Of a stretch of 64,000 bases of DNA, positions 1 through 64,000 are shown piece by piece; the first letter of the stretch is position 1; each line of letters starts with the position of its first letter. This DNA is from Sphingosinicella microcystinivorans. GTDB lineage: Bacteria > Pseudomonadota > Alphaproteobacteria > Sphingomonadales > Sphingomonadaceae. Location of the stretch: positions 4,107,501-4,171,500 of the forward strand of contig NZ_CP116005.1 in NCBI RefSeq assembly GCF_027941835.1. The letters run 5' to 3'. The notes beneath the pieces were generated by a model that saw only the letters and a program-made list of their open reading frames with translations, did not search any database and was not told the origin of the DNA. The position numbers were made by a program, and so were the translations under genes.

Positions 1-1380
1 GAGGATCAGCTCGTCGCTGGCCGTTCCGTTCGCCAACGCTTCGCGCACGGCAGCCTCTACCGGCTCCAGGCCATCGGTGAGCACCGCCGAGAGGACCCGC
101 ACGAACCTGCGATCGGCCTCGTCCCCGGTGCCGAGCCTTCGCCGTAATCGGTGCAGGGCGGGCGGCAGATCCCAGTCCTGGAACGGTGCGCCGTTACGCA
201 GCGCGCCGGGCTTGTGCGCGAGGACCGGCAGATAATGCCAGGGATCGTATATCGTGCGGTTCCGACCGAAGTGGCGCTCATGCTCCCCGACGATCGCATC
301 GCCGCAGCGTATGACGATGCGATCGGCATAGGAGCGCACCTGAACGGTCCGGCGTGCGGCCGTCGACATGACCGAGTAGCGGTTGCGATCGAAGCTGATG
401 AGGCAGGTGCCGGTGACGGCATGCTCGCTCTCATGGAAGCCGTCGAACGGTGCCAGGATCGGCTGCAGGGCCGGTCGCTCCATATCCAGCGCCTCGGCGA
501 CGGTAATATCCCCGCGTTCGGGATGGGCATGATGCTCGGCCCAGCGCCGGCACTCGGCCTCCAGCCACCCGTTGAGCTCGGCCAGGCTGGCGAACCGGAG
601 TCGCGGCTGGAAGAAGCGGCCTCGGATCGTCTGGACCTGCTGCTCGACCTGGCCCTTCTCCCATCCCGCCGCCGGCGAGCAGGCGGTCGGCTCGACCATG
701 TAATGATCGGTCATGATCAGGAAGCGGCGGTTGAACACACGCTCCTTGCCGGTGAACACGGCCGTCACCGCCGTCTTCATATTATCGTAGATACCGCGTC
801 GCGGCACACCGCCGAAGAACGCGAACGCCCGGGCATGGGCATCGAACAGCATCTCCTGGCCCTCGCGCGGATAGGCTCGGACATAGGGTGCGCGCGAGTC
901 GCAGAGACGCATATGCGCCACCTTCACCCGCATCGGCTTGCCGGCGATCTCCACATCCTCGTGGCTCCAGTCGAACTGGTAGGCCTCACCCGGCTGGAAG
1001 GTCATCGGGATGAACGCCGGTGCGCCTTCGCCAGCATCCTTCCGCCGCGCAGCACGCCAGCGCGCCGCATAGCGGCGCACCGCATCATAGGATCCATCGA
1101 ACCCCTCGCGCACCAGCAGGTCATGGATACGCGTCATCCGTAGCCGATCGCGGCGGCCGCGACCTTCGTTCTCCTCAAGCAGCGCATCGAGACGATCCTG
1201 ATAAGGACCGATCCGCGGCAGCGGCTGGACTTTGCGCTGATAGTTGAACGCCGCCTCCGGCGACCGGATCGCTTTGCGGACGACCTTCCGCGACAAACGA
1301 AGGTCACGAGCGATCGCCTTGATCGCCTTACCCGCTGCATGCTCACGCCGAATCCGAACCACTGTCTCCACGATCAACAT
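1..1380 (-). CDS. istA: IS21-family transposase IstA, partial (runs off the left edge)
   Basis: The minus strand is open from an ATG at 1378-1380 through position 1, 460 codons with no stop, so the gene continues outside the window. The protein starts MLIVETVVRIRREHAAGKAI, an IstA-type N-terminal helix-turn-helix region, and carries an integrase-core stretch with YQFDWSHEDVEI, AFFGGVPRRGIYDNMKTAV and a later CRRWAEHHAHPERG segment, all typical of IS21 transposases (DDE family). It catalyses strand transfer together with the ATPase IstB, whose gene would lie to the left. The start is supported by the terminal repeats just upstream at 1435-1491. Large plus-strand frames over this stretch are antisense shadows. 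Confidence 0.9.
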   Translation of the reverse strand, partial: MLIVETVVRIRREHAAGKAIKAIARDLRLSRKVVRKAIRSPEAAFNYQRKVQPLPRIGPYQDRLDALLEENEGRGRRDRLRMTRIHDLLVREGFDGSYDAVRRYAARWRAARRKDAGEGAPAFIPMTFQPGEAYQFDWSHEDVEIAGKPMRVKVAHMRLCDSRAPYVRAYPREGQEMLFDAHARAFAFFGGVPRRGIYDNMKTAVTAVFTGKERVFNRRFLIMTDHYMVEPTACSPAAGWEKGQVEQQVQTIRGRFFQPRLRFASLAELNGWLEAECRRWAEHHAHPERGDITVAEALDMERPALQPILAPFDGFHESEHAVTGTCLISFDRNRYSVMSTAARRTVQVRSYADRIVIRCGDAIVGEHERHFGRNRTIYDPWHYLPVLAHKPGALRNGAPFQDWDLPPALHRLRRRLGTGDEADRRFVRVLSAVLTDGLEPVEAAVREALANGTASDELIL

Positions 1381-1434
1381 CCCGTTCTCGCCAACTGATC
1401 AAAACCAGTCGGCCGACTAAATCCCCGGGATGAA

Positions 1435-1491
1435 GGGGTCCTTTTTGCACGCCGATCACCCCACGAAGGGGGTGCCTATTGCACGCTGATC
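1435..1491. repeat. Tandem terminal repeats of the IS21 element
   Basis: Two related 23-bp direct repeats lie 34 bp apart at 1435-1457 and 1469-1491. Both have the pattern GGGG-x-CCT-x-TTGCACGC-x-GATC. Multiple transposase-binding repeats at each end are characteristic of IS21-family elements. Confidence 0.75.
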
Positions 1492-1492
1492 C

Positions 1493-1558
1493 TCAGCCCT
1501 TGCCGCCGCCAGGGCCGTCGGCCTTCGTCTCACCACCGCTAGCAGTCGGCAAGCCTGA
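1493..1558 (+). pseudogene. 3' remnant of a hipB-like antitoxin gene
   Basis: Directly after the IS21 end one frame reads SALAAARAVGLRLTTASSRQA and stops with TGA at 1556-1558, two bases before the GTG of hipA. An Ala-rich stretch followed by a GLRL strand is the usual end of HipB/XRE antitoxins, and hipB normally sits immediately upstream of hipA with this kind of coupling. The rest of the gene, including the helix-turn-helix, is missing on this side of the insertion. The identification rests on 21 codons and on position, so it is an inference. Confidence 0.55.
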
Positions 1559-1560
1559 CG

Positions 1561-2886
1561 GTGGAACTTCCGGTTCACTACGAGGGGCGTCTGGTCGCCA
1601 CGATCAGCGCGGACGCACAGGCAACCCGCCTCGTTTATGATGAAATCTGGCTTTCATCCACGGACAGCTTCCCGGTCTCGTTGGCGATGCCGATCCGACC
1701 CGAGCCCTATGACGGGGAACAGGTCCTTCCCTGGCTGATGAACCTCCTACCGGAGGGCGAACCGCTGCGCGCCATGACGCGCGCGCTCGGCGCTGCTCCG
1801 GAAGACGCACTCGGCCTGATCGCGCGGACCGGCAATGATCTGGCAGGTGCGCTCAGCATCGCCCCGCAGCCGCCACGCGGCGAGCCCGGCTATCGCCCGC
1901 CCCCCGATGCCGACGCACTTGAGCGGATCATCGAGGAACTGCCTGCGCGGCCATTCCTCATCGGTGAAGACGGGGTCTCGATGAGCCTCGCCGGTGCGCA
2001 GGAAAAGCTTCCAGTAGCTGTTATCGATGGCAAGATTGCGGTGCCGATCAACGGCGCGCCATCGACCCACATTCTCAAGCCCGACAATCCGCGGCTGCCC
2101 GGCAGCGTCCAGAACGAGGCGCTGTGCATGGTCCTCGCCCGCCGCATCGGCCTCAATGTTGCGCCGGTGACGACCGGCGTTGCGGGGAAACGCAGCTACT
2201 TGCTTGTCGACCGCTATGACCGGACGGGCAACGGCAACAATGTCCACCGCCTGCACCAGGAGGATTTCTGCCAGGCCCTCGGCCGTGTGCCCGCCGCCAA
2301 GTACGAATTCAACGGCACCGGCACGCGCGGCCCGTCGATTGCCGACATGTTCGCGCTCGTCCGCCAACACATGACCGCGCGCGACATCAACCGCCTACTT
2401 GATGCCGTGATCTTCAACGTGGCCATCGGCAATGTCGATTCCCACGCCAAGAACTACTCGATCCTGCTGGGCCCGGGCGCACCCCAACTGGCCCCGCTCT
2501 ACGATCTCACGTCGGGCCTCGCCTGGGCCAACATCACCCAGAACCACGCCCAAGCCATCGGCGGCCAACGCCGCGGACGCCACATCTACGGCCGCCACTG
2601 GCGCCGGATGGCCGAAGCCGCTGGCCTAGCCGCGCGCGGCACGATCCAGCGCGCCGAGCAGGTAACGGCACGGCTGCTGCGCGAATTGCCCGCTGCGGTC
2701 GAAGAGGTCGCCACGATGCCTGCCGGTGCTGCGATGCTCGACATCTTCGCGAAGGAGATCGAGGAACGGGCAACCGAAGTCAGAACGCACGCTGGGCAGG
2801 ACGGCGTGCCTGACGTCCCAGAGGTGCCCGCCGACGACAGCCCCGCTATCGGCTCAAGCGCCTATTCTGCTGACGAGAGCGTGTGA
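1561..2886 (+). CDS. hipA: HipA-family serine/threonine kinase toxin
   Basis: This 441-residue protein has full HipA length. Residues 1-100 match the HipA N-1 domain (SFPVSLAMPIRPEPY, LPEGEPLR). The kinase core shows SLAGAQEKL at 142-150 (the P-loop-like ATP segment), HILKPD with the likely ATP-binding Lys at 173, the catalytic loop GNVDSHAKNYS at 290-300 with Asp293, and a metal-binding Asp in APLYDLTS near 315. HipA toxins phosphorylate translation factors or tRNA synthetases and are held by HipB. The start is a GTG two bases after the stop of the presumed hipB remnant; no ATG lies nearby. A 40-residue Asp/Pro/Ser-rich tail is unusual. The stop overlaps the next gene. Confidence 0.9.
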   Translation: MELPVHYEGRLVATISADAQATRLVYDEIWLSSTDSFPVSLAMPIRPEPYDGEQVLPWLMNLLPEGEPLRAMTRALGAAPEDALGLIARTGNDLAGALSIAPQPPRGEPGYRPPPDADALERIIEELPARPFLIGEDGVSMSLAGAQEKLPVAVIDGKIAVPINGAPSTHILKPDNPRLPGSVQNEALCMVLARRIGLNVAPVTTGVAGKRSYLLVDRYDRTGNGNNVHRLHQEDFCQALGRVPAAKYEFNGTGTRGPSIADMFALVRQHMTARDINRLLDAVIFNVAIGNVDSHAKNYSILLGPGAPQLAPLYDLTSGLAWANITQNHAQAIGGQRRGRHIYGRHWRRMAEAAGLAARGTIQRAEQVTARLLRELPAAVEEVATMPAGAAMLDIFAKEIEERATEVRTHAGQDGVPDVPEVPADDSPAIGSSAYSADESV

Positions 2887-2891
2887 TCGGC

Positions 2892-3788
2892 ATGGCCAAA
2901 GGCATCTTCGTCCACCGGATTGACTCGATTTACGACGACAACCCCGCGGAGCAGTATCAATTTCCTCGCCAGTATCTCAGCCGTGTCAGCGCCTGCATCG
3001 GTGATTGGATCATCTACTACGAGCCCAGCAAGATCCGCGGCACACGCGGATATTTTGCGGTGGCCAAAGTGGCCCATGTCGTGCCGGACCCGACCGCTAA
3101 CGACATGTATCTCGCGCTGATCGAACCTGGCACGTATCTGGACTTTCCCAACCCTGTCCCGTTCAAGGGTCCGCTGGGGCTTGTCGAGCGCGGCGTTCTC
3201 AACGACCAAGACAAGATTTCGGGCCGTACCCAGTCCGCGGTCCGGCCCCTATCGATCGAGGACTTCAACCGCATCATCGACCTTGGTCTTGCAGAAGATG
3301 ACACCTTCCTGCCGAGGATCGACGAGACGTCCGACACCATGCTGCGCGAGGAATGCCCACCGTTCCAGTTCGAGACCGAACGCGACCGCGTGGCCAATCT
3401 GGGTTCGCGGCTTGTCCGTGACCGCTTGTTCCGCCGCCGCGTTGTCGAGGCCTATGACGCCCGTTGCGCGGTGACTGGGTTGAAGCTGATCAATGGCGGC
3501 GGCCGCGCCGAGGTCGAGGCTGCCCATATCCGCCCGGTAGATCGCGGCGGGCCGGATATCGTCTCCAACGGGATCGCCCTTTCTGGAACCGTCCACTGGA
3601 TGTTCGATCGGGGCCTGATCGGGCTGAACGACGATCTCGAAATCCTTGTCAGCCGGCAAGCCAACGATCCCGACAGCATCCATTCTCTGATCAACAAGAC
3701 TGGCTTCGCCATTCCGCCGCAGCGCTCTCTGGAACGCCCGCACCCGACCTTCCTTTCCTGGCACCGCGAGCATTGCTTCAAGCACTGA
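2892..3788 (+). CDS. HNH endonuclease family protein
   Basis: The C-terminal third contains an HNH_2-type nuclease motif: ARCAVTGLKL, then AAHIRPVDRGG, NGIALSGTVHWMFDRGLIGL, giving the His, Asn and His positions of the beta-beta-alpha metal site. The N-terminal half (HRIDSIYDDNPAEQYQFPRQYL, GYFAVAKVAHVVPDP) resembles the region that precedes HNH domains in predicted restriction-like endonucleases, but its role is unknown. A GTG at 2883 overlapping the hipA stop gives MIG before the ATG used here; either start is possible. The overlap suggests co-transcription with hipA. Its natural target cannot be told from sequence. Confidence 0.8.
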   Translation: MAKGIFVHRIDSIYDDNPAEQYQFPRQYLSRVSACIGDWIIYYEPSKIRGTRGYFAVAKVAHVVPDPTANDMYLALIEPGTYLDFPNPVPFKGPLGLVERGVLNDQDKISGRTQSAVRPLSIEDFNRIIDLGLAEDDTFLPRIDETSDTMLREECPPFQFETERDRVANLGSRLVRDRLFRRRVVEAYDARCAVTGLKLINGGGRAEVEAAHIRPVDRGGPDIVSNGIALSGTVHWMFDRGLIGLNDDLEILVSRQANDPDSIHSLINKTGFAIPPQRSLERPHPTFLSWHREHCFKH

Positions 3789-3870
3789 CGACACCTGCAT
3801 CAGACGCTGCGGCGGCTGCGATTCTCGTCATATCGGAACGATAATCGGCCAGCATCCATTTGCGATCGGT

Positions 3871-5847
3871 TCACGAAATTTCCGGGCCGCTTCGCCCGCG
3901 ACCGATCGTCCAGTCGATGGCATCACCGCGGTCGATGCCCGAGACGGCCTTGCCCATATGCCGCTCGAGCACGGGCCGCCACGGAACCAGCGTAAAATCG
4001 CGCGAGCGTTCGATCACCGCAAGGCGGCCTCCCGAAGTCTCGACTGACCGACGATAGACGCCGCTTATCCGTGGCCCCTCCCCGGGCTCGACAAACTCCA
4101 GACCCAGCTCGCGCGCGAGCTGCGATCCGACGCGCAGCATCTCGCGCCGACGCAATATTTCAAGAACGTCGGGCCGATAGATGGTCTCGCTCGCAACCTC
4201 TTCGGCAAGGCCGGCAGCGATAAGCCACTGTCGCCGCCGCTCGAGCGCATCGTTCACGGCATGTCCGAACCCTGCGTCCCGCTCGACATCCGAAACGCCT
4301 GCGATGAGCTGCCGGTCGAGCCAGGTCGCGGCATGCGCACCGATAAGGCTGTCAAGCGGCTGCGGCGAGAGGACATCGACGCGGACGGGCATGTCCCTCA
4401 CCTTCGCCCTCACGTATACCGCAACCCGCTCGATATGATCCGGCGCAATGCTCCAGCTGCCATCCGCCTCGCGCGCGGCGCTGCCGATCCTTCGCCTGAG
4501 CGCTTCAAGGCGCCGGACGTGCATTTCGGCGAAGGCGCGGCTGGCCGCCGGGTCATGGCGAAGGTGCGCGTCGATATCATAGCGACCATCGTTCGCAGCC
4601 GCGACCCTTGCGACGGTATAATCGACCTCGCGGATGCGGGGCGTTTCAGGTGTGATCCGGACGATGGCATCGTCAGCCAACGATTCAACAGTCTCGACCT
4701 TGCCGAGCGCGACGTAATGGCTGCGACCGTCGGTGGCCTCGATGATCAGATAATGATGATCCTCGAGCTCGTCGGCGAGCCCGCGTTCGATCACACGGCC
4801 GACACGCGGACGCGCCCCGGGCCCGGCGGGAGCATAGATCAGCTGATCGGCAAGAGCAGGCGCCTCGCCCCGCGCGCTGAATGCGCGCTGCATCGTCCGG
4901 ATGATATCGCCGCGTTCACCCATCTCCCGCAGTGCTGCTTCAAGGCCGAGCGTGAGCTGCCAGTGCTGTCCTCCCACAGGCGCGGCGAGCCCCAAACGTT
5001 CGAGCTTGCGAAGACGCCCGATACGGATGGCCCGGTCGAACACATCCTTGCCACCAGCCTCGAGCCACCCTGCTGCATTGGCATCGCGAAGAAGAGCACG
5101 GTCAATCCCCGTCAGGCGTTCCTGCTCGACCTCACGTCGCAGCGACGCACGCACATCGCGCGCCGATCGCGGCCCAAGGTCCAGATCGACAAGCTCTGCG
5201 GCACGCTCGCGCATGCCCCGCGAGAGATATTCGCGCGCGATGACGAGATCCTTGCCGCGGTCGTCCTTGCCGCGGACGATGATATGCGTGTGTGGATGTC
5301 CGGTATTGAAGTGATCGACGGCGACCCAGTCCAGCCGGGTTCCCAAATCTTCCTCGACGCGTGTCATGAGACGCCGCGTGAGCGGCTTCAGGTCCTCGTA
5401 TTCGGCGGCATCCTCGGCCGACACGATGAAGCGAAACTGATGGCGATCGTCCCCGGCGCGGCCGAGAAACGCCTTGCCGTCGACATGATCGTTTTCGGCG
5501 CCGTAAAGTCGCCCTCTGCCCCCGTCCCGCGTCGTGCCATCGCGCTCGATGTACCGGAGGTGCGCAAGCGCACCTGCCATGCCCTTGCCCGCGATCCGGA
5601 CTATACGCGATTTGATGATGACGCGGCGGCGATAAACCATGGCTTTGGATCCTCGCGTAGCCAGCATACGTCCGGTGCCCGATCCCCGTCCGATCCGGCT
5701 CCCGTCGAAGCGCCCCCTGCGGCGTGATCTTCCAATGCCTCCGGCAAGGTTAGTCGCCGCAAGAATGCTGTGAAGGAATCGCTTCTGCGCCCGGCCGCGG
5801 CTGCGCATGCGACCAATGAAGGGTTCGAATTCATCATCCTTGCTCAA
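3871..5847 (-). CDS. VirD2-like relaxase/mobilization nuclease with DUF3363 domain
   Basis: This conjugative relaxase nicks oriT and pilots the strand. The histidine triad HPHTHIIVRGKDDRG lies near residues 185-199, preceded by DWVAVDHFNTG, and the region VIIKSRIVRIAGKGMAGALAHLRYIERDG matches the N-terminal relaxase core. The long C-terminal half is the DUF3363-type extension. The frame is open further upstream, but family members begin near M-S-x-DDEFEP. Here that is a TTG at 5845-5847 reading LSKDDEFEP, giving 658 residues. Neighbouring genes (TraF peptidase, lytic transglycosylase, DUF736, DUF2285) belong to the same kind of Trb-type element. A 488-codon plus-strand frame across it is an antisense shadow. 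Confidence 0.88.
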   Translation of the reverse strand: MSKDDEFEPFIGRMRSRGRAQKRFLHSILAATNLAGGIGRSRRRGRFDGSRIGRGSGTGRMLATRGSKAMVYRRRVIIKSRIVRIAGKGMAGALAHLRYIERDGTTRDGGRGRLYGAENDHVDGKAFLGRAGDDRHQFRFIVSAEDAAEYEDLKPLTRRLMTRVEEDLGTRLDWVAVDHFNTGHPHTHIIVRGKDDRGKDLVIAREYLSRGMRERAAELVDLDLGPRSARDVRASLRREVEQERLTGIDRALLRDANAAGWLEAGGKDVFDRAIRIGRLRKLERLGLAAPVGGQHWQLTLGLEAALREMGERGDIIRTMQRAFSARGEAPALADQLIYAPAGPGARPRVGRVIERGLADELEDHHYLIIEATDGRSHYVALGKVETVESLADDAIVRITPETPRIREVDYTVARVAAANDGRYDIDAHLRHDPAASRAFAEMHVRRLEALRRRIGSAAREADGSWSIAPDHIERVAVYVRAKVRDMPVRVDVLSPQPLDSLIGAHAATWLDRQLIAGVSDVERDAGFGHAVNDALERRRQWLIAAGLAEEVASETIYRPDVLEILRRREMLRVGSQLARELGLEFVEPGEGPRISGVYRRSVETSGGRLAVIERSRDFTLVPWRPVLERHMGKAVSGIDRGDAIDWTIGRGRSGPEIS

Positions 5848-6059
5848 GGGTCCGGCCCGATCTCGTGGATTTTCGAGCAGAAGCATGACCGAGAACCAGC
5901 AACGGGAAAACCGGTGCCAGAATACAAACGCAAATCTGCGGCACAGAGACCAGTCGGCACCAATCCCAAACGGACAGTGCCAGTCGGACACAAGGATTCC
6001 AGCCAAAAAACGATGTGCAGACAATTGCCTGCGTGGGCGAGTCAGCGCAGTAGCACCAA

Positions 6060-6085
6060 TGTTTTATCTTGCCCTACGCCGCACT
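6060..6085. promoter_or_regulatory. Candidate oriT nic region upstream of the relaxase
   Basis: The 400-bp gap 5848-6249 between relaxase and methyltransferase is the natural place for oriT. At 6065-6074 it reads TATCTTGCCC, one base from the IncP/VirD2-type nic core ATCCTG|CCC. No inverted repeat typical of an oriT was recognised beside it, so this is a weak candidate. Confidence 0.3.
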
Positions 6086-6194
6086 TCCCCTCCCGGCCCC
6101 ATCCGAACGCCAATCCACCCCGAATCCGATCGCAATACCCGCGCGGGCTGCACCTGGCGCCAGTCGATGGAAAGCGCATGATCTGAACCGCGGG

Positions 6195-6231
6195 CAAAAA
6201 ATGACGGCGGGCCCTGCAAGAGCCCGCCGTC
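6195..6231 (-). terminator. Rho-independent terminator of the methyltransferase gene
   Basis: A perfect 9-bp stem (GACGGCGGG at 6203-6211 with CCCGCCGTC at 6223-6231) is followed on the minus strand by ATTTTTTGCC. It lies 19 bp after the methyltransferase stop. Confidence 0.75.
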
Positions 6232-6249
6232 CTGGTATTCGCGGATAGG

Positions 6250-6945
6250 TCAGCGCGTCATGCCGAGCCGCGTGCACGCTGTTCGATGATGGCACCGGTC
6301 GAGTTCGATTCCGACAAAATCGCGCCCGCTATGATGCGCGGCCGCAAGCGTGGAACCGGAACCGCAGAACGGGTCGAGGATGAGGTCGCCCGGGCGGCTG
6401 AACGTCTCGACAAGCGGGCGTAATATCTCAACGGGTTTCTCGGTCGGGTGGAGCCGGTTGCCGGTGTAGCGGGGCCAGTCGATCACGTCGGGAATGGTGG
6501 TTTCGGGAAGCACCGGGCGGCCCTTTGCCAGCAAATACGCCTGCTCATGCGTATAGCGAAGGAAGCGCTGCGAGGACGCATAATGCTTGCGAAAAACAAT
6601 GTGTCCGACCATACGAAGCCCGGCGGATCGCCATGCGGATATGAACTTATCCGCGGCGGTCCAGCCGTAACAACTGATGGCGAATCCGCCCTCCTTCAGC
6701 ACGCGGAAGACTTCGGAAAATGCGGGCTGAAGCCAGCGGTCGTTGTCATCATTGGCAACGGTTCGCCCGTCGCGCGCACGGTAGCGGCAAATGTAAGGCG
6801 GATCAGTCAGAACGAGGTCGATGCTGCGATCGGGCAAACGCCGCATCACGTCGATGCAATCGCCGTGAACGATGGTGTTGCGGATGCCTTCCTGGTTTCC
6901 AAACGTCATTTTTGCCATGTCCGGCCGTGCTGTCGTCGTGTGCAT
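6250..6945 (-). CDS. DNA (adenine N6 or cytosine N4) methyltransferase, beta-type
   Basis: The 231-residue protein has the catalytic DPPY at residues 48-51 within LVLTDPPYICRY and the AdoMet-binding DPFCGSGST near residue 190. DPPY first and the FxGxG motif last is the beta-class order of amino-methyltransferases. LHPTEKPVEILRPLVETFSRPGDLILDPF is typical of this group. The ATG start is preceded by AAGGAGAG. No restriction endonuclease gene is adjacent, so it may be an orphan methylase that protects or regulates the mobile element. A GC-rich hairpin (6962-6993) lies just upstream of the start. Recognition sequence cannot be predicted. Confidence 0.88.
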   Translation of the reverse strand: MHTTTARPDMAKMTFGNQEGIRNTIVHGDCIDVMRRLPDRSIDLVLTDPPYICRYRARDGRTVANDDNDRWLQPAFSEVFRVLKEGGFAISCYGWTAADKFISAWRSAGLRMVGHIVFRKHYASSQRFLRYTHEQAYLLAKGRPVLPETTIPDVIDWPRYTGNRLHPTEKPVEILRPLVETFSRPGDLILDPFCGSGSTLAAAHHSGRDFVGIELDRCHHRTACTRLGMTR

Positions 6946-7209
6946 TTCTGCTCTCCTTGGATCAGGGTTTCAGCGCTTTGGCGGCGCTGAACCCTGCCTC
7001 GCGGCGAGCCGTGGGAGAGCGGGGACGCAGCGGGAATCTGCGCGGGGTGGTGCGGGCGCAGCGCAGCGAGCCACGGCCCGGCCGATTGCCGTTGCGGGGG
7101 AGAGAGGGCTGGCCCTTTCCCCCGAACTTCGTTCGCGGCGGAGGCGCGAACGATCCGGCTTTCGGAAATCGCGCGTGCGCTCTATAGGGCCGGGCGAACA
7201 GGGAAACAG

Positions 7210-7422
7210 ATGACGACGAATTTTCAGCGGGTGAGCGGGTTTATCGTGCGGCTGTCACCCGAACCGGTATGCGACGATTGCATTGCCGGGCGGCTGGCAA
7301 TTGAGAGTAGCGACGATGTCGCGAACCGCACGCGCCAGCTCGCCGGCAGTGGCGGCTTCGAGATCCGGCGGGGCATCTGTGCGCTCTGCGGCGAGATGAA
7401 ATCCGTAATCCTCAAATCCTGA
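7210..7422 (+). CDS. Small conserved-type protein with two CxxC pairs
   Basis: The 70-residue product has CDDC at residues 21-24 and CALC near 57-60, a spacing that suits a small zinc ribbon. It starts at an ATG preceded by CAGGGAAACAG. It lies divergently from the methyltransferase, in a GC-rich gap. I do not recognise the family; a role in nucleic-acid or protein contacts is only a guess from the cysteine pairs. Confidence 0.5.
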   Translation: MTTNFQRVSGFIVRLSPEPVCDDCIAGRLAIESSDDVANRTRQLAGSGGFEIRRGICALCGEMKSVILKS

Positions 7423-7642
7423 TTACCGGTACAATCGCGACGCTCGCCTAAGGTCGATACCAGGCGATCATGCACCGCAGCGGAATGTACGGGCCTTCCC
7501 CTGTGACTTGCAAAGTTTCCTGATTTACGGTTGAAGGATTCCGCTCGACATGAGCGCCGGTCCCGGGTGTTCGAAAACTACCAAAGCGCAGAAAAGTCGG
7601 GACCGGTTATTCCCCTGCGCAGAACATATCACCGGATCAGAA

Positions 7643-8068
7643 ATGGAACTTCAGGCAATGCTCGCCGCGCGCACCTTCAGCGTCTCGATAGCATGCGAAT
7701 GGCGTGCACTTTACGAGGAGATCTGGAGGCCGCAGATCTTCCCGAAATGGGCATCAGGCCTTTCAGAATCGCAGCTACTGCCGCGCGGTGATTACTGGCT
7801 TGCCGAAGGCCCGGAAGGAGCCGTTCGTATCCGGTTTACCGGCCACAACGAATACGGCGTCATGGACCATGTCGTCGATACGGGGAGCGGCGATCCCGTA
7901 CACGTGCCGCTTCGGATCGTGCAGAACGGAGACGGCGCGGAGGTGATGCTGACGCTGTTTCGTCAACCCGGGATGGATGACGGACGTTTCTCCGCCGATG
8001 CCAAATGGGTGATGCGCGATCTCCGTGCACTGAAAGCGATGGCGGAGCGCAAACCGCAACGGGACTGA
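7643..8068 (+). CDS. SRPBCC-superfamily (polyketide cyclase/START-like) protein
   Basis: The 141-residue product has the layout of SRPBCC lipid- or small-ligand-binding proteins: ARTFSVSIACEWRALYEEIWRPQIFPKWASGL, then WLAEGPEGAVRIRFTGHNEYGVMDHVVD, and the helix VMLTLFRQPGMDDGRFSADAKWVMRDLRALK. The frame is open from 7550, but homology begins at METLQ-like MELQAMLAARTF, so the ATG at 7643 is preferred. It converges on the nucleotidyltransferase-HEPN gene with a gap of five bases. Ligand unknown. Such genes are common passengers on proteobacterial plasmids. Confidence 0.7.
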   Translation: MELQAMLAARTFSVSIACEWRALYEEIWRPQIFPKWASGLSESQLLPRGDYWLAEGPEGAVRIRFTGHNEYGVMDHVVDTGSGDPVHVPLRIVQNGDGAEVMLTLFRQPGMDDGRFSADAKWVMRDLRALKAMAERKPQRD

Positions 8069-8073
8069 TGGTC

Positions 8074-8991
8074 TCAGGCGGCGCGTTCGAGCTCGTCGAT
8101 GCGCTGAAGGCACAGCGATTCAATGATACCGCGCAGGACCTCGACGCGGCTTCCGATCCACGCCAGTTCCTCGGATGTGATGCGGTAATGACGCGAATAG
8201 CGCGCCTTCACATAGGCCGCGCGCAGCAGCTCGTAGCAGCGCCGCTCGAACTTCGTCGTACCCGGCCAGACCTCGCGAAGCTGCGGCTCCAGCGCCTCGG
8301 TCTGCGAGCGCAGGCGGTTCAGATTGTGCGTCTTGGGCGAGTACAATGTGCGGACGAGAAATAGTGTGTGATAGAGCCTTTCCGTCGTCTGATGCAGATC
8401 AAACGCAGCAACCTTTGGCGCGGCATCATTCATCGCATGCTGATACTGCCTAAAAAATTGCTGGGCGCTCTCGAACCATTCTTCGTAATAGTCCTGCGTC
8501 TCGCGCAGCGCCTCTGCCGGCGATAGCGGTTGCGGCACCTCGAACGGGTGCTCCGGCTCCTCGAACAGCACGATGCCGTCGCGCAGGATATCGGTGAAAA
8601 AATAGCGCCCGCGGCGCAGCTGTGCGTTCACGTCATCGAGGCTGTGGTAGATGAGGCTGACGGGCGTACGCAGCCGTCCGTCAGCAAGCTCGGTGAGCAG
8701 CCGGTCCTCGGTCTTCGTCCAGAATTCCGGAACGTCGGTGAGGTCCTCGTGATTGACGACGACGAGAATATCGTAGTCGGAAAAATAGCGCCCGACCGGG
8801 TCCTCGACCCAATCGCCGCGGGCGTAGCTGCCGAACAGGATGATCTTCAGCAGATGCCCGCTCCGATACCGCGGCTGCGTGCGCCGCGAGATCGCCTCGG
8901 CGAAGCCCTCGCGCACGATCCCGACGACATGCGCAAGCTCGCGGCGCTTGCCTTCGGGCAGCGATACAGCCGGGTCATCGGGATATTTCAT
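8074..8991 (-). CDS. Nucleotidyltransferase fused to a HEPN domain
   Basis: The N-terminal half is a MNT-type polymerase-beta nucleotidyltransferase: IILFGSYARGDWVEDPVGRYFSDYDILVVV gives the GSxARGD helix and the paired acidic residues. The C-terminal half (about 190-300) is HEPN-like, alpha-helical, with HQTTERLYHTLFLVRTLYSPKTHNLNRL and KARYSRHYRI. In two-gene MNT/HEPN toxin-antitoxin systems the nucleotidyltransferase AMPylates the HEPN RNase; here both are on one chain, so it may be a self-neutralised pair or a nucleic-acid-related enzyme of the mobile element. ATG at 8989-8991 (MKYPDD) is used; an upstream ATG at 9015 is also possible. Confidence 0.75.
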   Translation of the reverse strand: MKYPDDPAVSLPEGKRRELAHVVGIVREGFAEAISRRTQPRYRSGHLLKIILFGSYARGDWVEDPVGRYFSDYDILVVVNHEDLTDVPEFWTKTEDRLLTELADGRLRTPVSLIYHSLDDVNAQLRRGRYFFTDILRDGIVLFEEPEHPFEVPQPLSPAEALRETQDYYEEWFESAQQFFRQYQHAMNDAAPKVAAFDLHQTTERLYHTLFLVRTLYSPKTHNLNRLRSQTEALEPQLREVWPGTTKFERRCYELLRAAYVKARYSRHYRITSEELAWIGSRVEVLRGIIESLCLQRIDELERAA

Positions 8992-9029
8992 GGCGTCAGA
9001 ATCGCGCCAAATCATATGCTTGCCAAGTC

Positions 9030-9698
9030 TTATTTACGGAATTCGTCGCGTGCATCCGCTGCCGGCGCGGTCCCGGTCGCATCGCGTTCAGGCAGCGCAA
9101 ACAGGCTCCCCCCCCCGGTGTTCGAGCGCGCCTGTGTGCCCGCGCCTCCGCCGACGAGGAACAGTGCCGGGCGCGGGGCCGAAGGCGCCGGCGGAGCGCC
9201 TTGCCGCACGCCGCAAGGCGCGGCGGGCCTGCCCGCGACCGCGGCGACATAGGCGCGTGTCTCGCGTGGCAGCGCGCGCGTGCCGGCAAGGCACTCGCCG
9301 TAGCGCGCGGGGCCGGCGTGATAGGCCGCAAACATGCCGGGAAAGCCGAAGCGGTCGTGCATCAGCCGCAGATAGGCGGCACCGGCGAGGATGTTGTCGC
9401 GGGGCGCATGCGGATTACGCCCCAGGCAAAGCACCGCGCGCATATCGGCCCAGGTGCCGGGCATCAGCTGCATGAGACCCATTGCGCCGGCGCTGCTGGT
9501 GATGGGCCGGCCGTCAAGGACGGCGCGCCCCGCGCTTTCGGCGCGCATCACGCGTTCGATCCAGTCAGCCGGAATTCCGAACCGGAGCGATGCCTCGTCG
9601 ACGAGCGGACGCCAGCGTGCCACAGCGTCGGCGCGTGCGGGCTGGGCGACTGCGAGCGCGGCCAGCAGCGCCAGCGACCGCGCAGCGCAGGCGGTCAG
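9030..9698 (-). CDS. Lytic transglycosylase (conjugation-associated, SLT domain)
   Basis: The mature region carries the SLT fold: WIERVMRAESAGR with the catalytic Glu, SSAGAMGLMQLMPGTW, and FAAYHAGPARYGECL. It is preceded by a signal peptide (TACAARSLALLAALAVAQPARADA), so it acts in the periplasm to open peptidoglycan for the mating channel. No ATG, GTG or TTG lies before the signal peptide. A CTG at 9696-9698 overlaps the TGA of the upstream TraF gene (CTGA) and is preceded by TGGAGG, so CTG is the likely start. A run of nine G in the coding strand near the C-terminus could slip. Confidence 0.8.
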   Translation of the reverse strand: MTACAARSLALLAALAVAQPARADAVARWRPLVDEASLRFGIPADWIERVMRAESAGRAVLDGRPITSSAGAMGLMQLMPGTWADMRAVLCLGRNPHAPRDNILAGAAYLRLMHDRFGFPGMFAAYHAGPARYGECLAGTRALPRETRAYVAAVAGRPAAPCGVRQGAPPAPSAPRPALFLVGGGAGTQARSNTGGGSLFALPERDATGTAPAADARDEFRK

Positions 9699-10216
9699 GG
9701 GTGCCTCCAGATCAAATGCGCCTTGCCGAGAATGTCGCGGCGTTGGCTCGGCCCGAAATACCGCCCGTCGAACGAGGCGGGATGCGCTGCGAGCAGCAGC
9801 ACGTCGCCCGCGCCGAGCCGGCGGCAGCCGTGCCATGCGGGCATCGGCCGGCCGGCGCCGTCGCGGCGCAGCCGCAGCGCGGCGACGGCGCCGTTGACGA
9901 TGACCCGGTCGTCGCTTGCGCAGACCATATCGCCGGGTATGGCGGCGATGCGTTTGATGAGCGGCACGTTCGCCGGGAGATAATGGCGGCGCGCGGCAAG
10001 CTCGCGCCAGGGCGCCGGCAGGCGGGCGGCAACGCGATCGCCGCGTGCCGGATTTCCGGCCGCCGTCACGAGATAGAGACCCGTCGGCGCGCTCGCCGAG
10101 CCGTTCCAGATGAGCAGAGGCCGCGGCCGCGCGAGGCTGACCGCGGCAAGCGCCGCGATCAGAAGCGCGGCTCCGGCCGCAGGCCACGTGCGCATCGGCC
10201 GGAGGGGCGACGTCAC
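9695..10216 (-). CDS. traF: TraF-type S26 signal peptidase of the conjugation system
   Basis: The 173-residue protein has one N-terminal membrane segment (WPAAGAALLIAALAAVSLA), the catalytic-Ser region NGSASAPTGLYLV and the Lys region PLIKRIAAIPGDMVCA, then the family's closing AHPASFDGRYFGPSQ. TraF peptidases mature and cyclise the pilin TrbC in Trb systems. The start is a GTG at 10214-10216 overlapping the TGA of the upstream HTH gene (GTGA). In related elements ParA and DUF2840 genes usually stand between the HTH gene and traF; they are absent here. It is coupled to the downstream transglycosylase. Confidence 0.85.
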   Translation of the reverse strand: MTSPLRPMRTWPAAGAALLIAALAAVSLARPRPLLIWNGSASAPTGLYLVTAAGNPARGDRVAARLPAPWRELAARRHYLPANVPLIKRIAAIPGDMVCASDDRVIVNGAVAALRLRRDGAGRPMPAWHGCRRLGAGDVLLLAAHPASFDGRYFGPSQRRDILGKAHLIWRHP

Positions 10217-10455
10217 GGCCTGCCGCCCTTCCTGCGCCCGGAAGCCCGCGCAGTTGCGCGCGACCAGGCGTCGAGATCGTCGATATGGTAGCGGATGTTG
10301 CGGAAGTGTCGCCGGAAGCGCGGCCCCGTGCCCTTGCTGCGATGGGCCTGAAGCGTCCGCGGCGAGATTCCGAGCCATGCTGCGGCCATCGCCGGATTGA
10401 GGTACGGCGATCGCGGCCGCGCGGGCCGCTCGCGTCCGGGTTCTCTTTGCGTCAT
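10213..10455 (-). CDS. AlpA/MerR-like helix-turn-helix protein
   Basis: The 80-residue basic protein contains YLNPAMAAAWLGISPRTLQAHRSKGTGPRF followed by IRYHIDDLDAWSR, the standard layout of small excisionase-like winged HTH proteins. Such proteins act as transcription regulators or recombination directionality factors on mobile elements. The frame is open to 10488, but the ATG at 10453-10455 gives the usual length. It heads the HTH-traF-transglycosylase run. Confidence 0.75.
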   Translation of the reverse strand: MTQREPGRERPARPRSPYLNPAMAAAWLGISPRTLQAHRSKGTGPRFRRHFRNIRYHIDDLDAWSRATARASGRRKGGRP

Positions 10456-10653
10456 GAGCGCGCCTCCCTGGCCAGCGCGGCGCCGCACGCGGCGCGGCGT
10501 GCCCTTGGTGCCAGTATGGGCAGGCCGTGCAGAGGCTCGAAAATCGCGCGTTCCGAATTCGAGCCTGGCGCAGCCGGAAGCCCGGCAGGCCGCGCACCCT
10601 CCGTCTGCTGCAGGAAAGGCGGCCCCGCGCGCGAGGCGCGGGGCCGAACCCGC

Positions 10654-10971
10654 TCAGTCGTAGGGGTTCCAGATGACCGCGAACGTTTCGTCGGTCTCGC
10701 CCGGCACGCGGCCGAGGTTGGCGTAGAGCCGGCGCGGTCCGAACTCCGGCGCGGCGATGCTCAGCGACACGTAGTCCCTGCCCGACGTTTCGCCGGTGCG
10801 GATCCAGCCCGCACCGATCTCGATGCCCTGGGTCAGCACGCGGTAGTCGGGCTGGGCGTCGCCGGTCTTCGTGCGGTTGGGGATGATCTCGATCCCGGCG
10901 CGGATCGAGAGGGTTTTGAGCTCGCCCTTGTAGCCCTCGCCGCTGCGCTTCACATGTCCGATTGCAGGCAT
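10654..10971 (-). CDS. DUF736 family protein
   Basis: The 105-residue protein reads MPAIGHVKRSGEGYKGELKT, IEIIPNRTKTGDAQPDYRVL, IGAGWIRTGETSGRDYVSLSI and ends ETDETFAVIWNPYD, which is the DUF736 signature. DUF736 genes are near-universal neighbours of this type of relaxase and Trb module in Alphaproteobacteria; their function is not established. The ATG is preceded by GAAGGAGAAATGAA, a strong ribosome-binding site, which rules out the longer upstream frame. Confidence 0.85.
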   Translation of the reverse strand: MPAIGHVKRSGEGYKGELKTLSIRAGIEIIPNRTKTGDAQPDYRVLTQGIEIGAGWIRTGETSGRDYVSLSIAAPEFGPRRLYANLGRVPGETDETFAVIWNPYD

Positions 10972-11652
10972 TTCATTTCTCCTTCGTGTCTCGCCCGAAC
11001 CCGTTCCGGGCGATGGGCAGACCGTCGGACCAGCCCCGAGCCGCAGTCCCGCACCCGCAAGGGCCGGAGCGTGAGCGGCGGACCTGACGCCCGGCTTGTT
11101 TGGGAGCGAAGCGGCCGCGAGGAGCCCGGCACGGGCGGGGAAAGAAGCCGTAAGGGCGGAAGGTTTCGGGACAAGGCGGCTGGTCCAGGTCAATGCCCGG
11201 TAAGCCGGGTCACGGGTACGGGGAGACGCCCTGGGGAAGAGAAGCCGCCCACAGCCACAGCAGACGCAGCGGCGGCGCTATGCCGCGAGGGATCCCCGGC
11301 ATTCGTCAGGGCCCGGTATCGAACGCGAGCTTCAGGGCGGCGGCCAGCCCGCCGGAGGAGACCCGGTGGTATCGGGGCTCGGGAAATGTTTTTTCGAACC
11401 GGCGGCACCAGGGGACAAAAACGGTTTAGCCAACAGCATGAAAGGTACAGCGCGAAGGCTATGTCTGCTTTCGCCGTATTCGGAGCACCAACGATCATCG
11501 CGCCGACGATCAGCAAGTCGGCGAAAACGCCTCCCTGCCAATCCGGGTCATTTACAGCGATTGTTCGCCATGTTCGCCCGAGAATATGGGGAGTTGAGGT
11601 CAGGAAGGTTTACTATTTTCCTAAAACACTAAGTATGACTTAGGGAATTGGA
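10972..11652. other. Gene-free stretch, 681 bp
   Basis: The left two thirds are very GC-rich and coding-like frames on both strands show no recognisable protein. The last 80 bp (about 11580-11650) turn AT-rich (TTTACTATTTTCCTAAAACACTAAGTATGAC) and probably hold the promoter of the AbiE pair. Confidence 0.5.
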
Positions 11653-11700
11653 ATGATTATAAACTCGACAATGGTTTGCAAATATGTCAAAAGACCAAGC

Positions 11701-12489
11701 ATGACTATGCGTTTTGATGGAAAACTAAACCGTCTCCAGCAAGAACTTCCCGAGGGGCTTCTTGCCGATGCCGCCTGGATGGAAGCTCAGGGATATTCAT
11801 CGGCGCTGCGTAGCCAGTATGTCCGGGCGGGCTGGCTTGAGAGTCCGGCGCGGCGCGTCTATCGCCGCTCGCGTTCACCTCTGACATGGCAGCAGGTTGT
11901 CGTTTCGCTCCAGACCGTGCTCGACCTTCCACTGGCCGTCGGCGGGCGCACTGCGCTCGAACAGCAGGGCTATGCGCATTATCTGCCCGCCGCGATGCGC
12001 GAGGTTCATCTCTATGGGCCGACGCATCCGCCGACCTGGCTGGCGAGCCTGCCGCTCGATCTCGCGTTTCGCTGGCATAACAGCCTGCGGCTGTTTCCCG
12101 GCGATGTCGACGCGCCGCCTGAGTCGAGTCCCGTCATGGTCAGCACAGGCGGTCTGGCCCTGCCCGTCCGCTACTCCAGCAAGGAGCGCGCCGTTCTCGA
12201 ATTGCTCGACGAACTGCCCGAGCGGGAGAGCTTCCAGCAGGTCGATGCCCTGATGGAGGGCCTCAGTGATCTAAGTCCGCGCCGCCTGCAAATGCTCCTT
12301 GAGGCTTGCACCAGTGTCAAGGTGAAGCGGCTCTTTCTGTTCTTCGCCAGTCGCCATGGGCACGCATGGCTCGCCCGGCTCGACACGTCGCGTGTGAACC
12401 TTGGCGCGGGCAAGCGCGTTCTTGTCAAAGGCGGCAAGCTCGACCCGCGCTACAATATCACCGTTCCGCCCGAATTCGGGGCGCATTGA
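11701..12489 (+). CDS. AbiEi antitoxin, type IV toxin-antitoxin system
   Basis: The N-terminal 90 residues form the AbiEi winged-helix domain (LLADAAWMEAQGYSSALRSQYVRAGWLESPARRVYRR). The rest matches the AbiEi C-terminal domain, with KRLFLFFASRHGHAWLARLDTSRVNLGAGKR and the closing GGKLDPRYNITVPPEF typical of the family. AbiEi represses the operon and counters AbiEii. The ATG at 11701 gives MTMRFDGKL; an in-frame ATG at 11653 adds 16 residues that do not look conserved. The toxin gene starts five bases downstream. The AT-rich upstream region is a likely promoter. Confidence 0.85.
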   Translation: MTMRFDGKLNRLQQELPEGLLADAAWMEAQGYSSALRSQYVRAGWLESPARRVYRRSRSPLTWQQVVVSLQTVLDLPLAVGGRTALEQQGYAHYLPAAMREVHLYGPTHPPTWLASLPLDLAFRWHNSLRLFPGDVDAPPESSPVMVSTGGLALPVRYSSKERAVLELLDELPERESFQQVDALMEGLSDLSPRRLQMLLEACTSVKVKRLFLFFASRHGHAWLARLDTSRVNLGAGKRVLVKGGKLDPRYNITVPPEFGAH

Positions 12490-12494
12490 TCGTC

Positions 12495-13412
12495 ATGGCC
12501 TTTCTCGACATCTATCGGCGGCAGGTTGCGCTCCTCATTCGCACCCTCCCCTTCGTGGCCGGGGAGAGCGCCTTTGCCCTCAAGGGCGGCACGGCGATCA
12601 ATCTGTTCGTGCGCGACATGCCGCGCCTTTCGGTGGACATCGACCTCACCTGGCTGCCGGTTGCGGACCGTCGCACCTCGCTTGCCGCGATGGATGCCGC
12701 GATGCTGCGGATCAGGACGAGGATCGAGCGCGGTATTCCCGGTGCGCAGGTCAATGTCTCGCGATCGGCGGATGCGAAAATCGTCACAAAGCTGATCGTG
12801 CGCGCCGGAGATGTGCAGATCAAGATCGAGGTGACGCCGGTGCTGCGCGGCACCGTCTATGCCCCTCGCCTTATCAGCGTGGCGCCTGCGGTCGAGGATG
12901 CTTTCGGCTTTGCCGAGATTCAGGTCGTGTCCTTTTCTGATCTCTACGCGGGCAAGATCGTGGCCGCACTTGACCGTCAGCATCCCCGCGACCTTTTTGA
13001 CGTGCGAGATCTGCTGGCGAACGAAGGCATCGACGACGAATTGAGATGCGCCTTCCTTGTCTATCTTGCAAGCCACCCCCGCCCGATGGCTGAAGTCCTT
13101 GCTCCGAACCGCAAGTCGCTGCGCGGTGAGTTCGCGCGCAGTTTTGCCGGAATGACGCATGAGCCGGTCGACCTCGCCGAACTTGAGGAGGCGCGCGAAG
13201 CGATCATCACCGCAATGGTCGCTGACATGCCGGAGGCGCATCGGCATTTTCTTCTCGGATTCAAGCGCGGGGATCCGGACTGGGATCTGCTCGGCATAGC
13301 CGATGCGCAACACCTGCCCGCCGTCCTGTGGAAACTTTTCAATCTCGGCAGGCTGACCGCCGACAGGCGGCGCGCGCTGGTCGACACGCTTGAAAATATA
13401 CTGTTCCCGTAA
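12495..13412 (+). CDS. AbiEii/AbiGii-family nucleotidyltransferase toxin
   Basis: The 305-residue protein has the AbiEii nucleotidyltransferase motifs: FALKGGTAINLFV (residues about 29-41) and LSVDIDLTWLP with the paired Asp residues, then SDLYAGKIVAALDRQHPRDLFDVRDLL, the family's conserved core. AbiEii toxins transfer nucleotides to RNA and cause growth arrest, giving phage abortive infection and element stabilisation. The start is the ATG at 12495 just after the AbiEi stop; a longer frame from 12306 is an overlap artefact. The gene ends 50 bp from a convergent DUF2285 gene. Confidence 0.88.
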   Translation: MAFLDIYRRQVALLIRTLPFVAGESAFALKGGTAINLFVRDMPRLSVDIDLTWLPVADRRTSLAAMDAAMLRIRTRIERGIPGAQVNVSRSADAKIVTKLIVRAGDVQIKIEVTPVLRGTVYAPRLISVAPAVEDAFGFAEIQVVSFSDLYAGKIVAALDRQHPRDLFDVRDLLANEGIDDELRCAFLVYLASHPRPMAEVLAPNRKSLRGEFARSFAGMTHEPVDLAELEEAREAIITAMVADMPEAHRHFLLGFKRGDPDWDLLGIADAQHLPAVLWKLFNLGRLTADRRRALVDTLENILFP

Positions 13413-13462
13413 GTGACACTCGCCTCCCAATCAGGCACGGCTCATGCCCCTGCGGCAGACGC

Positions 13463-14215
13463 TCAGTGCCGCCCGAGTGCCCCCGGCATGAGAAGACGCG
13501 CTGCCGGTTGCGCGCGAAGCCACCGGGTCTGCCGGACGAGACGCTGAATCTGCGTCCTGCGTGCAGCAGCGTTGACGCGCCAGCGGCGACCAATGGCTTC
13601 CTCGCCGAAAAGGGCTGCCGCGATCTCGCGCTGCGAGGCACCCGCATCGAGCGCATCGCTGACCCGCAGCAACAGCGCCCACCGCCGTGCTCCGGCGGAT
13701 GATGGATACGTGCCGCGCCTCAGGACGCCGGTCCGGCAGAGCGCAATAAACCGGGCGAGCGCGTGCATCGGCGCGGCCGCGGCTACGAGGCCGGGCAGCT
13801 GCCATGTCAGATGCGCAGGACCTTCGAGGAGCGTGCCCGCGACGATATCGATGCGCAGGCTGTGCGCGCCGTCCGTCACGAGAAGCCGCTCGGCGCCGGC
13901 CAGACGTTCTATCGCAACGGCGACAGGCAGCAGGTCCGGCGAGAACGCTTCGCTGCCGGCGCAGGGCGCCGCTGCGGCAGTCAGCACGAAGGGATCAACG
14001 TCCCTGCGCCACCAGACACGCGCCCGCGCGCTGATGATTGCCGGGTCTTCGAACCGGTGAAGACCAAAGCGCCCGGCATCCGTATCGCTGCGCGCTGCGG
14101 CGCGGTATGCGGGGTCGCGGCGCAGCCATTCCCAGGCGATGAGCGGCGCGTCGCACGCCGCAAGCGCGCGATAAGGCGCATCGGAGCGCCAGTCAGGGAT
14201 GCCCCGATCGGGCAT
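13463..14215 (-). CDS. DUF2285 domain-containing regulator-like protein
   Basis: The 250-residue protein opens with MPDRGIPDWRSDAPYRALAACDAPLIAWEWLRRDPAYR, the short transcription-regulator-like N-terminal domain found in these ICE proteins. It ends with the DUF2285 region (WALLLRVSDALDAGASQREIAAALFGEEAIGRRWRV, ARRTQIQRLVRQTRWL). Proteins of this pair of domains accompany DUF736 and Trb genes on alphaproteobacterial ICEs and probably bind DNA. The ATG at 14213-14215 matches the family start; the frame is open further upstream without homology. Confidence 0.8.
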   Translation of the reverse strand: MPDRGIPDWRSDAPYRALAACDAPLIAWEWLRRDPAYRAAARSDTDAGRFGLHRFEDPAIISARARVWWRRDVDPFVLTAAAAPCAGSEAFSPDLLPVAVAIERLAGAERLLVTDGAHSLRIDIVAGTLLEGPAHLTWQLPGLVAAAAPMHALARFIALCRTGVLRRGTYPSSAGARRWALLLRVSDALDAGASQREIAAALFGEEAIGRRWRVNAAARRTQIQRLVRQTRWLRAQPAARLLMPGALGRH

Positions 14216-14740
14216 AGCTCGGCGCCGGCCGGGTAGCGCGACCCCGCGCGCCGGGACGGCGGCGATGCCCACGGCGAGCGCATGCGATTTCTGTCCAAAG
14301 CTTTTCCACAGGCGCCTCCGGCTTGCGCGCACGATGCCGGAAGGGGATGGCGGCGCCATCAACCCCCAAAGGGGTTATTGCCAGGAGTGCAGCTTGCCGA
14401 GGTCGATTTCACAGCAATACAGCGCAGCGGACCAGGCCGTGGGCTCGTCCGAACCGTTAGCCTGCGGCTTTCATGTCATGTAGTGACGTTCTCGCCGCGT
14501 CCCGAAATCCGGTTGTCCCTGTTCCTTGCCTTCAGGACGTCATCTGCCTCTCCGTTGCAGAAAAACCCCGTCCGCGGGGTTCAGCGCCAGACCGCAACGT
14601 CCAGTATAATGCACACAAAGACGCACAACGTTCAGTACACAGGACATTATCGACCACGATTGTGGACACCCTCCCCCCCGGGACCGCGCGCGCGGCGGGG
14701 GATGTTTTCGATGTAGCGGTGAACCAGAACCGCAAAGTGG
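14216..14740. other. Gene-free stretch, 525 bp
   Basis: No frame here resembles a protein. It contains the probable terminator of the first luxR gene at 14558-14581 and may mark the edge between the conjugation module and the quorum-sensing/lasso block. Confidence 0.5.
14558..14581 (-). terminator. Probable Rho-independent terminator
   Basis: AACCCCG (14564-14570) pairs with CGGGGTT (14575-14581) over a 4-base loop. On the minus strand the stem is followed by TTTTTCTG. It lies 160 bp past the stop of the minus-strand luxR gene. Confidence 0.55.
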
Positions 14741-15568
14741 CTACGCCCAGGAAATGCAGTCGCGCATCTCGATAAGGCCCGCGCTCATTGCGGCGAGCGC
14801 GAGCTGCGTCCGGCGCGTGACTCCGAAACGCTGCCTCGCCGTCTTCAGATAGCGTGTCACGGTCTCCTCGCTCAGACCAAGGATCCGCGCGATCTCCCAG
14901 TCGGTTTTCCCCTGCGCCATCAGCACCACACATTCACGCTCGCGCGGACTCAAATGCGGACGACGGGACGGGGTGCCAAGAATTGACGATGCGGCAAGAA
15001 ACGCCCGCTGCGCGATGAAATCTGCGGCAAGAAGGGCACGCGGTGCAACGCAGTGCCGCGGCCTCACCGCAAAGGAACAGCTCGCGGTACGACCGCCCGG
15101 CGCGTGCAGCGGCACCGTGTAGCCGTTGCCGAGTCCGGCGCGGCGGGCAGCCGCAAGATGCGCGCGCTCCATATCGCTCAAACGCATGAGCGCGGGCAGC
15201 TCGCTCCACCGGAACCCCGCAAGACGGCAACTCGCCGCGTGCCAGGCGGGATCATGCCGCCAGCCGCCAAGCATGAATGCGTCGGCCCACCCGGGCGGAT
15301 AATTGTGGAGGAGAAGAAGATCGGGAGGCGGCCTTGCAAGATTTGCATGTTCAGCGATCGCGAAAAAGGAAAACCCGAGATCGCTGGCGGCCGCGCCAAG
15401 CAGTGCAGCAAGCGCCGGCAGCGTCCCGGCACGTGCCACGTTTGCCGCAAACGAGCCCGCGACATCCAGAGCGAAGTCCGGCGCGCCTGGCGCAGGATGA
15501 AGTTCAGATGGCGCCAACGATGTTGCGCCTTCGTCAACTTGCCCCCTGCGCTCACCCGGAAGCACCAC
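14741..15568 (-). CDS. LuxR-type regulator with autoinducer-binding domain
   Basis: The 275-residue protein has an autoinducer-binding domain (LLLLHNYPPGWADAFMLGGWRHDPAWHAA, then FRWSELP) with the Trp/Tyr/Asp ligand-pocket pattern of AHL receptors. The C-terminal LuxR HTH reads LSPRERECVVLMAQGKTDWEIARILGLSEETVTRYLK. It would bind an acyl-homoserine lactone and act on lux-box-like DNA. The first 25 residues before PDFALDV look unconserved, so the start may be internal. It is divergent from a second LuxR gene, with 240 bp between them. Confidence 0.88.
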   Translation of the reverse strand: MVLPGERRGQVDEGATSLAPSELHPAPGAPDFALDVAGSFAANVARAGTLPALAALLGAAASDLGFSFFAIAEHANLARPPPDLLLLHNYPPGWADAFMLGGWRHDPAWHAASCRLAGFRWSELPALMRLSDMERAHLAAARRAGLGNGYTVPLHAPGGRTASCSFAVRPRHCVAPRALLAADFIAQRAFLAASSILGTPSRRPHLSPRERECVVLMAQGKTDWEIARILGLSEETVTRYLKTARQRFGVTRRTQLALAAMSAGLIEMRDCISWA

Positions 15569-15809
15569 AATTGCCTTCCGCCAAATAAAGAGAATATACT
15601 TGCATTATCCGATTCTGTGAATTTACTATCTACACCCCTGACCGGACGGGCGAGGTCGCGGACATTACTTGTCCAACCGCACCCGGGCAGAGCAGTGATC
15701 GCGCCTGCCAGGCAAGCGTTCTTGAGGGGCGCTGCCGGCGTGTGAGAAGGCGGCCGGGAGATCTGGCATCAATGAGAATGCCGGGTTTTTCGGGCCGGGT
15801 CATGGGCCA

Positions 15810-16562
15810 ATGCCTCTGCTTGCTGCCTCCGCGTTCGCGCGCAGGATTTCCGCCGTGAAGACGCACAGCGCGCTTCGCGATGCCCTTGCGGACGCCTGCG
15901 ACCGGATGGGCATCCGTTATTTTGCGCTCTCGCATCACGTTGATTTTTCCGCATCGCCGCGCGCCGTACGCATTCATAATTATCCGCCCGGGTGGCAGGA
16001 CTGGTACGATGCAAACCGGCTCGGGCTTTCCGATCCGATCCACCGGGCAAGTCACCGGACGGCGCAGGGTTTTCTGTGGCGCGATGTCCCGCAGCTCATT
16101 CCGCTGACCCGGACCGATCGCGACGTGCTGGCCCGCGGGCGAGAGATCGGGCTCGGCGAAGGTGTCACAATTCCCGCCCACGTGCCGGGAGAAGCGCTGG
16201 GATCATGCACCTTCGTTTCGGTCGCGGATGAAGCGCTGCCCGACGAAGTGCTGCCATGGGCCCAGATGATCGGGCTGTTTGCCTTCGAGGGCGCCCGCCG
16301 TCTTTCCCGCCAGCGCCGCCGTACTCCCGGCGTGCGGGTCAGCGACCGTCAGCGCGAATGCATAGCGCTTGCCGGCCGCGGCCTGCGCAATCATGAAATC
16401 GCGCGCGAGCTCGGGATTGGTGAGCAGACGGTGCTCGAACATATGCGTGAGGCACGGGCACGGCTTGGCGTGCATTCCCGAACCGAACTCGTCGTTCGGC
16501 TGATTGCCGAGGGTGCGCTTTGCATTGACGATGTCCTGAAACCTGAGCGGATGGCCCTTTAA
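15810..16562 (+). CDS. Second LuxR-type regulator, adjacent to the AHL synthase
   Basis: The 250-residue protein has an autoinducer-binding domain (RYFALSHHVDF, AVRIHNYPPGWQDWYDANRLGLSDPIHRASH, FLWRDVPQL) and a LuxR HTH (VSDRQRECIALAGRGLRNHEIARELGIGEQTVLEHMREARARLGVHSRTEL). It shares the NYPPGW motif with the divergent LuxR, so the two are probably paralogues. The luxI gene follows 410 bp downstream in the same direction, after an extended dyad at 16706-16744. This one is the likelier cognate receptor, but the assignment between the two is not decided by sequence. Confidence 0.88.
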   Translation: MPLLAASAFARRISAVKTHSALRDALADACDRMGIRYFALSHHVDFSASPRAVRIHNYPPGWQDWYDANRLGLSDPIHRASHRTAQGFLWRDVPQLIPLTRTDRDVLARGREIGLGEGVTIPAHVPGEALGSCTFVSVADEALPDEVLPWAQMIGLFAFEGARRLSRQRRRTPGVRVSDRQRECIALAGRGLRNHEIARELGIGEQTVLEHMREARARLGVHSRTELVVRLIAEGALCIDDVLKPERMAL

Positions 16563-16705
16563 GGATGACCGCGCACCGGATGGTTCTCGTGTTTCGGGGA
16601 TATGCGCGCCGAAATTGCAAATAACGCAATTTCCCGAAAGCATTGCTGCGAGGCGTAAATGCCCGCGGATCGGATCTGACGGCCCGTCGGCATGGCAGAA
16701 TGATC

Positions 16706-16744
16706 CGTTTACGTATCATTCCCGAATATAATGATCTGCAAACG
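16706..16744. promoter_or_regulatory. Large inverted repeat upstream of the AHL synthase
   Basis: CGTTTACGTATCATT (16706-16720) and AATGATCTGCAAACG (16730-16744) form 15-bp arms, 12 of 15 pairing, around a 9-bp spacer. A further AATGAT at 16699-16704 extends the pattern. It lies 229 bp before luxI in a gene-free 410-bp gap and is a candidate operator for one of the LuxR proteins, though it is not a canonical lux box. Confidence 0.45.
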
Positions 16745-16972
16745 TATCTTTATTGCGGCAGGCCTGCTCTGACGGGCAACGTGCTGGTCCTGGTGCAGTA
16801 AAGGCTCCCGATCCGAATACGCCAGCCTGTACAACGCTCGCCCGCAGAGAGCCTGCCTGATCTCGCCACTCCATCTGACCAGAGAATCGCCTCCCTGTTT
16901 CCAGGGATGCACGGCGCTGCAGCCCTCTGCTCAACTGGTCCGCATCCGAAGTGAGGCGAGGGAGCAGGCGCG

Positions 16973-17584
16973 ATGCTACATGTGATTGACCACAACAGCG
17001 GTGCGAACGGCGATGTTCTGCGCGCGATGTTCGAGGCACGGAAACAGGTCTTCGTCGATCTGCTCAAATGGGACGTACCCGTGATCGGCGGCACGTTCGA
17101 GATCGACGAGTTCGATGATAGCCATGCCGCCTATCTGGTCCTGACCGACGCATCGGGCGCGCACCTCGCTTCGGCACGTCTCCTGAAAACCGTTCGCCCG
17201 CATATTCTCGGCACATTATTCCCCGCGCTCTGCGAAGGCGCCGTACCGCGAGCCCACGATACACGCGAGATCACACGCTTCTGTCTCGACCGCCGCCTCA
17301 AGGCGCGTGCGCGGCGCGGCGCCCGCGACCGGCTTGTCAGCGGACTTGCCGAATATGCGCTGAACCAGGGCGTGCGGCGATACACAGCAGTCGCCGAACA
17401 GGCATGGCTGCGACAAATCCAGGCGTTCGGCTGGACCTGCCGCCCGCTGGGTGCGGCGCAGCGGCACGCCGACGCCGATATCGCAGCGCTCCTGATCGAC
17501 ATCGACGCTGAAACACCCGCCCGTCTCGCGGCAGCGGGAATCTGGAGCGCACCAGACCACCCTCCCCTTCAGCGTGCCGCCTGA
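16973..17584 (+). CDS. Acyl-homoserine-lactone synthase (LuxI family)
   Basis: The 203-residue protein makes an N-acyl-homoserine lactone from AdoMet and an acyl carrier. The invariant LuxI residues are visible: MFEARKQVFVDLLKWDVP (Arg, Phe, Trp), FEIDEFDD (Glu, Asp, Asp), ASARLLKT, and TREITRFCLDRR (Glu, Arg). It is a single domain of normal length. The dioxygenase gene follows 25 bp later and a GntR gene overlaps that, so the three likely form an operon. Acyl-chain length cannot be read from the sequence. Confidence 0.93.
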   Translation: MLHVIDHNSGANGDVLRAMFEARKQVFVDLLKWDVPVIGGTFEIDEFDDSHAAYLVLTDASGAHLASARLLKTVRPHILGTLFPALCEGAVPRAHDTREITRFCLDRRLKARARRGARDRLVSGLAEYALNQGVRRYTAVAEQAWLRQIQAFGWTCRPLGAAQRHADADIAALLIDIDAETPARLAAAGIWSAPDHPPLQRAA

Positions 17585-17609
17585 GACTCATTTCAACCGG
17601 AGATCTGCC

Positions 17610-18524
17610 ATGCCCGCACCTGCTCTTGCCCTGCAAGGCGCCGACGACTGGACCTGCCGATTGTCCTCGCAAGGTTATTGCATCATCCCGGGATTGCTTC
17701 CGGAGGACGAAATCACGGCGCTCAATGCCGCGCTTGATCCGGATTTTGCGCAAACGCCGTTCTCGATCGGCGGCTTCTTTGGCGCGCGCACCAAACGCTT
17801 TGGCCGACTTCTTGTGCGAGCGCCTGCGGGAAGGCGCCTTGCAGAACATCCCACCGTGCTCGGCGTGGTTCAGAATATTCTCGGGCCCTGGTGCGATCAC
17901 ATACAGCTCAATCTCATGCAAGCGATCGAGATTCATCCTGGCGAACTCGCGCAGATGCCGCACCGCGATCAGGATATGTATCCGTGCGAGAAGGGCCGCA
18001 TGGAATATCTCGTCAACGTCATGTGGCCGCTGGGGATCTTTTCCGAGGACAATGGTGCGACACGGATCTGGCCGGCCACCCACGGCGCGGCTGCGACCGC
18101 CGAATTGCCCGACGGCGCCGGCATTGCCGCGTGCTGCGGACCCGGCGACGCGATCCTGTTCCTGGGATCCGTTCTGCATGGCGGCGGCGCAAACCGGACG
18201 GCAACGCCGCGGCGCGGCATCGTCGTGGGCTATTCGCTCGGGTGGCTCAAACCTTATGAGAACCCATGGCTCGCCTATCCACCGGAGATCGCGCGGCAGT
18301 TCCCGGAAAGCCTGCAGGCGCTCATCGGCTATCGCCAGCATCGCCCCAACCTCAATAATTATGAGGGCCAATGCCCGTCAGTGCTGCTGCGCGGCGGCGC
18401 GCCCGGGCCGCTTGCCGCGGTGGATGCGCTGACGCCGGAGCAGACGGAGCTGATCGCCGCTTATGCGCGCCACGCAGCCTCCGGAAATGCGACAGCACAG
18501 GTGGCCAGCGACAGCGCGATATGA
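17610..18524 (+). CDS. Phytanoyl-CoA dioxygenase (PhyH) family Fe(II)/2-oxoglutarate enzyme
   Basis: The 304-residue protein shows the iron-binding HxD in QMPHRDQDMYP, the distal His in GSVLHGGGANRT, and an Arg-containing strand (RTATPRRGIVVGYSL) that would bind 2-oxoglutarate. The ATG at 17610 follows CCGGAGATCTGCC; a GTG at 17574 is less likely. The substrate is unknown. luxI-phyH pairs are, to my knowledge, common in sphingomonads. Because a lasso cluster lies just downstream, hydroxylation of the peptide is an alternative that cannot be excluded. The stop overlaps the GntR start (ATGA). Confidence 0.85.
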   Translation: MPAPALALQGADDWTCRLSSQGYCIIPGLLPEDEITALNAALDPDFAQTPFSIGGFFGARTKRFGRLLVRAPAGRRLAEHPTVLGVVQNILGPWCDHIQLNLMQAIEIHPGELAQMPHRDQDMYPCEKGRMEYLVNVMWPLGIFSEDNGATRIWPATHGAAATAELPDGAGIAACCGPGDAILFLGSVLHGGGANRTATPRRGIVVGYSLGWLKPYENPWLAYPPEIARQFPESLQALIGYRQHRPNLNNYEGQCPSVLLRGGAPGPLAAVDALTPEQTELIAAYARHAASGNATAQVASDSAI

Positions 18525-19132
18525 GCCCGGGCCTGACGATGGAGCGCGTTTACGACGCGCTCAAGACACACCTCATGTCGGGCGCGCTGCTCCCGCGCGA
18601 GCGCCTCGATCCCGCGCGCCTTGCCGTCGAACTCAACACGAGCACGACGCCGGTGCGCGATGCCCTGCACCGGCTGATGGGCGAGCGTCTTGTCGAGGGC
18701 TGGCCGCACGAGGGCTTTCATGTGCCCACCGTATCGGAAGTCCGGCTCCGCAATCTCTATACCTGGAACCAGATGCTGCTGACGACCTGCCTGAAATTAC
18801 ACACGCCAACAATCGCTGCCCTGACCGAACCGACGCGCGGCACGGACGCTCCCGATATTCCTCACGCCGTCGCGCAGCTGTTCGCGGAGCTGGCGCATCG
18901 CGCCGGTAATGAGGAATGGCACGCAGCGATCATCAACACCGGTAATCGGCTGCATGCGGTCCGTCATGCCGAGGCGCATGTCTTTGATGATCTCGAACCG
19001 GAATTCCAGGCACTGTCCGCCGCCAGCCGCACCTTGCAAGGCGCGCCGTTGCATCAGGCGATTGCACGCTATCACCGGCGACGTATCCGCGCGGTGGCTG
19101 CGATCTGCAGCGCATGCGGACAGGCGCGCTGA
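18521..19132 (+). CDS. GntR-family transcriptional regulator
   Basis: The N-terminal 75 residues are a GntR winged helix (MERVYDALKTHLMSGALLPRERLDPARLAVELNTSTTPVRDALHRLMGERLVEGWPHEGFHVP). The remaining 125 residues look like a shortened, divergent FCD-like effector domain, so the ligand is not predictable. The ATG overlaps the PhyH stop; an alternative ATG lies at 18539. It stands between the quorum-sensing operon and the lasso operon, 100 bp before the precursor gene, and is a plausible local regulator of either. Confidence 0.85.
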   Translation: MSPGLTMERVYDALKTHLMSGALLPRERLDPARLAVELNTSTTPVRDALHRLMGERLVEGWPHEGFHVPTVSEVRLRNLYTWNQMLLTTCLKLHTPTIAALTEPTRGTDAPDIPHAVAQLFAELAHRAGNEEWHAAIINTGNRLHAVRHAEAHVFDDLEPEFQALSAASRTLQGAPLHQAIARYHRRRIRAVAAICSACGQAR

Positions 19133-19158
19133 TATTCGTTCTGCACGCGCCGTATAAA
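19130..19158 (+). promoter_or_regulatory. Possible promoter of the lasso operon
   Basis: TATAAA at 19153-19158 lies 75 bp before the precursor ATG in the only short AT-rich patch of the gap. The matching -35 (CTGATA at about 19131) is weak. Confidence 0.35.
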
Positions 19159-19232
19159 ATTTCGATACCGTCAGGGTGCTCTATTCTCGGATCCTGTCGC
19201 TGGATTGCGACGAAACCAGAAGGAGAGCATAC

Positions 19233-19358
19233 ATGAAACGCACACAGAAGATGGATGTCCGCACGCTCGGCAAGGCGAGCGTCGAGACGAAGGGCCCGGT
19301 GGGATTCAACGGCGACGCGCAGCTCGCCCGCGACCCGGCCGGCCTCAGCCGCGACTGA
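19233..19358 (+). CDS. Lasso peptide precursor (A protein)
   Basis: The 41-residue precursor has a 20-residue leader, MKRTQKMDVRTLGKASVETK, with the required Thr at position -2. The core starts with Gly1 and has Asp8, so the ring is GPVGFNGD (Gly1 amide to Asp8), and the 13-residue tail is AQLARDPAGLSRD. An 8-residue Gly-Asp macrolactam is a standard proteobacterial lasso ring. The core shares the pattern G-P-x-G-x-x-G-D-x-x-L and a GLS-x-D ending with sphingonodin I, as I remember that sequence. The ATG follows AGAAGGAGAGCATAC. B and C genes follow at once. Residue masses sum to 2094.02 Da monoisotopic for the closed lasso, 2112.03 Da linear. Confidence 0.9.
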   Translation: MKRTQKMDVRTLGKASVETKGPVGFNGDAQLARDPAGLSRD

Positions 19359-19370
19359 CAGGAGGGTGAG

Positions 19371-19396
19371 GACGCGCGGCCATGCGGCCGCGCGTC
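19371..19396 (+). promoter_or_regulatory. Strong hairpin between lasso A and B genes
   Basis: GACGCGCGGCC (19371-19381) pairs perfectly with GGCCGCGCGTC (19386-19396) over a 4-base loop. No U-run follows, so it is more likely an attenuator or an RNA-stabilising 3' end that keeps precursor transcript in excess over B and C. Confidence 0.65.
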
Positions 19397-19421
19397 CAGC
19401 CTTCCGGCAGATCTCCGCAAT

Positions 19422-20078
19422 ATGGTCTGGACCCTGCCTCAAAGCGTCAGCTTCTGCGACGTTCACGGCCGGCTCGTCTTTCTCGACAGCGCGGCCGACC
19501 TCTACCTCAGTCTCCCCGAGGCTGCGGAAGCGGTATTCCGCCGCCTGATGGCAGGCGAGACCATCTTCGGCGCGCCCTCCGACATACCACCCGGGCTCGT
19601 CTCTGCAGGTCTGCTTGTCGAGGGACCGAAGGGTCAGCCGCTGGCACCCTGCAAATCTGCAGACATCCGCGCCAGCCTCCTCGACCAGCCCCCCGCGCCT
19701 GACAATCGTCATGTGCCGGGACTTGCCATCGCACTTGCACGAACGGCACTTGCTCTTCGTCTCATCGGGCTCGATCGAACGCTCCGCAAACTATCACATC
19801 ATGCCCCTGCCCTGTCGACGCAGGACGCACACGCGAATGCTGGCCCTGTTGTCGCGGCGTTCGAGCGGCTGGGCATGCTCGCAACACCGCACGAGCAATG
19901 TCTGGTACGCTCGATCGCGCTCGGGCGCTATCTGCGCCGCCGCGGATTAGCTGTCGACATCGTTCTCGGCACACGGCTGCGCCCGTTCAGCGCGCACGCA
20001 TGGGTCCAGCTCGGGGACACGGTCCTCAATGACCAGCTCGATACTGTGCGTAATTTCACGCCGATCCGTGTCGTGTGA
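19422..20078 (+). CDS. Lasso peptide B protein: leader recognition plus leader protease
   Basis: Residues 1-75 are a PqqD-like recognition element (VWTLPQSVSFCDVHGRLVFLDSAADLYLSLPEAAEAVFRRLM). Residues about 100-218 are a transglutaminase-like cysteine protease with Cys160 (HEQCLVRSIALGRYL), His192 (SAHAWVQL) and Asp204 (VLNDQLD). It binds and removes the leader so that the C protein can close the ring. The two functions are fused, as is usual in Proteobacteria; Actinobacteria split them. The next gene overlaps its stop (TGATG). Confidence 0.92.
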   Translation: MVWTLPQSVSFCDVHGRLVFLDSAADLYLSLPEAAEAVFRRLMAGETIFGAPSDIPPGLVSAGLLVEGPKGQPLAPCKSADIRASLLDQPPAPDNRHVPGLAIALARTALALRLIGLDRTLRKLSHHAPALSTQDAHANAGPVVAAFERLGMLATPHEQCLVRSIALGRYLRRRGLAVDIVLGTRLRPFSAHAWVQLGDTVLNDQLDTVRNFTPIRVV

Positions 20079-21787
20079 TGACGCCGCGCTTCCTTGCCAA
20101 CATCCGCGCCTCGTCGCCTGATGACCGGATCGCCGCACGCATGAAGGATGCCGGGCTTGCCTGCATTCTCGCTTCCGAGCGTCTGCAGGTGTTCGCGGGC
20201 GGTATCGAGATGTGCCCTCTCGAGAACGACGTCGGTGTTATCCTCGGGTTGCTTCATGCCCATCCCCTGCGCAATGCCGGGCCGCCTGACACGCGCGCCA
20301 TTCTCGCCACGAATGGACGCTGCCTCACCGCGTCCCATTGGGGAAATTACGTCGCCCTCTGGTCGGATGGCGCAGAGGTGCGAGCCTTGCGCGCACCGTT
20401 TGGAGATCAGGATGCTTTTTACAGCACACACCGCGGCAGTGTTGTCATCGCCTCCGACCTTGCACTTCTGGAAGCCGCGCTTCAGGCGCGCTTTACATGC
20501 GCATGGACGCACGTTGCCGCGCATCTCGCCGGGCGGGGCCTGCGCGGGGCGGACACCTGCCTTGCGGGCGTCCGCGAGTTGCTTGGCGGCGAATGTCTTG
20601 TGGCCAGCCCGGAGGGCATCGGTACGGAGACGCTCTGGTCGCCCTGGGATTTCACGCAGCCCGAAAGAGTGCTCACCATCGAGGAAAATGCGCAGCGTCT
20701 TCGCGAGCTTGCAGACACATGCATCGCCGCACGCGCCGCGCCGTTCGAACATATCCTCATCATGCTCTCGGGAGGTCTCGATTCATCTATCCTCGCTGCA
20801 TCCGCTGCGAAGAGCGGTGCGCGGCTCAGCGCACTGACGTTCACCACCGGCGATCCGAGCGGCGATGAACGCCGCTACGCCGAAGCGGTTTCGGCCCATT
20901 TCGGCATTCCGCTTGTCAACGCAGAGCTCGCGCTCGACGCGGTTGATATCAGCCGGTCCGCCGCCGCGCATTTGCCCCGCCCGATTGCGCGCGCGTTCGC
21001 GCAGGCGATCCGCGCTTGCAAGCGCGAGGCCGCGTCAGGCATCGGCGCCGATGCCGTCTTCGATGGCGGCGGCGGCGACAATCTGTTCTGTTCGCTTCAA
21101 TCTGCAGCGCCGCTCGCCGACCGGCTGCGCGCCCGGGAGATTGGCCCGTCGGTATGGCGGACAGCGCTCGACATTGCGGAGCTCGCGGATAGCAATGTGC
21201 TGACGGTCGCAGCGCATGGGATTGCGCGCGCATGGTTCAGACCGCCGGACTATCGGTGGCAGCCGGATTTGCGCTTTCTGTCGGGCGATGTCGCAAGGGC
21301 TGCATCAGCACTTGCGACGCACCGGTGGCTCAAGACCCCGCGCGGCGCGCTTCCAGGCCGCGCGGCACATGTTGCCCTGATGATTGCGGTTGAGAACCTC
21401 ATCGAAACGTGGCCGGGGCCGCTGCCCGAACTGGCGCCGCTTATGGCGCAGCCGCTCATCGAGCATTGTCTCGGCATCCCGAGCTGGGAGTGGGTTCGCG
21501 CCGGCCACAACCGATGGGCCGCGCGGCAGGCGTTTGCGGAGAGGCTCCCGCGGATGATCACGGCGCGGCGTTCGAAAGGTACGCCGGACAGCTTCTCGGC
21601 GGCGCTGTACGAGACGGGCCGAAGTACGCTTTCGGAACTGCTGCTGGACGGTGTTCTCGTGCGTGAAGGCATTCTGGACCGGGCCGCACTCGAAAACACC
21701 CTCCGCGATACCACGCCGGTCAAGGGGCACGACCATTTGCGTATTCTCGCCATTGGAGATGTCGAGGCCTGGGCGCGCGGCTTTTGA
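20078..21787 (+). CDS. Lasso peptide C protein: macrolactam synthetase (asparagine-synthetase-like)
   Basis: The 569-residue protein has an N-terminal glutaminase-like domain and a C-terminal synthetase domain with the ATP-pyrophosphatase loop SGGLDSSILA at residues 231-240. The Cys needed for glutamine hydrolysis is absent at the N-terminus (MTPRFLAN), as in lasso C proteins, which adenylate the acceptor Asp/Glu side chain and join it to Gly1. IGADAVFDGGGGDNLFCS fits the family's second conserved region. The ATG at 20078 overlaps the B stop; a GTG at 20075 is also in frame. Its last 27 codons are partly duplicated at 22110-22220. Confidence 0.92.
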   Translation: MTPRFLANIRASSPDDRIAARMKDAGLACILASERLQVFAGGIEMCPLENDVGVILGLLHAHPLRNAGPPDTRAILATNGRCLTASHWGNYVALWSDGAEVRALRAPFGDQDAFYSTHRGSVVIASDLALLEAALQARFTCAWTHVAAHLAGRGLRGADTCLAGVRELLGGECLVASPEGIGTETLWSPWDFTQPERVLTIEENAQRLRELADTCIAARAAPFEHILIMLSGGLDSSILAASAAKSGARLSALTFTTGDPSGDERRYAEAVSAHFGIPLVNAELALDAVDISRSAAAHLPRPIARAFAQAIRACKREAASGIGADAVFDGGGGDNLFCSLQSAAPLADRLRAREIGPSVWRTALDIAELADSNVLTVAAHGIARAWFRPPDYRWQPDLRFLSGDVARAASALATHRWLKTPRGALPGRAAHVALMIAVENLIETWPGPLPELAPLMAQPLIEHCLGIPSWEWVRAGHNRWAARQAFAERLPRMITARRSKGTPDSFSAALYETGRSTLSELLLDGVLVREGILDRAALENTLRDTTPVKGHDHLRILAIGDVEAWARGF

Positions 21788-22220
21788 CGCGTCACCCAGG
21801 CCGACTGCGCCCTCAGAGGCAGGCCGGCAGATTTGTAGTCAATGGTCCGCTGATTGGTATTTTGAAATGCCGCCATCCAGAGCGTGTTCGGCAACAACCG
21901 CCGATATCATGGCTGTCAGGGTCAGTGGCTCGTGGTACGCTTGACGCCGGAACGCTGACTCGCACGCGCCAGCCGGGTGGTCCAGGACCGGAGTGCAGTT
22001 CACGCGAAAACTGTTCTTGCATGATCCTCGAAGACCCGACGGAGCCATTCCTGTTTTCCCGCTCTGCCAATTTAACCCGGCTCATTCTGGCTTCCGCGAT
22101 GGGTTTCCCGATACGACGCCCGTCAAGGGGGCACAACCATTTGCGCATTCTCACTGCCGCAGATGTCGAGGCCTGGGCGCGCGGTTTTTGACGCGTCACC
22201 CAGGCCGACTGTACCCTCAG
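21707..22220 (+). repeat. Direct repeat: 3' end of the lasso C gene and a decayed second copy
   Basis: The segment 21707-21821 (last codons of C plus 35 bp beyond the stop) recurs at 22110-22220 with about a dozen differences and one extra G that breaks the frame. Both copies contain GATGTCGAGGCCTGGGCGCG and a following GACGCGTCACCCAGGCCGAC. The 290 bp between them show no recognisable gene. The second copy abuts the isopeptidase fragment and is best read as the relic of another C gene or of a duplication. Confidence 0.8.
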
Positions 22221-22227
22221 GGACTGG

Positions 22228-22998
22228 CTATTTCGGAGGCTGGCGCATCGCCTCCCAGCGCCTGTATTGTGCTGCCTTCGCAGGACTGTCATCGCGCTTG
22301 CCGCGGAGCCAGAATTCGAACCAGTCGAGGCTGCGTTCCCACGTTGCCTGCTTGTGGACAGGTTGCCACCGGATGTGGCGCTCGTCGGGGTAGATGTACA
22401 TCTCGACAGGCTTTCCGAGTTCAGTCAGCGCCGTCCAAGCCTGAAGCGAAAGCAGATATTCCTGGTCGGCGAGCTGCATCAGGATCGGCGTATCGATGCG
22501 CGCAGCATTCTGTGCGATCGATGCCGGCGCCCAGAATTCCGGGTCAGGCTTCGTCGCTTTCGGATACCCCTGCCCCTGCATCGCGCGCGCCCAGACGGGA
22601 CCGCCGTAGGTCGTCACCGATTCGGGTTCGATGCAGCAGCTGCTCATCGCCGCGGCGGCAAACAGATCGGAGTTGATGAGTGCGAAGGCGACGGTGCTGG
22701 CACCGTCGCTGAGCCCCGTAATGCCGATGCGGGCCGGGTCGGCGATGCCCATGTCGATCACCTTGCGAACACCGGTCTCAAGCCCCGAGAGGAGGCTGCG
22801 CCGTTCGGCCCAGCCCTTGTTGTTGATCGTCATCAGCTCGTTATCATCCTTGGGGTTCGCCTTCGCCGTCGCGTAAAATGGCGTCTGTTCGTAGCTGAGC
22901 ACGGCAAATCCGCGCGCAGCAAAGGCGTGCACCGGATAATCCTCTCCGGTCCCGCCGCGCAGGAAACCGTCGCTGTGATACTGGATAACTACGATTGA
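22228..22998 (-). pseudogene. Lasso peptide isopeptidase, C-terminal fragment (5' part lost)
   Basis: About 256 codons remain. They begin SIVVIQYHSDGFLRGGTGEDYPVHAFAARGFAVLSY, a sequence that in Atxe2-type isopeptidases lies well inside the protein. An in-frame TAG at 23002-23004 follows upstream and no propeller domain is present. The retained alpha/beta-hydrolase domain has the nucleophile GLSDGAS, an Asp in LMQLADQEYL and the His in YPDERHIRW. The family linearises lasso peptides; full members are near 680 residues, so roughly two thirds, the N-terminal beta-propeller, is gone. The break coincides with the start of the foreign integrase region. Confidence 0.85.
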
Positions 22999-23151
22999 GG
23001 TCTACTGGCGTCTATCAACCTCCATGGAACAACTCTAAGTCTATGTTTTTAAAGGGTTGATCGTCCATCGAGCGATTCTGAAAGCTGGACAAATCCAGTG
23101 CTCATGTGTGTAATGGAGTGTGTAACGGGCCAAACTGGAGGCGTTATACAC
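22996..23151. other. Left junction of the second mobile element (probable attL region)
   Basis: Isopeptidase homology ends near 22996 and the integrase starts at 23152. The 150 bp between are AT-richer than either side (TTTTTAAAGGGTTGATCG) and contain no tRNA. The matching right end is not in the window, so the core att sequence cannot be defined. Confidence 0.55.
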
Positions 23152-24432
23152 ATGGCACTCACAGCACTCAATCTTCTCTCGGCGCGCAAAGTGGAAACGG
23201 CGCAGCCCAGGCCCAAGGTGTACCAACTCCGGGACGGAGGCAGCCTCTTTTTGCGCGTTCAGCCCAACGGCTCCAAGCTCTGGTGGTACCGCTACCGGCT
23301 GGGCGGCGCTGAACAGGTGTACTCAATCGGGGTGTACCCAAAGGTCACGCTGGAGGCAGCCCGTGCGGAACGGGACCGGGCAAAGGCGTTGGTCAAGAAG
23401 GGCCTCGACCCCATCGTGGAGAAAAAGGCGGCGATCGCCCTCCAGGCCGACACATACGAACGCACGTTCGAGACCGTTGCTCGGGAGTGGATCGTCAGCA
23501 ATGCTCACTGGAGCGAGTACTACACCAACCAGGTCACCAGCTACCTTGAGAAGGATGTTTTCCCCCGGATTGGCAAGTTGCCGATCAGCAGCATCAGGGC
23601 TCCACATCTGCGCCCCATCATCAAGGATGTGGCGGCTCGTGGCGCGAAGACTGTGGCGATCCTCATCCGCCAGTGGTGTGGGCAAATCTTCAGTTATGCG
23701 GCTGCCCAAGGTCTCTGCGAATACGATCCTGCCGCCTTGCTCAAGGGACTGGTCAAGCGCCCTCAGGTCCGCCACAACCCTCCGTTGACATGGGCAGAGA
23801 TCCCGGACTTTCTCAATCGTGTGGACAACGAAGGGGGTTACCAGACGACAGTCCTCGCCCTCAAGCTGATGGCTTTGACCTACGTGCGCACCGTAGAACT
23901 GCGCAAGGCCTCCTGGGAAGAGTTCGACCTGGACAACGCCATGTGGTCGATTCCGTCCGAGCGCATGAAGATGCGACGCCCCCATCTGGTTCCCCTGTCA
24001 CGGCAGGCGGTGGCCGCTCTTAGGGAACTACATGCTCTAACTGGCGGCGGCAAAGTATTGTTCCCGAGCTACAGAAAGCCGGGACAAGTGATGTCGGCAA
24101 CGACGCTCAATCAAGCACTCAAGCGCATGGGTTATGGCGGACGGTTTTCGTCCCATGGCTTCCGCTCGACCGCAACGACGATCCTTGGACTGTTGGGATA
24201 TCCGGAGAAGCGGGTCGATCTTCAACTCGCTCATTCCAAAAAGAGCAAGGACTCATCGCGCGCGCCCTACGATCACACGAAGTTTGTGGAGTCCCGCAAG
24301 GTAATCATGCAGGACTGGGCTGACATCCTTGACTCATTGCAGGCAGGGAAACCCGTTGAAGGGGTCACGAAGGCGTTTGGCCCCATGTCGAAGCGTAGAA
24401 CGGCGCTGCTCCGTGTCATAGAGCGCGAGTGA
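23152..24432 (+). CDS. Tyrosine-type integrase (P4-like, DUF4102 N-terminus)
   Basis: The 426-residue protein has the N-terminal DUF4102 region (LRDGGSLFLRVQPNGSKLWWYRYRLGG, VYPKVTLEAARAERDRAKALVKKGLDP), a SAM-like core-binding domain, and a catalytic domain with the first Arg in TYVRTVELRKASWEE, the SHGFRSTATT box, and a Tyr in RAPYDHTKF. It would integrate and excise the element whose cargo fills the rest of the window. The ATG at 23152 is used; the open frame from 23098 adds unconserved residues. Codon use and the neighbouring ICEclc-type genes separate it from the sphingomonad DNA to the left. Confidence 0.92.
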   Translation: MALTALNLLSARKVETAQPRPKVYQLRDGGSLFLRVQPNGSKLWWYRYRLGGAEQVYSIGVYPKVTLEAARAERDRAKALVKKGLDPIVEKKAAIALQADTYERTFETVAREWIVSNAHWSEYYTNQVTSYLEKDVFPRIGKLPISSIRAPHLRPIIKDVAARGAKTVAILIRQWCGQIFSYAAAQGLCEYDPAALLKGLVKRPQVRHNPPLTWAEIPDFLNRVDNEGGYQTTVLALKLMALTYVRTVELRKASWEEFDLDNAMWSIPSERMKMRRPHLVPLSRQAVAALRELHALTGGGKVLFPSYRKPGQVMSATTLNQALKRMGYGGRFSSHGFRSTATTILGLLGYPEKRVDLQLAHSKKSKDSSRAPYDHTKFVESRKVIMQDWADILDSLQAGKPVEGVTKAFGPMSKRRTALLRVIERE

Positions 24433-24515
24433 TGTCTGCTGCTTGGCGAGTGGAATGCCTAATGCACGTGTAGCACCTTGAACTGAAGACGCAGAACGAG
24501 GACATTGGCACTCGA

Positions 24516-25175
24516 CTAGGTTGGAGCATTCTTGGCGACCTGCAGTGCTCTGCGCTCGAACCGCTCTGAAACAACGTCGGCTTGTCCGCAGGGCCGCTGC
24601 AGGTGGGTCACGATCTCGTAGGGTCCGTCAGACAGCGGCCGTGTGTGAATGCCCCATCCCTGCGCATGCTCAATGCGCGATTGCGCGGATACCCCGACGC
24701 CGTAGCCGGCAGCGACCCATAGCGCGATCATCTCGAAGGAAGAGACACGCTGAATGTTCTGTTGACTCACCGCGGGAAGAGAAGGCAGCCGCTGATCCAG
24801 CAAAGGGCAATTCTCTGCAGGCCAGCGAAAGACGGAGTAGTCCAACAGTTCGGCGATCGTGAGCTTCGCCTGGTCAAGTAAGGGAAAGCGCAACGGCATG
24901 GCGACGGCCATGTTCTCGGTCCATAGAGGTTGGCTTTTCAGCGACGGATCGCTCGATCCTTCAAGCGTCATGCCCGCGTCGTAGCGGCCTTCCCGAAGTC
25001 CCGCAATCAAATCATCGGCTGTGACCTCATGAAACGAAATGGTGACTTCCGGCTCTTCCGCACGCTGCAACGCAAGCAATGCCGAAAGATGCGATGACGG
25101 TACGCCAGGCGCTATGGCAAGCCTGAAATTGGAAAAGGAAAACTGGCTGGTGGCGTCGTGCATGAGAGCCCCCAC
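24516..25175 (-). CDS. LysR-type substrate-binding domain without a DNA-binding domain
   Basis: The 219-residue product matches only the effector-binding part of a LysR regulator: FRLAIAPGVPSSHLSALLALQRAEEPEVTISFHEVTADDLIAGLREGRYDAGMTLEG, then SSFEMIALWVAAGYGVGVSAQSRI. No winged helix is encoded upstream before the divergent XRE gene. It is either a 5'-deleted regulator gene or a stand-alone ligand sensor. The neighbouring complete LysR (25582-26472) has a similar effector domain, so the two may be paralogues. Confidence 0.75.
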   Translation of the reverse strand: MGALMHDATSQFSFSNFRLAIAPGVPSSHLSALLALQRAEEPEVTISFHEVTADDLIAGLREGRYDAGMTLEGSSDPSLKSQPLWTENMAVAMPLRFPLLDQAKLTIAELLDYSVFRWPAENCPLLDQRLPSLPAVSQQNIQRVSSFEMIALWVAAGYGVGVSAQSRIEHAQGWGIHTRPLSDGPYEIVTHLQRPCGQADVVSERFERRALQVAKNAPT

Positions 25176-25266
25176 AAAGCGATCGGATCAAAAAGGCGAG
25201 CCACCATGATAGCCAAAAGAGATATCTTTAACGTGGTTAAATTCGGTCGATTGATCGACGCTTCTG

Positions 25267-25563
25267 GTGATGCAGAAGCGCAGCGTTCAACCGGGCCGCC
25301 CCCCTGGCACAACCACCTATGAAGCCGAGCCGGCACTGGCCTTCGGCCAAGCGGTGCGTGCTGCCCGCTTGGCGCAGGGAGTCGCTCAGGATGAATTCGC
25401 GTCCATGGCTGGTATAGCTCGCTCGCATATGGGCAAGATCGAGCGTGGGGAGCACATGCCCACGCTCGCATTGATACTGAAAATCTCCGCTGCCCTCAGC
25501 ATAAGTGCGGCAGAGCTGATGAGTGCAACGGAACGCAATCTTCGTGCCGATGCCCAATCTTAA
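25267..25563 (+). CDS. XRE-family helix-turn-helix regulator
   Basis: The 98-residue protein has a Cro/CI-type HTH: FGQAVRAARLAQGVAQDEFASMAGIARSHMGKIERGEHMPTLALILKISAALSISAAELM. It is preceded by a basic, probably disordered 25-residue N-terminus. It lies between the two LysR-type genes, near the integrase, as small XRE regulators often do at the integrase end of ICEclc-type elements. Confidence 0.85.
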   Translation: MMQKRSVQPGRPPGTTTYEAEPALAFGQAVRAARLAQGVAQDEFASMAGIARSHMGKIERGEHMPTLALILKISAALSISAAELMSATERNLRADAQS

Positions 25564-25581
25564 GTGGTGCGGTCCGTTGCG

Positions 25582-26472
25582 TCAGTCGCTCGAAGGGTCC
25601 CGGAGGCGGTCGATAAATCGCACCAGCGAAGCCGATGAGTTGCTGCTTTCGAGTCGAAGCAGGTAGGTGGTGATCACGGCTGTATCCAGCGCCAATGGAC
25701 GGATCACCACGTCCGGTCGCTGGCTGACCGGAATCTTGGTCGCCGTCATGAAGCCCACGCCGTAGCCGGCACCGACCAAGGTGAGCATCATGTCCAGCGA
25801 GGAAACCTCCTCAACGACATTCAGTTTGTGTTCCTGGGTCTGCAGGAGGCGCGCCAACTCGCGGCAGTAGCCTTCGCACACCTGGGGATCGCACAGGACA
25901 AGAGGATGCCCCCGGAGTTCATGGAGTGGAACCTCCTTGTGGACGAGCAGTGCGTGCCGGGCTGGCAAGGCGACCACCAGCGGGTCCTGCCAGATAGGTT
26001 CGGCGACGATGCCATCACCGACGTCGGCGGTATGAGCGAATCCGATGCAGAAGTCGCCCGAGCGCAGGCCGCGCAACTGCTCGGCCAAAGGCACTTCGGA
26101 CATCCGTATCTCGATCTCGGGTTCTTCGGCACGGCAACGGGCTAGAAACGCCGACAGCCGGGGATCGAGCGCGCCGTCGGATACGGCGATGCGCAGGCTG
26201 CCTCGCAAGCCCGCCGCGACAGCCTTGACGTTCTCGCGGGCCTGCTCCAGGACGGTGAATAGCCGGCGAGTGTCCTGCAGGAACACGGCACCCGCAGCGG
26301 TCAGTCGGGTGCCCCGGCGGTCCCGGTCGAAGAGCACAGCGCCTAACTCGTCCTCAAGCTCCTTGATGGCGCGGGACAGAGGAGGTTGCTCAATGTGAAG
26401 ACGCTCAGCCGCCCGTGTGAAATGAAGTTCTTCGGCCAAAACGATAAAGCAACGCAGGTGCCGCAGTTCCAT
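25582..26472 (-). CDS. LysR-family transcriptional regulator
   Basis: The complete LysR protein starts MELRHLRCFIVLAEELHFTRAAERLHIEQPPLSRAIKELEDELGAVLFDRDRRGTRLTAAG, a clear winged helix, followed by an effector domain (IAVSDGALDPRLSAFLARCRAEEPEIEIRMSEVPLAEQLRGLRSGDFCIGF). An ATG six bases upstream is also in frame. It lies at the far end of the metabolic cargo with the same orientation, so it could be read through from it or regulate it. Effector unknown. Confidence 0.88.
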   Translation of the reverse strand: MELRHLRCFIVLAEELHFTRAAERLHIEQPPLSRAIKELEDELGAVLFDRDRRGTRLTAAGAVFLQDTRRLFTVLEQARENVKAVAAGLRGSLRIAVSDGALDPRLSAFLARCRAEEPEIEIRMSEVPLAEQLRGLRSGDFCIGFAHTADVGDGIVAEPIWQDPLVVALPARHALLVHKEVPLHELRGHPLVLCDPQVCEGYCRELARLLQTQEHKLNVVEEVSSLDMMLTLVGAGYGVGFMTATKIPVSQRPDVVIRPLALDTAVITTYLLRLESSNSSASLVRFIDRLRDPSSD

Positions 26473-26659
26473 GAGCAATGTTCCTATTCAGGCGCTGACG
26501 ACCTCCTTCTGTTTGCTCCACGCGATGCAGGTTGAAAACTTCTTTTAAGCGATGTTTTTTCATATGTTCTTGAGCATGAGATGTAGGCGTTCAACTTTTC
26601 CAAACGAGAGGCCGGGCTGTGTTTGACCGAGCATTCAAGAGCCCTGTTTATCCACGGCG

Positions 26660-28177
26660 CTAAGGTTCAATCTTTACAATGTCCCCAATGCCTTGTACGT
26701 ATGCGAGTGCATAGGCCATCTCTCCAGAGGTTTGCGCATGCAAAAACATCAATGGTTGTCCGCGTGTTATCTCGTCACCTAAGCGCACCTGCAATTGAAT
26801 CCCTGCGGCTGGACTCTCAGGCGCACCGGCCAATTTGGCTAAACGAGAAAGCTTACGGTTGTCGATGTGTACTGCTCGGCCTGAAGTGGTTGCCAAAAGC
26901 GGTTCGACATAGAGAGCTTGGGGCGGCTCACGAAATCCCCCCTGAGCCGCGCAGATTCTCTGAAATTTTTCCCACGCGCGGCCACTGCTGATCGTCTCAT
27001 GAGCCAACCGAAGTCCCTCCCCTTCTTTGGCGACGCCGCCAAGCTCAAGCACCGCGCCCGCCACCAACGCCACGCGGTCACATAGGTCTTGCGGCGCATC
27101 CGCCTCGTTGCGCAATACGGCCAACACGTCGCGCGCCTCCAACGCCGGGCCGATACCTCTGCCGACAGGCTGATTCCCGTCTGTAAACAGGCAACGCAAT
27201 ACAAGGCCAAATGACGCGGCGACTTCCGAAAGGTGATGCGCAAGATGCTCGGCAGTTTCCCGGCTGCGGACTTTTGCGGTTGGCCCAACCGGAATATCGA
27301 TCACGATGTGGGTCGCCCCTGCTGCAATCTTCTTGGATAACACCGAGGCAATCAGTTGTCCTTGCGTGTCGATATCCAGTTCACGCTCAATACGCACGAA
27401 GATGTCGTCCGCGGGGCTGAGGTGCATCGCGCCGCCCCACGCCACGCATCCACCCTCTTTCTCCACGACCTTTCTGAGCGTATCCAGGTCCAGGTCTACA
27501 GGAGCCAGCGTTTCCATGGTGTCCGCGGTGCCAGCGGGAGAGGTGATGGCGCGTGATGAGGTCTTGGGCATCACCAATCCATTGGCTGCGGCGATGGCAA
27601 CCACCAACGGCGTGGTGCGATTTCCCGGTAATCCGCCCACGCAATGCTTGTCCACAACAATCGGAGCCTGCCATTGCAGGTGATCCCCGACATCGACCAT
27701 CGCACGGGTGAGATGGATGGTCTCTTGCATATCCAGAGGCAGTACCGCCGTTGCGGTCAGGAAGGCCGAAAGTGCGACATCGGTATAGCGACCATCGACC
27801 ACATCACGGACGATCGCCTGCAACTCCGTCGTTTGCAGTCGGTGGCCGTGAATTCGCGCACGCACGGCCGACAACGATTCGAGCAGCGGAGGATGCCGAA
27901 CCTGCACAAGATCGCCCTCATGAATGTCCAGGGCATCCCAGGCGGCCTCGGACAGAGCGATCTGTCCGGTTTTGAGCAGATCGCTGTCGATTTGGTACAG
28001 TAGCGCTTGCACAGTGCGGTCGCCGGCAATGATCAGTACCTGTGACCGCGGTGCCAGCCCTTCGGCACGGCAGACATGGCAATCGGTACGCATCAAGACG
28101 ACGGGTTGATGCTGGGCATGCAGTCGCATGCGCAATGCTTGCAAGGCGGGTGTCTGGGGAGTGATGCGGGCACTCAC
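26660..28177 (-). CDS. Thymidine/AMP phosphorylase family protein
   Basis: The protein cleaves a nucleoside or nucleotide with phosphate to give base and a ribose phosphate. Motifs are the family's KHCVGGLPGNRTTPLVVAIAAANGL (phosphate binding) and SRAITSPAGTADTMETLAPVDLDL. At 505 residues it has about 80 extra N-terminal residues compared with thymidine phosphorylase, as in AMP phosphorylases, which convert NMP plus phosphate to base and ribose-1,5-bisphosphate. Substrate remains open. The start is taken as a GTG at 28175-28177 overlapping the upstream TGA, after AGGAG; an ATG at 28219 is possible. It is the last gene of the long minus-strand cargo run. Confidence 0.88.
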   Translation of the reverse strand: MSARITPQTPALQALRMRLHAQHQPVVLMRTDCHVCRAEGLAPRSQVLIIAGDRTVQALLYQIDSDLLKTGQIALSEAAWDALDIHEGDLVQVRHPPLLESLSAVRARIHGHRLQTTELQAIVRDVVDGRYTDVALSAFLTATAVLPLDMQETIHLTRAMVDVGDHLQWQAPIVVDKHCVGGLPGNRTTPLVVAIAAANGLVMPKTSSRAITSPAGTADTMETLAPVDLDLDTLRKVVEKEGGCVAWGGAMHLSPADDIFVRIERELDIDTQGQLIASVLSKKIAAGATHIVIDIPVGPTAKVRSRETAEHLAHHLSEVAASFGLVLRCLFTDGNQPVGRGIGPALEARDVLAVLRNEADAPQDLCDRVALVAGAVLELGGVAKEGEGLRLAHETISSGRAWEKFQRICAAQGGFREPPQALYVEPLLATTSGRAVHIDNRKLSRLAKLAGAPESPAAGIQLQVRLGDEITRGQPLMFLHAQTSGEMAYALAYVQGIGDIVKIEP

Positions 28178-29532
28178 AGGGCGAACTCCTGGTTTTGCAT
28201 GGGCACCGATGCGTGCCATTTGAGTTCGCGCTGGATACGTTCGCGCAGCGCCTCGGAGGCATCGGATTCACCGTGAACAATGAACACCCCTTCCGGCGCC
28301 CGGGTAAAGCCGCCCAGCCATCGCATCAGTTCATCGCTGTCGGCATGAGCCGACAACATCGGAAGCTCGGCGACCTCCGCATTGATCGGCATCCAGCGTC
28401 CATGAATCTTGACTTCGCGAGCGCCCTCAAGCAGTTTGCGTCCGCGCGTACCTGCGGCCTGAAATCCAGAGAACAGCAGCGTGTTCTGATGAATGCCGCC
28501 AAACGCTTCTATGTGATGCAACACGCGGCCACCGGTGGCCATGCCGCTGGCGGAAATAATCACCTTGGGGTAGCGATTCGCCGATAGTGCCTTGGACTCT
28601 TCAACGTCGCGCACGTATTTGACTTCCGAAAATGCGGCCTCGAAATCGTGTTGCGTGAGCTTGTGGTCGTCGGAGTGGCGGTGCAGCAGCACAGTTGCGT
28701 TGGTGGCCATCGGACTGTCCAGATAGACGGGCACGTTGCGGAGCCGACCGCGCTGTCGCAGCAGCCACAAGTCGTAGATCAACGACTGCGCTCGTCCCAC
28801 GGCAAAAGCGGGAATTACCACCGTGCCTCCGCGGCGAGTCGTGCGCTCGATGATGTCGCCCAGCGCTTCGACGGCATCGGAACGGTCATGACGACGATTG
28901 CCATAGGTGGACTCGATGATGATGTAGTCCGCTTCCGTGACTGGTTCAGGATCAGGCATGACCATGTCGTCAAAGCGTCCCAAGTCGCCGGAGAACACCA
29001 AACGCTTGCCGCCAATGTCGATCTGAGCCGTCGCCGCCCCAAGAATGTGACCGGCGCTGCGCAGCAGTAGACGGGCATTGCCCGGCAATTCAGTCTCTTG
29101 ATGCAGCGGCACCGGTTTGAACTGCAGGAGCGTACGTTCTGCATCCCGAACCCGATACAGCGGAAGGGCTGGCTTGTGTTTGGAAAATCCTTTTCGATTG
29201 GCGAAATCGGCGTCCTTCTCCTGCAACCAGGCGCTGTCGAGTAGGATGAGTTCGGCGACATCTCGCGTGGCTGAGGTCGAGAAAATCTTCCCGCGGAACC
29301 CGTCCAGCACCAATCGGGGCAGATACCCACAATGATCCAGGTGCGCATGCGTTAATACGACCGCATCGATGTCCTTGGGCTCAACTGCCAGGCGCTGCCA
29401 GTTAAGTTCGCGCAGGTTTTTCAATCCCTGGAACAGTCCGCAGTCGATCAAGATGCGGGTATTGCCATGGGTGATAAGGTGTTTGGAGCCGGTGACGGTG
29501 CCGGCACCGCCCAGGCTGGTCAATGAGAGCAT
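28174..29532 (-). CDS. MBL-fold/beta-CASP metallo-hydrolase, RNase-like
   Basis: The 452-residue protein has the zinc motif THAHLDHCGY (residues 61-70), a downstream SAGHILGAA His, the beta-CASP insert with VVIPAFAVGRAQSLIYDLW and KVIISASGMATGGRVLHH, and the final SAHADSDELMRWL. This is the layout of RNA-processing factors of the CPSF73/Ysh1 type, so the predicted activity is RNA cleavage or exonucleolysis in the cytoplasm. It overlaps the phosphorylase gene by four bases, which suggests that RNA breakdown feeds nucleotide phosphorolysis. RNA as the true substrate is inferred from family. Confidence 0.88.
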   Translation of the reverse strand: MLSLTSLGGAGTVTGSKHLITHGNTRILIDCGLFQGLKNLRELNWQRLAVEPKDIDAVVLTHAHLDHCGYLPRLVLDGFRGKIFSTSATRDVAELILLDSAWLQEKDADFANRKGFSKHKPALPLYRVRDAERTLLQFKPVPLHQETELPGNARLLLRSAGHILGAATAQIDIGGKRLVFSGDLGRFDDMVMPDPEPVTEADYIIIESTYGNRRHDRSDAVEALGDIIERTTRRGGTVVIPAFAVGRAQSLIYDLWLLRQRGRLRNVPVYLDSPMATNATVLLHRHSDDHKLTQHDFEAAFSEVKYVRDVEESKALSANRYPKVIISASGMATGGRVLHHIEAFGGIHQNTLLFSGFQAAGTRGRKLLEGAREVKIHGRWMPINAEVAELPMLSAHADSDELMRWLGGFTRAPEGVFIVHGESDASEALRERIQRELKWHASVPMQNQEFAL

Positions 29533-30151
29533 GTATTTGTCTCCCCTCTTGTTTGTGGGTTGTGAAATCAGGAACCGGCGCGGTCGCCGCGGACCGCGTC
29601 AGAACCACTTGAAATTCGCTCGTCGGTCGCGGCCGCAGCAACCTGCGAACTGTTCCGGCCGGTCACTTGCGCAGCGGCATAGATGGCGTCCACCCAGGTG
29701 CAGCGGTTGGCGATCAACATTCCAGCCACATCGAGCGTGCCGCCGCGGTTGATGTAGCCCAAAGCCCGCGTCTTCGAGGTGCCGCTGTCAATGCGGCGCA
29801 GCACACCCAGCATCGGCTCTGGGCGGGTATGGCTTATTAACACGCGAGGCAAGTGAGGCGGGAAGAGTGCTTGCAGGGCTTCGTCACCGACCACGAAGGT
29901 GGCCTCAAGGTCATCTCGCGGAATGCGCAGGCGGCCGGGTTCGATCACTACAGTGACGCACGACGCAAGTCCATGGCGCTCCAGGCGGGCGTGGGCTTTG
30001 AACGCTTCCTCCAACTGGTAGGCGCCAATCACCACGAACTGCAGTTGTGCTGTAGCCGGATCGCCGGCTACATGGGCTGCTCCGTGCTCAACCAGCGATT
30101 GAGCGGCGGCGGCGTTGAAGTGATCTTCCTCCGGTTGTGCGGACACTAGGG

Positions 30152-31015
30152 TTAGCCCGTCATGCGTTGCTCGGCCTGTTCGGGGGTGAGATACCCGAGC
30201 GCCGAGTGCATGCGATGCCGATTATAATAGCCTTCGATATATCCGAACAGAGCCTGCCGGGCTTCGACGTGCGTTGCCCAGCGGCATTGATGGACCAGTT
30301 CGACCTTCAGCGTATGAAAGAAGCTCTCCATCGGCGCGTTGTCGTAACAGTTTCCGGTGCGGCTCATCGACGCGGTCGCGCCGATCGCGGTGAGTTGATC
30401 GACATAAGCCCCGGCGGCATATTGCGATCCGCGATCGGAGTGATGCACGAGTCCGCGTGCTGGTCGCTGCCGTTGGGCGGCCATCATCAACGCAGCGAGC
30501 GTCAGTTCGGTGCGCATGTGATCCCGCATCGCCCAGCCCACGATCTTGCGCGTCGCCAGATCGAGCACGGCCGCCAGATACAGCCAGCCTTCGCCGGTCG
30601 GGATATAGCTGATATCGGCCAGCCACACGCGGTTCGGCGCCGTTGCTTCGAAGCGCTGCGCTAGCAGGTTCGGCGCGATCGGCAGGTAATGGCGGCTGTC
30701 GGTCGTCGAGGGCCGAAAGCGGCGACCGGCAAGCGCACGAATGCCGTGACGGCGCATCAGCCGCTCGACACGACCGCGGCTGCAGCCGCGCCCTTCCGCG
30801 CGCAGCGCGGCATGCATCCGGGGACTGCCGTATCGCCCGGAATGCCGCGCCTGGATCCGGCGGATATCGGCGAGCAACACGGCGTTCTCCGTCATGCGCA
30901 TACTCGGCGGTCGATCGCGCCAATCGTAATAGCCGCTGCGCGACACACCGAGCATGCGGCACATGACGCTGACCGGCCAGGGGCCAGCATGGGCGCGGAT
31001 GAACTGGAACTTCAC
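30152..31015 (-). CDS. IS3-family transposase OrfB (integrase core)
   Basis: The protein has the IS3 OrfB pattern: VKFQFIRAHAGPWPVSVMCRMLGVSRSGYYDWRDRPPS, the HTH_21 segment, and the DDE core with WLADISYIPTGEGWLYLAAVLDLATRKIVGW, HHSDRGSQYAAGAY and a Glu in NAPMESFFHTLKVE. A GTG at 31013-31015 preceded by GGAGATGCCAC could serve as its own start. It normally works as an OrfAB fusion made by frameshifting. Confidence 0.92.
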   Translation of the reverse strand: MKFQFIRAHAGPWPVSVMCRMLGVSRSGYYDWRDRPPSMRMTENAVLLADIRRIQARHSGRYGSPRMHAALRAEGRGCSRGRVERLMRRHGIRALAGRRFRPSTTDSRHYLPIAPNLLAQRFEATAPNRVWLADISYIPTGEGWLYLAAVLDLATRKIVGWAMRDHMRTELTLAALMMAAQRQRPARGLVHHSDRGSQYAAGAYVDQLTAIGATASMSRTGNCYDNAPMESFFHTLKVELVHQCRWATHVEARQALFGYIEGYYNRHRMHSALGYLTPEQAEQRMTG

Positions 31016-31022
31016 CGTGGCA

Positions 31023-31325
31023 TCTCCGCGCAAATGCCGACCGCTTTTTTAGAATGTCGCGCTCCATGCGCGTGCGATCGAGCTCGCGGCGTAGCCTGGC
31101 AATCTCCGACGCCTGATCCGCCGGCGACGCCATCGACGATGATAGCGGCTTCGCCGCAGGCACTGTCCCCTTGATCTCCAGTGCCCGTTGCCAGCGCCTC
31201 AACATCGTCGGCATGATACCCAACTCACGCGCAACGTCGGCCTGCATCCGACCGCTCGTCTCCCATAGCGTCACCGCCTCGCGCTTGAACTCGTCCGTGA
31301 AATATCGCTTCCCAACCTTTGCCAT
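31023..31325 (-). CDS. IS3-family OrfA (helix-turn-helix)
   Basis: About 100 residues: MAKVGKRYFTDEFKREAVTLWETSGRMQADVARELGIMPTMLRRWQRAL is the HTH_Tnp_1 domain, followed by a leucine-zipper-like ASEIARLRRELDRTRMERDILKK. The slippery stretch CTA AAA AAG CGG lies at 31041-31052. The OrfA frame has no stop soon after it and orfB lies in the +1 frame, not the usual -1; a -1 slip meets TGA ten codons on. The right-hand limit given is where OrfA-like sequence ends. Confidence 0.8.
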
Positions 31326-33253
31326 CTTACACCTCCTGGCTCCAATGAGCCCTTCATCGGTGTCCGCGCAACCGGGGGAAGATCAGAAGTGATTCGGCGT
31401 GTCGCGCTTGGAGACCACCACACAGGCCACTTGGCCCCGGCTGGCGTAGACCGCTCGCAGCGCGGCGGACGCCGTGTTGGCATCCACCGGGAACAACACG
31501 CGTGCGGTGTCCGACATCTCCCCCAGCAATGCTTCGCCAATGGTCGGGTCCTGGTGTGACTGCTCGTTCTTGCTGTTCTCCCAGGTGTGGGATGTGACGA
31601 TCAGCGGGACGGAGATCCAGCCTGGCGGCTGGCCCAGCTCCTTCTGCCGACGCGCGAAGATGATCTCCTGGCGCATCAATCCAAGCATCTTGACCGCGAA
31701 TGCCTCGTAGCTGACGATCAGGTTCAGCCCCCCTTTGTTGGCGAGGGCGGCGGCCGCAACGGCTTCTTCATTGAGTGCGGTGACCACCGAGCCATCCGTC
31801 GATTCCGGGACGCCGGGTTCGGGCACGTTGACGCGGTGCTTGAGCAGCGCTAGCGTGGTCCCCATCTTGTTGCTGGCCAGTTCATCGGGATTGCCGATCC
31901 GGATGCGCAACTGTGGATTTGCCTGCACTAGCTCCACGAACCAACGGTCCAGTGCGGACATGGCGCTGCCCGATACCTCAGTTGGCGCCCAGGCCGGCAT
32001 CGGCAGATGAGGGCTCGCTGGATGGCGTAGGGCCATGGGGTGCTCGCTTTCGCGCGAGCGCTGGCTCTGGCCGTGATTCGCAAGGACGGTGAGCGCGTTT
32101 TCCAGTTCGCTCTCGGGCACGAACAGCGCCGCAGCCCCTGCGTTGAAGGCCTCGCGTGCCTGCGCATCCTCGCGCGGATTGCCGTTCAGCGGCAGGTTGT
32201 GGGCGGCATTGGTCGCCGCGCCCGGGAAGCCAAAACCTTTCTCCGTCTCGGCGATCACGTAGGGCAGCTTGACCGGATAGCGCCGATCCGAGCGTGCGGC
32301 GAAGGCGCTCAGCGTGTCTTCGGCTTCAACAATGGCCCATGCGATCGCCATCGGATCACGTCCATCAACGATGACGGGATCGAAGCCGTTGTGGCGCAGA
32401 TCTTCGGCCAGCCAGGTAGCGCCACCTTCCTGCACGATCTGGGTGCGCTGCTCGATGCGCCGTCCGTTGAGAATCATGACCGGGATGGCGAAGCCGCAGT
32501 CCTCGGCGCGCCACCAGCGCGGCGCCCAGTCCGAGCCACGTTGTTCCTCGAAAGCGCCATCACTGAGGAATGCCACCAGGCTTTCTCCCGGCAACGGCGT
32601 GTGCACATACTGCAGCCCGGCGAACCCCAGATAGCCGCCTTCGGAGATCGCGCCGGCCGTGTTCGGCCCGGCATGGCTACCCAGCGGTACCGCGGGCCGA
32701 CCCTGCTTATCGATGGCATAGGAGTAGAAGTCCGCGATCAGGAGCGACAGGCCCGCCTCGCTGCGGTCGTAGCGTCCACGCTGGGCGGCGGATACATCGC
32801 CGGTCAGTGCGTTCACCGCCTCGATCGCGGCCACGCAGTGCCCCTGCCCCATGAGCCAGCCGCGTGTCGTCCCGGTCAGCGCGTTGGCCAACAGATAACC
32901 CACGAAGGCTGGCACCATGTTGAGCGAGCCGCCGGTGTGGCCTTCGGGCGTTTGTTTGAAATCATCGGAGCCCAGTGGGCAGCCGCTTCGGTCGATGCGC
33001 CGGGCATAGGTCATATGCGCCACTACGCTCATGGCCGTGCAGGCCACCCGGTCGGCTGCAGCCAGCAGCGCATGGGCCGAGGCTTCGTCTGCTATACGCC
33101 TTTGCGCGACCAGACGTTGCACTAGGGCCTGCATACGTTCGATGGTTTCAGACCTGTGCGCGATGGGCCCGTAACCAGCACGCCAATCGGTTGCGAGGTT
33201 AGCTTGAGAGGACATTTCAGGTCTCCTTGAAAATAGTTGGATCGATAAAAAGA

Positions 33254-34150
33254 TCAGCCTCGCGGATCGGTTTTCCCGCTAGAGAGAGCGTCGGCAATCA
33301 GCGAAGCGAGACCAATCCGGTTGCTCGGATGCGGTACTGCGTCGGTGGACGTAATTCGGGCAAACAACGGTGTCAATTGGGCCCAGGCATCCTCGGCGAA
33401 CAGGGCATGCACCACTACGCACTCCGGCTTGCGCATTCCTTGCTCGGCGAGCTTGCGCGCCGCGACGGCGAGCGTGCGGCCTGATGATGCGATGTCGTCC
33501 ACAAGCACCGGCGTTCTGCCGCGCCAGATCGACAGGTCGGGAACATCGATGTCCACGCTGCGATCGCCATGGCGTGTCTTGCGAAGCACAGCGTGCGGTA
33601 CGCCGATGCGGGACGCGATGGCGCCGGCCCACTGCTCGCTTTCCTCGTCGGGGCCCACGATCAAAGGTTCTTCGACATGATTCGCGATCCAGTCGGCCAG
33701 CAGTGGTGCGGCATGCAAGGTGATGGTGGGGATCGTGTAGACCGCTGATAGTGTCGGATAGCGGTGCAGATGCGGATCCACCGTGAGCAGCTTGTCGAAG
33801 GTCGATGAGACCAGACGTGCGAAGGACCGCGACGTCACGCTTTCTCCGTCATGGAATCGCTTGTCCTGGCGCATGTAGGCCAGATACGGTGCGATCAGGT
33901 TCACCTCTTGCGCGCCAAGTTCGCGCGCCGCGTCAGCGGCAAAAGCCAGAAGCAGGAACTGCGGATCAGGATGGGCCAGCGTGCAAATCACATCCACGAT
34001 CCGATCGGCAGGTTCGCCATGCAACCGGACATAGCTCTCGCCATCGGGGAATCGGCGCGTTTCGATGCGGCCGGCTTCGCTGCCGCATGCCTGCGCGATG
34101 CCGCGGGCCAGATCTTCATTGCCGGGTAGGGCCAGGGTGAGTCGTTGCAT
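33254..34150 (-). CDS. prs: Ribose-phosphate pyrophosphokinase (PRPP synthetase)
   Basis: The 298-residue protein matches Prs: GRIETRRFPDGESYVRLHGEP, LIAPYLAYMRQDKRFHDGESVTSRSFARLVSS, VDPHLHRYPTL, and the PRPP-binding loop TPVLVDDIASSGRTLAVAARKL. It interconverts ribose-5-phosphate plus ATP and PRPP plus AMP. It is a divergent, non-housekeeping-looking copy placed between the phosphoketolase and the outer-membrane gene. In this setting it could link ribose phosphate from RNA to nucleotide salvage; that link is inferred. Confidence 0.9.
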   Translation of the reverse strand: MQRLTLALPGNEDLARGIAQACGSEAGRIETRRFPDGESYVRLHGEPADRIVDVICTLAHPDPQFLLLAFAADAARELGAQEVNLIAPYLAYMRQDKRFHDGESVTSRSFARLVSSTFDKLLTVDPHLHRYPTLSAVYTIPTITLHAAPLLADWIANHVEEPLIVGPDEESEQWAGAIASRIGVPHAVLRKTRHGDRSVDIDVPDLSIWRGRTPVLVDDIASSGRTLAVAARKLAEQGMRKPECVVVHALFAEDAWAQLTPLFARITSTDAVPHPSNRIGLASLIADALSSGKTDPRG

Positions 34151-34353
34151 CCATTTATCTCCTTATTTGTTGTCCTTGGTCTCTTATCGAGCGCGGGTGC
34201 CTTATCGTTCAGCTCGCTGTGTTCACCTTGCCAACTGGCTAATGACGACGGCATTGGCAGTACTGCGTCGACGTGGTAGCTCCACAAGCAACCAGGCTCT
34301 TGTCATGAACAGCAACAGAGTGGCTTGCATGGCGTTCAAGGAATCGATCTGCA

Positions 34354-35424
34354 TCAGAATCGCCGTCCTACGGTGATCGTTCCGTAGACCGGGATTTCTT
34401 TTTGTCCCCGGAATTCGCGTGTGCGGTGGTAGCGGGCTATCGCGATGCGCCAGTTGCCTTGGGTAATCGCGACGCCGTAGCCGACATCCGCCACGAGTGG
34501 CCGCTTATCAACGCTATGGCCGGACTTGAAGGTATTGCCATCCAACGTGATGTCGTGCAGAACCCAGCGAGCGTCTAGCGCCACGAAGAGGTGGCCGTTC
34601 CAGTTGCTGCCAGCGGTCGTGCGCACGGGCGAGGTGTTCTCTCCGGCAGGCCGTAGCGGTGCCGTGCCTAAGTCGTCCGGCAGGCGTAGGCCATAGCGCA
34701 GTTCTCCACCGACATTCGCGTAGGTGGCGAAGTTGCCGAAGCTGCCACCCCAGTGGCGGGTCAGATCCCAGCCCCAACCGCTGACGTCTTCTTGCCTGAA
34801 GACTCGTGTTCGGCGTTCGTGCAGCAACTGCAGCACAGGCTCGTCGCGCAGTTGGTGTCGCCAGCCATTGAATTTGTCGACGCCGATGGTGTCATGCCAC
34901 CAGTTCTGGGTTTGCCTGGCCAAGGAGGAGGGGCCCACAACACCGACGCGGATTTGTGAGGTACGCAGCGTATCGCCGCGCCGCGCGTTGTAGCCGAAGC
35001 TCAACATCATTGCGCCGGCGAAAGGGCGGTCGTCTTTGATCAGATCGCTGCGCGTTTTGTCGCTGGGGGTGTACATCATCTGTCCGAAGCCGATGGTCAT
35101 GTTCTGTTCGTCAAAACCCTCGGGTTGCAGCACCGTGAGAAAACGATTCAGCCCACGGACGAGACGGGGTAGGCAAGGGTCATCGCGATAGTCCACAAGG
35201 TTGGGGGAGACCCAGCTGACGAGAAATCCATTGGAGTAGCCTTGATCTTGTCCAATGCCGCCGAACATGTCGTTGTCGATCCGCAGATTGAGCGTTCCCG
35301 TTGAGCGCAGCGGGTTGTCCTGGTGGCAGGACTGGGCCTGTGCGGAGGCGCTCAGCAATAGCAGCAGCAAGGAGGCTGCGACTTCCAGCCTCCATTCAGC
35401 GGGGTCGCTGGACTGAACTTTCAT
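34354..35424 (-). CDS. LpxR-like lipid A deacylase family outer-membrane protein (DUF2219)
   Basis: The 356-residue protein has a signal peptide (EVAASLLLLLLSASAQAQ) and a beta-barrel sequence with TLNLRIDNDMFGGIGQDQGYSNGFLVSW, IGFGQMMYTPSD, DDRPFAGAMMLSFGYN and a C-terminal aromatic residue (VGRRF), all features of LpxR-like proteins. LpxR removes the 3'-acyloxyacyl chain from lipid A. The ATG at 35422-35424 overlaps the stop of the universal stress gene (TGATG); the open frame further upstream is antisense to that gene. Its presence with energy-storage genes suggests envelope remodelling under stress. Confidence 0.83.
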   Translation of the reverse strand: MKVQSSDPAEWRLEVAASLLLLLLSASAQAQSCHQDNPLRSTGTLNLRIDNDMFGGIGQDQGYSNGFLVSWVSPNLVDYRDDPCLPRLVRGLNRFLTVLQPEGFDEQNMTIGFGQMMYTPSDKTRSDLIKDDRPFAGAMMLSFGYNARRGDTLRTSQIRVGVVGPSSLARQTQNWWHDTIGVDKFNGWRHQLRDEPVLQLLHERRTRVFRQEDVSGWGWDLTRHWGGSFGNFATYANVGGELRYGLRLPDDLGTAPLRPAGENTSPVRTTAGSNWNGHLFVALDARWVLHDITLDGNTFKSGHSVDKRPLVADVGYGVAITQGNWRIAIARYHRTREFRGQKEIPVYGTITVGRRF

Positions 35425-35918
35425 CACGCTGGCGTGCCACCCTGCCCAGGGGTTGCAGTCACAATGACCGATTGGGACTGGCGCACCAGCATCACTGGAA
35501 CTGGTGCGATGCGAGCGAGCTGCTCTGCATCGCTTCCCATCAGCAGCCTGTCCACGCCCCGGCGTCCGTGGGTACCCAACACCACCAACTCGCATTGAGT
35601 AGTCAGTGCCTGCTGAGCGATGAGCACCGAGACGCGCTCGCCGTTGCTTTCCAGAAGGACGGTCTCAACCACCAGGCCTCCCTGCCTCAGCCGCAGCGCC
35701 GCCTCGTCCAGCAGCTTCTGCCCGGCCGCCAGGAAGCCCGGCCTCACTTCTTCAATATAGATCCTCGGCCTCTCGAAGCCGTTGCTATGCTTCATCTCCT
35801 CGATGACGTGCAGCAAGACGATGGTTGCGCCATTCAGGCGTGCCAGCACCGCAGCGTGGTGGAGCGCCAAATCGGCAGTAGGACTTCCGTCGAGCGGAAC
35901 CAGGATTCTTGAGTACAT
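35424..35918 (-). CDS. Universal stress protein (UspA family)
   Basis: The 164-residue protein is a single Usp domain: MYSRILVPLDGSPTADLALHHAAVLARLNGATIVLLHVIEE and the ATP-binding end CELVVLGTHGRRGVDRLLMGSDAEQLARIAPVPVMLVR, with the G-2x-G-9x-G pattern of nucleotide-binding Usp proteins. It is coupled to the downstream lpxR-like gene. Usp genes of this type often cluster with acetate kinase and PHA genes in oxygen-limited responses. Confidence 0.92.
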   Translation of the reverse strand: MYSRILVPLDGSPTADLALHHAAVLARLNGATIVLLHVIEEMKHSNGFERPRIYIEEVRPGFLAAGQKLLDEAALRLRQGGLVVETVLLESNGERVSVLIAQQALTTQCELVVLGTHGRRGVDRLLMGSDAEQLARIAPVPVMLVRQSQSVIVTATPGQGGTPA

Positions 35919-36005
35919 GAATGTCTCCAGTTATCAGAGTAGAACGGGATGACGAACAGATATTGCGTATACCGTGTCGCAATAGCGGACGCGGGATACG
36001 CTTAT

Positions 36006-37757
36006 TCAGTTGCGTACATATTCCCCTGGGGCGTCGCAAACAGTGGGGTATCCACTGGATTCAGCACCTATGAGCGGAGGCGCAACAACATCACCGGAAC
36101 GCTCTCGCAGCCACGCCGACCATGCGGGCCACCAGGAATCCGGATGCGTCTGCATCGTCGCTTGCCACTCATCCGGCGCCATGTATCCATCACCGGCCGC
36201 GCGGGTATGGATTTGATATTGGCGGTTACCTCGGCCGGGCTCGCTCACGATGCCGCCGTTGTGTCCTCCAGTGGTCAGCACGAAAGTCAGCTCGGCCGAA
36301 GACAGGAGATGCAGCTTGTAAACCGAGCGCCAAGGCGCAATATGATCCGAGGCAGTGCCGACGCAAAACACCGGTACAGCGATGTCTCCCACTGAAACGG
36401 GGCGACCCGTGACGGGATAACGCCCCGCGCTGAGATCGTTATTCAGGTAAAGGCGTCGGAGATACTGCGAATGCATCTTCGCGGGGAGGCGAGTCCCATC
36501 GGCATTCCAAGCCATCAGGTCGGTCATTGCCCGGCGATCGCCCAATAGGTATTCGTCAATCATGCGAGACCATATGAGATCGTAGGAACGCAGTAGCTGA
36601 AAAGCTCCGCTCATCTGGTCGGAGGTCAAATAACCGGTTTGAGCCATGCTGGCTTCCAACAGCGCCACTTGACTCTCGTTGATGAAAAGACTCAGCTCGC
36701 CCGGTTCGCTGAAGTCCGTCTGTGCGGCAAGCAGGCTTACCGACACCAGCCGCGTATCGCCATCACGCGCCATGGCTGAAGCACCAATGGCCAGTAGCGT
36801 TCCGCCCAGGCAATAACCAGCCGCGTGGACTCCATGCCCGGGGACGACGGAAGTCACAGCGTCCAGCGCTGCATGCAGGCCGAACTCCAGGTACTCATCC
36901 ATGCCCAAATCTCGATCCTCAGCATCCGGATTTCTCCAGGAGATGCAAAAAACCGTATGCCCTTGCGCAACCAGATACCGTATCAGCGAGTTATGCGGTG
37001 ACAGATCCAGTACGTAGTACTTCATGATCCAGGCAGGAATGATCAGGATCGGTTCGGGATGGACTTTCTCGGTAGTGGGCGTGTACTGAATCAGTTCGAT
37101 CAGTCGATTTCTCAGAACGACTTTTCCTTCCGTGACCGCTACGTCGCGCCCAACGACGAAGTTCTCCGTTCCCGCGGGAGGCTGGCCGGATAGTTGCCGA
37201 CGCAAGTCGTCGAGAAAGTTGGACGTCCCCCGCGCTAGATTGGCGCCTTGCTCTGCGATGGTTCTTTTCAGGACAACGGGGTTGAAAACCGCAGCGTTGG
37301 CGGGCGAAAGCATTTCCAGCCACTGTTTGGCGCCAAACGCCAGCAGGCGTTGGTGTTTCGGATCCACTCCCCACACCCCCTGCGTGGCCTGCTCCCACCA
37401 TTTGGTCTGATTGACGAATGAACTGCGGAAAAGGTCGTAGGGCCATTGATCCCATGCAGGATCGTTGAAGCGGCGGTCATTGACAGGTGACCGGTCAGGA
37501 GCGGTGGCTCCCCGGTCCGGGTTGGCCGGATTCTTCTTCAATACGGCCATCCATTGCTCGGACAGGGAGGCTGCAAACGCCAAAAGCTCGGCTTGCTTGC
37601 CAGGACTGTTTGCTAAATGGCTCGCCCAGTCCACCCACGCGAGCAACGATGTCTCCGGCGAAATAGACGACCAAGCCTGTGCCCAAGCGACATGGGCATC
37701 CCCATCCAACTTCGGATTGATGGCTGAGTCGATATTGCCGTTCTTTTTATTCGTCAA
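36006..37757 (-). CDS. phaC: Polyhydroxyalkanoate synthase
   Basis: The 583-residue protein polymerises hydroxyacyl-CoA into PHA granules. The lipase-like box is GYCLGG with catalytic Cys316; the Asp lies in VGTASDHIAPW and the His in TTGGHNGGIV. The N-terminal region (FNDPAWDQWPYDLFRSSFVNQTKWWEQAT) is that of class I-type synthases. No PhaE or PhaR subunit is nearby, which fits class I and short-chain monomers such as 3-hydroxybutyrate. Reductase, phasin and a DUF3141 protein are encoded in the same run. Confidence 0.93.
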   Translation of the reverse strand: MTNKKNGNIDSAINPKLDGDAHVAWAQAWSSISPETSLLAWVDWASHLANSPGKQAELLAFAASLSEQWMAVLKKNPANPDRGATAPDRSPVNDRRFNDPAWDQWPYDLFRSSFVNQTKWWEQATQGVWGVDPKHQRLLAFGAKQWLEMLSPANAAVFNPVVLKRTIAEQGANLARGTSNFLDDLRRQLSGQPPAGTENFVVGRDVAVTEGKVVLRNRLIELIQYTPTTEKVHPEPILIIPAWIMKYYVLDLSPHNSLIRYLVAQGHTVFCISWRNPDAEDRDLGMDEYLEFGLHAALDAVTSVVPGHGVHAAGYCLGGTLLAIGASAMARDGDTRLVSVSLLAAQTDFSEPGELSLFINESQVALLEASMAQTGYLTSDQMSGAFQLLRSYDLIWSRMIDEYLLGDRRAMTDLMAWNADGTRLPAKMHSQYLRRLYLNNDLSAGRYPVTGRPVSVGDIAVPVFCVGTASDHIAPWRSVYKLHLLSSAELTFVLTTGGHNGGIVSEPGRGNRQYQIHTRAAGDGYMAPDEWQATMQTHPDSWWPAWSAWLRERSGDVVAPPLIGAESSGYPTVCDAPGEYVRN

Positions 37758-37900
37758 AGCGTATTACCTCTATTTCTGCACAAGTAGAAAGAGCCCCTTG
37801 CTTGAAAACGGGAGTCGATTGCGATTTCCTGGGCGACGACGCCTCGCCAGCGCGTCAGCGATGTATCCATCTGCCAGCTCGCTCCGCTGTTTCGCTTCGC

Positions 37901-39106
37901 CTAACCGGCCATCAGGCTGATTACCAGTGCGTTCGCAATATCGATGACGAACCCACATACCAAGGGCACCACAATGAACGCCTCGCGTGCCGCACCATGC
38001 TCCCGAGTCACCGCCGTCATGTTGGCGATGGCAGTGGCGGTAGATCCCAGCGCAATACCGCCGAAACCCGCGCACACCACGGCGGCTTGGTAATCCTTGC
38101 CCATTGCCCGAAAAACAATCAGCAAAACGAATGCGATGACCAAGGCAATCTGCACCAGCATCGCCGCCGTGATGAAGGCGAGCACGGGCTGCAGTTCCCA
38201 GAGCCTGAGTCCCATCAGCGCCATGGTCAGAAACAGGCCCAATGACATGTCGGAAACCAGGGCGATGCCTGGCTGCATGCTCGGCCAGTTCCATAAACGT
38301 CCGCGCCCACTTGGCCTCATCCAGTCGGCCGCCATGCGCAGGAGAATTCCGGCCAGCAGGCAGCCCACAAAGGCGGGCAGCGTGACGGCGGTACGCGCGA
38401 CCAAGGCATTGATTCCGTATCCCAACATCAAGGCGAAGTTGAGCCAGAGCAATGCCAGCAGCAGGCCGTAGTAGTCCAGGCGGGCATGCTGCTCATCGCT
38501 GTGCAGTGTGCCAATTTCCAGGGCGCTGTCTCCGGAGGCTCGAAGCCGATGCCTGCGCATGAGCAGACTTGCGATCGGGCCACCGATGGTGCAGGCCGCG
38601 ATCAGGCCGATCATATTCGCCGCCAACCCCAGTTCCTGCGCCTGTGCAATGCCGAGGGTTTCAACGAAGTAGTCGGACCAGGCCAAGGTGGTGCCCACGC
38701 CTCCGGTAAGGGAAATCGAACCCACCATCAGCCCGGCGCGCGGATCCAGCCCGAAGGCGCGGGCCGTCTCCATCCCGGCCAGGTTCTGCAGCACCATGAA
38801 CCCGATGGCCAGCCCCGACAGGATCAGCAAGGGCCGTCCACCATGGCGCAGTGTGCGGGCGTCGGTACTCAGGCCAATAGCGGCAAAGAAGTACAGCAGA
38901 AGCGCGTCGCGCGCTTCCAGATCGAAACTGACAACGATCCCCATCCCGTAGTACAGGAGGAAGACAACCAAGGCGCAGGCCAGGCCGCCCACCAGGGATT
39001 CCGGGATGCTGTATCGACGCAAGATGCCCGAACGCGCTACCAAGCCCTTGCCAACGAACAACAGCAGAATGGCGAGCGTGAATCCATGGAAGGCATCGAT
39101 CTTCAT
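37901..39106 (-). CDS. gltS: Sodium/glutamate symporter (GltS family)
   Basis: The 401-residue membrane protein has about ten hydrophobic helices with the GltS layout: FTLAILLLFVGKGLVARS at the start, FFAAIGLSTDARTLRHGG, the re-entrant loop GSISLTGGVGTTLAWSDYF, and the second loop CAGFGGIALGSTATAIANM. It would import glutamate with sodium. The ATG at 39104-39106 overlaps the acetate kinase stop (ATGA), so the two are translationally coupled. Glutamate import beside acetate kinase may serve redox or pH balance; that is a guess. Confidence 0.88.
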   Translation of the reverse strand: MKIDAFHGFTLAILLLFVGKGLVARSGILRRYSIPESLVGGLACALVVFLLYYGMGIVVSFDLEARDALLLYFFAAIGLSTDARTLRHGGRPLLILSGLAIGFMVLQNLAGMETARAFGLDPRAGLMVGSISLTGGVGTTLAWSDYFVETLGIAQAQELGLAANMIGLIAACTIGGPIASLLMRRHRLRASGDSALEIGTLHSDEQHARLDYYGLLLALLWLNFALMLGYGINALVARTAVTLPAFVGCLLAGILLRMAADWMRPSGRGRLWNWPSMQPGIALVSDMSLGLFLTMALMGLRLWELQPVLAFITAAMLVQIALVIAFVLLIVFRAMGKDYQAAVVCAGFGGIALGSTATAIANMTAVTREHGAAREAFIVVPLVCGFVIDIANALVISLMAG

Positions 39107-40341
39107 CGCACCTTCTCCCTGTCCAGGCCGGACAGCGCATGGTTGGCGGCGATCCACTCTTCATTGGTGGGTTCGATCGCCACGAGGACCTGGCTGTGGT
39201 CGGTGGAAATCGTCGCTGCGTGGCTGGCGTTGGCGTCGGTATCCAGGGCAATGCCCAGAAAGCCCAGCGCCGCACAGATGCGCTCGCGAATGAACGCATT
39301 GTGTTCACCGACACCCGCCGTGAACACCAACATGTCCAGACCGCCCAGCACGGCGACCAGGGCCCCGATCTCGCGCACGATGCGTCGCACGTAAAGGGCC
39401 AGTGCCAAGCGCGCTCGCTCCCCCGTTTCGCCTGCATCGTTCTCGTGCCCGACAATGACGCGCGGCTCGGCCGAGATTCCCGAAACGCCGAGCAGGCCGG
39501 ACTCGTGATAGAGGACGCGCCCCACTTGCTCTAGTGAGAGCTTCTCGACTTCCATCAGGTAGAGCACCGCACCCGGATCGAGCGCGCCGGTGCGGGTGCC
39601 CATCATCAGGCCGTCAAGCGCGGAGAAGCCCATGGTGGTGGCCACGCTTTTGAGTCCTTGCATGGCGCACAGACTGGCGCCACTGCCCAAGTGGGCAACG
39701 ACGGTGCGCCCGCACGCGGCGTCGCCATGGCGTTCGGGCAAGGCCACTGCCATGTACTCATACGACAGGCCGTGAAACCCGTACCGACGCAGACCGCGCT
39801 CCCATGCGGCATAGGGCAACGGCAGGATCTTCTCGACCTGGGGCAAAGTGTGGTGGAAGGCCGTGTCGAAGCAAGCCATCTGTGGCAGATCTGGCTGCTC
39901 CCGCAGCAGGATCTCCACGGCTTCGAGCGCGAATGGCTGGTGCAGCGGGGCCAGAGGAATGTAGCCCTTGAGGTCGGCCAGGACATTTGCGTCCAGGCGC
40001 ACGGGCATGGAGTATTTGCTGCCGCCGTGGACGATACGGTGGGCGACCGTACCTACGTGGCGGCCGTCGAGCCGCCGGCTGACACGATCGCGGATGAGGC
40101 GCAGTGCGGCGCGATACGGATGTGCCGTGTCCAGTTCGATCGAGAACGGCGCAACTCCGGTCTCTCCGAAATCCGGGTTGGCGCCGCCGATTCCCTGCAC
40201 CTTGCCATTCCACAATGCCTGACGCGGCAGTGGCGCGGCCGAGGAATCGAACACCGCAAACTTGATGCTGGATGAACCGCAGTTCAGCACAAGGATCAGT
40301 CCGTGTTCGCGGCGCCCGGAGCGGGCCATGGTGACGTCCAT
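39103..40341 (-). CDS. ackA: Acetate kinase
   Basis: The 412-residue protein carries the acetate kinase signatures LVLNCGSSSIKFAVFD near the N-terminus, VAHRIVHGGSKYSMPV, ACFDTAFHHTLPQVEKILPLPY, RYGFHGLSYEYMA and VFTAGVGEHNAFIRERIC. It converts acetyl phosphate and ADP to acetate and ATP. The start at 40341 (MDVTMARSGRREHGLI) gives normal length; the frame is open far upstream into the SDR gene without homology. It is placed to use the acetyl phosphate of the phosphoketolase. Confidence 0.95.
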   Translation of the reverse strand: MDVTMARSGRREHGLILVLNCGSSSIKFAVFDSSAAPLPRQALWNGKVQGIGGANPDFGETGVAPFSIELDTAHPYRAALRLIRDRVSRRLDGRHVGTVAHRIVHGGSKYSMPVRLDANVLADLKGYIPLAPLHQPFALEAVEILLREQPDLPQMACFDTAFHHTLPQVEKILPLPYAAWERGLRRYGFHGLSYEYMAVALPERHGDAACGRTVVAHLGSGASLCAMQGLKSVATTMGFSALDGLMMGTRTGALDPGAVLYLMEVEKLSLEQVGRVLYHESGLLGVSGISAEPRVIVGHENDAGETGERARLALALYVRRIVREIGALVAVLGGLDMLVFTAGVGEHNAFIRERICAALGFLGIALDTDANASHAATISTDHSQVLVAIEPTNEEWIAANHALSGLDREKVR

Positions 40342-40420
40342 CAGGTCGTCCTCTCTGCGCGCCGTCCGCGCGACTTCGCCGAGGTGTGCGGGGGTGTCTG
40401 CTGTCTCATCGTCTTCAGAC

Positions 40421-41173
40421 TCAGCGCGCCGTGTAGCCGCCATCGGCGATGAGCTGGGTGCCCACAAGGAAGCTGCTTCCTTCCGACAGCAAAAACGCCA
40501 CGGCATGGGCGATTTCGTCCGATGTACCCAGACGACCGATCGGATGCAGGTCAACGGCCTTCTGGAGGGCCGATTCATCCAGGAAATCCAGGATGGGCGT
40601 ACGCACGTAACCGGGATGAATCGAATTGATCCGGATTCCCTTGGACGCATAGGCCAGTCCTGCCGAGCGGGTCAGCCCGGTAACAGCATGCTTGGCTGCG
40701 ACGTACGCGGGGTTCGCTGCGTCGCCCACCACTCCGAGGATGGAGGAGACGTTGACGATGGCGCCGCCTCCAGAGCGCAGGATGGCGGGAATCTGATGGC
40801 GCAGGCCATAGAACACGCCGTTCAGGTTGACATCGATCACCCGGCTCCAGGCGGCAGGGTCCAGTTCCCCCACAGGACTCTGGTCGCCACTGATACCGGC
40901 GTTATTGACGGCAAAATGAAGGTCGCCAAACGCATCGACCGCGCAGGCCACGGCAGCCTGGACCTCATCGATGCGTGCCACGTCGGCCACATTGGCCACG
41001 GCGTGGCCGCCCTCGGCGTTGATGAGACTGGTGACGCGCTGCGCATTGTCGGCGCTGACGTCCGAGACCACGACATTCAGACCGTTGCTCGCAAGAAGCC
41101 GGGCGATGCTCTCGCCAATGCCGGATCCTGCACCGGTGACCAGGGCTACGCGGCCAGAGAATGAATACTGCAT
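40421..41173 (-). CDS. Short-chain dehydrogenase/reductase (SDR)
   Basis: The 250-residue classical SDR has TGAGSGIGESIARLL for cofactor binding, NNAGI, the catalytic Ser in NVSSILG and YVAAKHAVTGLTRS. Asp in VVSDVSADN after beta-2 favours NAD over NADP. In this context a 3-hydroxybutyrate dehydrogenase or an alcohol/acyl oxidoreductase is plausible, but the sequence alone does not fix the substrate. It is distinct from the PhaB-like SDR at 45225-45971. Confidence 0.88.
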   Translation of the reverse strand: MQYSFSGRVALVTGAGSGIGESIARLLASNGLNVVVSDVSADNAQRVTSLINAEGGHAVANVADVARIDEVQAAVACAVDAFGDLHFAVNNAGISGDQSPVGELDPAAWSRVIDVNLNGVFYGLRHQIPAILRSGGGAIVNVSSILGVVGDAANPAYVAAKHAVTGLTRSAGLAYASKGIRINSIHPGYVRTPILDFLDESALQKAVDLHPIGRLGTSDEIAHAVAFLLSEGSSFLVGTQLIADGGYTAR

Positions 41174-41216
41174 GGTGTTTTCTCCAAAGGGGTGGTTAAG
41201 TTGCTAACAAGTCCGC

Positions 41217-42638
41217 TCAAGGGGGCGACAGCCGATAGTGATGGGCCAGCATCAGTGCAATCGCGCATGAGGCGATGCGCGTATCGCGCGAGTCGGCACG
41301 GCTGGTCAGAATGACCGGCACCTTGGCTCCAAGGACGATCCCGGCGCTGGCTGCTCCGCCCAGGAAGATCAACTGCTTGGCAAGCATGTTGCCGCTCTCC
41401 AGGTCAGGCACGGCGAGGATGTCAGCCTGCCCGGCGACCTCGGAGACGATCCCCTTGGTACGCGCAGCGGCGATGGAGACCGCGTTGTCGAAGGCGAGCG
41501 GCCCGTCGAGCAGGCCGCCAGTGATCTGGCCGCGATCAGCCATCTTGCACAGCGCCGCCGCGTCCAGCGTGGCCGTCATCGTCGGGCTCACCGTCTCGAC
41601 CGCGGCCAGGATCGCGACCTTGGGTTCGCGCACGCCGATTACCTGCGCCAGCTCGATGGCGTTGCGGATGATGTCCGCCTTCTGTTCCAGAGTCGGGGCG
41701 ATATTGATCGCCGCATCGGTGACGATGAACGGGCGCGGATAGGCCGGTGTCTGTAGCAAAAAGCAATGGCTGACCCGACGCTTGGTGCGCAACCCTGCCG
41801 CAGTCGAAACCAGCGCGGACATCAGCTCGTCGGTATGCAGGCTCCCTTTCATCAGGGCTTCGACTTCACCTGTGGCCGCCAGGGCGACGGCTTGCTGCGC
41901 GGCGGCGTGGCTGTGGGGTGCGTCCACAATGGCGACGTCGGCCAGATCCAGCCCGGCCTCCGCGGCGACTGCCTCCAGCCGCGCCTGTGGCCCGACCAGC
42001 ACCGGTTCGATCAGTCCCGCATGGCGTGCTTCGAGCGCAGCGGACAGGCTGGGAGAATCGCAGGGGTGGACGACAGCCACACGAATCGGTTGCAAGTGCG
42101 CGACATGCGCCAGCAGGCTTTGCAGGCCTGTGCGGCCCTGCGCATCCGGGTGGATTTCCGGCAACACGGTGCGCGTTCGTTCCAAGCGTTCGGTGGGCGC
42201 CACGACCTCTACCTGGCCTTGGAAAACCGCTACCCCCTCCTGGTTGGTGCAGGTGCAGGCCAGCGTGACATGGTGGTTGGCCGTGTCCTTGCTGGTCACC
42301 TGCATCCGCACGGTCAGCCTGTCGCCGGGTCGAACGGCCCCGAGGAAGCACAGATTCTGGTTGACATAGCGGGTTCCAGGCCCCGGCAGGCGTGTGCTCA
42401 GCACAGCCGAGATCAGGGCGTTTGCACAAATGGCCTCCGTGGTGCCCCGAGCGCTTGAGGACACAGCAGGTTCTGGATCCACATCGCCCGATTGCAGCGC
42501 GAACATGTGGATGTCTTGCGACGAAAACGCGCGTTCGAGGCTGGCGCTGTCGCCGATGGCGATCTCGTCGAAGGTTCGGTTGCGCAGAACCTGCAATGCG
42601 TCGGCGGCGCCATCGACCGGTGCGGAGGACGTCGTCAT
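41217..42638 (-). CDS. MaoC-like domain fused to phosphate acetyl/butyryltransferase
   Basis: Residues 1-150 form a MaoC-type hot-dog domain (FDEIAIGDSASLERAFSSQDIHMFALQSGDVDP). Residues 165-473 form a Pta/Ptb catalytic domain (RVAVVHPCDSPSLSAALEARHAGLIEPVLVGP, EALMKGSLHTDELMSAL, RRVSHCFLLQTPAYPRPFIVTDAAINIAP). Such proteins are annotated as bifunctional enoyl-CoA hydratase/phosphate acetyltransferase. The transferase would convert acetyl phosphate to acetyl-CoA, the entry to PHB. The ATG overlaps the stop of the DUF3141 gene. Confidence 0.9.
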   Translation of the reverse strand: MTTSSAPVDGAADALQVLRNRTFDEIAIGDSASLERAFSSQDIHMFALQSGDVDPEPAVSSSARGTTEAICANALISAVLSTRLPGPGTRYVNQNLCFLGAVRPGDRLTVRMQVTSKDTANHHVTLACTCTNQEGVAVFQGQVEVVAPTERLERTRTVLPEIHPDAQGRTGLQSLLAHVAHLQPIRVAVVHPCDSPSLSAALEARHAGLIEPVLVGPQARLEAVAAEAGLDLADVAIVDAPHSHAAAQQAVALAATGEVEALMKGSLHTDELMSALVSTAAGLRTKRRVSHCFLLQTPAYPRPFIVTDAAINIAPTLEQKADIIRNAIELAQVIGVREPKVAILAAVETVSPTMTATLDAAALCKMADRGQITGGLLDGPLAFDNAVSIAAARTKGIVSEVAGQADILAVPDLESGNMLAKQLIFLGGAASAGIVLGAKVPVILTSRADSRDTRIASCAIALMLAHHYRLSPP

Positions 42639-45139
42639 TTGCCTTTCCCTCGCCGTGTTTGACTTGTCCGCGGGGCGGCTGGCGTCTTGGACACAGTTTT
42701 CTGCGTAGCAGTTTTCTTCTGAGGCGCCTTAGGCTTTGGAGAGGATGTCTTGGAGGTCGTGTTTATGGCCGGAGCGGAGGTGTCACTGGCGGAGCTCGGC
42801 ATGGCTGGCGCCGCATTCGCATCCTCGACCGCAGCGGATGTGCCACTGGCAGAGCGTGGCATGGCGGTTGTCGACTTCGCGTCCACGACCGTAGCGGAGG
42901 TATCAGTGGCGGGACTTATCACGGCGGGCGCCGAAGCCGCCTGCGCCTCGCACGCCGCCCGCTTGAACAGGGTGGAAACCTGCTCCAGTCGGGTTTGCTC
43001 GTGTGCGGACAGCACATCACCGCTGCCAATCACCTGCACGATCATTCCCGCTACCTGTCGGATGTCCTCAGGCGCTATGCCGTTGAGCAATCCGGGGATG
43101 GCGGACACCATGGCGTCCTCATCGAGCCTCATGAGCAAAGCCTGCCGACGCACGAGGTGGCGGAAAGCCTGCATGTCGAAGTCATTTGTCAAATGAGGGC
43201 GCACCAGTTCCTCTGCGTGCCGAAAATGCCGTTCATCGGCCTCCCCACGCGCCGCGAGCACGAAGAACAGCGCCCGTATGGCGGCTTCGGTTATCCCGCC
43301 GTTGTGAATATCCGCTTCGAGCCGTGTCAACTCTTGCGCCAGATACTGGCGATGTTCGGGCGTCTCGCTAGGATGGGGTCGCGGCGGCGCATCGTCGTGC
43401 AGGCTCTGTCCTGTCATGGCCTGAACCAGCGGCAGGCTGTACAGCATGTCAAAGGCCTGTGCGTAGATTTGGTCGCGGCAATCACGGAATTGATCCAGCA
43501 TCTGTTCGACGGCGGTGGAAAACTCCGTCTGCAGTTGCAGGAAAGGATTGGCCTCGGAGACGGTCTGGCGATGTTCGCGCACCTGTTGCGCCGCTTCTTG
43601 TACAGCGGCGGCCAGCGGGTGCCGATCGGACCACAATTCATAACCCATGCGCAGTGGATGCAGCGGCTCCAGCCACTTCGCCCCCTGATCCGTGACCAGG
43701 GCTCGGACCCATGGCTGCACGAAGCTGCGGTAGCAGGCCAGGTTGACCTCGGAGATCCGCGCAGCGGCGGCAAAACGGCGATCGCTCTCGGGATCGGGGC
43801 GAACGATCTCACGGATTTCATCGATGTTGCTGCGGCGAATCCGGGTCAGGTAGGCGTCACTGGCTGGTTCGCCTTCCTGGGCGTCGTCGTGATGCTCGTC
43901 GATCTGCATGTGGTGGATGCCGGCTGGCAGCACGTCGATGATGTCGATGTTGGCTGCGAACTCCTGGTGCTCTTTGCGCCCGACGCTCCCGGAGACGAAG
44001 ATGCCCAGATGCCCGATGCTGTCATGGGTGGCGTAGACGATGGTCTGGTCATGTCCCACCACATCCAGGTCGTTGCGGTACAGGTCGGTGATCCAGCCCA
44101 GGGCCTGGGGCGGTGGAGTGATGTTGTCCCCATAGGAGCAGAACACCACGATCGGCGAGCGAATATTGCGCAGGTCAATGCGCACGCCATCGGACGTCAC
44201 CAGTTGGGCCGTACTCAGCTTGTTGCCGATGAACAGGTTGTCGACGATGTACTGCATCTCCACGTCGTTCAGGAAGACGTGGCCGCCCCAGTACTTCTCG
44301 AACTGCAGGTGGCGCGGGCCTTCCGTGTCGACCTTGGCGTACAGGTTGTACTGTTTGCTCCACAGCGTATTGGCCGGGTCCAGGTTTTCAAAGTTCTGTA
44401 CCAGCCAGGCACCGTCGAACCGGCCGGCGCCCAGATCGCTGGTCAATGCCGTCAACCAGCTACCGCCAGTGAGGCCGCCCGCGTAGCGCATCGGGTTATC
44501 ACCGGCCCAGTAGGACAGCGGCGCGCCGGCTACGATGATCGGCCCGAACAGTTCGGGCCAGACGGCGGCTGCCATCAGGATCTGCCAGCCTGCCTGGCAA
44601 TTGCCGATGACCGCAGGCTTGCCGCGGCTGTCGGGGTGCAGCTCGCCGACCTTGCGCACGAAGGCCGCTTCGGCGCGCATGACGTCTTCGACGGTCTGGC
44701 CGGGAACGGGATCGGGCAGAAAGCCAACGAAGTAGCAGGGATGACCAGCCTTGAGGGCCGCGCCGACCTCGCTATCGGGTTTGAAGCCGCCAATGCCTGG
44801 GCCGTGGCCCGCGCGGGGATCGACCACCACGAACGGCCGCTTCTTGGGATCGGCCGGCGCGTCGGCTGGCGGCAGGATGCGTACGAGGCCATAGTTGACC
44901 GGCTGCGGAAGGTCCAGCCCGGACATGATGACCTCGGAGGCGAAGTCGAGTACGTTCGGCGTCTGCTCCTGCAAATGCTCCAGGTACTGGTTGCCGCGTT
45001 GGCGGCGAACGTCGGCATACAGAATGGATCGCTGCCAGGCATCCACTGCATACTCGGTTGCCATCGCCGATAGTCGCAACGGGTCCCACAGCAACTGCCC
45101 CCAATCGGCCGCTGGTGATGTCGTGGTGTCTCGATTCAT
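42635..45139 (-). CDS. DUF3141 alpha/beta-hydrolase-like protein with a histone-like tail
   Basis: The 834-residue protein has a PhaC-like hydrolase half (PFVVVDPRAGHGPGIGGFKPDSEVG, VIGNCQAGWQILMAAAVWP with Cys in the elbow, FCSYGDNITPPPQAL, HDSIGHLGIFVSG), a long helical middle, and a tail of Ala/Ser/Thr repeats ending in the strongly basic SSPKPKAPQKKTATQKT and TSQTRRGKGK. DUF3141 genes accompany PHA genes; their function is not established. The tail recalls the DNA-binding tails of PhaF/PhaM-type granule proteins. The ATG at 45139 follows GGAGTGCCC and is preferred over an upstream in-frame start. Confidence 0.88.
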   Translation of the reverse strand: MNRDTTTSPAADWGQLLWDPLRLSAMATEYAVDAWQRSILYADVRRQRGNQYLEHLQEQTPNVLDFASEVIMSGLDLPQPVNYGLVRILPPADAPADPKKRPFVVVDPRAGHGPGIGGFKPDSEVGAALKAGHPCYFVGFLPDPVPGQTVEDVMRAEAAFVRKVGELHPDSRGKPAVIGNCQAGWQILMAAAVWPELFGPIIVAGAPLSYWAGDNPMRYAGGLTGGSWLTALTSDLGAGRFDGAWLVQNFENLDPANTLWSKQYNLYAKVDTEGPRHLQFEKYWGGHVFLNDVEMQYIVDNLFIGNKLSTAQLVTSDGVRIDLRNIRSPIVVFCSYGDNITPPPQALGWITDLYRNDLDVVGHDQTIVYATHDSIGHLGIFVSGSVGRKEHQEFAANIDIIDVLPAGIHHMQIDEHHDDAQEGEPASDAYLTRIRRSNIDEIREIVRPDPESDRRFAAAARISEVNLACYRSFVQPWVRALVTDQGAKWLEPLHPLRMGYELWSDRHPLAAAVQEAAQQVREHRQTVSEANPFLQLQTEFSTAVEQMLDQFRDCRDQIYAQAFDMLYSLPLVQAMTGQSLHDDAPPRPHPSETPEHRQYLAQELTRLEADIHNGGITEAAIRALFFVLAARGEADERHFRHAEELVRPHLTNDFDMQAFRHLVRRQALLMRLDEDAMVSAIPGLLNGIAPEDIRQVAGMIVQVIGSGDVLSAHEQTRLEQVSTLFKRAACEAQAASAPAVISPATDTSATVVDAKSTTAMPRSASGTSAAVEDANAAPAMPSSASDTSAPAINTTSKTSSPKPKAPQKKTATQKTVSKTPAAPRTSQTRRGKGK
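42750..42910 (-). repeat. Tandem 60-bp repeats in the DUF3141 tail
   Basis: Two and a half in-frame units of 20 codons read TSATVVDAKSTTAMPRSASG, TSAAVEDANAAPAMPSSASD and a third begins TSAPAINTTSK. They form a low-complexity linker before the basic end. Confidence 0.75.
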
Positions 45140-45224
45140 GGCGATGGGCACTCCTTCTGTGATGAAACTGAAAAATTGAATGGCAAGGGGCCGCAGGCAC
45201 ATCGTCTTGCTGGCCCTTCCTCAC

Positions 45225-45971
45225 TCAGTACATATGCTGGCCACCGTTCATCGATACATTGCTGCCGGTCATGAATCCCGCAGACTCGCTGGCGATGAAT
45301 GCCACCAGTGCGGCGACTTCCTCAGGCCGTCCCAGGCGGCCCACGGGAATTCCGGCCACCACTTGCTTGACCACGTCTTCGGCCATGCTCGTCACCATCT
45401 TCGTATCCAGATACCCCGGCGAGACGGTGTTGACCGTCACGCCCTTGCGCGCTACTTCCTGCGCGAGGGCTTTGGTGAAGCCATGCATACCGGCTTTTGC
45501 GGCGGAATAGTTGGTCTGGCCGAACTGCCCCTTCGAGCCGTTGATGGAGGAGATGTTGATGATCCTCCCCCAGCCGCGTTCGAGCATGCCGTCGATGAAC
45601 GGTCGGGTGACGTTGAATACAGAATCGAGATTGACGCGCAGAACGGCATCCCAATCGGTGTAACTCAGCTTGCGGAACGTGGCATCACGCGTGATGCCGG
45701 CGTTGTTGACCAGAATGTCGATGTGGTGACCGTCTGCTTGGATGAGGCCGGCCAGTTCCTGGCAGGAGGCATGGTCAGCCACATTCGCGCCGTAGGCGAT
45801 GAAGTTGTAACCTTCGCCCGCCTGGGCTTCCAGCCACGCCCCAATGCTGGCGTTGCCCGGCGAATGGACGATGAGCACGGTATGACCGGCGTGGTGCAAG
45901 GCCCGGGCGATGGCCTCGCCCAGGCCGCCGCTGCCTCCGGTAACCAGGGCAGTCCGTTGTTCAGCCAGCAT
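45225..45971 (-). CDS. phaB: Acetoacetyl-CoA reductase (PhaB-type SDR)
   Basis: The 248-residue SDR has VTGGSGGLGEAIARALHHAG, NNAGITRDATFRKLSYTDWDAVLRVNLDSVFNVTRPF, the Ser in NISSINGSKGQFGQTNYSAAKAGMHGFTKALA, and the ending GSNVSMNGGQHMY. The segments NAGITRDATF and GQFGQTNYSAAKAG are the PhaB signature. It reduces acetoacetyl-CoA to (R)-3-hydroxybutyryl-CoA, usually with NADPH. No beta-ketothiolase (phaA) is in the window, so the host's enzyme must supply acetoacetyl-CoA. Its start overlaps the phasin stop. Confidence 0.93.
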   Translation of the reverse strand: MLAEQRTALVTGGSGGLGEAIARALHHAGHTVLIVHSPGNASIGAWLEAQAGEGYNFIAYGANVADHASCQELAGLIQADGHHIDILVNNAGITRDATFRKLSYTDWDAVLRVNLDSVFNVTRPFIDGMLERGWGRIINISSINGSKGQFGQTNYSAAKAGMHGFTKALAQEVARKGVTVNTVSPGYLDTKMVTSMAEDVVKQVVAGIPVGRLGRPEEVAALVAFIASESAGFMTGSNVSMNGGQHMY

Positions 45972-46422
45972 TGCGGCCACCCGTCTGGCTTGGTGCGTCC
46001 TTGTCCTGTGCCGAGGCCCACACAGCTCCCCACTGTTTGAAAATATCCTGGAACGGCAATATCGCATCTGCCTGGCCTACGGCCTGCGTGACCGATTTCT
46101 GCCAGTCCTGAATGGCTTGCTGCAGGCCTTGAGTGAAGGTGGTCTGATTCTTGATTGCGACTTGCGTTAGTGCCTGCGCGCCGCCCACGTGGTGCTGAAA
46201 CTGACGCCAGAAGGCTTGTGCGGGCAGCGTTGCCAGCTCCTGCCAGTTCTTCGCCTTGAGCAGGCTTTCGATTTCGGCGCCGGACTCGGTAATGCCGTCT
46301 TTGCCCGCGCGGGTGGCGTTCTCCAGCCATTGCTGGCCGTTTTCCTGCATCAGGCGTTGGATGCGCAGCTGCAGTTCCAGGTTCGCCTTGAAGAGATTGA
46401 GAGGGATGGTTTCATTGCTCAT
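45961..46422 (-). CDS. Phasin family granule-associated protein
   Basis: The 153-residue helical protein reads IPLNLFKANLELQLRIQRLMQENGQQWLENATRAG and FWRQFQHHVGGAQALTQVAIKNQTTFTQGLQQAIQDWQKSVTQAVG, typical of polyhydroxyalkanoate phasins that coat granules. The ATG at 46422 follows AAGGAGTTTGACC. It overlaps phaB by 11 bases and stands just after the exporter genes. Confidence 0.85.
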   Translation of the reverse strand: MSNETIPLNLFKANLELQLRIQRLMQENGQQWLENATRAGKDGITESGAEIESLLKAKNWQELATLPAQAFWRQFQHHVGGAQALTQVAIKNQTTFTQGLQQAIQDWQKSVTQAVGQADAILPFQDIFKQWGAVWASAQDKDAPSQTGGRNAG

Positions 46423-46471
46423 GGTCAAACTCCTTGCTTGGGTTGAAATGCCCACTCGGGCGGTAAAACGA

Positions 46472-47602
46472 TCAGGCCATCTGGCCGATGGTTTTGCGAA
46501 AGCGTGCTAACGACAGGAAAAACAGCACCGTTCCGATCAGGGCCAGCGCCAGGAAGGGCTGCCATACCGTCTCCAGGCCCGCGCCCCGGTAAAGGATGGC
46601 CTGACTCAGTTCCACGAAATGCGTGGTGGGCGCGATCAGCATGATGTTCTGCACGATCTCGGGCATGCTTTCGCGCGGCGTGGTGCCACCCGACAGCATC
46701 TGCAGCGGCATGATGGTAAGCATCATCAACATGCCGAACTGCGGCATGTTGCGCGCCAGGGTGGCGATGAAGATGCCCATCGAGGTGGTGGCGAACAGAC
46801 TGAGCGCCGCGCCGGCGAAGAACAGCGCAATGGAGCCCTCGATGGGCACGCCCAGGACGCCGCGCACCATGAGATTGAGCGACAGAAAGGAGGCGATCAG
46901 CACGACCAGGGCCATCGACCAGATCTTGGAAAGCATGATCTGCGCGGGCGTGACCGGCATCACCAGCAGGTGCTCGATGGTGCCGTGCTCGCGCTCCCGG
47001 ATCAGCGCCGCGCCAGTCAGGATGATGGACAGCAGCGTGATGTGGTTGATGATCTGAACCACCGAGCCGAACCAGGCCTTGTCTAGCGATGGATTGAAAC
47101 GCGCACGCAATGCGAGATCCACAGGCAGTGGCTCAGCCCCGCGATAGCGCTTGACGAACTCATTGACCTCGCCGATGGCGATCTGCTGAATGTAGCCGCT
47201 GCCCGTGAATGCCTGGCTCATGCGGGTAGCGTCAACGTTGAGCTGCAACGCAGGCGAGCGCCGGGCCAGCACGTCGCGCTGGAAGTTGGGCGGAATGACC
47301 AGGGCAAAGGTGTACTGCCCGGCATCCATGCCCGGATCCACCCTTCCATAGTCGATCATGGCCGGTGGCGTGAACTGCGGCGGGTAGAACGCCGAGGCAA
47401 TCCGCTGGGAGAGCGCCGAATTGTCTTCGTCGACGATGGCGATGGGGGCGTTGTGCAGCGTCTCCGGCATGGACGTGGCCGAGGTGTAGACCGACGCGGT
47501 GAACACGTAGACGATGAGCGCGATCATCATCGGATCGCGCCACAGACTCCACAGCTCCTTAACACCCAGGTCGTAGATATTGGCCAGGTTTCTTCTGCTC
47601 AT
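46472..47602 (-). CDS. ABC-2 type transporter permease (YhhJ-like)
   Basis: The 376-residue protein has an N-terminal membrane helix, a periplasmic domain (PIAIVDEDNSALSQRIASAFYPPQFTPP, YTFALVIPPNFQRDVLARRSPALQLNVDATR) and a C-terminal block of about five helices with the ABC-2 signature REREHGTIEHLLVMPVTPAQIMLSKIW. Two such permeases are encoded in series, the other as the end of the fused protein upstream. Together with HlyD and the outer-membrane factor they make a tripartite exporter. Substrate unknown. Confidence 0.9.
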   Translation of the reverse strand: MSRRNLANIYDLGVKELWSLWRDPMMIALIVYVFTASVYTSATSMPETLHNAPIAIVDEDNSALSQRIASAFYPPQFTPPAMIDYGRVDPGMDAGQYTFALVIPPNFQRDVLARRSPALQLNVDATRMSQAFTGSGYIQQIAIGEVNEFVKRYRGAEPLPVDLALRARFNPSLDKAWFGSVVQIINHITLLSIILTGAALIREREHGTIEHLLVMPVTPAQIMLSKIWSMALVVLIASFLSLNLMVRGVLGVPIEGSIALFFAGAALSLFATTSMGIFIATLARNMPQFGMLMMLTIMPLQMLSGGTTPRESMPEIVQNIMLIAPTTHFVELSQAILYRGAGLETVWQPFLALALIGTVLFFLSLARFRKTIGQMA

Positions 47603-47603
47603 C

Positions 47604-50372
47604 TCAGCGCTCCTGCTTCTTGAGTAGCAAAACGGCTGCGCCGAGGATGACCGGGACCGACAAAAGCATCGCCCACAGCGGCCCGGTCACGTCGGCCAGG
47701 CCAAGCGCTTTGCTGAAAACGCCACGGCTGATGGAGATCATGTGCGTGGCGGGGTAGATCTCGCCGATGAACTTGCTGGAGCCTTCGAGCGAGGACACCG
47801 GATCGATCAGGCCGGCGAACTGGGTGGCAGGAATGATGGTGCCGATCATGGCGAAGAACATGGCGGCGATCTGGCTGCGCGTGACGGCCGAGGCCAGCAG
47901 CCCCATGCCTGTGGCGGCGAAGGAGAAGACCAGCGCGGCCAGCGACAGGGTCAAGAAGCTGCCCGTGACCGGCACGCCAAAGAGGGTGACCGCGAGCAGA
48001 CTCATCAGCAGGAAGTTCACCATGGCCAGGCCGACATAGGGCAGTTGTTTGCCAAGCAGGAACTCGGTGCGCGTCACCGGCGTCACGTACAGATTGGTGA
48101 TCGACCCGGTTTCTTTCTCGCGCACCACCGCCAGCGCGGTCAGCATGGCCGGCAGCATGAGCAGCAAGAGAGGTATCACCGCTGGCACCATGGCGGGCAG
48201 GCTCTTGACATCGGGGTTGTAGCGAAAGCGCGTCTCGACGCTCGCATTGCCGGCTGCGCTGGCGCCGCTGCGCTCGCTGGCCTGTACCAGCAGCCAGTGC
48301 TGATGCATGCCCTGAACGTAGCCCTGGACGGTTTCCGCGCGCACCGGCATGGCGCCGTCGAGCCAGGCGCCGATCTGCACGTTCTGGCCCCGCAACACGT
48401 CGCGGCTGAAGCCAGGGGGGATTTCGATGGCCAGCGACAGTTCGCCGCTGCGCATACGCCGGTCGAGATCCTCGTAATCGACGATAGGCGGGTGCTCTGT
48501 GAAGTAGCGCGAGCCGGCCAGGTTCAGCGTGTAGCTTTGGCTGAGCGTGGTCTGGTCGCGATCGAGCACCGCATAGCTCAGGTCCTCGACGTCCATGGTG
48601 ATGCCGAAGCCGATCACGAACATCAGCAGCAGCGAACCACCCAGCGCCAGCGTGGCGCGTACCGGGTCCCGCTGCAATTCCAGCGTCTCGCGCCACAGAT
48701 AGCTGAACATTCGCTGCAGACTGAAACCGCCAGAGCGGTGCCCACCGTGTTCAGCGGGCGCCGCCGATGGTTGCTCCTCGTGATCGGCGGCCCCGGGCTG
48801 GCTGGCCGGCGCCGCCGTGCCGCCCTCGGCTTCGACGAGGTAGCCGATGAAGGCCTCTTCAAGGGTTTTGGCGCCGCGCTTCTCGACCAGTCTGGCGGGC
48901 ACGTCGCTGTCGAGCACCTTGCCCGCATGCATCATCGACATGCGGTCGCAGCGCTCTGCCTCGTTCATGAAGTGGGTGGAAATGAAGACCGTCACCCGGT
49001 CACGCCGCGACAGCTCGATGAGCAGTCGCCAGAACGCATCGCGCGCCACCGGGTCGACGCCCGAAGTCGGTTCGTCCAGAATCAGCAGTTCTGGCTTGTG
49101 CACCATGGCCACAGCCAGCGACAGGCGTTGGCGTATGCCCAGAGGCAGACTGGCCGGCAGGCTGTCGATGACGTCCACCAGCCCGAAGCGCTCCACCATC
49201 TCATCGACGCGAGCAGGAATGTCCTCCGGGGACACACTGAAGAGCTTGGCGTGCAACTCCAGGTTCTGGCGTACCGTGATTTCGCTGTAGAGCGAGAACG
49301 CTTGGGACATGTAGCCGACGCGGCGGCGGGTGCCCAGATCATGCGGGTTCACTTCATGGCCGAACAGCCAGGCCCGACCCTCGCTCGCCGGCAACAGGCC
49401 GGTAAGCATCTTCATCGTCGTGGACTTGCCGCACCCGTTGGAGCCGAGGAAGCCGAAGATTTCACCGCGCCGGATGCGGAAGGACACGCTGTCGACGGCA
49501 ACGAAGTCGCCAAAGCGCATGGTCAGCCCCTCGGCTTCGATGGCGATATCGTCCGCGCCGTCCTCAGGCAGAGGCGGAATGACAACCGCTTGGTGTCCGC
49601 GCTTTTTCTCTTCCGGGAGCAGGCGGATGAATGCCTCTTCCAGGTTCGGGCTGTTTGTTGTCTCCAGCAATTCCTTCGGCGTACCGGTGGCGAGGACCTT
49701 GCCGTCGTCGATGGCGGCGAGCCAGTCGAAGCGCTGTGCCTCATCCATGTAGGCGGTAGCCACGATCACGCTCATGCCGGGGCGGTCGGCGCGGATGCGT
49801 TCGATCAGATCCCAGAACTGTGCGCGCGCCAGCGGGTCCACGCCAGTCGTCGGCTCATCGAGAATCAGAAAATCCGGGTCATGAATCAGCGCGCAGCACA
49901 GGCCGAGTTTTTGCTTCATGCCCCCGGACAGCTTGCCTGCCGGGCGCTCCAGGAATTTGAACAGGCCAGTGGCCTGAGTCAGTTCGTCGATCCGCTGGCG
50001 GCGCTCTGCGGCGCCATGACCGAACAGGCGCGCGAAGAATTGCAGATTCTCCTCGACCGAGAGCGTCGGATACAGGTTTTTGCCCAGTCCCTGCGGCATG
50101 TAGGCGATGCGCGGGCATACCTGCTTGCGATGGGCCTTGCTGGCCATGTCGCCACCCAGCACCTCGACCGTGCCCTCCTGGATGATGCGCACACCCGCCA
50201 GCAATGAGAGCAGACTGGATTTGCCCACGCCGTCGGGGCCGATCAGGCCGACCATCCGTCCGGCGGGAATGTCCAGATCGATGCCATCCAGGGCGATGAC
50301 GTCGCCGTAACGCAAGCGCACCTGACGGACGCTTGCAACGGTCGTGGGCTGCGCACTCGCACTGTGGCTCAT
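47604..50372 (-). CDS. Fused ABC transporter: two ATPase domains plus ABC-2 permease (RbbA/YhiH-like)
   Basis: The 922-residue protein has two nucleotide-binding domains, Walker [12 protein letters not shown] near residue 40 and [11 protein letters not shown] near 310. Both carry signature and Walker B motifs ([30 protein letters not shown] and [30 protein letters not shown]). From about 555 follows a permease with [29 protein letters not shown]. The fusion is that of RbbA/YhiH-type systems. A 821-codon plus-strand frame across it is an antisense shadow. Confidence 0.93.
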
Positions 50373-50375
50373 ACC

Positions 50376-51455
50376 TTACTCCGGCACGCGAACGGAGAGG
50401 TTTTGAGGCCACTCGGCATTGGCGTCGAGTTTGATCCAGGCCACGCCGGGCAACCCGGTCTTGACCTGATTGAGGTGCTCACGCAGCAACTCCTGCGAAA
50501 TCTGCGCGCGCACGCGAAACATCAGTTTCTGCCGCTCGCTCGCGGTTTCTACCGTCTTGGGAGTAAATTGCGCCACACTGGCGACGAAGGAAACGCTCGC
50601 TGGAATAACAAACTCCGGCGCGGCATCCAGAATGATGCGGACCTCGGAACCCAGCGCGACGCGGCCGGCCACGGTCTCGGGCAGGAAGAAGGTGATGTAG
50701 ACGTCCGACAGGTCGATAAGATTCAGGACGCGTCCGCCCGATCCCAGCACCTCGCCGGGTTGCGCCACCCGCACCTGCACCCGACCGTCACGCGGCGAGC
50801 GCAGTTCGCTGTCGCGTATGTCGGCTTCGATGCGGTTGATGCTGGCCGTGGCAGCGGACACGCTGGACCTCGCGCCGACGAGCTGCGCCTTGGCGGCCTC
50901 GACCGCGGCGCGGGCAGCGGCGGCCTGTGCCTTGCTGGCCGCGAGGGTCGCTTGGGCGCCCCGTACGCGCGCCCGGTCATCGTCCAGTTCCTGGATCGAG
51001 GCGGCTCCCTCACTCGACAGCGTGCTGGAGCGTGTCAGGCGCCGTTGCGCGGCGTCCAGTTCGGACTCGCGCTGACCAACCAGAGCCAAGGCGGCAGTCA
51101 CGTCGGCTTCACGCAGCGCCACCTGTGCCTGCGCCGCGGTCACCGAATGCTCAGCCTGCTGACGCATGGCCAGGGCCTCGTCGCGCTGCGCTTCCAGCGT
51201 TTCCAGCCGCATCTTGGCCAGTGGCTGGCCGGCTGTGACGAAATCGCCTTCACGCACCAGGATGTCTTCGATGCGGCCGGGAAGTTTGGTGGCCACGTCG
51301 ATCTCGGTGGCTTCGATGCGGCCATTGCCGTTGACGAATCCTTCGCCCGGGCCGCTGTCGGTAAACCTCGTCCAGCTCCACCAGGCCAGCGCGGCAACAA
51401 CCGCTGCAGCGAAAGCGACCAGGAGTTTTTTCTTGAGAGAGGGGGAGACAGTCAT
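50376..51455 (-). CDS. HlyD-family periplasmic adaptor subunit
   Basis: The 359-residue protein has an N-terminal anchor ([18 protein letters not shown]), a biotinyl-lipoyl half-motif ([38 protein letters not shown]), a long Ala/Glu/Gln-rich coiled coil (about 85-215), and the second half-motif with a beta-barrel ([43 protein letters not shown]). It bridges the ABC permeases and the outer-membrane factor. It lies three bases from the fused ABC gene. Confidence 0.92.
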
Positions 51456-51469
51456 GGGTTCGGCGTGCC

Positions 51470-52957
51470 TTAACGGGTTGATGGGGTGGAAGCGGGAGTC
51501 GAGGCCGCACCCTGTGCCTCGCCGGCTGCGGCGAGGGTGCCGCCGCCGAGCGCGGCATACAGCGCCACCTGGCTGGACAGCAGCGCGCGGCGCGCCTGTA
51601 CCAGTTGTTGCTGGGCTCCCAGCAGATCGCGTTGGGCATCCAGCACTTCCAAGAAGGCGGCCGAGCCGTTGTCGTAGCGCAACTTGGCCAGGCGTGCGCG
51701 TTCGCTTTGCGCTTCCAGGTTGGCTCTCTGGATCGTCAACTGCTCAGCCAGCCAGTGCTTTGCGCTCAGCGCATCGGCCACCTCGCGGAAGGCCGTTTGA
51801 ATGGTTTTTTCGTATCCGGCGACGGCGATGTCGCGGCGCACCTCGCTCAGTTCCAAGTTTGCGCGCCGCCGCCCGCCATCGAAGATGGGCAGCGACAAGG
51901 TAGGCATGAAGGTCCAGGCGCGGCTGCCGGAATCGAACAGGCCGTCAAGATCGGAACTGGCCGTGCCGAAGCTGCCGGTCAGCGCAATGCGCGGCAAGAA
52001 CGCCGCACGGGCCGCGCCGATGTTGGCATCGCCGGCACGCAATTGGTGTTCGGCGGAAATGATGTCCGGGCGACTGACCAGCAGCTCCGAGGGCAGGCCG
52101 GCCCGGAGTTCGGCCAGCACCGTTGTTTCATCGAAGGGTGCCTTGGTGGGCAGCGGGCCAGGATCGGCACCTACCAGCAGTGCCAGCGCGTGCAGTTGCG
52201 TGGCGCGTGCTTGCTCAAGCTGGGTTAGCAGCGCCTGAGCCTGGTTCAGCAAAGTTTGGACTTGAGTGAGGTCCAGCTTCGAGGTCGAGCCGACTTCAAC
52301 GCGGCGCCGGAAAATGCGATAGGACTCCTCGCGGGTCGCGACGGTTTGACGGGCGATAGCCACGCGTTCGTCTATCTCGCGCAAGCCAAGATAACCGTCG
52401 GCCACCTGGGCGATCAGCGCCAGGTGGACGGCCTGGCGGGCCGCGTCGGAAGCCAGCCAGCTTTGCAGGGCGGCGTCTTCCAGGTTGCGGACCCGGCCCC
52501 ACAGATCCAGCTCCCAGGTGCTCAAACCCACCTCGGCCCGATATTCGCCGCCCACCTGCGACCGGCCCGACATGTTCAGATCGCCAGGGACGCGGGCGCG
52601 TCCACCCTGGGCACCCACGCCCACGGCAGGAAATCGATCCGAGCGCTGAATGCGGAATGCGGCGCTGGCTTCCTCGACACGCAGCGCGGCCAGGCGCAGA
52701 TCGCGGTTGTTCTCCAGCGCTGTCTCGATGAGGCGTTGCAGCAAGGGGTCGGTGAAGTACGCCTGCCAGGCAAGCTCTCCCGCGTGGGCGCCGTCGGTGC
52801 CTGATCCAAGATGCGCAGGCCAGGCTTCGGGCACGGGCAGCGGCGGGGTGTCTGGCGCCGGAGCGAGCGACATGCAGCCGGTCAAGACGACGGCGCTCAG
52901 GGCCAACGAGGCAGTGCGCAAGCTGAACGCAGGAAACAACAGGGAAGCTGGGGGCAT
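51470..52957 (-). CDS. TolC/NodT-type outer-membrane efflux lipoprotein
   Basis: The 495-residue protein has a lipoprotein signal ([16 protein letters not shown]) and two repeats of the outer-membrane-factor family, including [57 protein letters not shown] and [36 protein letters not shown]. The ATG at 52955-52957 fits the signal peptide; the frame is open 23 codons further. It is the first gene of the long minus-strand run. Confidence 0.92.
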
Positions 52958-53221
52958 GGTCACGTTCCGTACGGGTATCGGGCTGAAGAGGGTCTGGTTG
53001 CAGAGGAGGGGATAGCTGCCACCCACGCAATGCGGAGTTCGTGGCCGATGTCCGCAGGCCTTCTTTTCCTGCTTGCAAGTGCTGTCAAGTCCACTTCATC
53101 TCCTTGTTGATATGTGCATCCCCGTGTCCCCTGGCTGGTTGATTAGGTGCTCTTCCTGTGTCACATCCCGATGTGCCGGGTTCGTTCGCGCCTCTGAGTT
53201 GGCTTGCATCGTGAAATTTGA

Positions 53222-53255
53222 AAACAAACCACTGGACGGTTGTTTTTAATTATAC
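53222..53255 (-). promoter_or_regulatory. Promoter and probable TetR operator of the cargo operon
   Basis: On the minus strand a perfect TATAAT (53250-53255) has TTGCGG 16 bp upstream. Just past it an imperfect inverted repeat, AAAACAAACC (53222-53231) and GGTTGTTTTT (53239-53248), covers the expected transcription start. This suits repression by the divergently encoded TetR protein. Confidence 0.6.
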
Positions 53256-53266
53256 GTTACAATCCG

Positions 53267-53298
53267 GGAACCGCAATCAGCGGGAACCGCAATCAGCG
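53267..53298. repeat. Tandem 16-bp repeat in the promoter region
   Basis: GGGAACCGCAATCAGC occurs twice head to tail (53267-53282, 53283-53298), spanning the -35 area of the minus-strand promoter. Confidence 0.9.
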
Positions 53299-53311
53299 GG
53301 CTCGTCGGTCA

Positions 53312-53325
53312 TTGACGCAGATCAA
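53312..53325. promoter_or_regulatory. FNR/ANR-like box
   Basis: TTGACGCAGATCAA fits the FNR/ANR consensus TTGAY-N4-ATCAA. Its centre is about 75 bp upstream of the start expected from the minus-strand TATAAT, a spacing seen for class I activation. Confidence 0.5.
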
Positions 53326-53425
53326 TTCGAGCTGCCGGCTTGGGTTCAAGGAAGGCCCTGATTTCTGGTAGAGCCGGTGACCGGCCCGTGGGAACACCCC
53401 TCAGATCTTTGAACAGAGCCTTTGA

Positions 53426-54061
53426 ATGCTACCCAAGAAAGATGACGCGCCCGACAAGCGCCGCTACCTGTCCTCTGCCGCCAGAAAAGAAGAAATACTC
53501 GACGCGGCCTTGGTCGAATTCGCGGATCGGACGTACAACGCCGTGTCAATGGAGCGCCTGGCGGAATGCGCAGGCTTGTCCAAGGCTGGCATCTACGCCC
53601 ACTTCAAAAGCAAGGAAGAAATTTTTCATGCCTTGCTCGAACGTACGACAAAGCAGATTTGCGATTTCCAGGGCTGGCTCCCGGATGAAGATCTGACGTT
53701 GCCAGAGCTGGTAGATGTCTACCTGGATCGCCTATACGCGACCTTTAGCTCCCCTGCCACGATGTCGATCTACCGGCTGCTTCTGGCCGAAAGCGCCCGA
53801 ACTCCAGAGCTGGTGCAGCGTTGGCACAACGAAGTTGCGCTCGGGCTGAAAGAGCGGGCGCAGACCATCATCCACCGCAACATACGCCGAGGCGTCATTC
53901 GCCCAGGCGTCTTGACCGAACACTTCTTCCCGTTGGCGCTCGCGCCCGCAGTGCTGTGGCTGAGTTCCTCGATGCTGTCCAAGGGCAGTCCTTCCATCTC
54001 GCTGGTGCAGTTACGGGATGCGCACCGGCAACTGTTGCTTGAGCTTTTGCAGCCTCAATGA
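53426..54061 (+). CDS. TetR/AcrR-family transcriptional regulator
   Basis: The 211-residue protein has a TetR helix-turn-helix (ARKEEILDAALVEFADRTYNAVSMERLAECAGLSKAGIYAHFKSKEEIFHALLER) and a C-terminal ligand domain. It is divergent from the exporter operon with 470 bp between the starts, and an inverted repeat overlaps that operon's promoter, so it most likely represses the exporter run. Its stop overlaps the start of the DUF4105 gene (ATGA). Confidence 0.92.
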   Translation: MLPKKDDAPDKRRYLSSAARKEEILDAALVEFADRTYNAVSMERLAECAGLSKAGIYAHFKSKEEIFHALLERTTKQICDFQGWLPDEDLTLPELVDVYLDRLYATFSSPATMSIYRLLLAESARTPELVQRWHNEVALGLKERAQTIIHRNIRRGVIRPGVLTEHFFPLALAPAVLWLSSSMLSKGSPSISLVQLRDAHRQLLLELLQPQ

Positions 54062-55104
54062 GCGGAGTGATGCACATAGTCCTGCGCGCCCTTGCAGGCT
54101 TGGCGATCGGCTTTGTGGTACTGCTGCTGACTGTGTGGGGTGCGCTGGCTCTGTGGCATCAGATGCCGGGACCTTCGGTGGTGCGATGGTTCGTCATTGC
54201 CATGTGGTCTACGTTGGGTGTGACCGTTGTCTTGTCGCGGGCGGGCTTGCTTGGGCGGCGCAATCGCAACATCGCCGGATTCGCATTTGTGATCGCAGCC
54301 GCCTCCCTGCTCATGTGGTGGGGGACGCTGCAGCCGTCACACCAGCGTGTATGGGCTGACGATGTCGCTCAGTTGCTGGAGGCCAGGATCGACGGCAACC
54401 ATGTTCACCTGAATAATGTGCGCAACTTCCAGTGGCGCAGCGAAACCGACTACACCCCGCAGTGGGAGAGCCGCACATACGACCTGGATCGTCTGCGCAG
54501 CGCCGACTTGGTGCTTTCCTACTGGATGGGGCCGCACATCGCCCACACCCTGGTGTCGTTCGGCTTCGATGGCGGTGAACGCGTGGTGTTCTCGCTGGAA
54601 ATTCGCAAGGAACGCCATGAGTCCTTCTCGGCGGTAGGAGGATTCTTCCGTCAGTTCGAGCAGATCCTGGTAGCCGCCGATGAGCGAGACATTGTGCGTA
54701 CGCGCAGCAACGCGCGAGGCGAAGATGTTTATCTCTATCGCTTGCAGATGAATCAGGCGAGTGCCCGCGCGTTGTTTCTGGAGTTTCTGAACGCGGCCAA
54801 TGAACTGCGGCAGAAACCGCGCTTTTACAACACGTTAACCAGTAACTGCACGACCATCGTATTCGAGCTGGCCCGGGTCATTGCGCCCGCATTGCCAATG
54901 GACTATCGCCTGCTGCTGTCTGGATATTTTGCGCGGTACGTCTACGACATGCATGGATTGACGCCTGGCTATCGTTACGATGAATTGCAGGCACTGGGGC
55001 ATATCAACGAACGTGCCCTTGCTTCCGATGTGTCAGAGGATGACTTCTCGATGTCGATTCGACAAGGCGTGCCAGGCATCCCTGCCAACGAGGTGAATCC
55101 ATGA
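54058..55104 (+). CDS. DUF4105 family membrane protein
   Basis: The 348-residue protein has about three N-terminal membrane helices, then a soluble domain with HVHLNNVRNFQWRSETDYTPQWESRTYDLDRLRSADLVLSYWMGPHIAHTLVSFGFDGGERVVFSLEIR and RFYNTLTSNCTTIVFELA, the DUF4105 pattern with a conserved Cys that may be catalytic. DUF4105 is thought to be a periplasmic papain-like fold, but no function is established. It is coupled to the TetR gene and to the lipoprotein hydrolase. Confidence 0.85.
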   Translation: MSGVMHIVLRALAGLAIGFVVLLLTVWGALALWHQMPGPSVVRWFVIAMWSTLGVTVVLSRAGLLGRRNRNIAGFAFVIAAASLLMWWGTLQPSHQRVWADDVAQLLEARIDGNHVHLNNVRNFQWRSETDYTPQWESRTYDLDRLRSADLVLSYWMGPHIAHTLVSFGFDGGERVVFSLEIRKERHESFSAVGGFFRQFEQILVAADERDIVRTRSNARGEDVYLYRLQMNQASARALFLEFLNAANELRQKPRFYNTLTSNCTTIVFELARVIAPALPMDYRLLLSGYFARYVYDMHGLTPGYRYDELQALGHINERALASDVSEDDFSMSIRQGVPGIPANEVNP

Positions 55105-57041
55105 GGTTCCCGCAGGCCTGCCTTCTCATTACATGCGCCGCTCTTGCTCCGCTGCTGCTGGGGGGCTGCTCGATCCTGCGCGAGTTCGGCCCAGTGGTTG
55201 AAGTTCATACGCTACCTGCCAGGGAGGCCATCGAACTCAAGCGCGGCGACATCCTGACACGTGGCAAGCTCAGCGATGCGACTGTCCAGACCATCAGGGT
55301 GGCGGCATTGGATGAGCAGGCATGCGCAAAGCCGATCTCCTCGGAGTGCGCGGAGGCCTTGGCTACCGTGACGGGGGTTGCCACGGATAGACGCCTGGCT
55401 GCACTGTCCGAACTATGGCTGGCGCAGGCTCAGGCCATGAAGCCCGGTTCAGCGCAGCAAGCCGCCTGGCTTGAGACGATTCGCTATGCCTATGCTTATC
55501 TGTTCCTTGGTGACCATACTCCGGGAGAGCGGGCCTTCGAGGATCGCCAGACCCAAGTGCGGGATTGGTATAACTATGCCGTCGAGCATGCGGCCACCGG
55601 CATGTTCGAAGTTCGGCAACAAATGCCGACGCAGTTGCCCGACCAGACCAGTTGGAACATTGCAGGCTGGGAACTGAAGCTGGATATGCGCGGCGCGCGC
55701 TTACCGGGCACTACGGCGGTGCCAGCCGAACTCCTGCCAGCCTCGTCCCTGTCTTTCCGTGGATTGCGTAGCCTCTACCGGCGCGACGGCTTTGGCGCCG
55801 AGCTTGTGGCGGTCATTCCGGACGAGTCCCTGAGCGCCGTCCCATCTCGGGGTGGTCGCCCAGCGGCAAAACATGATCAGCAACCGCTGCCCTGGAGCGA
55901 GATGCCCGCGCCGTCCATGACGGTTCTGCTGCATCCCGACGGAGACAACTTGGACAGTGTGCTGCATGCTCGTACAGCCCGTCTGACGGTGCATGACCCC
56001 TATGTGGAATCGGCCATTATGCTGCGCGGCCAACGTGTGCCGCTGGCGGCCAATTTCACGGCCGGCTATGGCGTATGGCTGGCCCGTGCCAATTTCAACC
56101 GCCAGTCGCTGCGCAGCCTGCTCGGGCGCGAGGGTGGCATCGACCGCCCGCACGTCTACTTGATGCAGCCCTACGATCCGAACAGGCGGATCATCGTCAT
56201 GCTGCACGGACTGGCCAGCAGCCCTGAAGCCTGGGTGGAACTCGCCAACGAAATCCTGGGCGATGAGGCCCTGCGCCAGCATTACCAGATCTGGCAGGTC
56301 TACTACCCGACCAACATGCCTGTCGCGTTGAACCACGCCATGATTCGCAGGGCGCTCGGGGAGACGCTGACGCATTTCGACCCATCCGGCCAAGCGCCGG
56401 CGTCGTCCGACCTCGTGCTGGTGGGGCATAGCATGGGCGGGGTCATCGCGCGGTTGATGGTGTCGTCAACCGATCAATCGCTGGTGCAATTGGCTGCGGA
56501 TCACAGTCGGTTGACGCCGCAGCAGATCAGGCGCATTGATCCCATGTTGCGCTTCGAGCCCTTCCCGAATGTCAGCAGTGCCATCTTCATCGCGGCGCCT
56601 CATCGGGGCACATCGGTCGCGGGTGGACGCCTGGGGCGCTGGATGGCGGGATTTATCCGCTTTCCCATTACGGTGCTCGAAGAACTCGCCCATACACTGG
56701 CACCCAATGCGGCCGCCAGCAGCCGTGAAAGCCTGGCAACCATTCCCAATAGCGTGAACAATCTCGACGAAAACGATCCGTTCGTGCGTACGGCGGCGGG
56801 CTTTCCCATCTCATCCCAGGTGCGCTATCACTCGATCGTGGCCCAAGCCAATTCCGAAGTGGCCCTCGATGATTCCGATGACGGTCTTGTGCCTTATCGC
56901 AGCGCACATCTTCCCGGCGCACAGTCCGAGAAAGTCATTATTTCGGGGCACAGCGTGCAACAGAGCGCGGCCGCGATACTGGAGATCCAGCGTATTCTGA
57001 GAGAGGACATGGCTCTGCGGGAAGCGCATTTACAGCCATAG
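55101..57041 (+). CDS. Alpha/beta-hydrolase lipoprotein
   Basis: The 646-residue protein has a lipoprotein signal (CLLITCAALAPLLLGGCSI). Its C-terminal half is an alpha/beta hydrolase: RRIIVMLHGLASSPEAWVEL (oxyanion), the nucleophile elbow VLVGHSMGGVIARLMVSS, an Asp in VALDDSDDGLVPY and the His in IISGHSVQQS. The N-terminal 300 residues are of unknown type. It may act on lipids or esters at the outer membrane. It overlaps the DUF4105 stop, so tetR, DUF4105 and this gene form one operon opposite the exporter and PHA run. Confidence 0.85.
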   Translation: MRFPQACLLITCAALAPLLLGGCSILREFGPVVEVHTLPAREAIELKRGDILTRGKLSDATVQTIRVAALDEQACAKPISSECAEALATVTGVATDRRLAALSELWLAQAQAMKPGSAQQAAWLETIRYAYAYLFLGDHTPGERAFEDRQTQVRDWYNYAVEHAATGMFEVRQQMPTQLPDQTSWNIAGWELKLDMRGARLPGTTAVPAELLPASSLSFRGLRSLYRRDGFGAELVAVIPDESLSAVPSRGGRPAAKHDQQPLPWSEMPAPSMTVLLHPDGDNLDSVLHARTARLTVHDPYVESAIMLRGQRVPLAANFTAGYGVWLARANFNRQSLRSLLGREGGIDRPHVYLMQPYDPNRRIIVMLHGLASSPEAWVELANEILGDEALRQHYQIWQVYYPTNMPVALNHAMIRRALGETLTHFDPSGQAPASSDLVLVGHSMGGVIARLMVSSTDQSLVQLAADHSRLTPQQIRRIDPMLRFEPFPNVSSAIFIAAPHRGTSVAGGRLGRWMAGFIRFPITVLEELAHTLAPNAAASSRESLATIPNSVNNLDENDPFVRTAAGFPISSQVRYHSIVAQANSEVALDDSDDGLVPYRSAHLPGAQSEKVIISGHSVQQSAAAILEIQRILREDMALREAHLQP

Positions 57042-57123
57042 ACAACTGCCATCTGCTGTGCGCGGCCGAGCTGATTTCGGATTTCGTATGGGCGTAATGC
57101 ATTCATCTGAATGCGCAAAGAGC

Positions 57124-57303
57124 ATCAGACTTACTGTTGCCCGCTCGACGCTGGCACAGTGGGTCGGTGCGTGCGGCGCGCAACCGCAGCCGATGGTAAA
57201 GGCGCTGGATGACGAACTGCGTCGCCACGTGGTGCTGCACGCCCACGAGACGCCGATGCTCAAGCCCAAGCATCTTGGCGACGGCAAGGCGTACCCAACG
57301 TGA
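57124..57303 (+). pseudogene. IS66-family transposase (TnpC) remnant
   Basis: About 59 codons read LTVARSTLAQWVGACGAQPQPMVKALDDELRRHVVLHAHETPMLKP, an internal piece of IS66 TnpC (usual sequence RSTLAxWVG, VLHADETPV, with the catalytic Asp here changed to His). No start, ends or other IS66 genes remain. Confidence 0.75.
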
Positions 57304-57569
57304 TCCGCCGTCTGGCGGCGACCCAGCCCATGCTCGACAAGATCGTCGGCCACCAACGCCACATCGCTCAGGCCTACGGCATATCGATGGAGCATGCGCG
57401 CTGGCTGTTGACCACCGTGGCGTTCCACTGCCTTGCCGTGGCCGACACGGTGTACTCGGTCGCCGAACGGGAACCCGTCGTGGATGCAGACCGTGCGACG
57501 GAGGAAGCCGAGATGGAGGCCGAACTCAACAGGGCATGCACGCACTCATTGTTGGCATGCTGGCCTTGA
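57300..57569 (+). CDS. Hypothetical protein
   Basis: A GTG-started frame of 89 codons begins MIRRLAATQPMLDKIVGHQRHIAQAYGISMEHARWLLTTVAFHCLAVADTVYSVAERE and ends in an acidic stretch. The composition is protein-like and largely helical, but I do not recognise a family. It follows the IS66 remnant and could itself be a fragment of a larger gene. Confidence 0.35.
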   Translation: MIRRLAATQPMLDKIVGHQRHIAQAYGISMEHARWLLTTVAFHCLAVADTVYSVAEREPVVDADRATEEAEMEAELNRACTHSLLACWP

Positions 57570-57616
57570 TGGATGCTGATGGCCTTTCAGGAGATAGTTG
57601 ATCGTCGTTCTCGTTT

Positions 57617-58099
57617 GTGGGGGTTGAATGGAAATCCAGGGATGCCGTAATTGAGGAGCCTGGACGGCGTATCGTTCAGGAACAAACACGCACGGGCGGC
57701 CAGGCCCTGCCGTGGCTCGACATGACGGCCTTCCTGCGCGGGGCCATCGACCTTGCGCTAGACAACCATGCCAATGCGCCACGCAGCAATACGCAATGGG
57801 TGTTCTTCGACCGTGGCCTGATCGACGCGGCGGCAGCACCCCAGGCACTGGACGGCACTACTATTCTGGACACGATTGCCCAGTCGCATCGCTACCACTC
57901 GCGCATCTTTCTGGCCCCGCCGTGGCCTGAAATCTATGTGCAGGACGAAGAACGCCGTCACAGCATGGATGAAGCGCGGGCTGAATTCGAGCGGCTTCAG
58001 CGCACCTATCCAGCGCTGGGCTATGCGGTATCGCGGTTGCCCAAGATCAGAGTGGCGCAACGCGCTGACTTTGTGCTGGACACCTTGGCTAGCCGCTAA
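57617..58099 (+). pseudogene. AAA_28-type ATPase gene, 5'-truncated
   Basis: From about 57641 the frame matches predicted AAA_28 ATPases: AVIEEPGRRIVQEQ, LPWLDMTAFLRGAIDLAL, WVFFDRGLIDAAAA, HSRIFLAPPWPEIYVQDEERRHSMDEARAEFERLQRTYPALGY. Family members have about 30 residues with a Walker A P-loop before the EExxR segment; these are missing, and the codons before (MGVEWKSRD) are unrelated. The protein therefore lacks its nucleotide-binding loop and is probably inactive. The deletion is next to the IS66 debris. Confidence 0.7.
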
Positions 58100-58149
58100 C
58101 CTACCAAGGCGAACTCTACCGTATCTCACCGCCACGTAGGACTCCATGC

Positions 58150-60012
58150 TCAAATCTCTTGCGTAACTCTGAGATAAGGATTGTTGGGTGGTACTGCATC
58201 GAACAACCAATTCGCATCGATCAGCAAATACCCATGCAGCTTCCGGGACTTGCGCGGCCCGGTGACTTCACAGATCCAGATGTTCAAGCCGCTGTCGTGC
58301 TTTCGATGCAACCCCAGTTTCTCAAAGCGCTTCTGCACCCACTGCCAATCCGGCATCTTGTCCTGCCGTGCCAGCGTGCCGACATGAGGGTGCTCCTGGA
58401 CGTAGCGCTGGAACACACCTGGGCTGACCAAGTAGGCCGTGTCATTCACGGAATGCACGAGCGCTTTTGCGTCGTTGATGATGAGCCGGCGCGAAGCAAT
58501 TCCCTGTTTCAGCCACATCATGAAATGTTCGCCTGACGGGGGCGCTGCTGTTAGGGGTGGTTTAGCAGTAGATGGTGGTGGCGAAGGAAGCACTGCGGCA
58601 GTCGCTGGCATAGGAGTGCTGGGGTCTGCGGGGTAGCTTCTCTGTGCAACCGGCTCCACATCCTGCTCGGCACCAGGCGAGCCGCTCGTGCTCACCATTG
58701 CCAGCATGTCCTCCATGACATCGGACACGGGCTGGGCCTTAGGCGGTGAGGCGGTGACGGTACTACTGCCTTCCCAAGATGGAAGTTTCTGACCGTTCGG
58801 GGCTGCCTTCGCCATGGCCGCAGGCGGCATTTTCGGCGCCTCGGCGTCGTTTTCGGCGACTGCCGCGTCGATCGCTACCGTGCCTGCAAAAGGCGTCGGT
58901 CGCTCGCCAGATTCCCAGATCAGCGCAGGAGCGAGGCGCAACAGGGTGAACGAGTGGGACCAGCCGGTGGAACTGGTTATGGTCGCGCGCCAAATAGCCT
59001 TGCCGTCGGGCGCCGGCTGCAACATGCCGTGATCCTGGAGGACGTTGAACACCGCGGTGTTGTTCGCAGGGATGCCATCGACGCCTTGGGACAGCAGGTG
59101 CGCACGCAGTTTGTCCGAGACCGTTTTGCTCACCAGCCACAGGGCATCGTCGGTGAGCCAGCCATCGGAGGCTTCCGGCTGGTTCAGTTTCAACTGTTCC
59201 TTGAGCAGGTAGCGCAACCCGTCGAGCAGCTTGCGCTGCAGCGCGTGCTTGGGCGCAGCCATGGCGCGGGCCGGATCGCCGCCCAGCTCCTGGGCCACCG
59301 AGGCCCGGTCTGCCTGCACGACAAGTTCGCCCAGTACGCCGGCGTGCTCGTACTGCCCGGCCAGGACGTAGAGCAGTGGTGCCCACAGGGACGGATAGCC
59401 GCTGAGCCAGTCCAGGGCCTCACGGTCGAGCAGTTGGTGGTAGAGCAAACCTGTCGCGGCGCTGTGCAGGCGGTACTCGCGATCGTCGCGGTAGCGGAAT
59501 CGGTATGGCTGGCGCAGCGGGCCGTGCCAAGGGTGCCAGATGCTGCCGTCGGCCAGCTCGACGTGCAGATCGACGGCGATCTTGCCGATGTCGTGCAGCA
59601 GCGCGGCGTAGGCGACGGCGGCGGTCCAGGCTTCGGACTGTGCCGCTTGGTCTTCGGGGCTGGCGCCGATGGGCAGCAGATGGGACTGCCGCAGTTTCAG
59701 ACTGTAGGCGACGATTTCGAGGCCGTGGTCGAGCATGCCGCCCAGATAGGCATGGTGATGCGCCTCGGAGGCCGGGAAGGCCTGGACCAGCTCGGCGTAG
59801 CGTTCCAGGGGCGCTCGGTACAGCGTGGCGAATTGCCTGCGCGACAGCGAGGTGCGCTGCCAAATGTGCTCCAGCAGCTTCTGCCGGCGCGGGGTGGCCA
59901 GCAGCGATGCGGCCGACTCGGGCCGCATCAACCCTTTCGGGAGGACGGTGGCGGGTGCTGGCGGTGGCGCGCCGGCGACCGGGGGCCGTTTTCGCTGGAA
60001 CAGGGAGAGCAT
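58150..60012 (-). CDS. MobH-family relaxase (TraI_2) of the ICE
   Basis: The 620-residue protein has the HD-like relaxase core AHHHAYLGGMLDHGLEIVAYSLKLRQSHLLPIGASPE and AVAYAALLHDIGKIAVDLHVEL, the MobH pattern of SXT and ICEclc/PFGI-1-type elements. A Pro/Ala-rich linker (about 400-510) leads to a C-terminal domain (FMMWLKQGIASRRLIINDAKALVHSVNDTAYLVSPGVFQRY). It nicks oriT for transfer of the second element. The ATG at 60010-60012 (MLSLFQRKRPP) gives the family start. Confidence 0.9.
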   Translation of the reverse strand: MLSLFQRKRPPVAGAPPPAPATVLPKGLMRPESAASLLATPRRQKLLEHIWQRTSLSRRQFATLYRAPLERYAELVQAFPASEAHHHAYLGGMLDHGLEIVAYSLKLRQSHLLPIGASPEDQAAQSEAWTAAVAYAALLHDIGKIAVDLHVELADGSIWHPWHGPLRQPYRFRYRDDREYRLHSAATGLLYHQLLDREALDWLSGYPSLWAPLLYVLAGQYEHAGVLGELVVQADRASVAQELGGDPARAMAAPKHALQRKLLDGLRYLLKEQLKLNQPEASDGWLTDDALWLVSKTVSDKLRAHLLSQGVDGIPANNTAVFNVLQDHGMLQPAPDGKAIWRATITSSTGWSHSFTLLRLAPALIWESGERPTPFAGTVAIDAAVAENDAEAPKMPPAAMAKAAPNGQKLPSWEGSSTVTASPPKAQPVSDVMEDMLAMVSTSGSPGAEQDVEPVAQRSYPADPSTPMPATAAVLPSPPPSTAKPPLTAAPPSGEHFMMWLKQGIASRRLIINDAKALVHSVNDTAYLVSPGVFQRYVQEHPHVGTLARQDKMPDWQWVQKRFEKLGLHRKHDSGLNIWICEVTGPRKSRKLHGYLLIDANWLFDAVPPNNPYLRVTQEI

Positions 60013-60265
60013 GCGGGTGTCCTGTGGCGGGCCGACCGGGAGGCCTTTTTGCCTTTTCGAGGTAGGGCCTTTCCCCTTGCACCCCATTCCCTTGCCGTTT
60101 CGGCCCTTTGGCCTTTAACCGTTTCGGTATAGCGGGGCCTGGGTTGCGGTTCCAGCGTCAATGTGGAACCCGCACGAATGGATTGCGCGGCGACCAGCCG
60201 CTGGCCTCGGCCTATGCTGCGGAGACGCTGTTTTCGCCAGGTAGGTTGCTCTCTAGGCGTCAAAG

Positions 60266-60294
60266 TTGACAAATGCGACAAAGGCGACTAGAGT
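60266..60294 (+). promoter_or_regulatory. Promoter of the antitoxin-RES operon
   Basis: TTGACA (60266-60271), a 17-bp spacer and TAGAGT (60289-60294) form a near-consensus sigma70 promoter 34 bp before the antitoxin start. The spacer contains a repeated GACAAA-x-GCGAC-like motif that may be the autorepression operator. The rest of the gap 60013-60265 shows nothing recognisable. Confidence 0.7.
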
Positions 60295-60327
60295 AAGTCC
60301 TGTCTCAAACCTACCTGGGAGATGACC

Positions 60328-60954
60328 ATGCCCACCGCCATTGAATTCATTGCCGACCGTCTGCCGCGTGTCACCGTGGAGGATGTGCGCCGCTTCGCGG
60401 ATACCGTCGAAATCCGGGATGCGCCGGCTTTCGCGGCCGAGTTGCAGGCGTTCATTCACGAGCGCGTGGAGGCGGTAAAGCTGCCAGCCAACCTCGAAGG
60501 TGAAACGGTGGAGCACGCCTTGAAGCGTAAGACGGCTGCGCTGCGCGCTGAGACGCGCTGGGCGCCGACTGAAACCGACGTCCAGCGAGGCCGCGCCGTG
60601 CTGCTGGAAACCTTCAACCAGCCGCACAACCTGCCGCCCGCGGAGTACGCCAAGCTGGCGGACAAGTCGCGCCAGCAGATCTACAAGGACATCCTCGCCC
60701 GTCGGCTGCTGGCGCTGAACGTGGGGCCGCGAGGCCAGAAACTGCCCGACTGGCAGCTCGACCCGGTGAAGCAGCAGTTGACCCAAACCGTGCTTCAGGA
60801 GGTCGAGGGCATCGACCCTTGGACGATCTACCGCGCACTGTCCGAACCGCTCGAAGGCTTGGGCGGCCGCTCGCCAGTGGATGCGGTGACGCATGGCACG
60901 ATCGACGACGTGGCCGAGGCCGTGTTCAACGTGCTGGGCGTTCAGGTGCATTGA
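60328..60954 (+). CDS. Probable antitoxin of the RES toxin pair
   Basis: The 208-residue protein has an internal DNA-binding-like helical stretch (LPPAEYAKLADKSRQQIYKDILARRLLALNVGPRGQKLPDWQL) and ends with GLGGRSPVDAVTHGTIDDVAEAVFNVLG, similar to the Xre/ParS (MbcA-type) C-terminal domain that blocks RES toxins. It precedes the RES gene by 12 bp, the standard order. The ATG at 60328 follows GGGAGATGACC; an ATG six bases earlier is also in frame. Confidence 0.78.
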   Translation: MPTAIEFIADRLPRVTVEDVRRFADTVEIRDAPAFAAELQAFIHERVEAVKLPANLEGETVEHALKRKTAALRAETRWAPTETDVQRGRAVLLETFNQPHNLPPAEYAKLADKSRQQIYKDILARRLLALNVGPRGQKLPDWQLDPVKQQLTQTVLQEVEGIDPWTIYRALSEPLEGLGGRSPVDAVTHGTIDDVAEAVFNVLGVQVH

Positions 60955-60966
60955 AGCGAGATCGCC

Positions 60967-61599
60967 ATGAGCCACGAGCTGCCTTCGTTCCTGATCGATG
61001 CCGGTGAGCTGCTCCAGCATGTGAGCCGCGTCGTCTATCGGGGCAGCCCGCTGTACTATGGCCGCAGCAGCACCAATCGCTACGATGACCCGGCCCAGGC
61101 CTACGGGGTGCTCTACCTGGGGCGCGACCTGCCCACGGCGCTGATGGAGTCGGTGTTTCATAAGCACCAGTGGCTTGCGGACACGAAGCGCTCGATCGCG
61201 CTGAAAGAAGTCCAGAGCCGGATGGTGCGCGCAGTGGGCGTGATGGACGACGTGCTTCTGGCCGACCTCACGGCGCCGGGCGTCATGGCGGGCTACTTCG
61301 GCCTGAACCTGGAGCAGTTGGCCAGCCGCGACTACACGCACACGCAGCAGGTGTCGGCCCAGGTGCATGCGATGCTTGGAGATGACGGCCAGGTGCTGTT
61401 CGACGGGGTGCTCTATCCGTCGCGCAACAACTATCCCGCCAAGAGCATCGCGCTGTTCGAGCGTGCCAGCGCGAAGGTCAGTGTCATCGAGGACATCGAT
61501 CTCGTTGACCATGTGGACTGGCCGCGTTTCGTTGCTACATACCGCATCGGCGTGGAGCCCGACCCTGGCCCGTTGGAACCGGATGACGAAGCGTCCTGA
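60967..61599 (+). CDS. RES-domain toxin (NAD+-degrading)
   Basis: The 210-residue protein shows the RES pattern: an Arg in VSRVVYRGSPLYYGRSSTNRYDDP, the Glu in LYLGRDLPTALMESVFHK, and the Ser in LFDGVLYPSRNNYPAKSIALFE. RES toxins deplete NAD+ and cause growth arrest. It is encoded with its likely antitoxin on the ICE and would stabilise the element or act against phage. Confidence 0.87.
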   Translation: MSHELPSFLIDAGELLQHVSRVVYRGSPLYYGRSSTNRYDDPAQAYGVLYLGRDLPTALMESVFHKHQWLADTKRSIALKEVQSRMVRAVGVMDDVLLADLTAPGVMAGYFGLNLEQLASRDYTHTQQVSAQVHAMLGDDGQVLFDGVLYPSRNNYPAKSIALFERASAKVSVIEDIDLVDHVDWPRFVATYRIGVEPDPGPLEPDDEAS

Positions 61600-61683
61600 A
61601 GCAGCAAGAGAACACATTGAAGCCCTAAACAGAATGAAATGGACCAAACTGAAATAGGCATCCCTCAGCAGTAGGAGACGACC

Positions 61684-62043
61684 ATGAACACCACGACTCG
61701 CACCAGCACCGCAGAACGCCTCGGCCGCGCCTTTGGCCGCGGATGGCGTGCCTACGCGCGCTGTGAACGGCGGGCGTCGAACTGGTTGGTTTCCAAGGGC
61801 ATGCCGACGGCTGGAGCCACCGCGCTCGTGTGGATGGTTAAGCTGGCTGCGCTCGGGGTGCTGCTGTACACCACCTTCTGGCTGGCCCTGGTGATGGTGT
61901 GCGTCATGGTGGTTGCCTGGATGGCCCGCAACACCGACTTGGGCGAGGAGTTGCCCGAGCCAGAGTGGCGAAACGGACCAGCAGGATTCGGCCTATACAC
62001 CTACGACGGTTTCCGCATTGATCCTCATGTCGAGGACGACTAG
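61684..62043 (+). CDS. DUF3742 family ICE protein
   Basis: The 119-residue protein (TAERLGRAFGRGWRAYARCERRASNWLVSKGMPTAGATALVWMVKLAALGVLLYTTFWLALVMVCVMVVAWMARN) has two adjacent membrane helices and an acidic tail, matching DUF3742 proteins. These are conserved next to the TraG-like gene in ICEclc/PFGI-1-type elements. It is preceded by AGTAGGAGACGACC. Function not known. Confidence 0.82.
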   Translation: MNTTTRTSTAERLGRAFGRGWRAYARCERRASNWLVSKGMPTAGATALVWMVKLAALGVLLYTTFWLALVMVCVMVVAWMARNTDLGEELPEPEWRNGPAGFGLYTYDGFRIDPHVEDD

Positions 62044-62049
62044 CAGCGA

Positions 62050-63573
62050 TCACTTCTTCGACACTGCATTGATCGCAATGCTTCCTCCCCTTCCGCCAGC
62101 AGCCTTGGCATCTCCGGTGGCTCCTGCGAGGCCTTGCAACACGTTGCCGGCACGAACGCCCGCCCAAGCCAAGGCCATGATCCAGAACGTAGGCAGTACG
62201 ATGAACATCGTGCCCGTGACAAACATCAGGAGCATGTCTCCGAAGGCGTTGTTCAGCCCCACCAGCGGGTCGAAGTTGGTGTGCGGCCGATTCCAGCCGA
62301 ACCCCCAGCCATAGAGCGCATCCAGGATCGTCGAATCGATCCAGCGCGCAAGCTGAAACCAGAAGTCCGTGAAGAAGAGCGCGAACTGCACGACGCTGAC
62401 GGTAACGACCGTCTTCAGATCGTAGGTGCCTACGACCAGCACAAGCGGGATGCAGATGACCAGCGCCATCTTGAGCAAGGCGAGGACCATGGGCAGAGAC
62501 TGTCTCACGACGTCCATGGCGGGAAACGCGGCAATCGCGCCGACGGCCATCCCAACGTCTCCCGTGGCCCGCGTCACGATGTTCGGCAAGGTCTTGTCGA
62601 TCTGGCCGCCATAGTCCGTATAGACGCTACCCTGGTTCAATTTCTGTTGCCGCGGTGACGCGATGGCGCGGATCACCGAGTCGTCCACCTCGGCCCTGCT
62701 CAGGAACCCGGCCCAGCCTGCCAGGCGATTCAACAGGTTCGGGTCCACCTGTCCCAGCAGGCGTGCCCGCAGGCCATTGCCGCCATCGGCCCACCACTGC
62801 CTGCAGGTCGGGTAGCCGCCACCGCTGCCCACCTGTGCAAGCCCCGCATCGCGGGTGCTGTCGTAGGGCCAGTCGTCGCGCGGCGTGCTTGAGCGGTAGG
62901 TGTCGTAGTAGCCGCCCGTGTCCGTGAAAAACCTCGACCCTATCCAGGTCACGTCGTGCATCTGCTGCTCATCAAGCTGAGGGCGCTGCATGAACAATTT
63001 GGCCCGCGCAGGCCCATAGCAATCCCGCGAGAAATCCGCTACTTCCTGAGCCAGTACCGGGTCGTCAATGCGGGTCGCGTCGATCTCCATGCGCATCTGC
63101 CGCAGGTCCGTGCCGCATGGGATCGCCGCCACCGAGGCGCTCGTGACGGCGCGCGAGAGCGCGTGCATGAAAGCCCACCAGACCGGCACCTTCGCCGACT
63201 GGTTGTTGATGGTGCTGAAGGACTGCGACCAGCCGGTATCCGTGGGCTGCGGCACGCTGACCTGGCACTGGGCCGAGCGCGAGCTGTCGTACTGGATGGT
63301 GTTGAGGTCCACGTCGATGAACGGGATGCCAGCGAACATCACCACCACGATGGCGACGAAGACCCGGTTCTCGATGCGCGCAGCCGAGAGCACGCCCTTG
63401 TTGCCTTCGTCGGCACCTTCCGCACGGGCCTTCAACCACTCCTGCACGATGATGGCGACGAACGGCAGCGCGAATACTCCGCTCGACACCAGCACCGCCC
63501 AGATGCCGTTGTTGACGATCCAGGACACCAGCGTCAGGTAGTACTCCAGGTAGTCGGTCGTAAAAAGCGTCAT
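62050..63573 (-). CDS. TraG N-terminal-like conjugal transfer membrane protein
   Basis: The 507-residue protein begins with helices (YLEYYLTLVSWIVNNGIWAVLVSSGVFALPFVAIIVQEWLKAR) and has others at about 75-95, 345-385, 395-415 and 450-480. A periplasmic domain with several Cys residues lies between. The layout is that of the TraG-like mating-pair-assembly protein of GI-type type IV secretion systems. It faces the DUF3742 gene tail to tail, as in ICEclc-type elements. Confidence 0.85.
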   Translation of the reverse strand: MTLFTTDYLEYYLTLVSWIVNNGIWAVLVSSGVFALPFVAIIVQEWLKARAEGADEGNKGVLSAARIENRVFVAIVVVMFAGIPFIDVDLNTIQYDSSRSAQCQVSVPQPTDTGWSQSFSTINNQSAKVPVWWAFMHALSRAVTSASVAAIPCGTDLRQMRMEIDATRIDDPVLAQEVADFSRDCYGPARAKLFMQRPQLDEQQMHDVTWIGSRFFTDTGGYYDTYRSSTPRDDWPYDSTRDAGLAQVGSGGGYPTCRQWWADGGNGLRARLLGQVDPNLLNRLAGWAGFLSRAEVDDSVIRAIASPRQQKLNQGSVYTDYGGQIDKTLPNIVTRATGDVGMAVGAIAAFPAMDVVRQSLPMVLALLKMALVICIPLVLVVGTYDLKTVVTVSVVQFALFFTDFWFQLARWIDSTILDALYGWGFGWNRPHTNFDPLVGLNNAFGDMLLMFVTGTMFIVLPTFWIMALAWAGVRAGNVLQGLAGATGDAKAAGGRGGSIAINAVSKK

Positions 63574-63588
63574 GGCGCGGCTCCCTCT

Positions 63589-63936
63589 TCAGCTCTGCAT
63601 CAGCAGGCTGGCTTCCAGCGCCACGATGGCGACGACGCCGGCGATCTCGCTGCGCACCAGGCGTCGCCGCGCTTGCGCGTCTTCCTCGCGGGCCAGCAGC
63701 CGGCGGCGCATCCAGACCCAGCCATAGACCGTCGCGCCGTACAGGCACAGCCGCCACACCAGGAAGTAGCCCGCGCTGGCAGCCAGCCACCGCTCCCAGC
63801 CGGCAACGCTGCCGACGAGGTAGATGCCGACGAGATTGGCGCCCACGGCCGCGGCGATGATGACCACCGCCAGGAGCAGCGCCTTTGCCGCGCGCCGGCT
63901 GAAAAGCCAGCGCGGGCGCAGCCAGGCCGCGTTCAT
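63589..63936 (-). CDS. Small ICE membrane protein
   Basis: The 115-residue protein has three hydrophobic segments (ALLLAVVIIAAAVGANLVGIYLVGSVAG, WLAASAGYFLVWRLCLYGATVYGWVW, GVVAIVALEASLLM) and basic loops. It lies between the TraG-like gene and another transfer gene, a position occupied by a short membrane protein in ICEclc/PFGI-1-type type IV clusters. Its ATG overlaps the upstream stop (ATGA). Confidence 0.75.
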   Translation of the reverse strand: MNAAWLRPRWLFSRRAAKALLLAVVIIAAAVGANLVGIYLVGSVAGWERWLAASAGYFLVWRLCLYGATVYGWVWMRRRLLAREEDAQARRRLVRSEIAGVVAIVALEASLLMQS

Positions 63937-64000
63937 GGCGTGCCTCCCGGGTTGCCCCGCTGCAACCGATCGAGGCGGTCGGGCACCGGGTCGCCTTCGT
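63933..64000 (-). CDS. 3' end of the next ICE transfer gene, partial
   Basis: The last 21 codons (EGDPVPDRLDRLQRGNPGGTP, stop at 63933-63935) are visible. By position this should be the ICE protein that precedes the small membrane protein in PFGI-1-type elements, but the fragment is too short to identify. Confidence 0.5.
   Translation of the reverse strand, partial: EGDPVPDRLDRLQRGNPGGTP

What the first reader, a model, noticed from the sequence alone, without database searches (positions are those of the whole stretch)
19233..21787. Lasso peptide cluster with a new predicted core, ring Gly1-Asp8
Precursor, B and C genes are complete. The predicted product is a 21-residue lasso with ring GPVGFNGD and a 13-residue tail, related in pattern to sphingonodin I but different in sequence (two Arg in the tail). 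Calculated monoisotopic mass is 2094.02 Da, [M+H]+ 2095.03.
Basis: partly seen in the sequence, partly recalled or inferred. Interest (0 to 1): 0.75.

Follow-up and report, generated by a model that had tools for sequence, protein, structure and literature searches.

The report
Quorum-sensing-linked lasso peptide gene cluster
A bacterium carries genes for a knotted "lasso" peptide in one operon-like row with genes for a cell-to-cell signal, an arrangement repeated in many related genera, and here a large mobile DNA element has split the enzyme that would normally cut the peptide.

Summary
Window 19233-21787 has complete lasso A, B and C genes; the precursor passes Pfam Subterisin's cut-off; Gly1-Asp8 fits the family (D/E at core position 8 in 62 of 72 unique cores, at 9 in the other 10); the mass arithmetic is right.

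(1) luxR-luxI-phyH-gntR run straight into A-B-C. In 397 family genomes, 53 of 81 subterisin-type clusters have a listed luxI within 20.5 kb, about 1 expected; in 31 of 81, from 15 genera, it lies just upstream, and 30 of those show the order luxI-phyH-gntR-B-C. (2) A locus with a subterisin precursor contains an AHL synthase already shown to work, NovI_Nsub3. I found no paper joining the two subjects, within ten searches of an open-access library. (3) The isopeptidase is split by an element of about 86.8 kb.

Best reading: an isopeptidase-type lasso system linked to AHL quorum sensing. AHL control is inferred, not shown; a lux box search failed. The identical core occurs in Sphingosinicella microcystinivorans.

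The parts
14741..15568 (-). LuxR-type regulator 1 (autoinducer-binding + GerE), divergent
   Evidence: Pfam PF03472 and PF00196; 88% identical in L188 and L024
15810..16562 (+). LuxR-type regulator 2, upstream of luxI
   Evidence: Pfam PF03472 and PF00196
16973..17584 (+). LuxI-type acyl-homoserine-lactone synthase
   Evidence: Pfam PF00765, 87.1 bits against cut-off 24; R23, F27, W33, E43, D45, D48, R69, E99, R102 in 31 of 31 lasso-linked LuxI
17610..18524 (+). PhyH-family dioxygenase, 25 bp after luxI
   Evidence: Pfam PF05721; H118, D120, H190, R201 in 32 of 32 aligned rows (32 of 36 found); that these are metal and 2-OG ligands is recalled
18521..19132 (+). GntR-family regulator; start overlaps the end of phyH by 4 bp
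   Evidence: Pfam PF00392
19150..19167 (+). Conserved promoter/operator-like element CCGTATAAAATTTCGATA, 65 bp before A
   Evidence: only copy in window and in the 4.53-Mb genome at up to 2 mismatches; core CGTATAAANTT once each in 17 of 33 related loci, each within 360 bp before the B frame
19233..19358 (+). Lasso precursor gene A (leader 20 aa + core 21 aa)
19293..19355 (+). Core GPVGFNGDAQLARDPAGLSRD; predicted ring Gly1-Asp8
19361..19405 (+). Strong RNA hairpin between A and B, candidate attenuator or mRNA stabiliser
   Evidence: -42.3 kcal/mol for 19356-19425, z -4.96
19422..20078 (+). Lasso B (B2 cysteine peptidase)
   Evidence: NF033537, PF13471, C160/H192
20078..21787 (+). Lasso C, Asn-synthetase-like cyclase
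   Evidence: PF00733, ATP motif residues
22228..22994 (-). C-terminal (hydrolase) part of AtxE2-type lasso isopeptidase, cut off at its 5' side
   Evidence: NF033523 positions 403-638; PF00326; junction
22976..22994 (.). Left end of the integrated element: 19 bp that overlap, imperfectly, with the other end (genome C1 near 4217302) when both halves are aligned to the intact gene
23098..24432 (+). Tyrosine integrase of the element
   Evidence: PF22022, PF13356, PF00589
58150..60087 (-). TraI_2 relaxase/helicase of the element
   Evidence: PF07514, PF07515
62050..63573 (-). TraG_N conjugation protein of the element
   Evidence: PF07916

Best explanation
This is an isopeptidase-type lasso peptide system of the subterisin family whose producing arm is joined to an acyl-homoserine-lactone (AHL) quorum-sensing cassette. 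Proposed working: LuxI makes an AHL; LuxR with AHL raises the luxI-phyH-gntR transcript at high density; the lasso system's own GntR regulator, on that transcript, acts at the conserved element before A; B cuts after Lys20 and C closes the Gly1-Asp8 ring round the tail. The peptide is recognised by the cluster's STN-type TonB receptor, which signals through FecR and FecI to the uptake arm, and the isopeptidase opens it. In this strain an integrated element of about 86.8 kb splits the isopeptidase, so the peptide should build up uncut. Shown here: genes, motifs, gene order, conservation, linkage far above chance, and the split. Inferred: AHL control, GntR binding at the element, signalling by the peptide, loss of isopeptidase activity, and the chemical product.
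For: A, B, C families and active-site residues. luxI-phyH gap 25 bp, phyH-gntR overlap 4 bp. 31 of 81 clusters have luxI on the same strand 1.8-5.3 kb upstream; all 31 also have luxR, phyH and gntR, 30 of 31 B and C, and those 30 have the order luxI-phyH-gntR-B-C on one strand. 53 of 81 have a listed luxI within 20.5 kb against 1.09 expected; upstream or downstream linkage in 26 of 28 genera. luxR-luxI-phyH-gntR also found on the other arm in three annotated plasmids. L072, with a subterisin-type precursor, holds both primers of novI_Nsub3, 699 bp apart as in the paper; that synthase was reported to make C8, C8-OH, C9-OH, C10-OH and C12-OH HSLs (passages of PMC5012321). CGTATAAANTT in 17 of 33 type-I or far-upstream loci, each at A, against 1 in 1,006,315 bp of control loci. 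TonB receptor with STN domain, FecR, ECF sigma. Isopeptidase split.
Against: No lux box shown: best 20-mer palindromes before luxI average 7.19 against 6.95 in shuffles. The element before A suggests A has its own promoter, so A need not be on the luxI transcript. 27 of 81 clusters have no listed luxI within 28 kb (some are cut by contig ends), so quorum sensing is not essential to this kind of system; this genome's own second cluster is one of them. luxI-phyH also occurs without lasso genes: of 58 sampled luxI loci 31 have phyH and 1 has lasso B. GTATAAA precedes A in only 18 of 30 type-I loci. Lasso-linked LuxI proteins are not an exclusive clade.
Confidence: 0.7

Rival explanations
1. Hitch-hiking: the LuxI cassette controls conjugation or another function of a mobile element, and the lasso cluster is only a neighbouring cargo.
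For: Downstream-linked (type-II) clusters often lie by conjugation genes: 13 of 21, and 10 of 27 unlinked ones, as on plasmids PP1Y Lpl and UT26S pCHQ1. Gan et al. describe luxR-luxR-luxI-phyH-X-virB in sphingomonads (passages of PMC4288048). Eight of 58 luxI loci without lasso also have such genes.
Against: In the window's arrangement (type I) 1 of 31 loci matches any of the 14 conjugation proteins used as queries within its fetched stretch (the window's own relaxase-like gene at 3871-6024 lay outside that stretch). gntR, a constant of isopeptidase clusters, is packed behind luxI-phyH. Linkage on either arm in 26 of 28 genera.
Confidence: 0.17
2. Ordinary GntR-controlled lasso cluster; luxI-phyH upstream is co-inherited but AHL does not control A.
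For: A has its own conserved element. GntR before the precursor is the published constant of isopeptidase clusters (passages of PMC9266682). No lux box shown.
Against: Linkage 53 seen against 1.09 expected; luxI-phyH-gntR packed as one transcription unit.
Confidence: 0.2
3. PhyH is a tailoring enzyme that hydroxylates the lasso peptide, so the product is the core +15.995 Da.
For: An Fe/2-OG enzyme, CanE, hydroxylates canucin A's precursor (passages of PMC9266682). Conserved His/Asp residues intact. Cluster 2 of this genome keeps phyH without a nearby luxI.
Against: PhyH goes with luxI, not with lasso genes: 31 of 31 type-I loci, 31 of 58 luxI loci away from subterisin-type precursors, but 1 of 27 lasso loci without luxI.
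Confidence: 0.12
4. The cluster is decaying: the split isopeptidase marks loss of function and the peptide is no longer made.
For: Isopeptidase cut by the element; a duplication after C.
Against: luxR, luxI, phyH, gntR, A, B, C, TonB, FecR and FecI are all open and 88-98% identical to S. microcystinivorans, which fits a recent insertion.
Confidence: 0.15

Closest known systems
Subterisin cluster (Novosphingobium subterraneum = Sphingomonas subterranea) and its luxI novI_Nsub3
   Same: Same family model (PF24178) and same row luxR-luxI-phyH-gntR-B-C | isopeptidase-TonB-FecR-FecI in locus L072; that its core is subterisin is recalled
   Same: Identical 21-residue core; genes 88-98% identical
   Different: Isopeptidase in one piece, no element
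Lasso cluster of plasmid pCHQ1, Sphingobium indicum UT26S
   Same: GntR-A-B-C and TonB-FecR-sigma, with phyH and luxI about 13-15 kb downstream; core GMGSGSTDQNGQPKNLIGGISDD (that this is sphingonodin II is recalled)
   Different: luxI is on the far side of the uptake arm, the plasmid is conjugative, no gntR beside that luxI, and the (incomplete) gene table lists no isopeptidase
AtxE2/astexin and benenodin-type isopeptidase clusters
   Same: GntR, A, B, C, isopeptidase, TonB receptor, sigma/anti-sigma (passages of PMC9266682); the intact cluster-2 isopeptidase matches AtxE2 5txc at 7.5e-39
   Different: The review passages mention no luxI ('quorum' 0 hits); here it is part of the row
Sphingomonad luxR-luxI-phyH quorum-sensing units (Gan et al. 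2013, 2015, 2016)
   Same: Same luxR-luxI-phyH order (passages)
   Different: Those three texts have 0 hits for 'lasso'

Membership tests
Isopeptidase-type lasso peptide cluster | Precursor with Thr at -2, Gly1 and Asp/Glu at 7-9 | tested here: met
   T19, G21, D28; D/E at position 8 in 62 of 72 unique cores (T-x-G was used to find the cores, so only the D/E count is independent)
Isopeptidase-type lasso peptide cluster | B2 peptidase with catalytic Cys/His and Asn-synthetase-like C with ATP motif | tested here: met
Isopeptidase-type lasso peptide cluster | GntR before A; isopeptidase, TonB receptor and FecR/FecI convergent after C | tested here: met
   the isopeptidase is split by the element
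Isopeptidase-type lasso peptide cluster | Threaded product of the predicted mass | not testable with these tools
   needs LC-MS/MS and carboxypeptidase tests
Subterisin family (PF24178) | Score over the curated cut-off | tested here: met
   50.5 bits against 27
Benenodin family (NF033522) | Score over the curated cut-off | tested here: not met
   32.6 bits against 33
LuxI/LuxR AHL quorum-sensing unit | LuxI family with conserved residues next to luxR | tested here: met
   (which residues are catalytic is recalled)
LuxI/LuxR AHL quorum-sensing unit | AHL production | not testable with these tools
   reported for NovI_Nsub3 in PMC5012321 (passages), not for this LuxI
LuxI/LuxR AHL quorum-sensing unit | lux box at target promoters | tested here: inconclusive
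   palindromes before luxI no better than shuffles
Integrative conjugative element | Integrase, conjugation genes, repeats at both ends in a target gene | tested here: met
   the end repeat is short and imperfect (best exact repeat was 11 bp, elsewhere); transfer not tested

The most novel reading that the evidence does not exclude
AHL quorum sensing and lasso peptide cell-surface signalling form one two-stage circuit in sphingomonads. AHL turns on the lasso peptide at high density; the threaded peptide is the second signal, sensed by its STN-type TonB receptor through FecR/FecI; and that sigma factor turns on the isopeptidase, which erases the signal. The strain in the window has lost the eraser to an integrated element.
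Probability: 0.33. Interest if true: 0.82.

Novelty: new variant of a known kind. Interest (0 to 1): 0.62.

Why it matters
A 2022 review calls the function of isopeptidase-containing lasso peptides enigmatic (passages of PMC9266682). A conserved tie to AHL quorum sensing gives a direct, cheap test: add or remove a known AHL in a type strain and measure the peptide. It would also give the sphingomonad luxI-phyH units described in 2013-2016 (passages) a candidate product. The split isopeptidase offers a natural strain in which the uncut peptide should build up.

Tried and rejected
Lux box before luxI: palindromes no better than shuffles, dropped. Rfam at gathering cut-offs and tRNA scan of the window: nothing. 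Exact repeat at the element's ends: best 11 bp and not at the junction; the junction was then found from the intact relative. PDB match for the L072 core: none, so the mature length of subterisin stays recalled. Isopeptidase at class level: 2 of 289 genomes at E <= 1e-80, this genome included, too few to ask whether the luxI link reaches other families. PhyH as tailoring enzyme: ranked low because PhyH goes with luxI. PhyH conservation was spoiled by short rows and redone on 32 of 36.

Limits of the counts: the luxI list showed 150 places from 120 of 122 genomes, so linkage counts are lower bounds. C tree 74 of 81 loci (no C frame of 400 aa in the rest; quick method). No precursor found by my model in L098 and L099, odd reads in L104 and L123, one wrongly parsed core from L023 left out. 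Of 97 luxI places away from precursors, 58 were fetched at random, several on short contigs. In type-II loci luxI itself lay outside the fetched stretch, which showed luxR in 13, gntR in 8 and phyH in 4 of 21. Of 25 plasmid records with a C match (15 listed), 6 were opened; 5 have luxI near, P6W has none in 25.7 kb. Of 4 named genome loci, 2 have luxI; the other 2 are contig-cut MAG stretches without one. L019 was fetched and not read.
Full report
What is there. The precursor passes the Pfam Subterisin cut-off and misses the NCBIfam benenodin cut-off narrowly. B is a lasso B2 protein and C an Asn-synthetase-like cyclase. Among relatives, Cys160 and His192 of B are kept in 79 of 79 and Ser231, Gly232, Gly233, Asp235 and Ser236 of C in 74 of 74 aligned rows. 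The mass arithmetic is right.

The core. I compared cores from 81 subterisin-type loci: the window cluster, the second cluster of the same genome, three genus relatives and 76 places from a search of 397 family genomes. Of 72 unique cores, 62 have Asp or Glu at position 8 and the other 10 at position 9, so Gly1-Asp8 is well supported. One caution on mass: the precursor in L072 reads ...GPPGDRIEFGVLAQLPGLDRD, whereas subterisin as I recall it ends at ...QLPG. If the same trimming happens here, the product is a 17-mer of [M+H]+ 1623.79. No tool call could check this.

The wider cluster. Upstream lie two luxR genes, luxI, phyH and gntR. The luxI-phyH gap is 25 bp and phyH overlaps gntR by 4 bp. 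An 18-bp element, CCGTATAAAATTTCGATA, ends 65 bp before A. It is the only copy in the 4.53-Mb genome at up to two mismatches. Its core, CGTATAAANTT, occurs once each in 17 of 33 type-I or far-upstream loci, every time within 360 bp before the B frame, and once in 1,006,315 bp of control loci. GTATAAA is found before A in 18 of 30 type-I loci, 0 of 20 type-II and 0 of 27 unlinked loci. A hairpin of -42.3 kcal/mol lies between A and B.

The split isopeptidase. After C, on the minus strand, comes the hydrolase part of an AtxE2-type isopeptidase (model positions 403-638); its N-terminal part (positions 3-412) lies at genome C1:4217307-4218500. The G001 relative has the gene in one piece; the two pieces align to it at 95% and 97% and overlap by 19 bp. 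The inserted stretch runs from window 22994 to about C1:4217302, about 86.8 kb. It begins with a tyrosine integrase and carries TraI_2 and TraG_N. Beyond it follow the STN-type TonB receptor, FecR and an ECF sigma factor. Isopeptidases are reported to act only on peptides of their own clusters (passages of PMC9266682), so the intact isopeptidase of the genome's second cluster is not expected to stand in.

How general the luxI link is. A luxI search over 397 family genomes set against 81 clusters from 66 genomes gives 31 with luxI upstream on the same strand at 1.8-5.3 kb (type I), 21 with luxI 10.0-19.4 kb downstream beyond the uptake arm (type II) and one at 20.1 kb upstream: 53 of 81 within 20.5 kb. 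Uniform placement of the listed luxI places predicts 1.09. All 31 type-I loci also have luxR, phyH and gntR; 30 have B and C, all in the order luxI-phyH-gntR-B-C on one strand; L104 shows neither B nor C; 29 have an isopeptidase and 28 each TonB, FecR and FecI. Type I occurs in 15 genera, type II in 13, either in 26 of 28. On the C tree the labels are clustered, with 6 changes for type I, 5 for type II and 9 for unlinked (quick method).

Type II in annotated records carries luxR-luxI-phyH-gntR beyond the sigma factor: Sphingopyxis indica pMC4, Blastomonas RAC04 and Novosphingobium PP1Y Lpl; L187 shows luxI-phyH-gntR. In UT26S pCHQ1 phyH and luxI lie there without gntR beside them. Type I is seen in annotated Sphingomonas paeninsulae and, by model search, in N. 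malaysiense (L189). P6W has no luxI in its 25.7-kb stretch. Of 25 plasmid records with a C match, 6 were opened and 5 have luxI near.

A link to experiment. PMC5012321 (abstract, outline and passages read) cloned three AHL synthases of N. subterraneum DSM 12447 and noted a GntR gene directly after phyH for novI_Nsub3. Both of its primers match L072, spanning 11536-12234, 699 bp as in the paper's contig positions. L072 holds the subterisin-type precursor. That synthase was reported to make C8, C8-OH, C9-OH, C10-OH and C12-OH HSLs. So one lasso cluster of this kind already contains a validated AHL synthase.

Literature. The three texts on sphingomonad luxI that I opened (PMC4288048, PMC3704786, PMC5012321; passages) have 0 hits for 'lasso'. 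The lasso review PMC9266682 has 0 for 'quorum', and PMC11006600 (first part and passages) has 0 for 'quorum', 'luxI' and 'autoinducer'. Ten full-text searches, not all aimed at this question, gave no title or abstract joining the two. Five listed papers that hold both kinds of words were then opened (PMC10915500, PMC8776678, PMC6963729, PMC11019792, PMC11878206; passages) and none links luxI to a lasso cluster in the passages shown; other listed papers were not opened. Subscription papers are mostly not held, so this is not proof of novelty.

What speaks against. luxI-phyH units exist without lasso genes: of 58 randomly fetched luxI places (of 97), 31 have phyH, 6 gntR and 1 lasso B. No lux box could be shown. 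Conjugation genes, by 14 query proteins, lie in the stretch of 13 of 21 type-II loci, 10 of 27 unlinked, 1 of 2 far-upstream, 8 of 58 luxI loci without lasso and 1 of 31 type I, so hitch-hiking is a fair reading for type II and a weak one for type I. PhyH goes with luxI rather than with lasso genes: 1 of 27 unlinked lasso loci has it. The lasso-linked LuxI proteins fall in one group of 45 with 13 others (SH-aLRT 93, quick tree): a subfamily, not an exclusive one. The link cannot be judged outside the family.

Verdict. The first finding is a real, fairly ordinary new lasso core. The larger finding is that the window's cluster is of a conserved quorum-sensing-linked kind, and that its isopeptidase is split by a mobile element. 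Gene content, order, linkage and the split are shown; regulation by AHL, the role of the 18-bp element and signalling by the peptide are inferred.

Noticed in passing
window 24432-57041: The integrated element carries what look like metabolic genes: phosphoketolase, acetate kinase, PhaC, DUF3141, LpxR, an ABC transporter and an outer-membrane efflux protein (10 of its larger frames scanned).
   Followed up: partly
window 21702-22220: Relative to S. microcystinivorans, about 115 bp at the end of the C gene are present twice, with about 290 extra bp between.
   Followed up: partly
window 1561-13430: Left of the luxR genes: HipA, HNH, DUF3363 relaxase-like, HEPN/nucleotidyltransferase and AbiEi genes, a defence/mobile neighbourhood.
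   Followed up: no
L005:6945-17601 (genome C1 about 3825742): A second lasso cluster in the same genome, core GPPGLPFPDALGAFAQQGLSND, with phyH but no luxI near.
   Followed up: partly
genome C1:2840845-2840970 (L019): A third, short isopeptidase-end match.
   Followed up: no
L060, L062, L063, L097, L107, L115, L125: Several type-I clusters carry two different precursors.
   Followed up: no
L057-L059, L075, L086, L088, L113, L114, L122, L127: Type-II lasso clusters next to a Trb conjugation set, which suggests lasso clusters as cargo of conjugative elements.
   Followed up: partly
L083, L089, L093, L094, L100, L111, L113, L114, L116, L122, L127: Other clusters have a different TATAAA element before A, near ATTATAAAWTNGA, perhaps matching another GntR type.
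   Followed up: no
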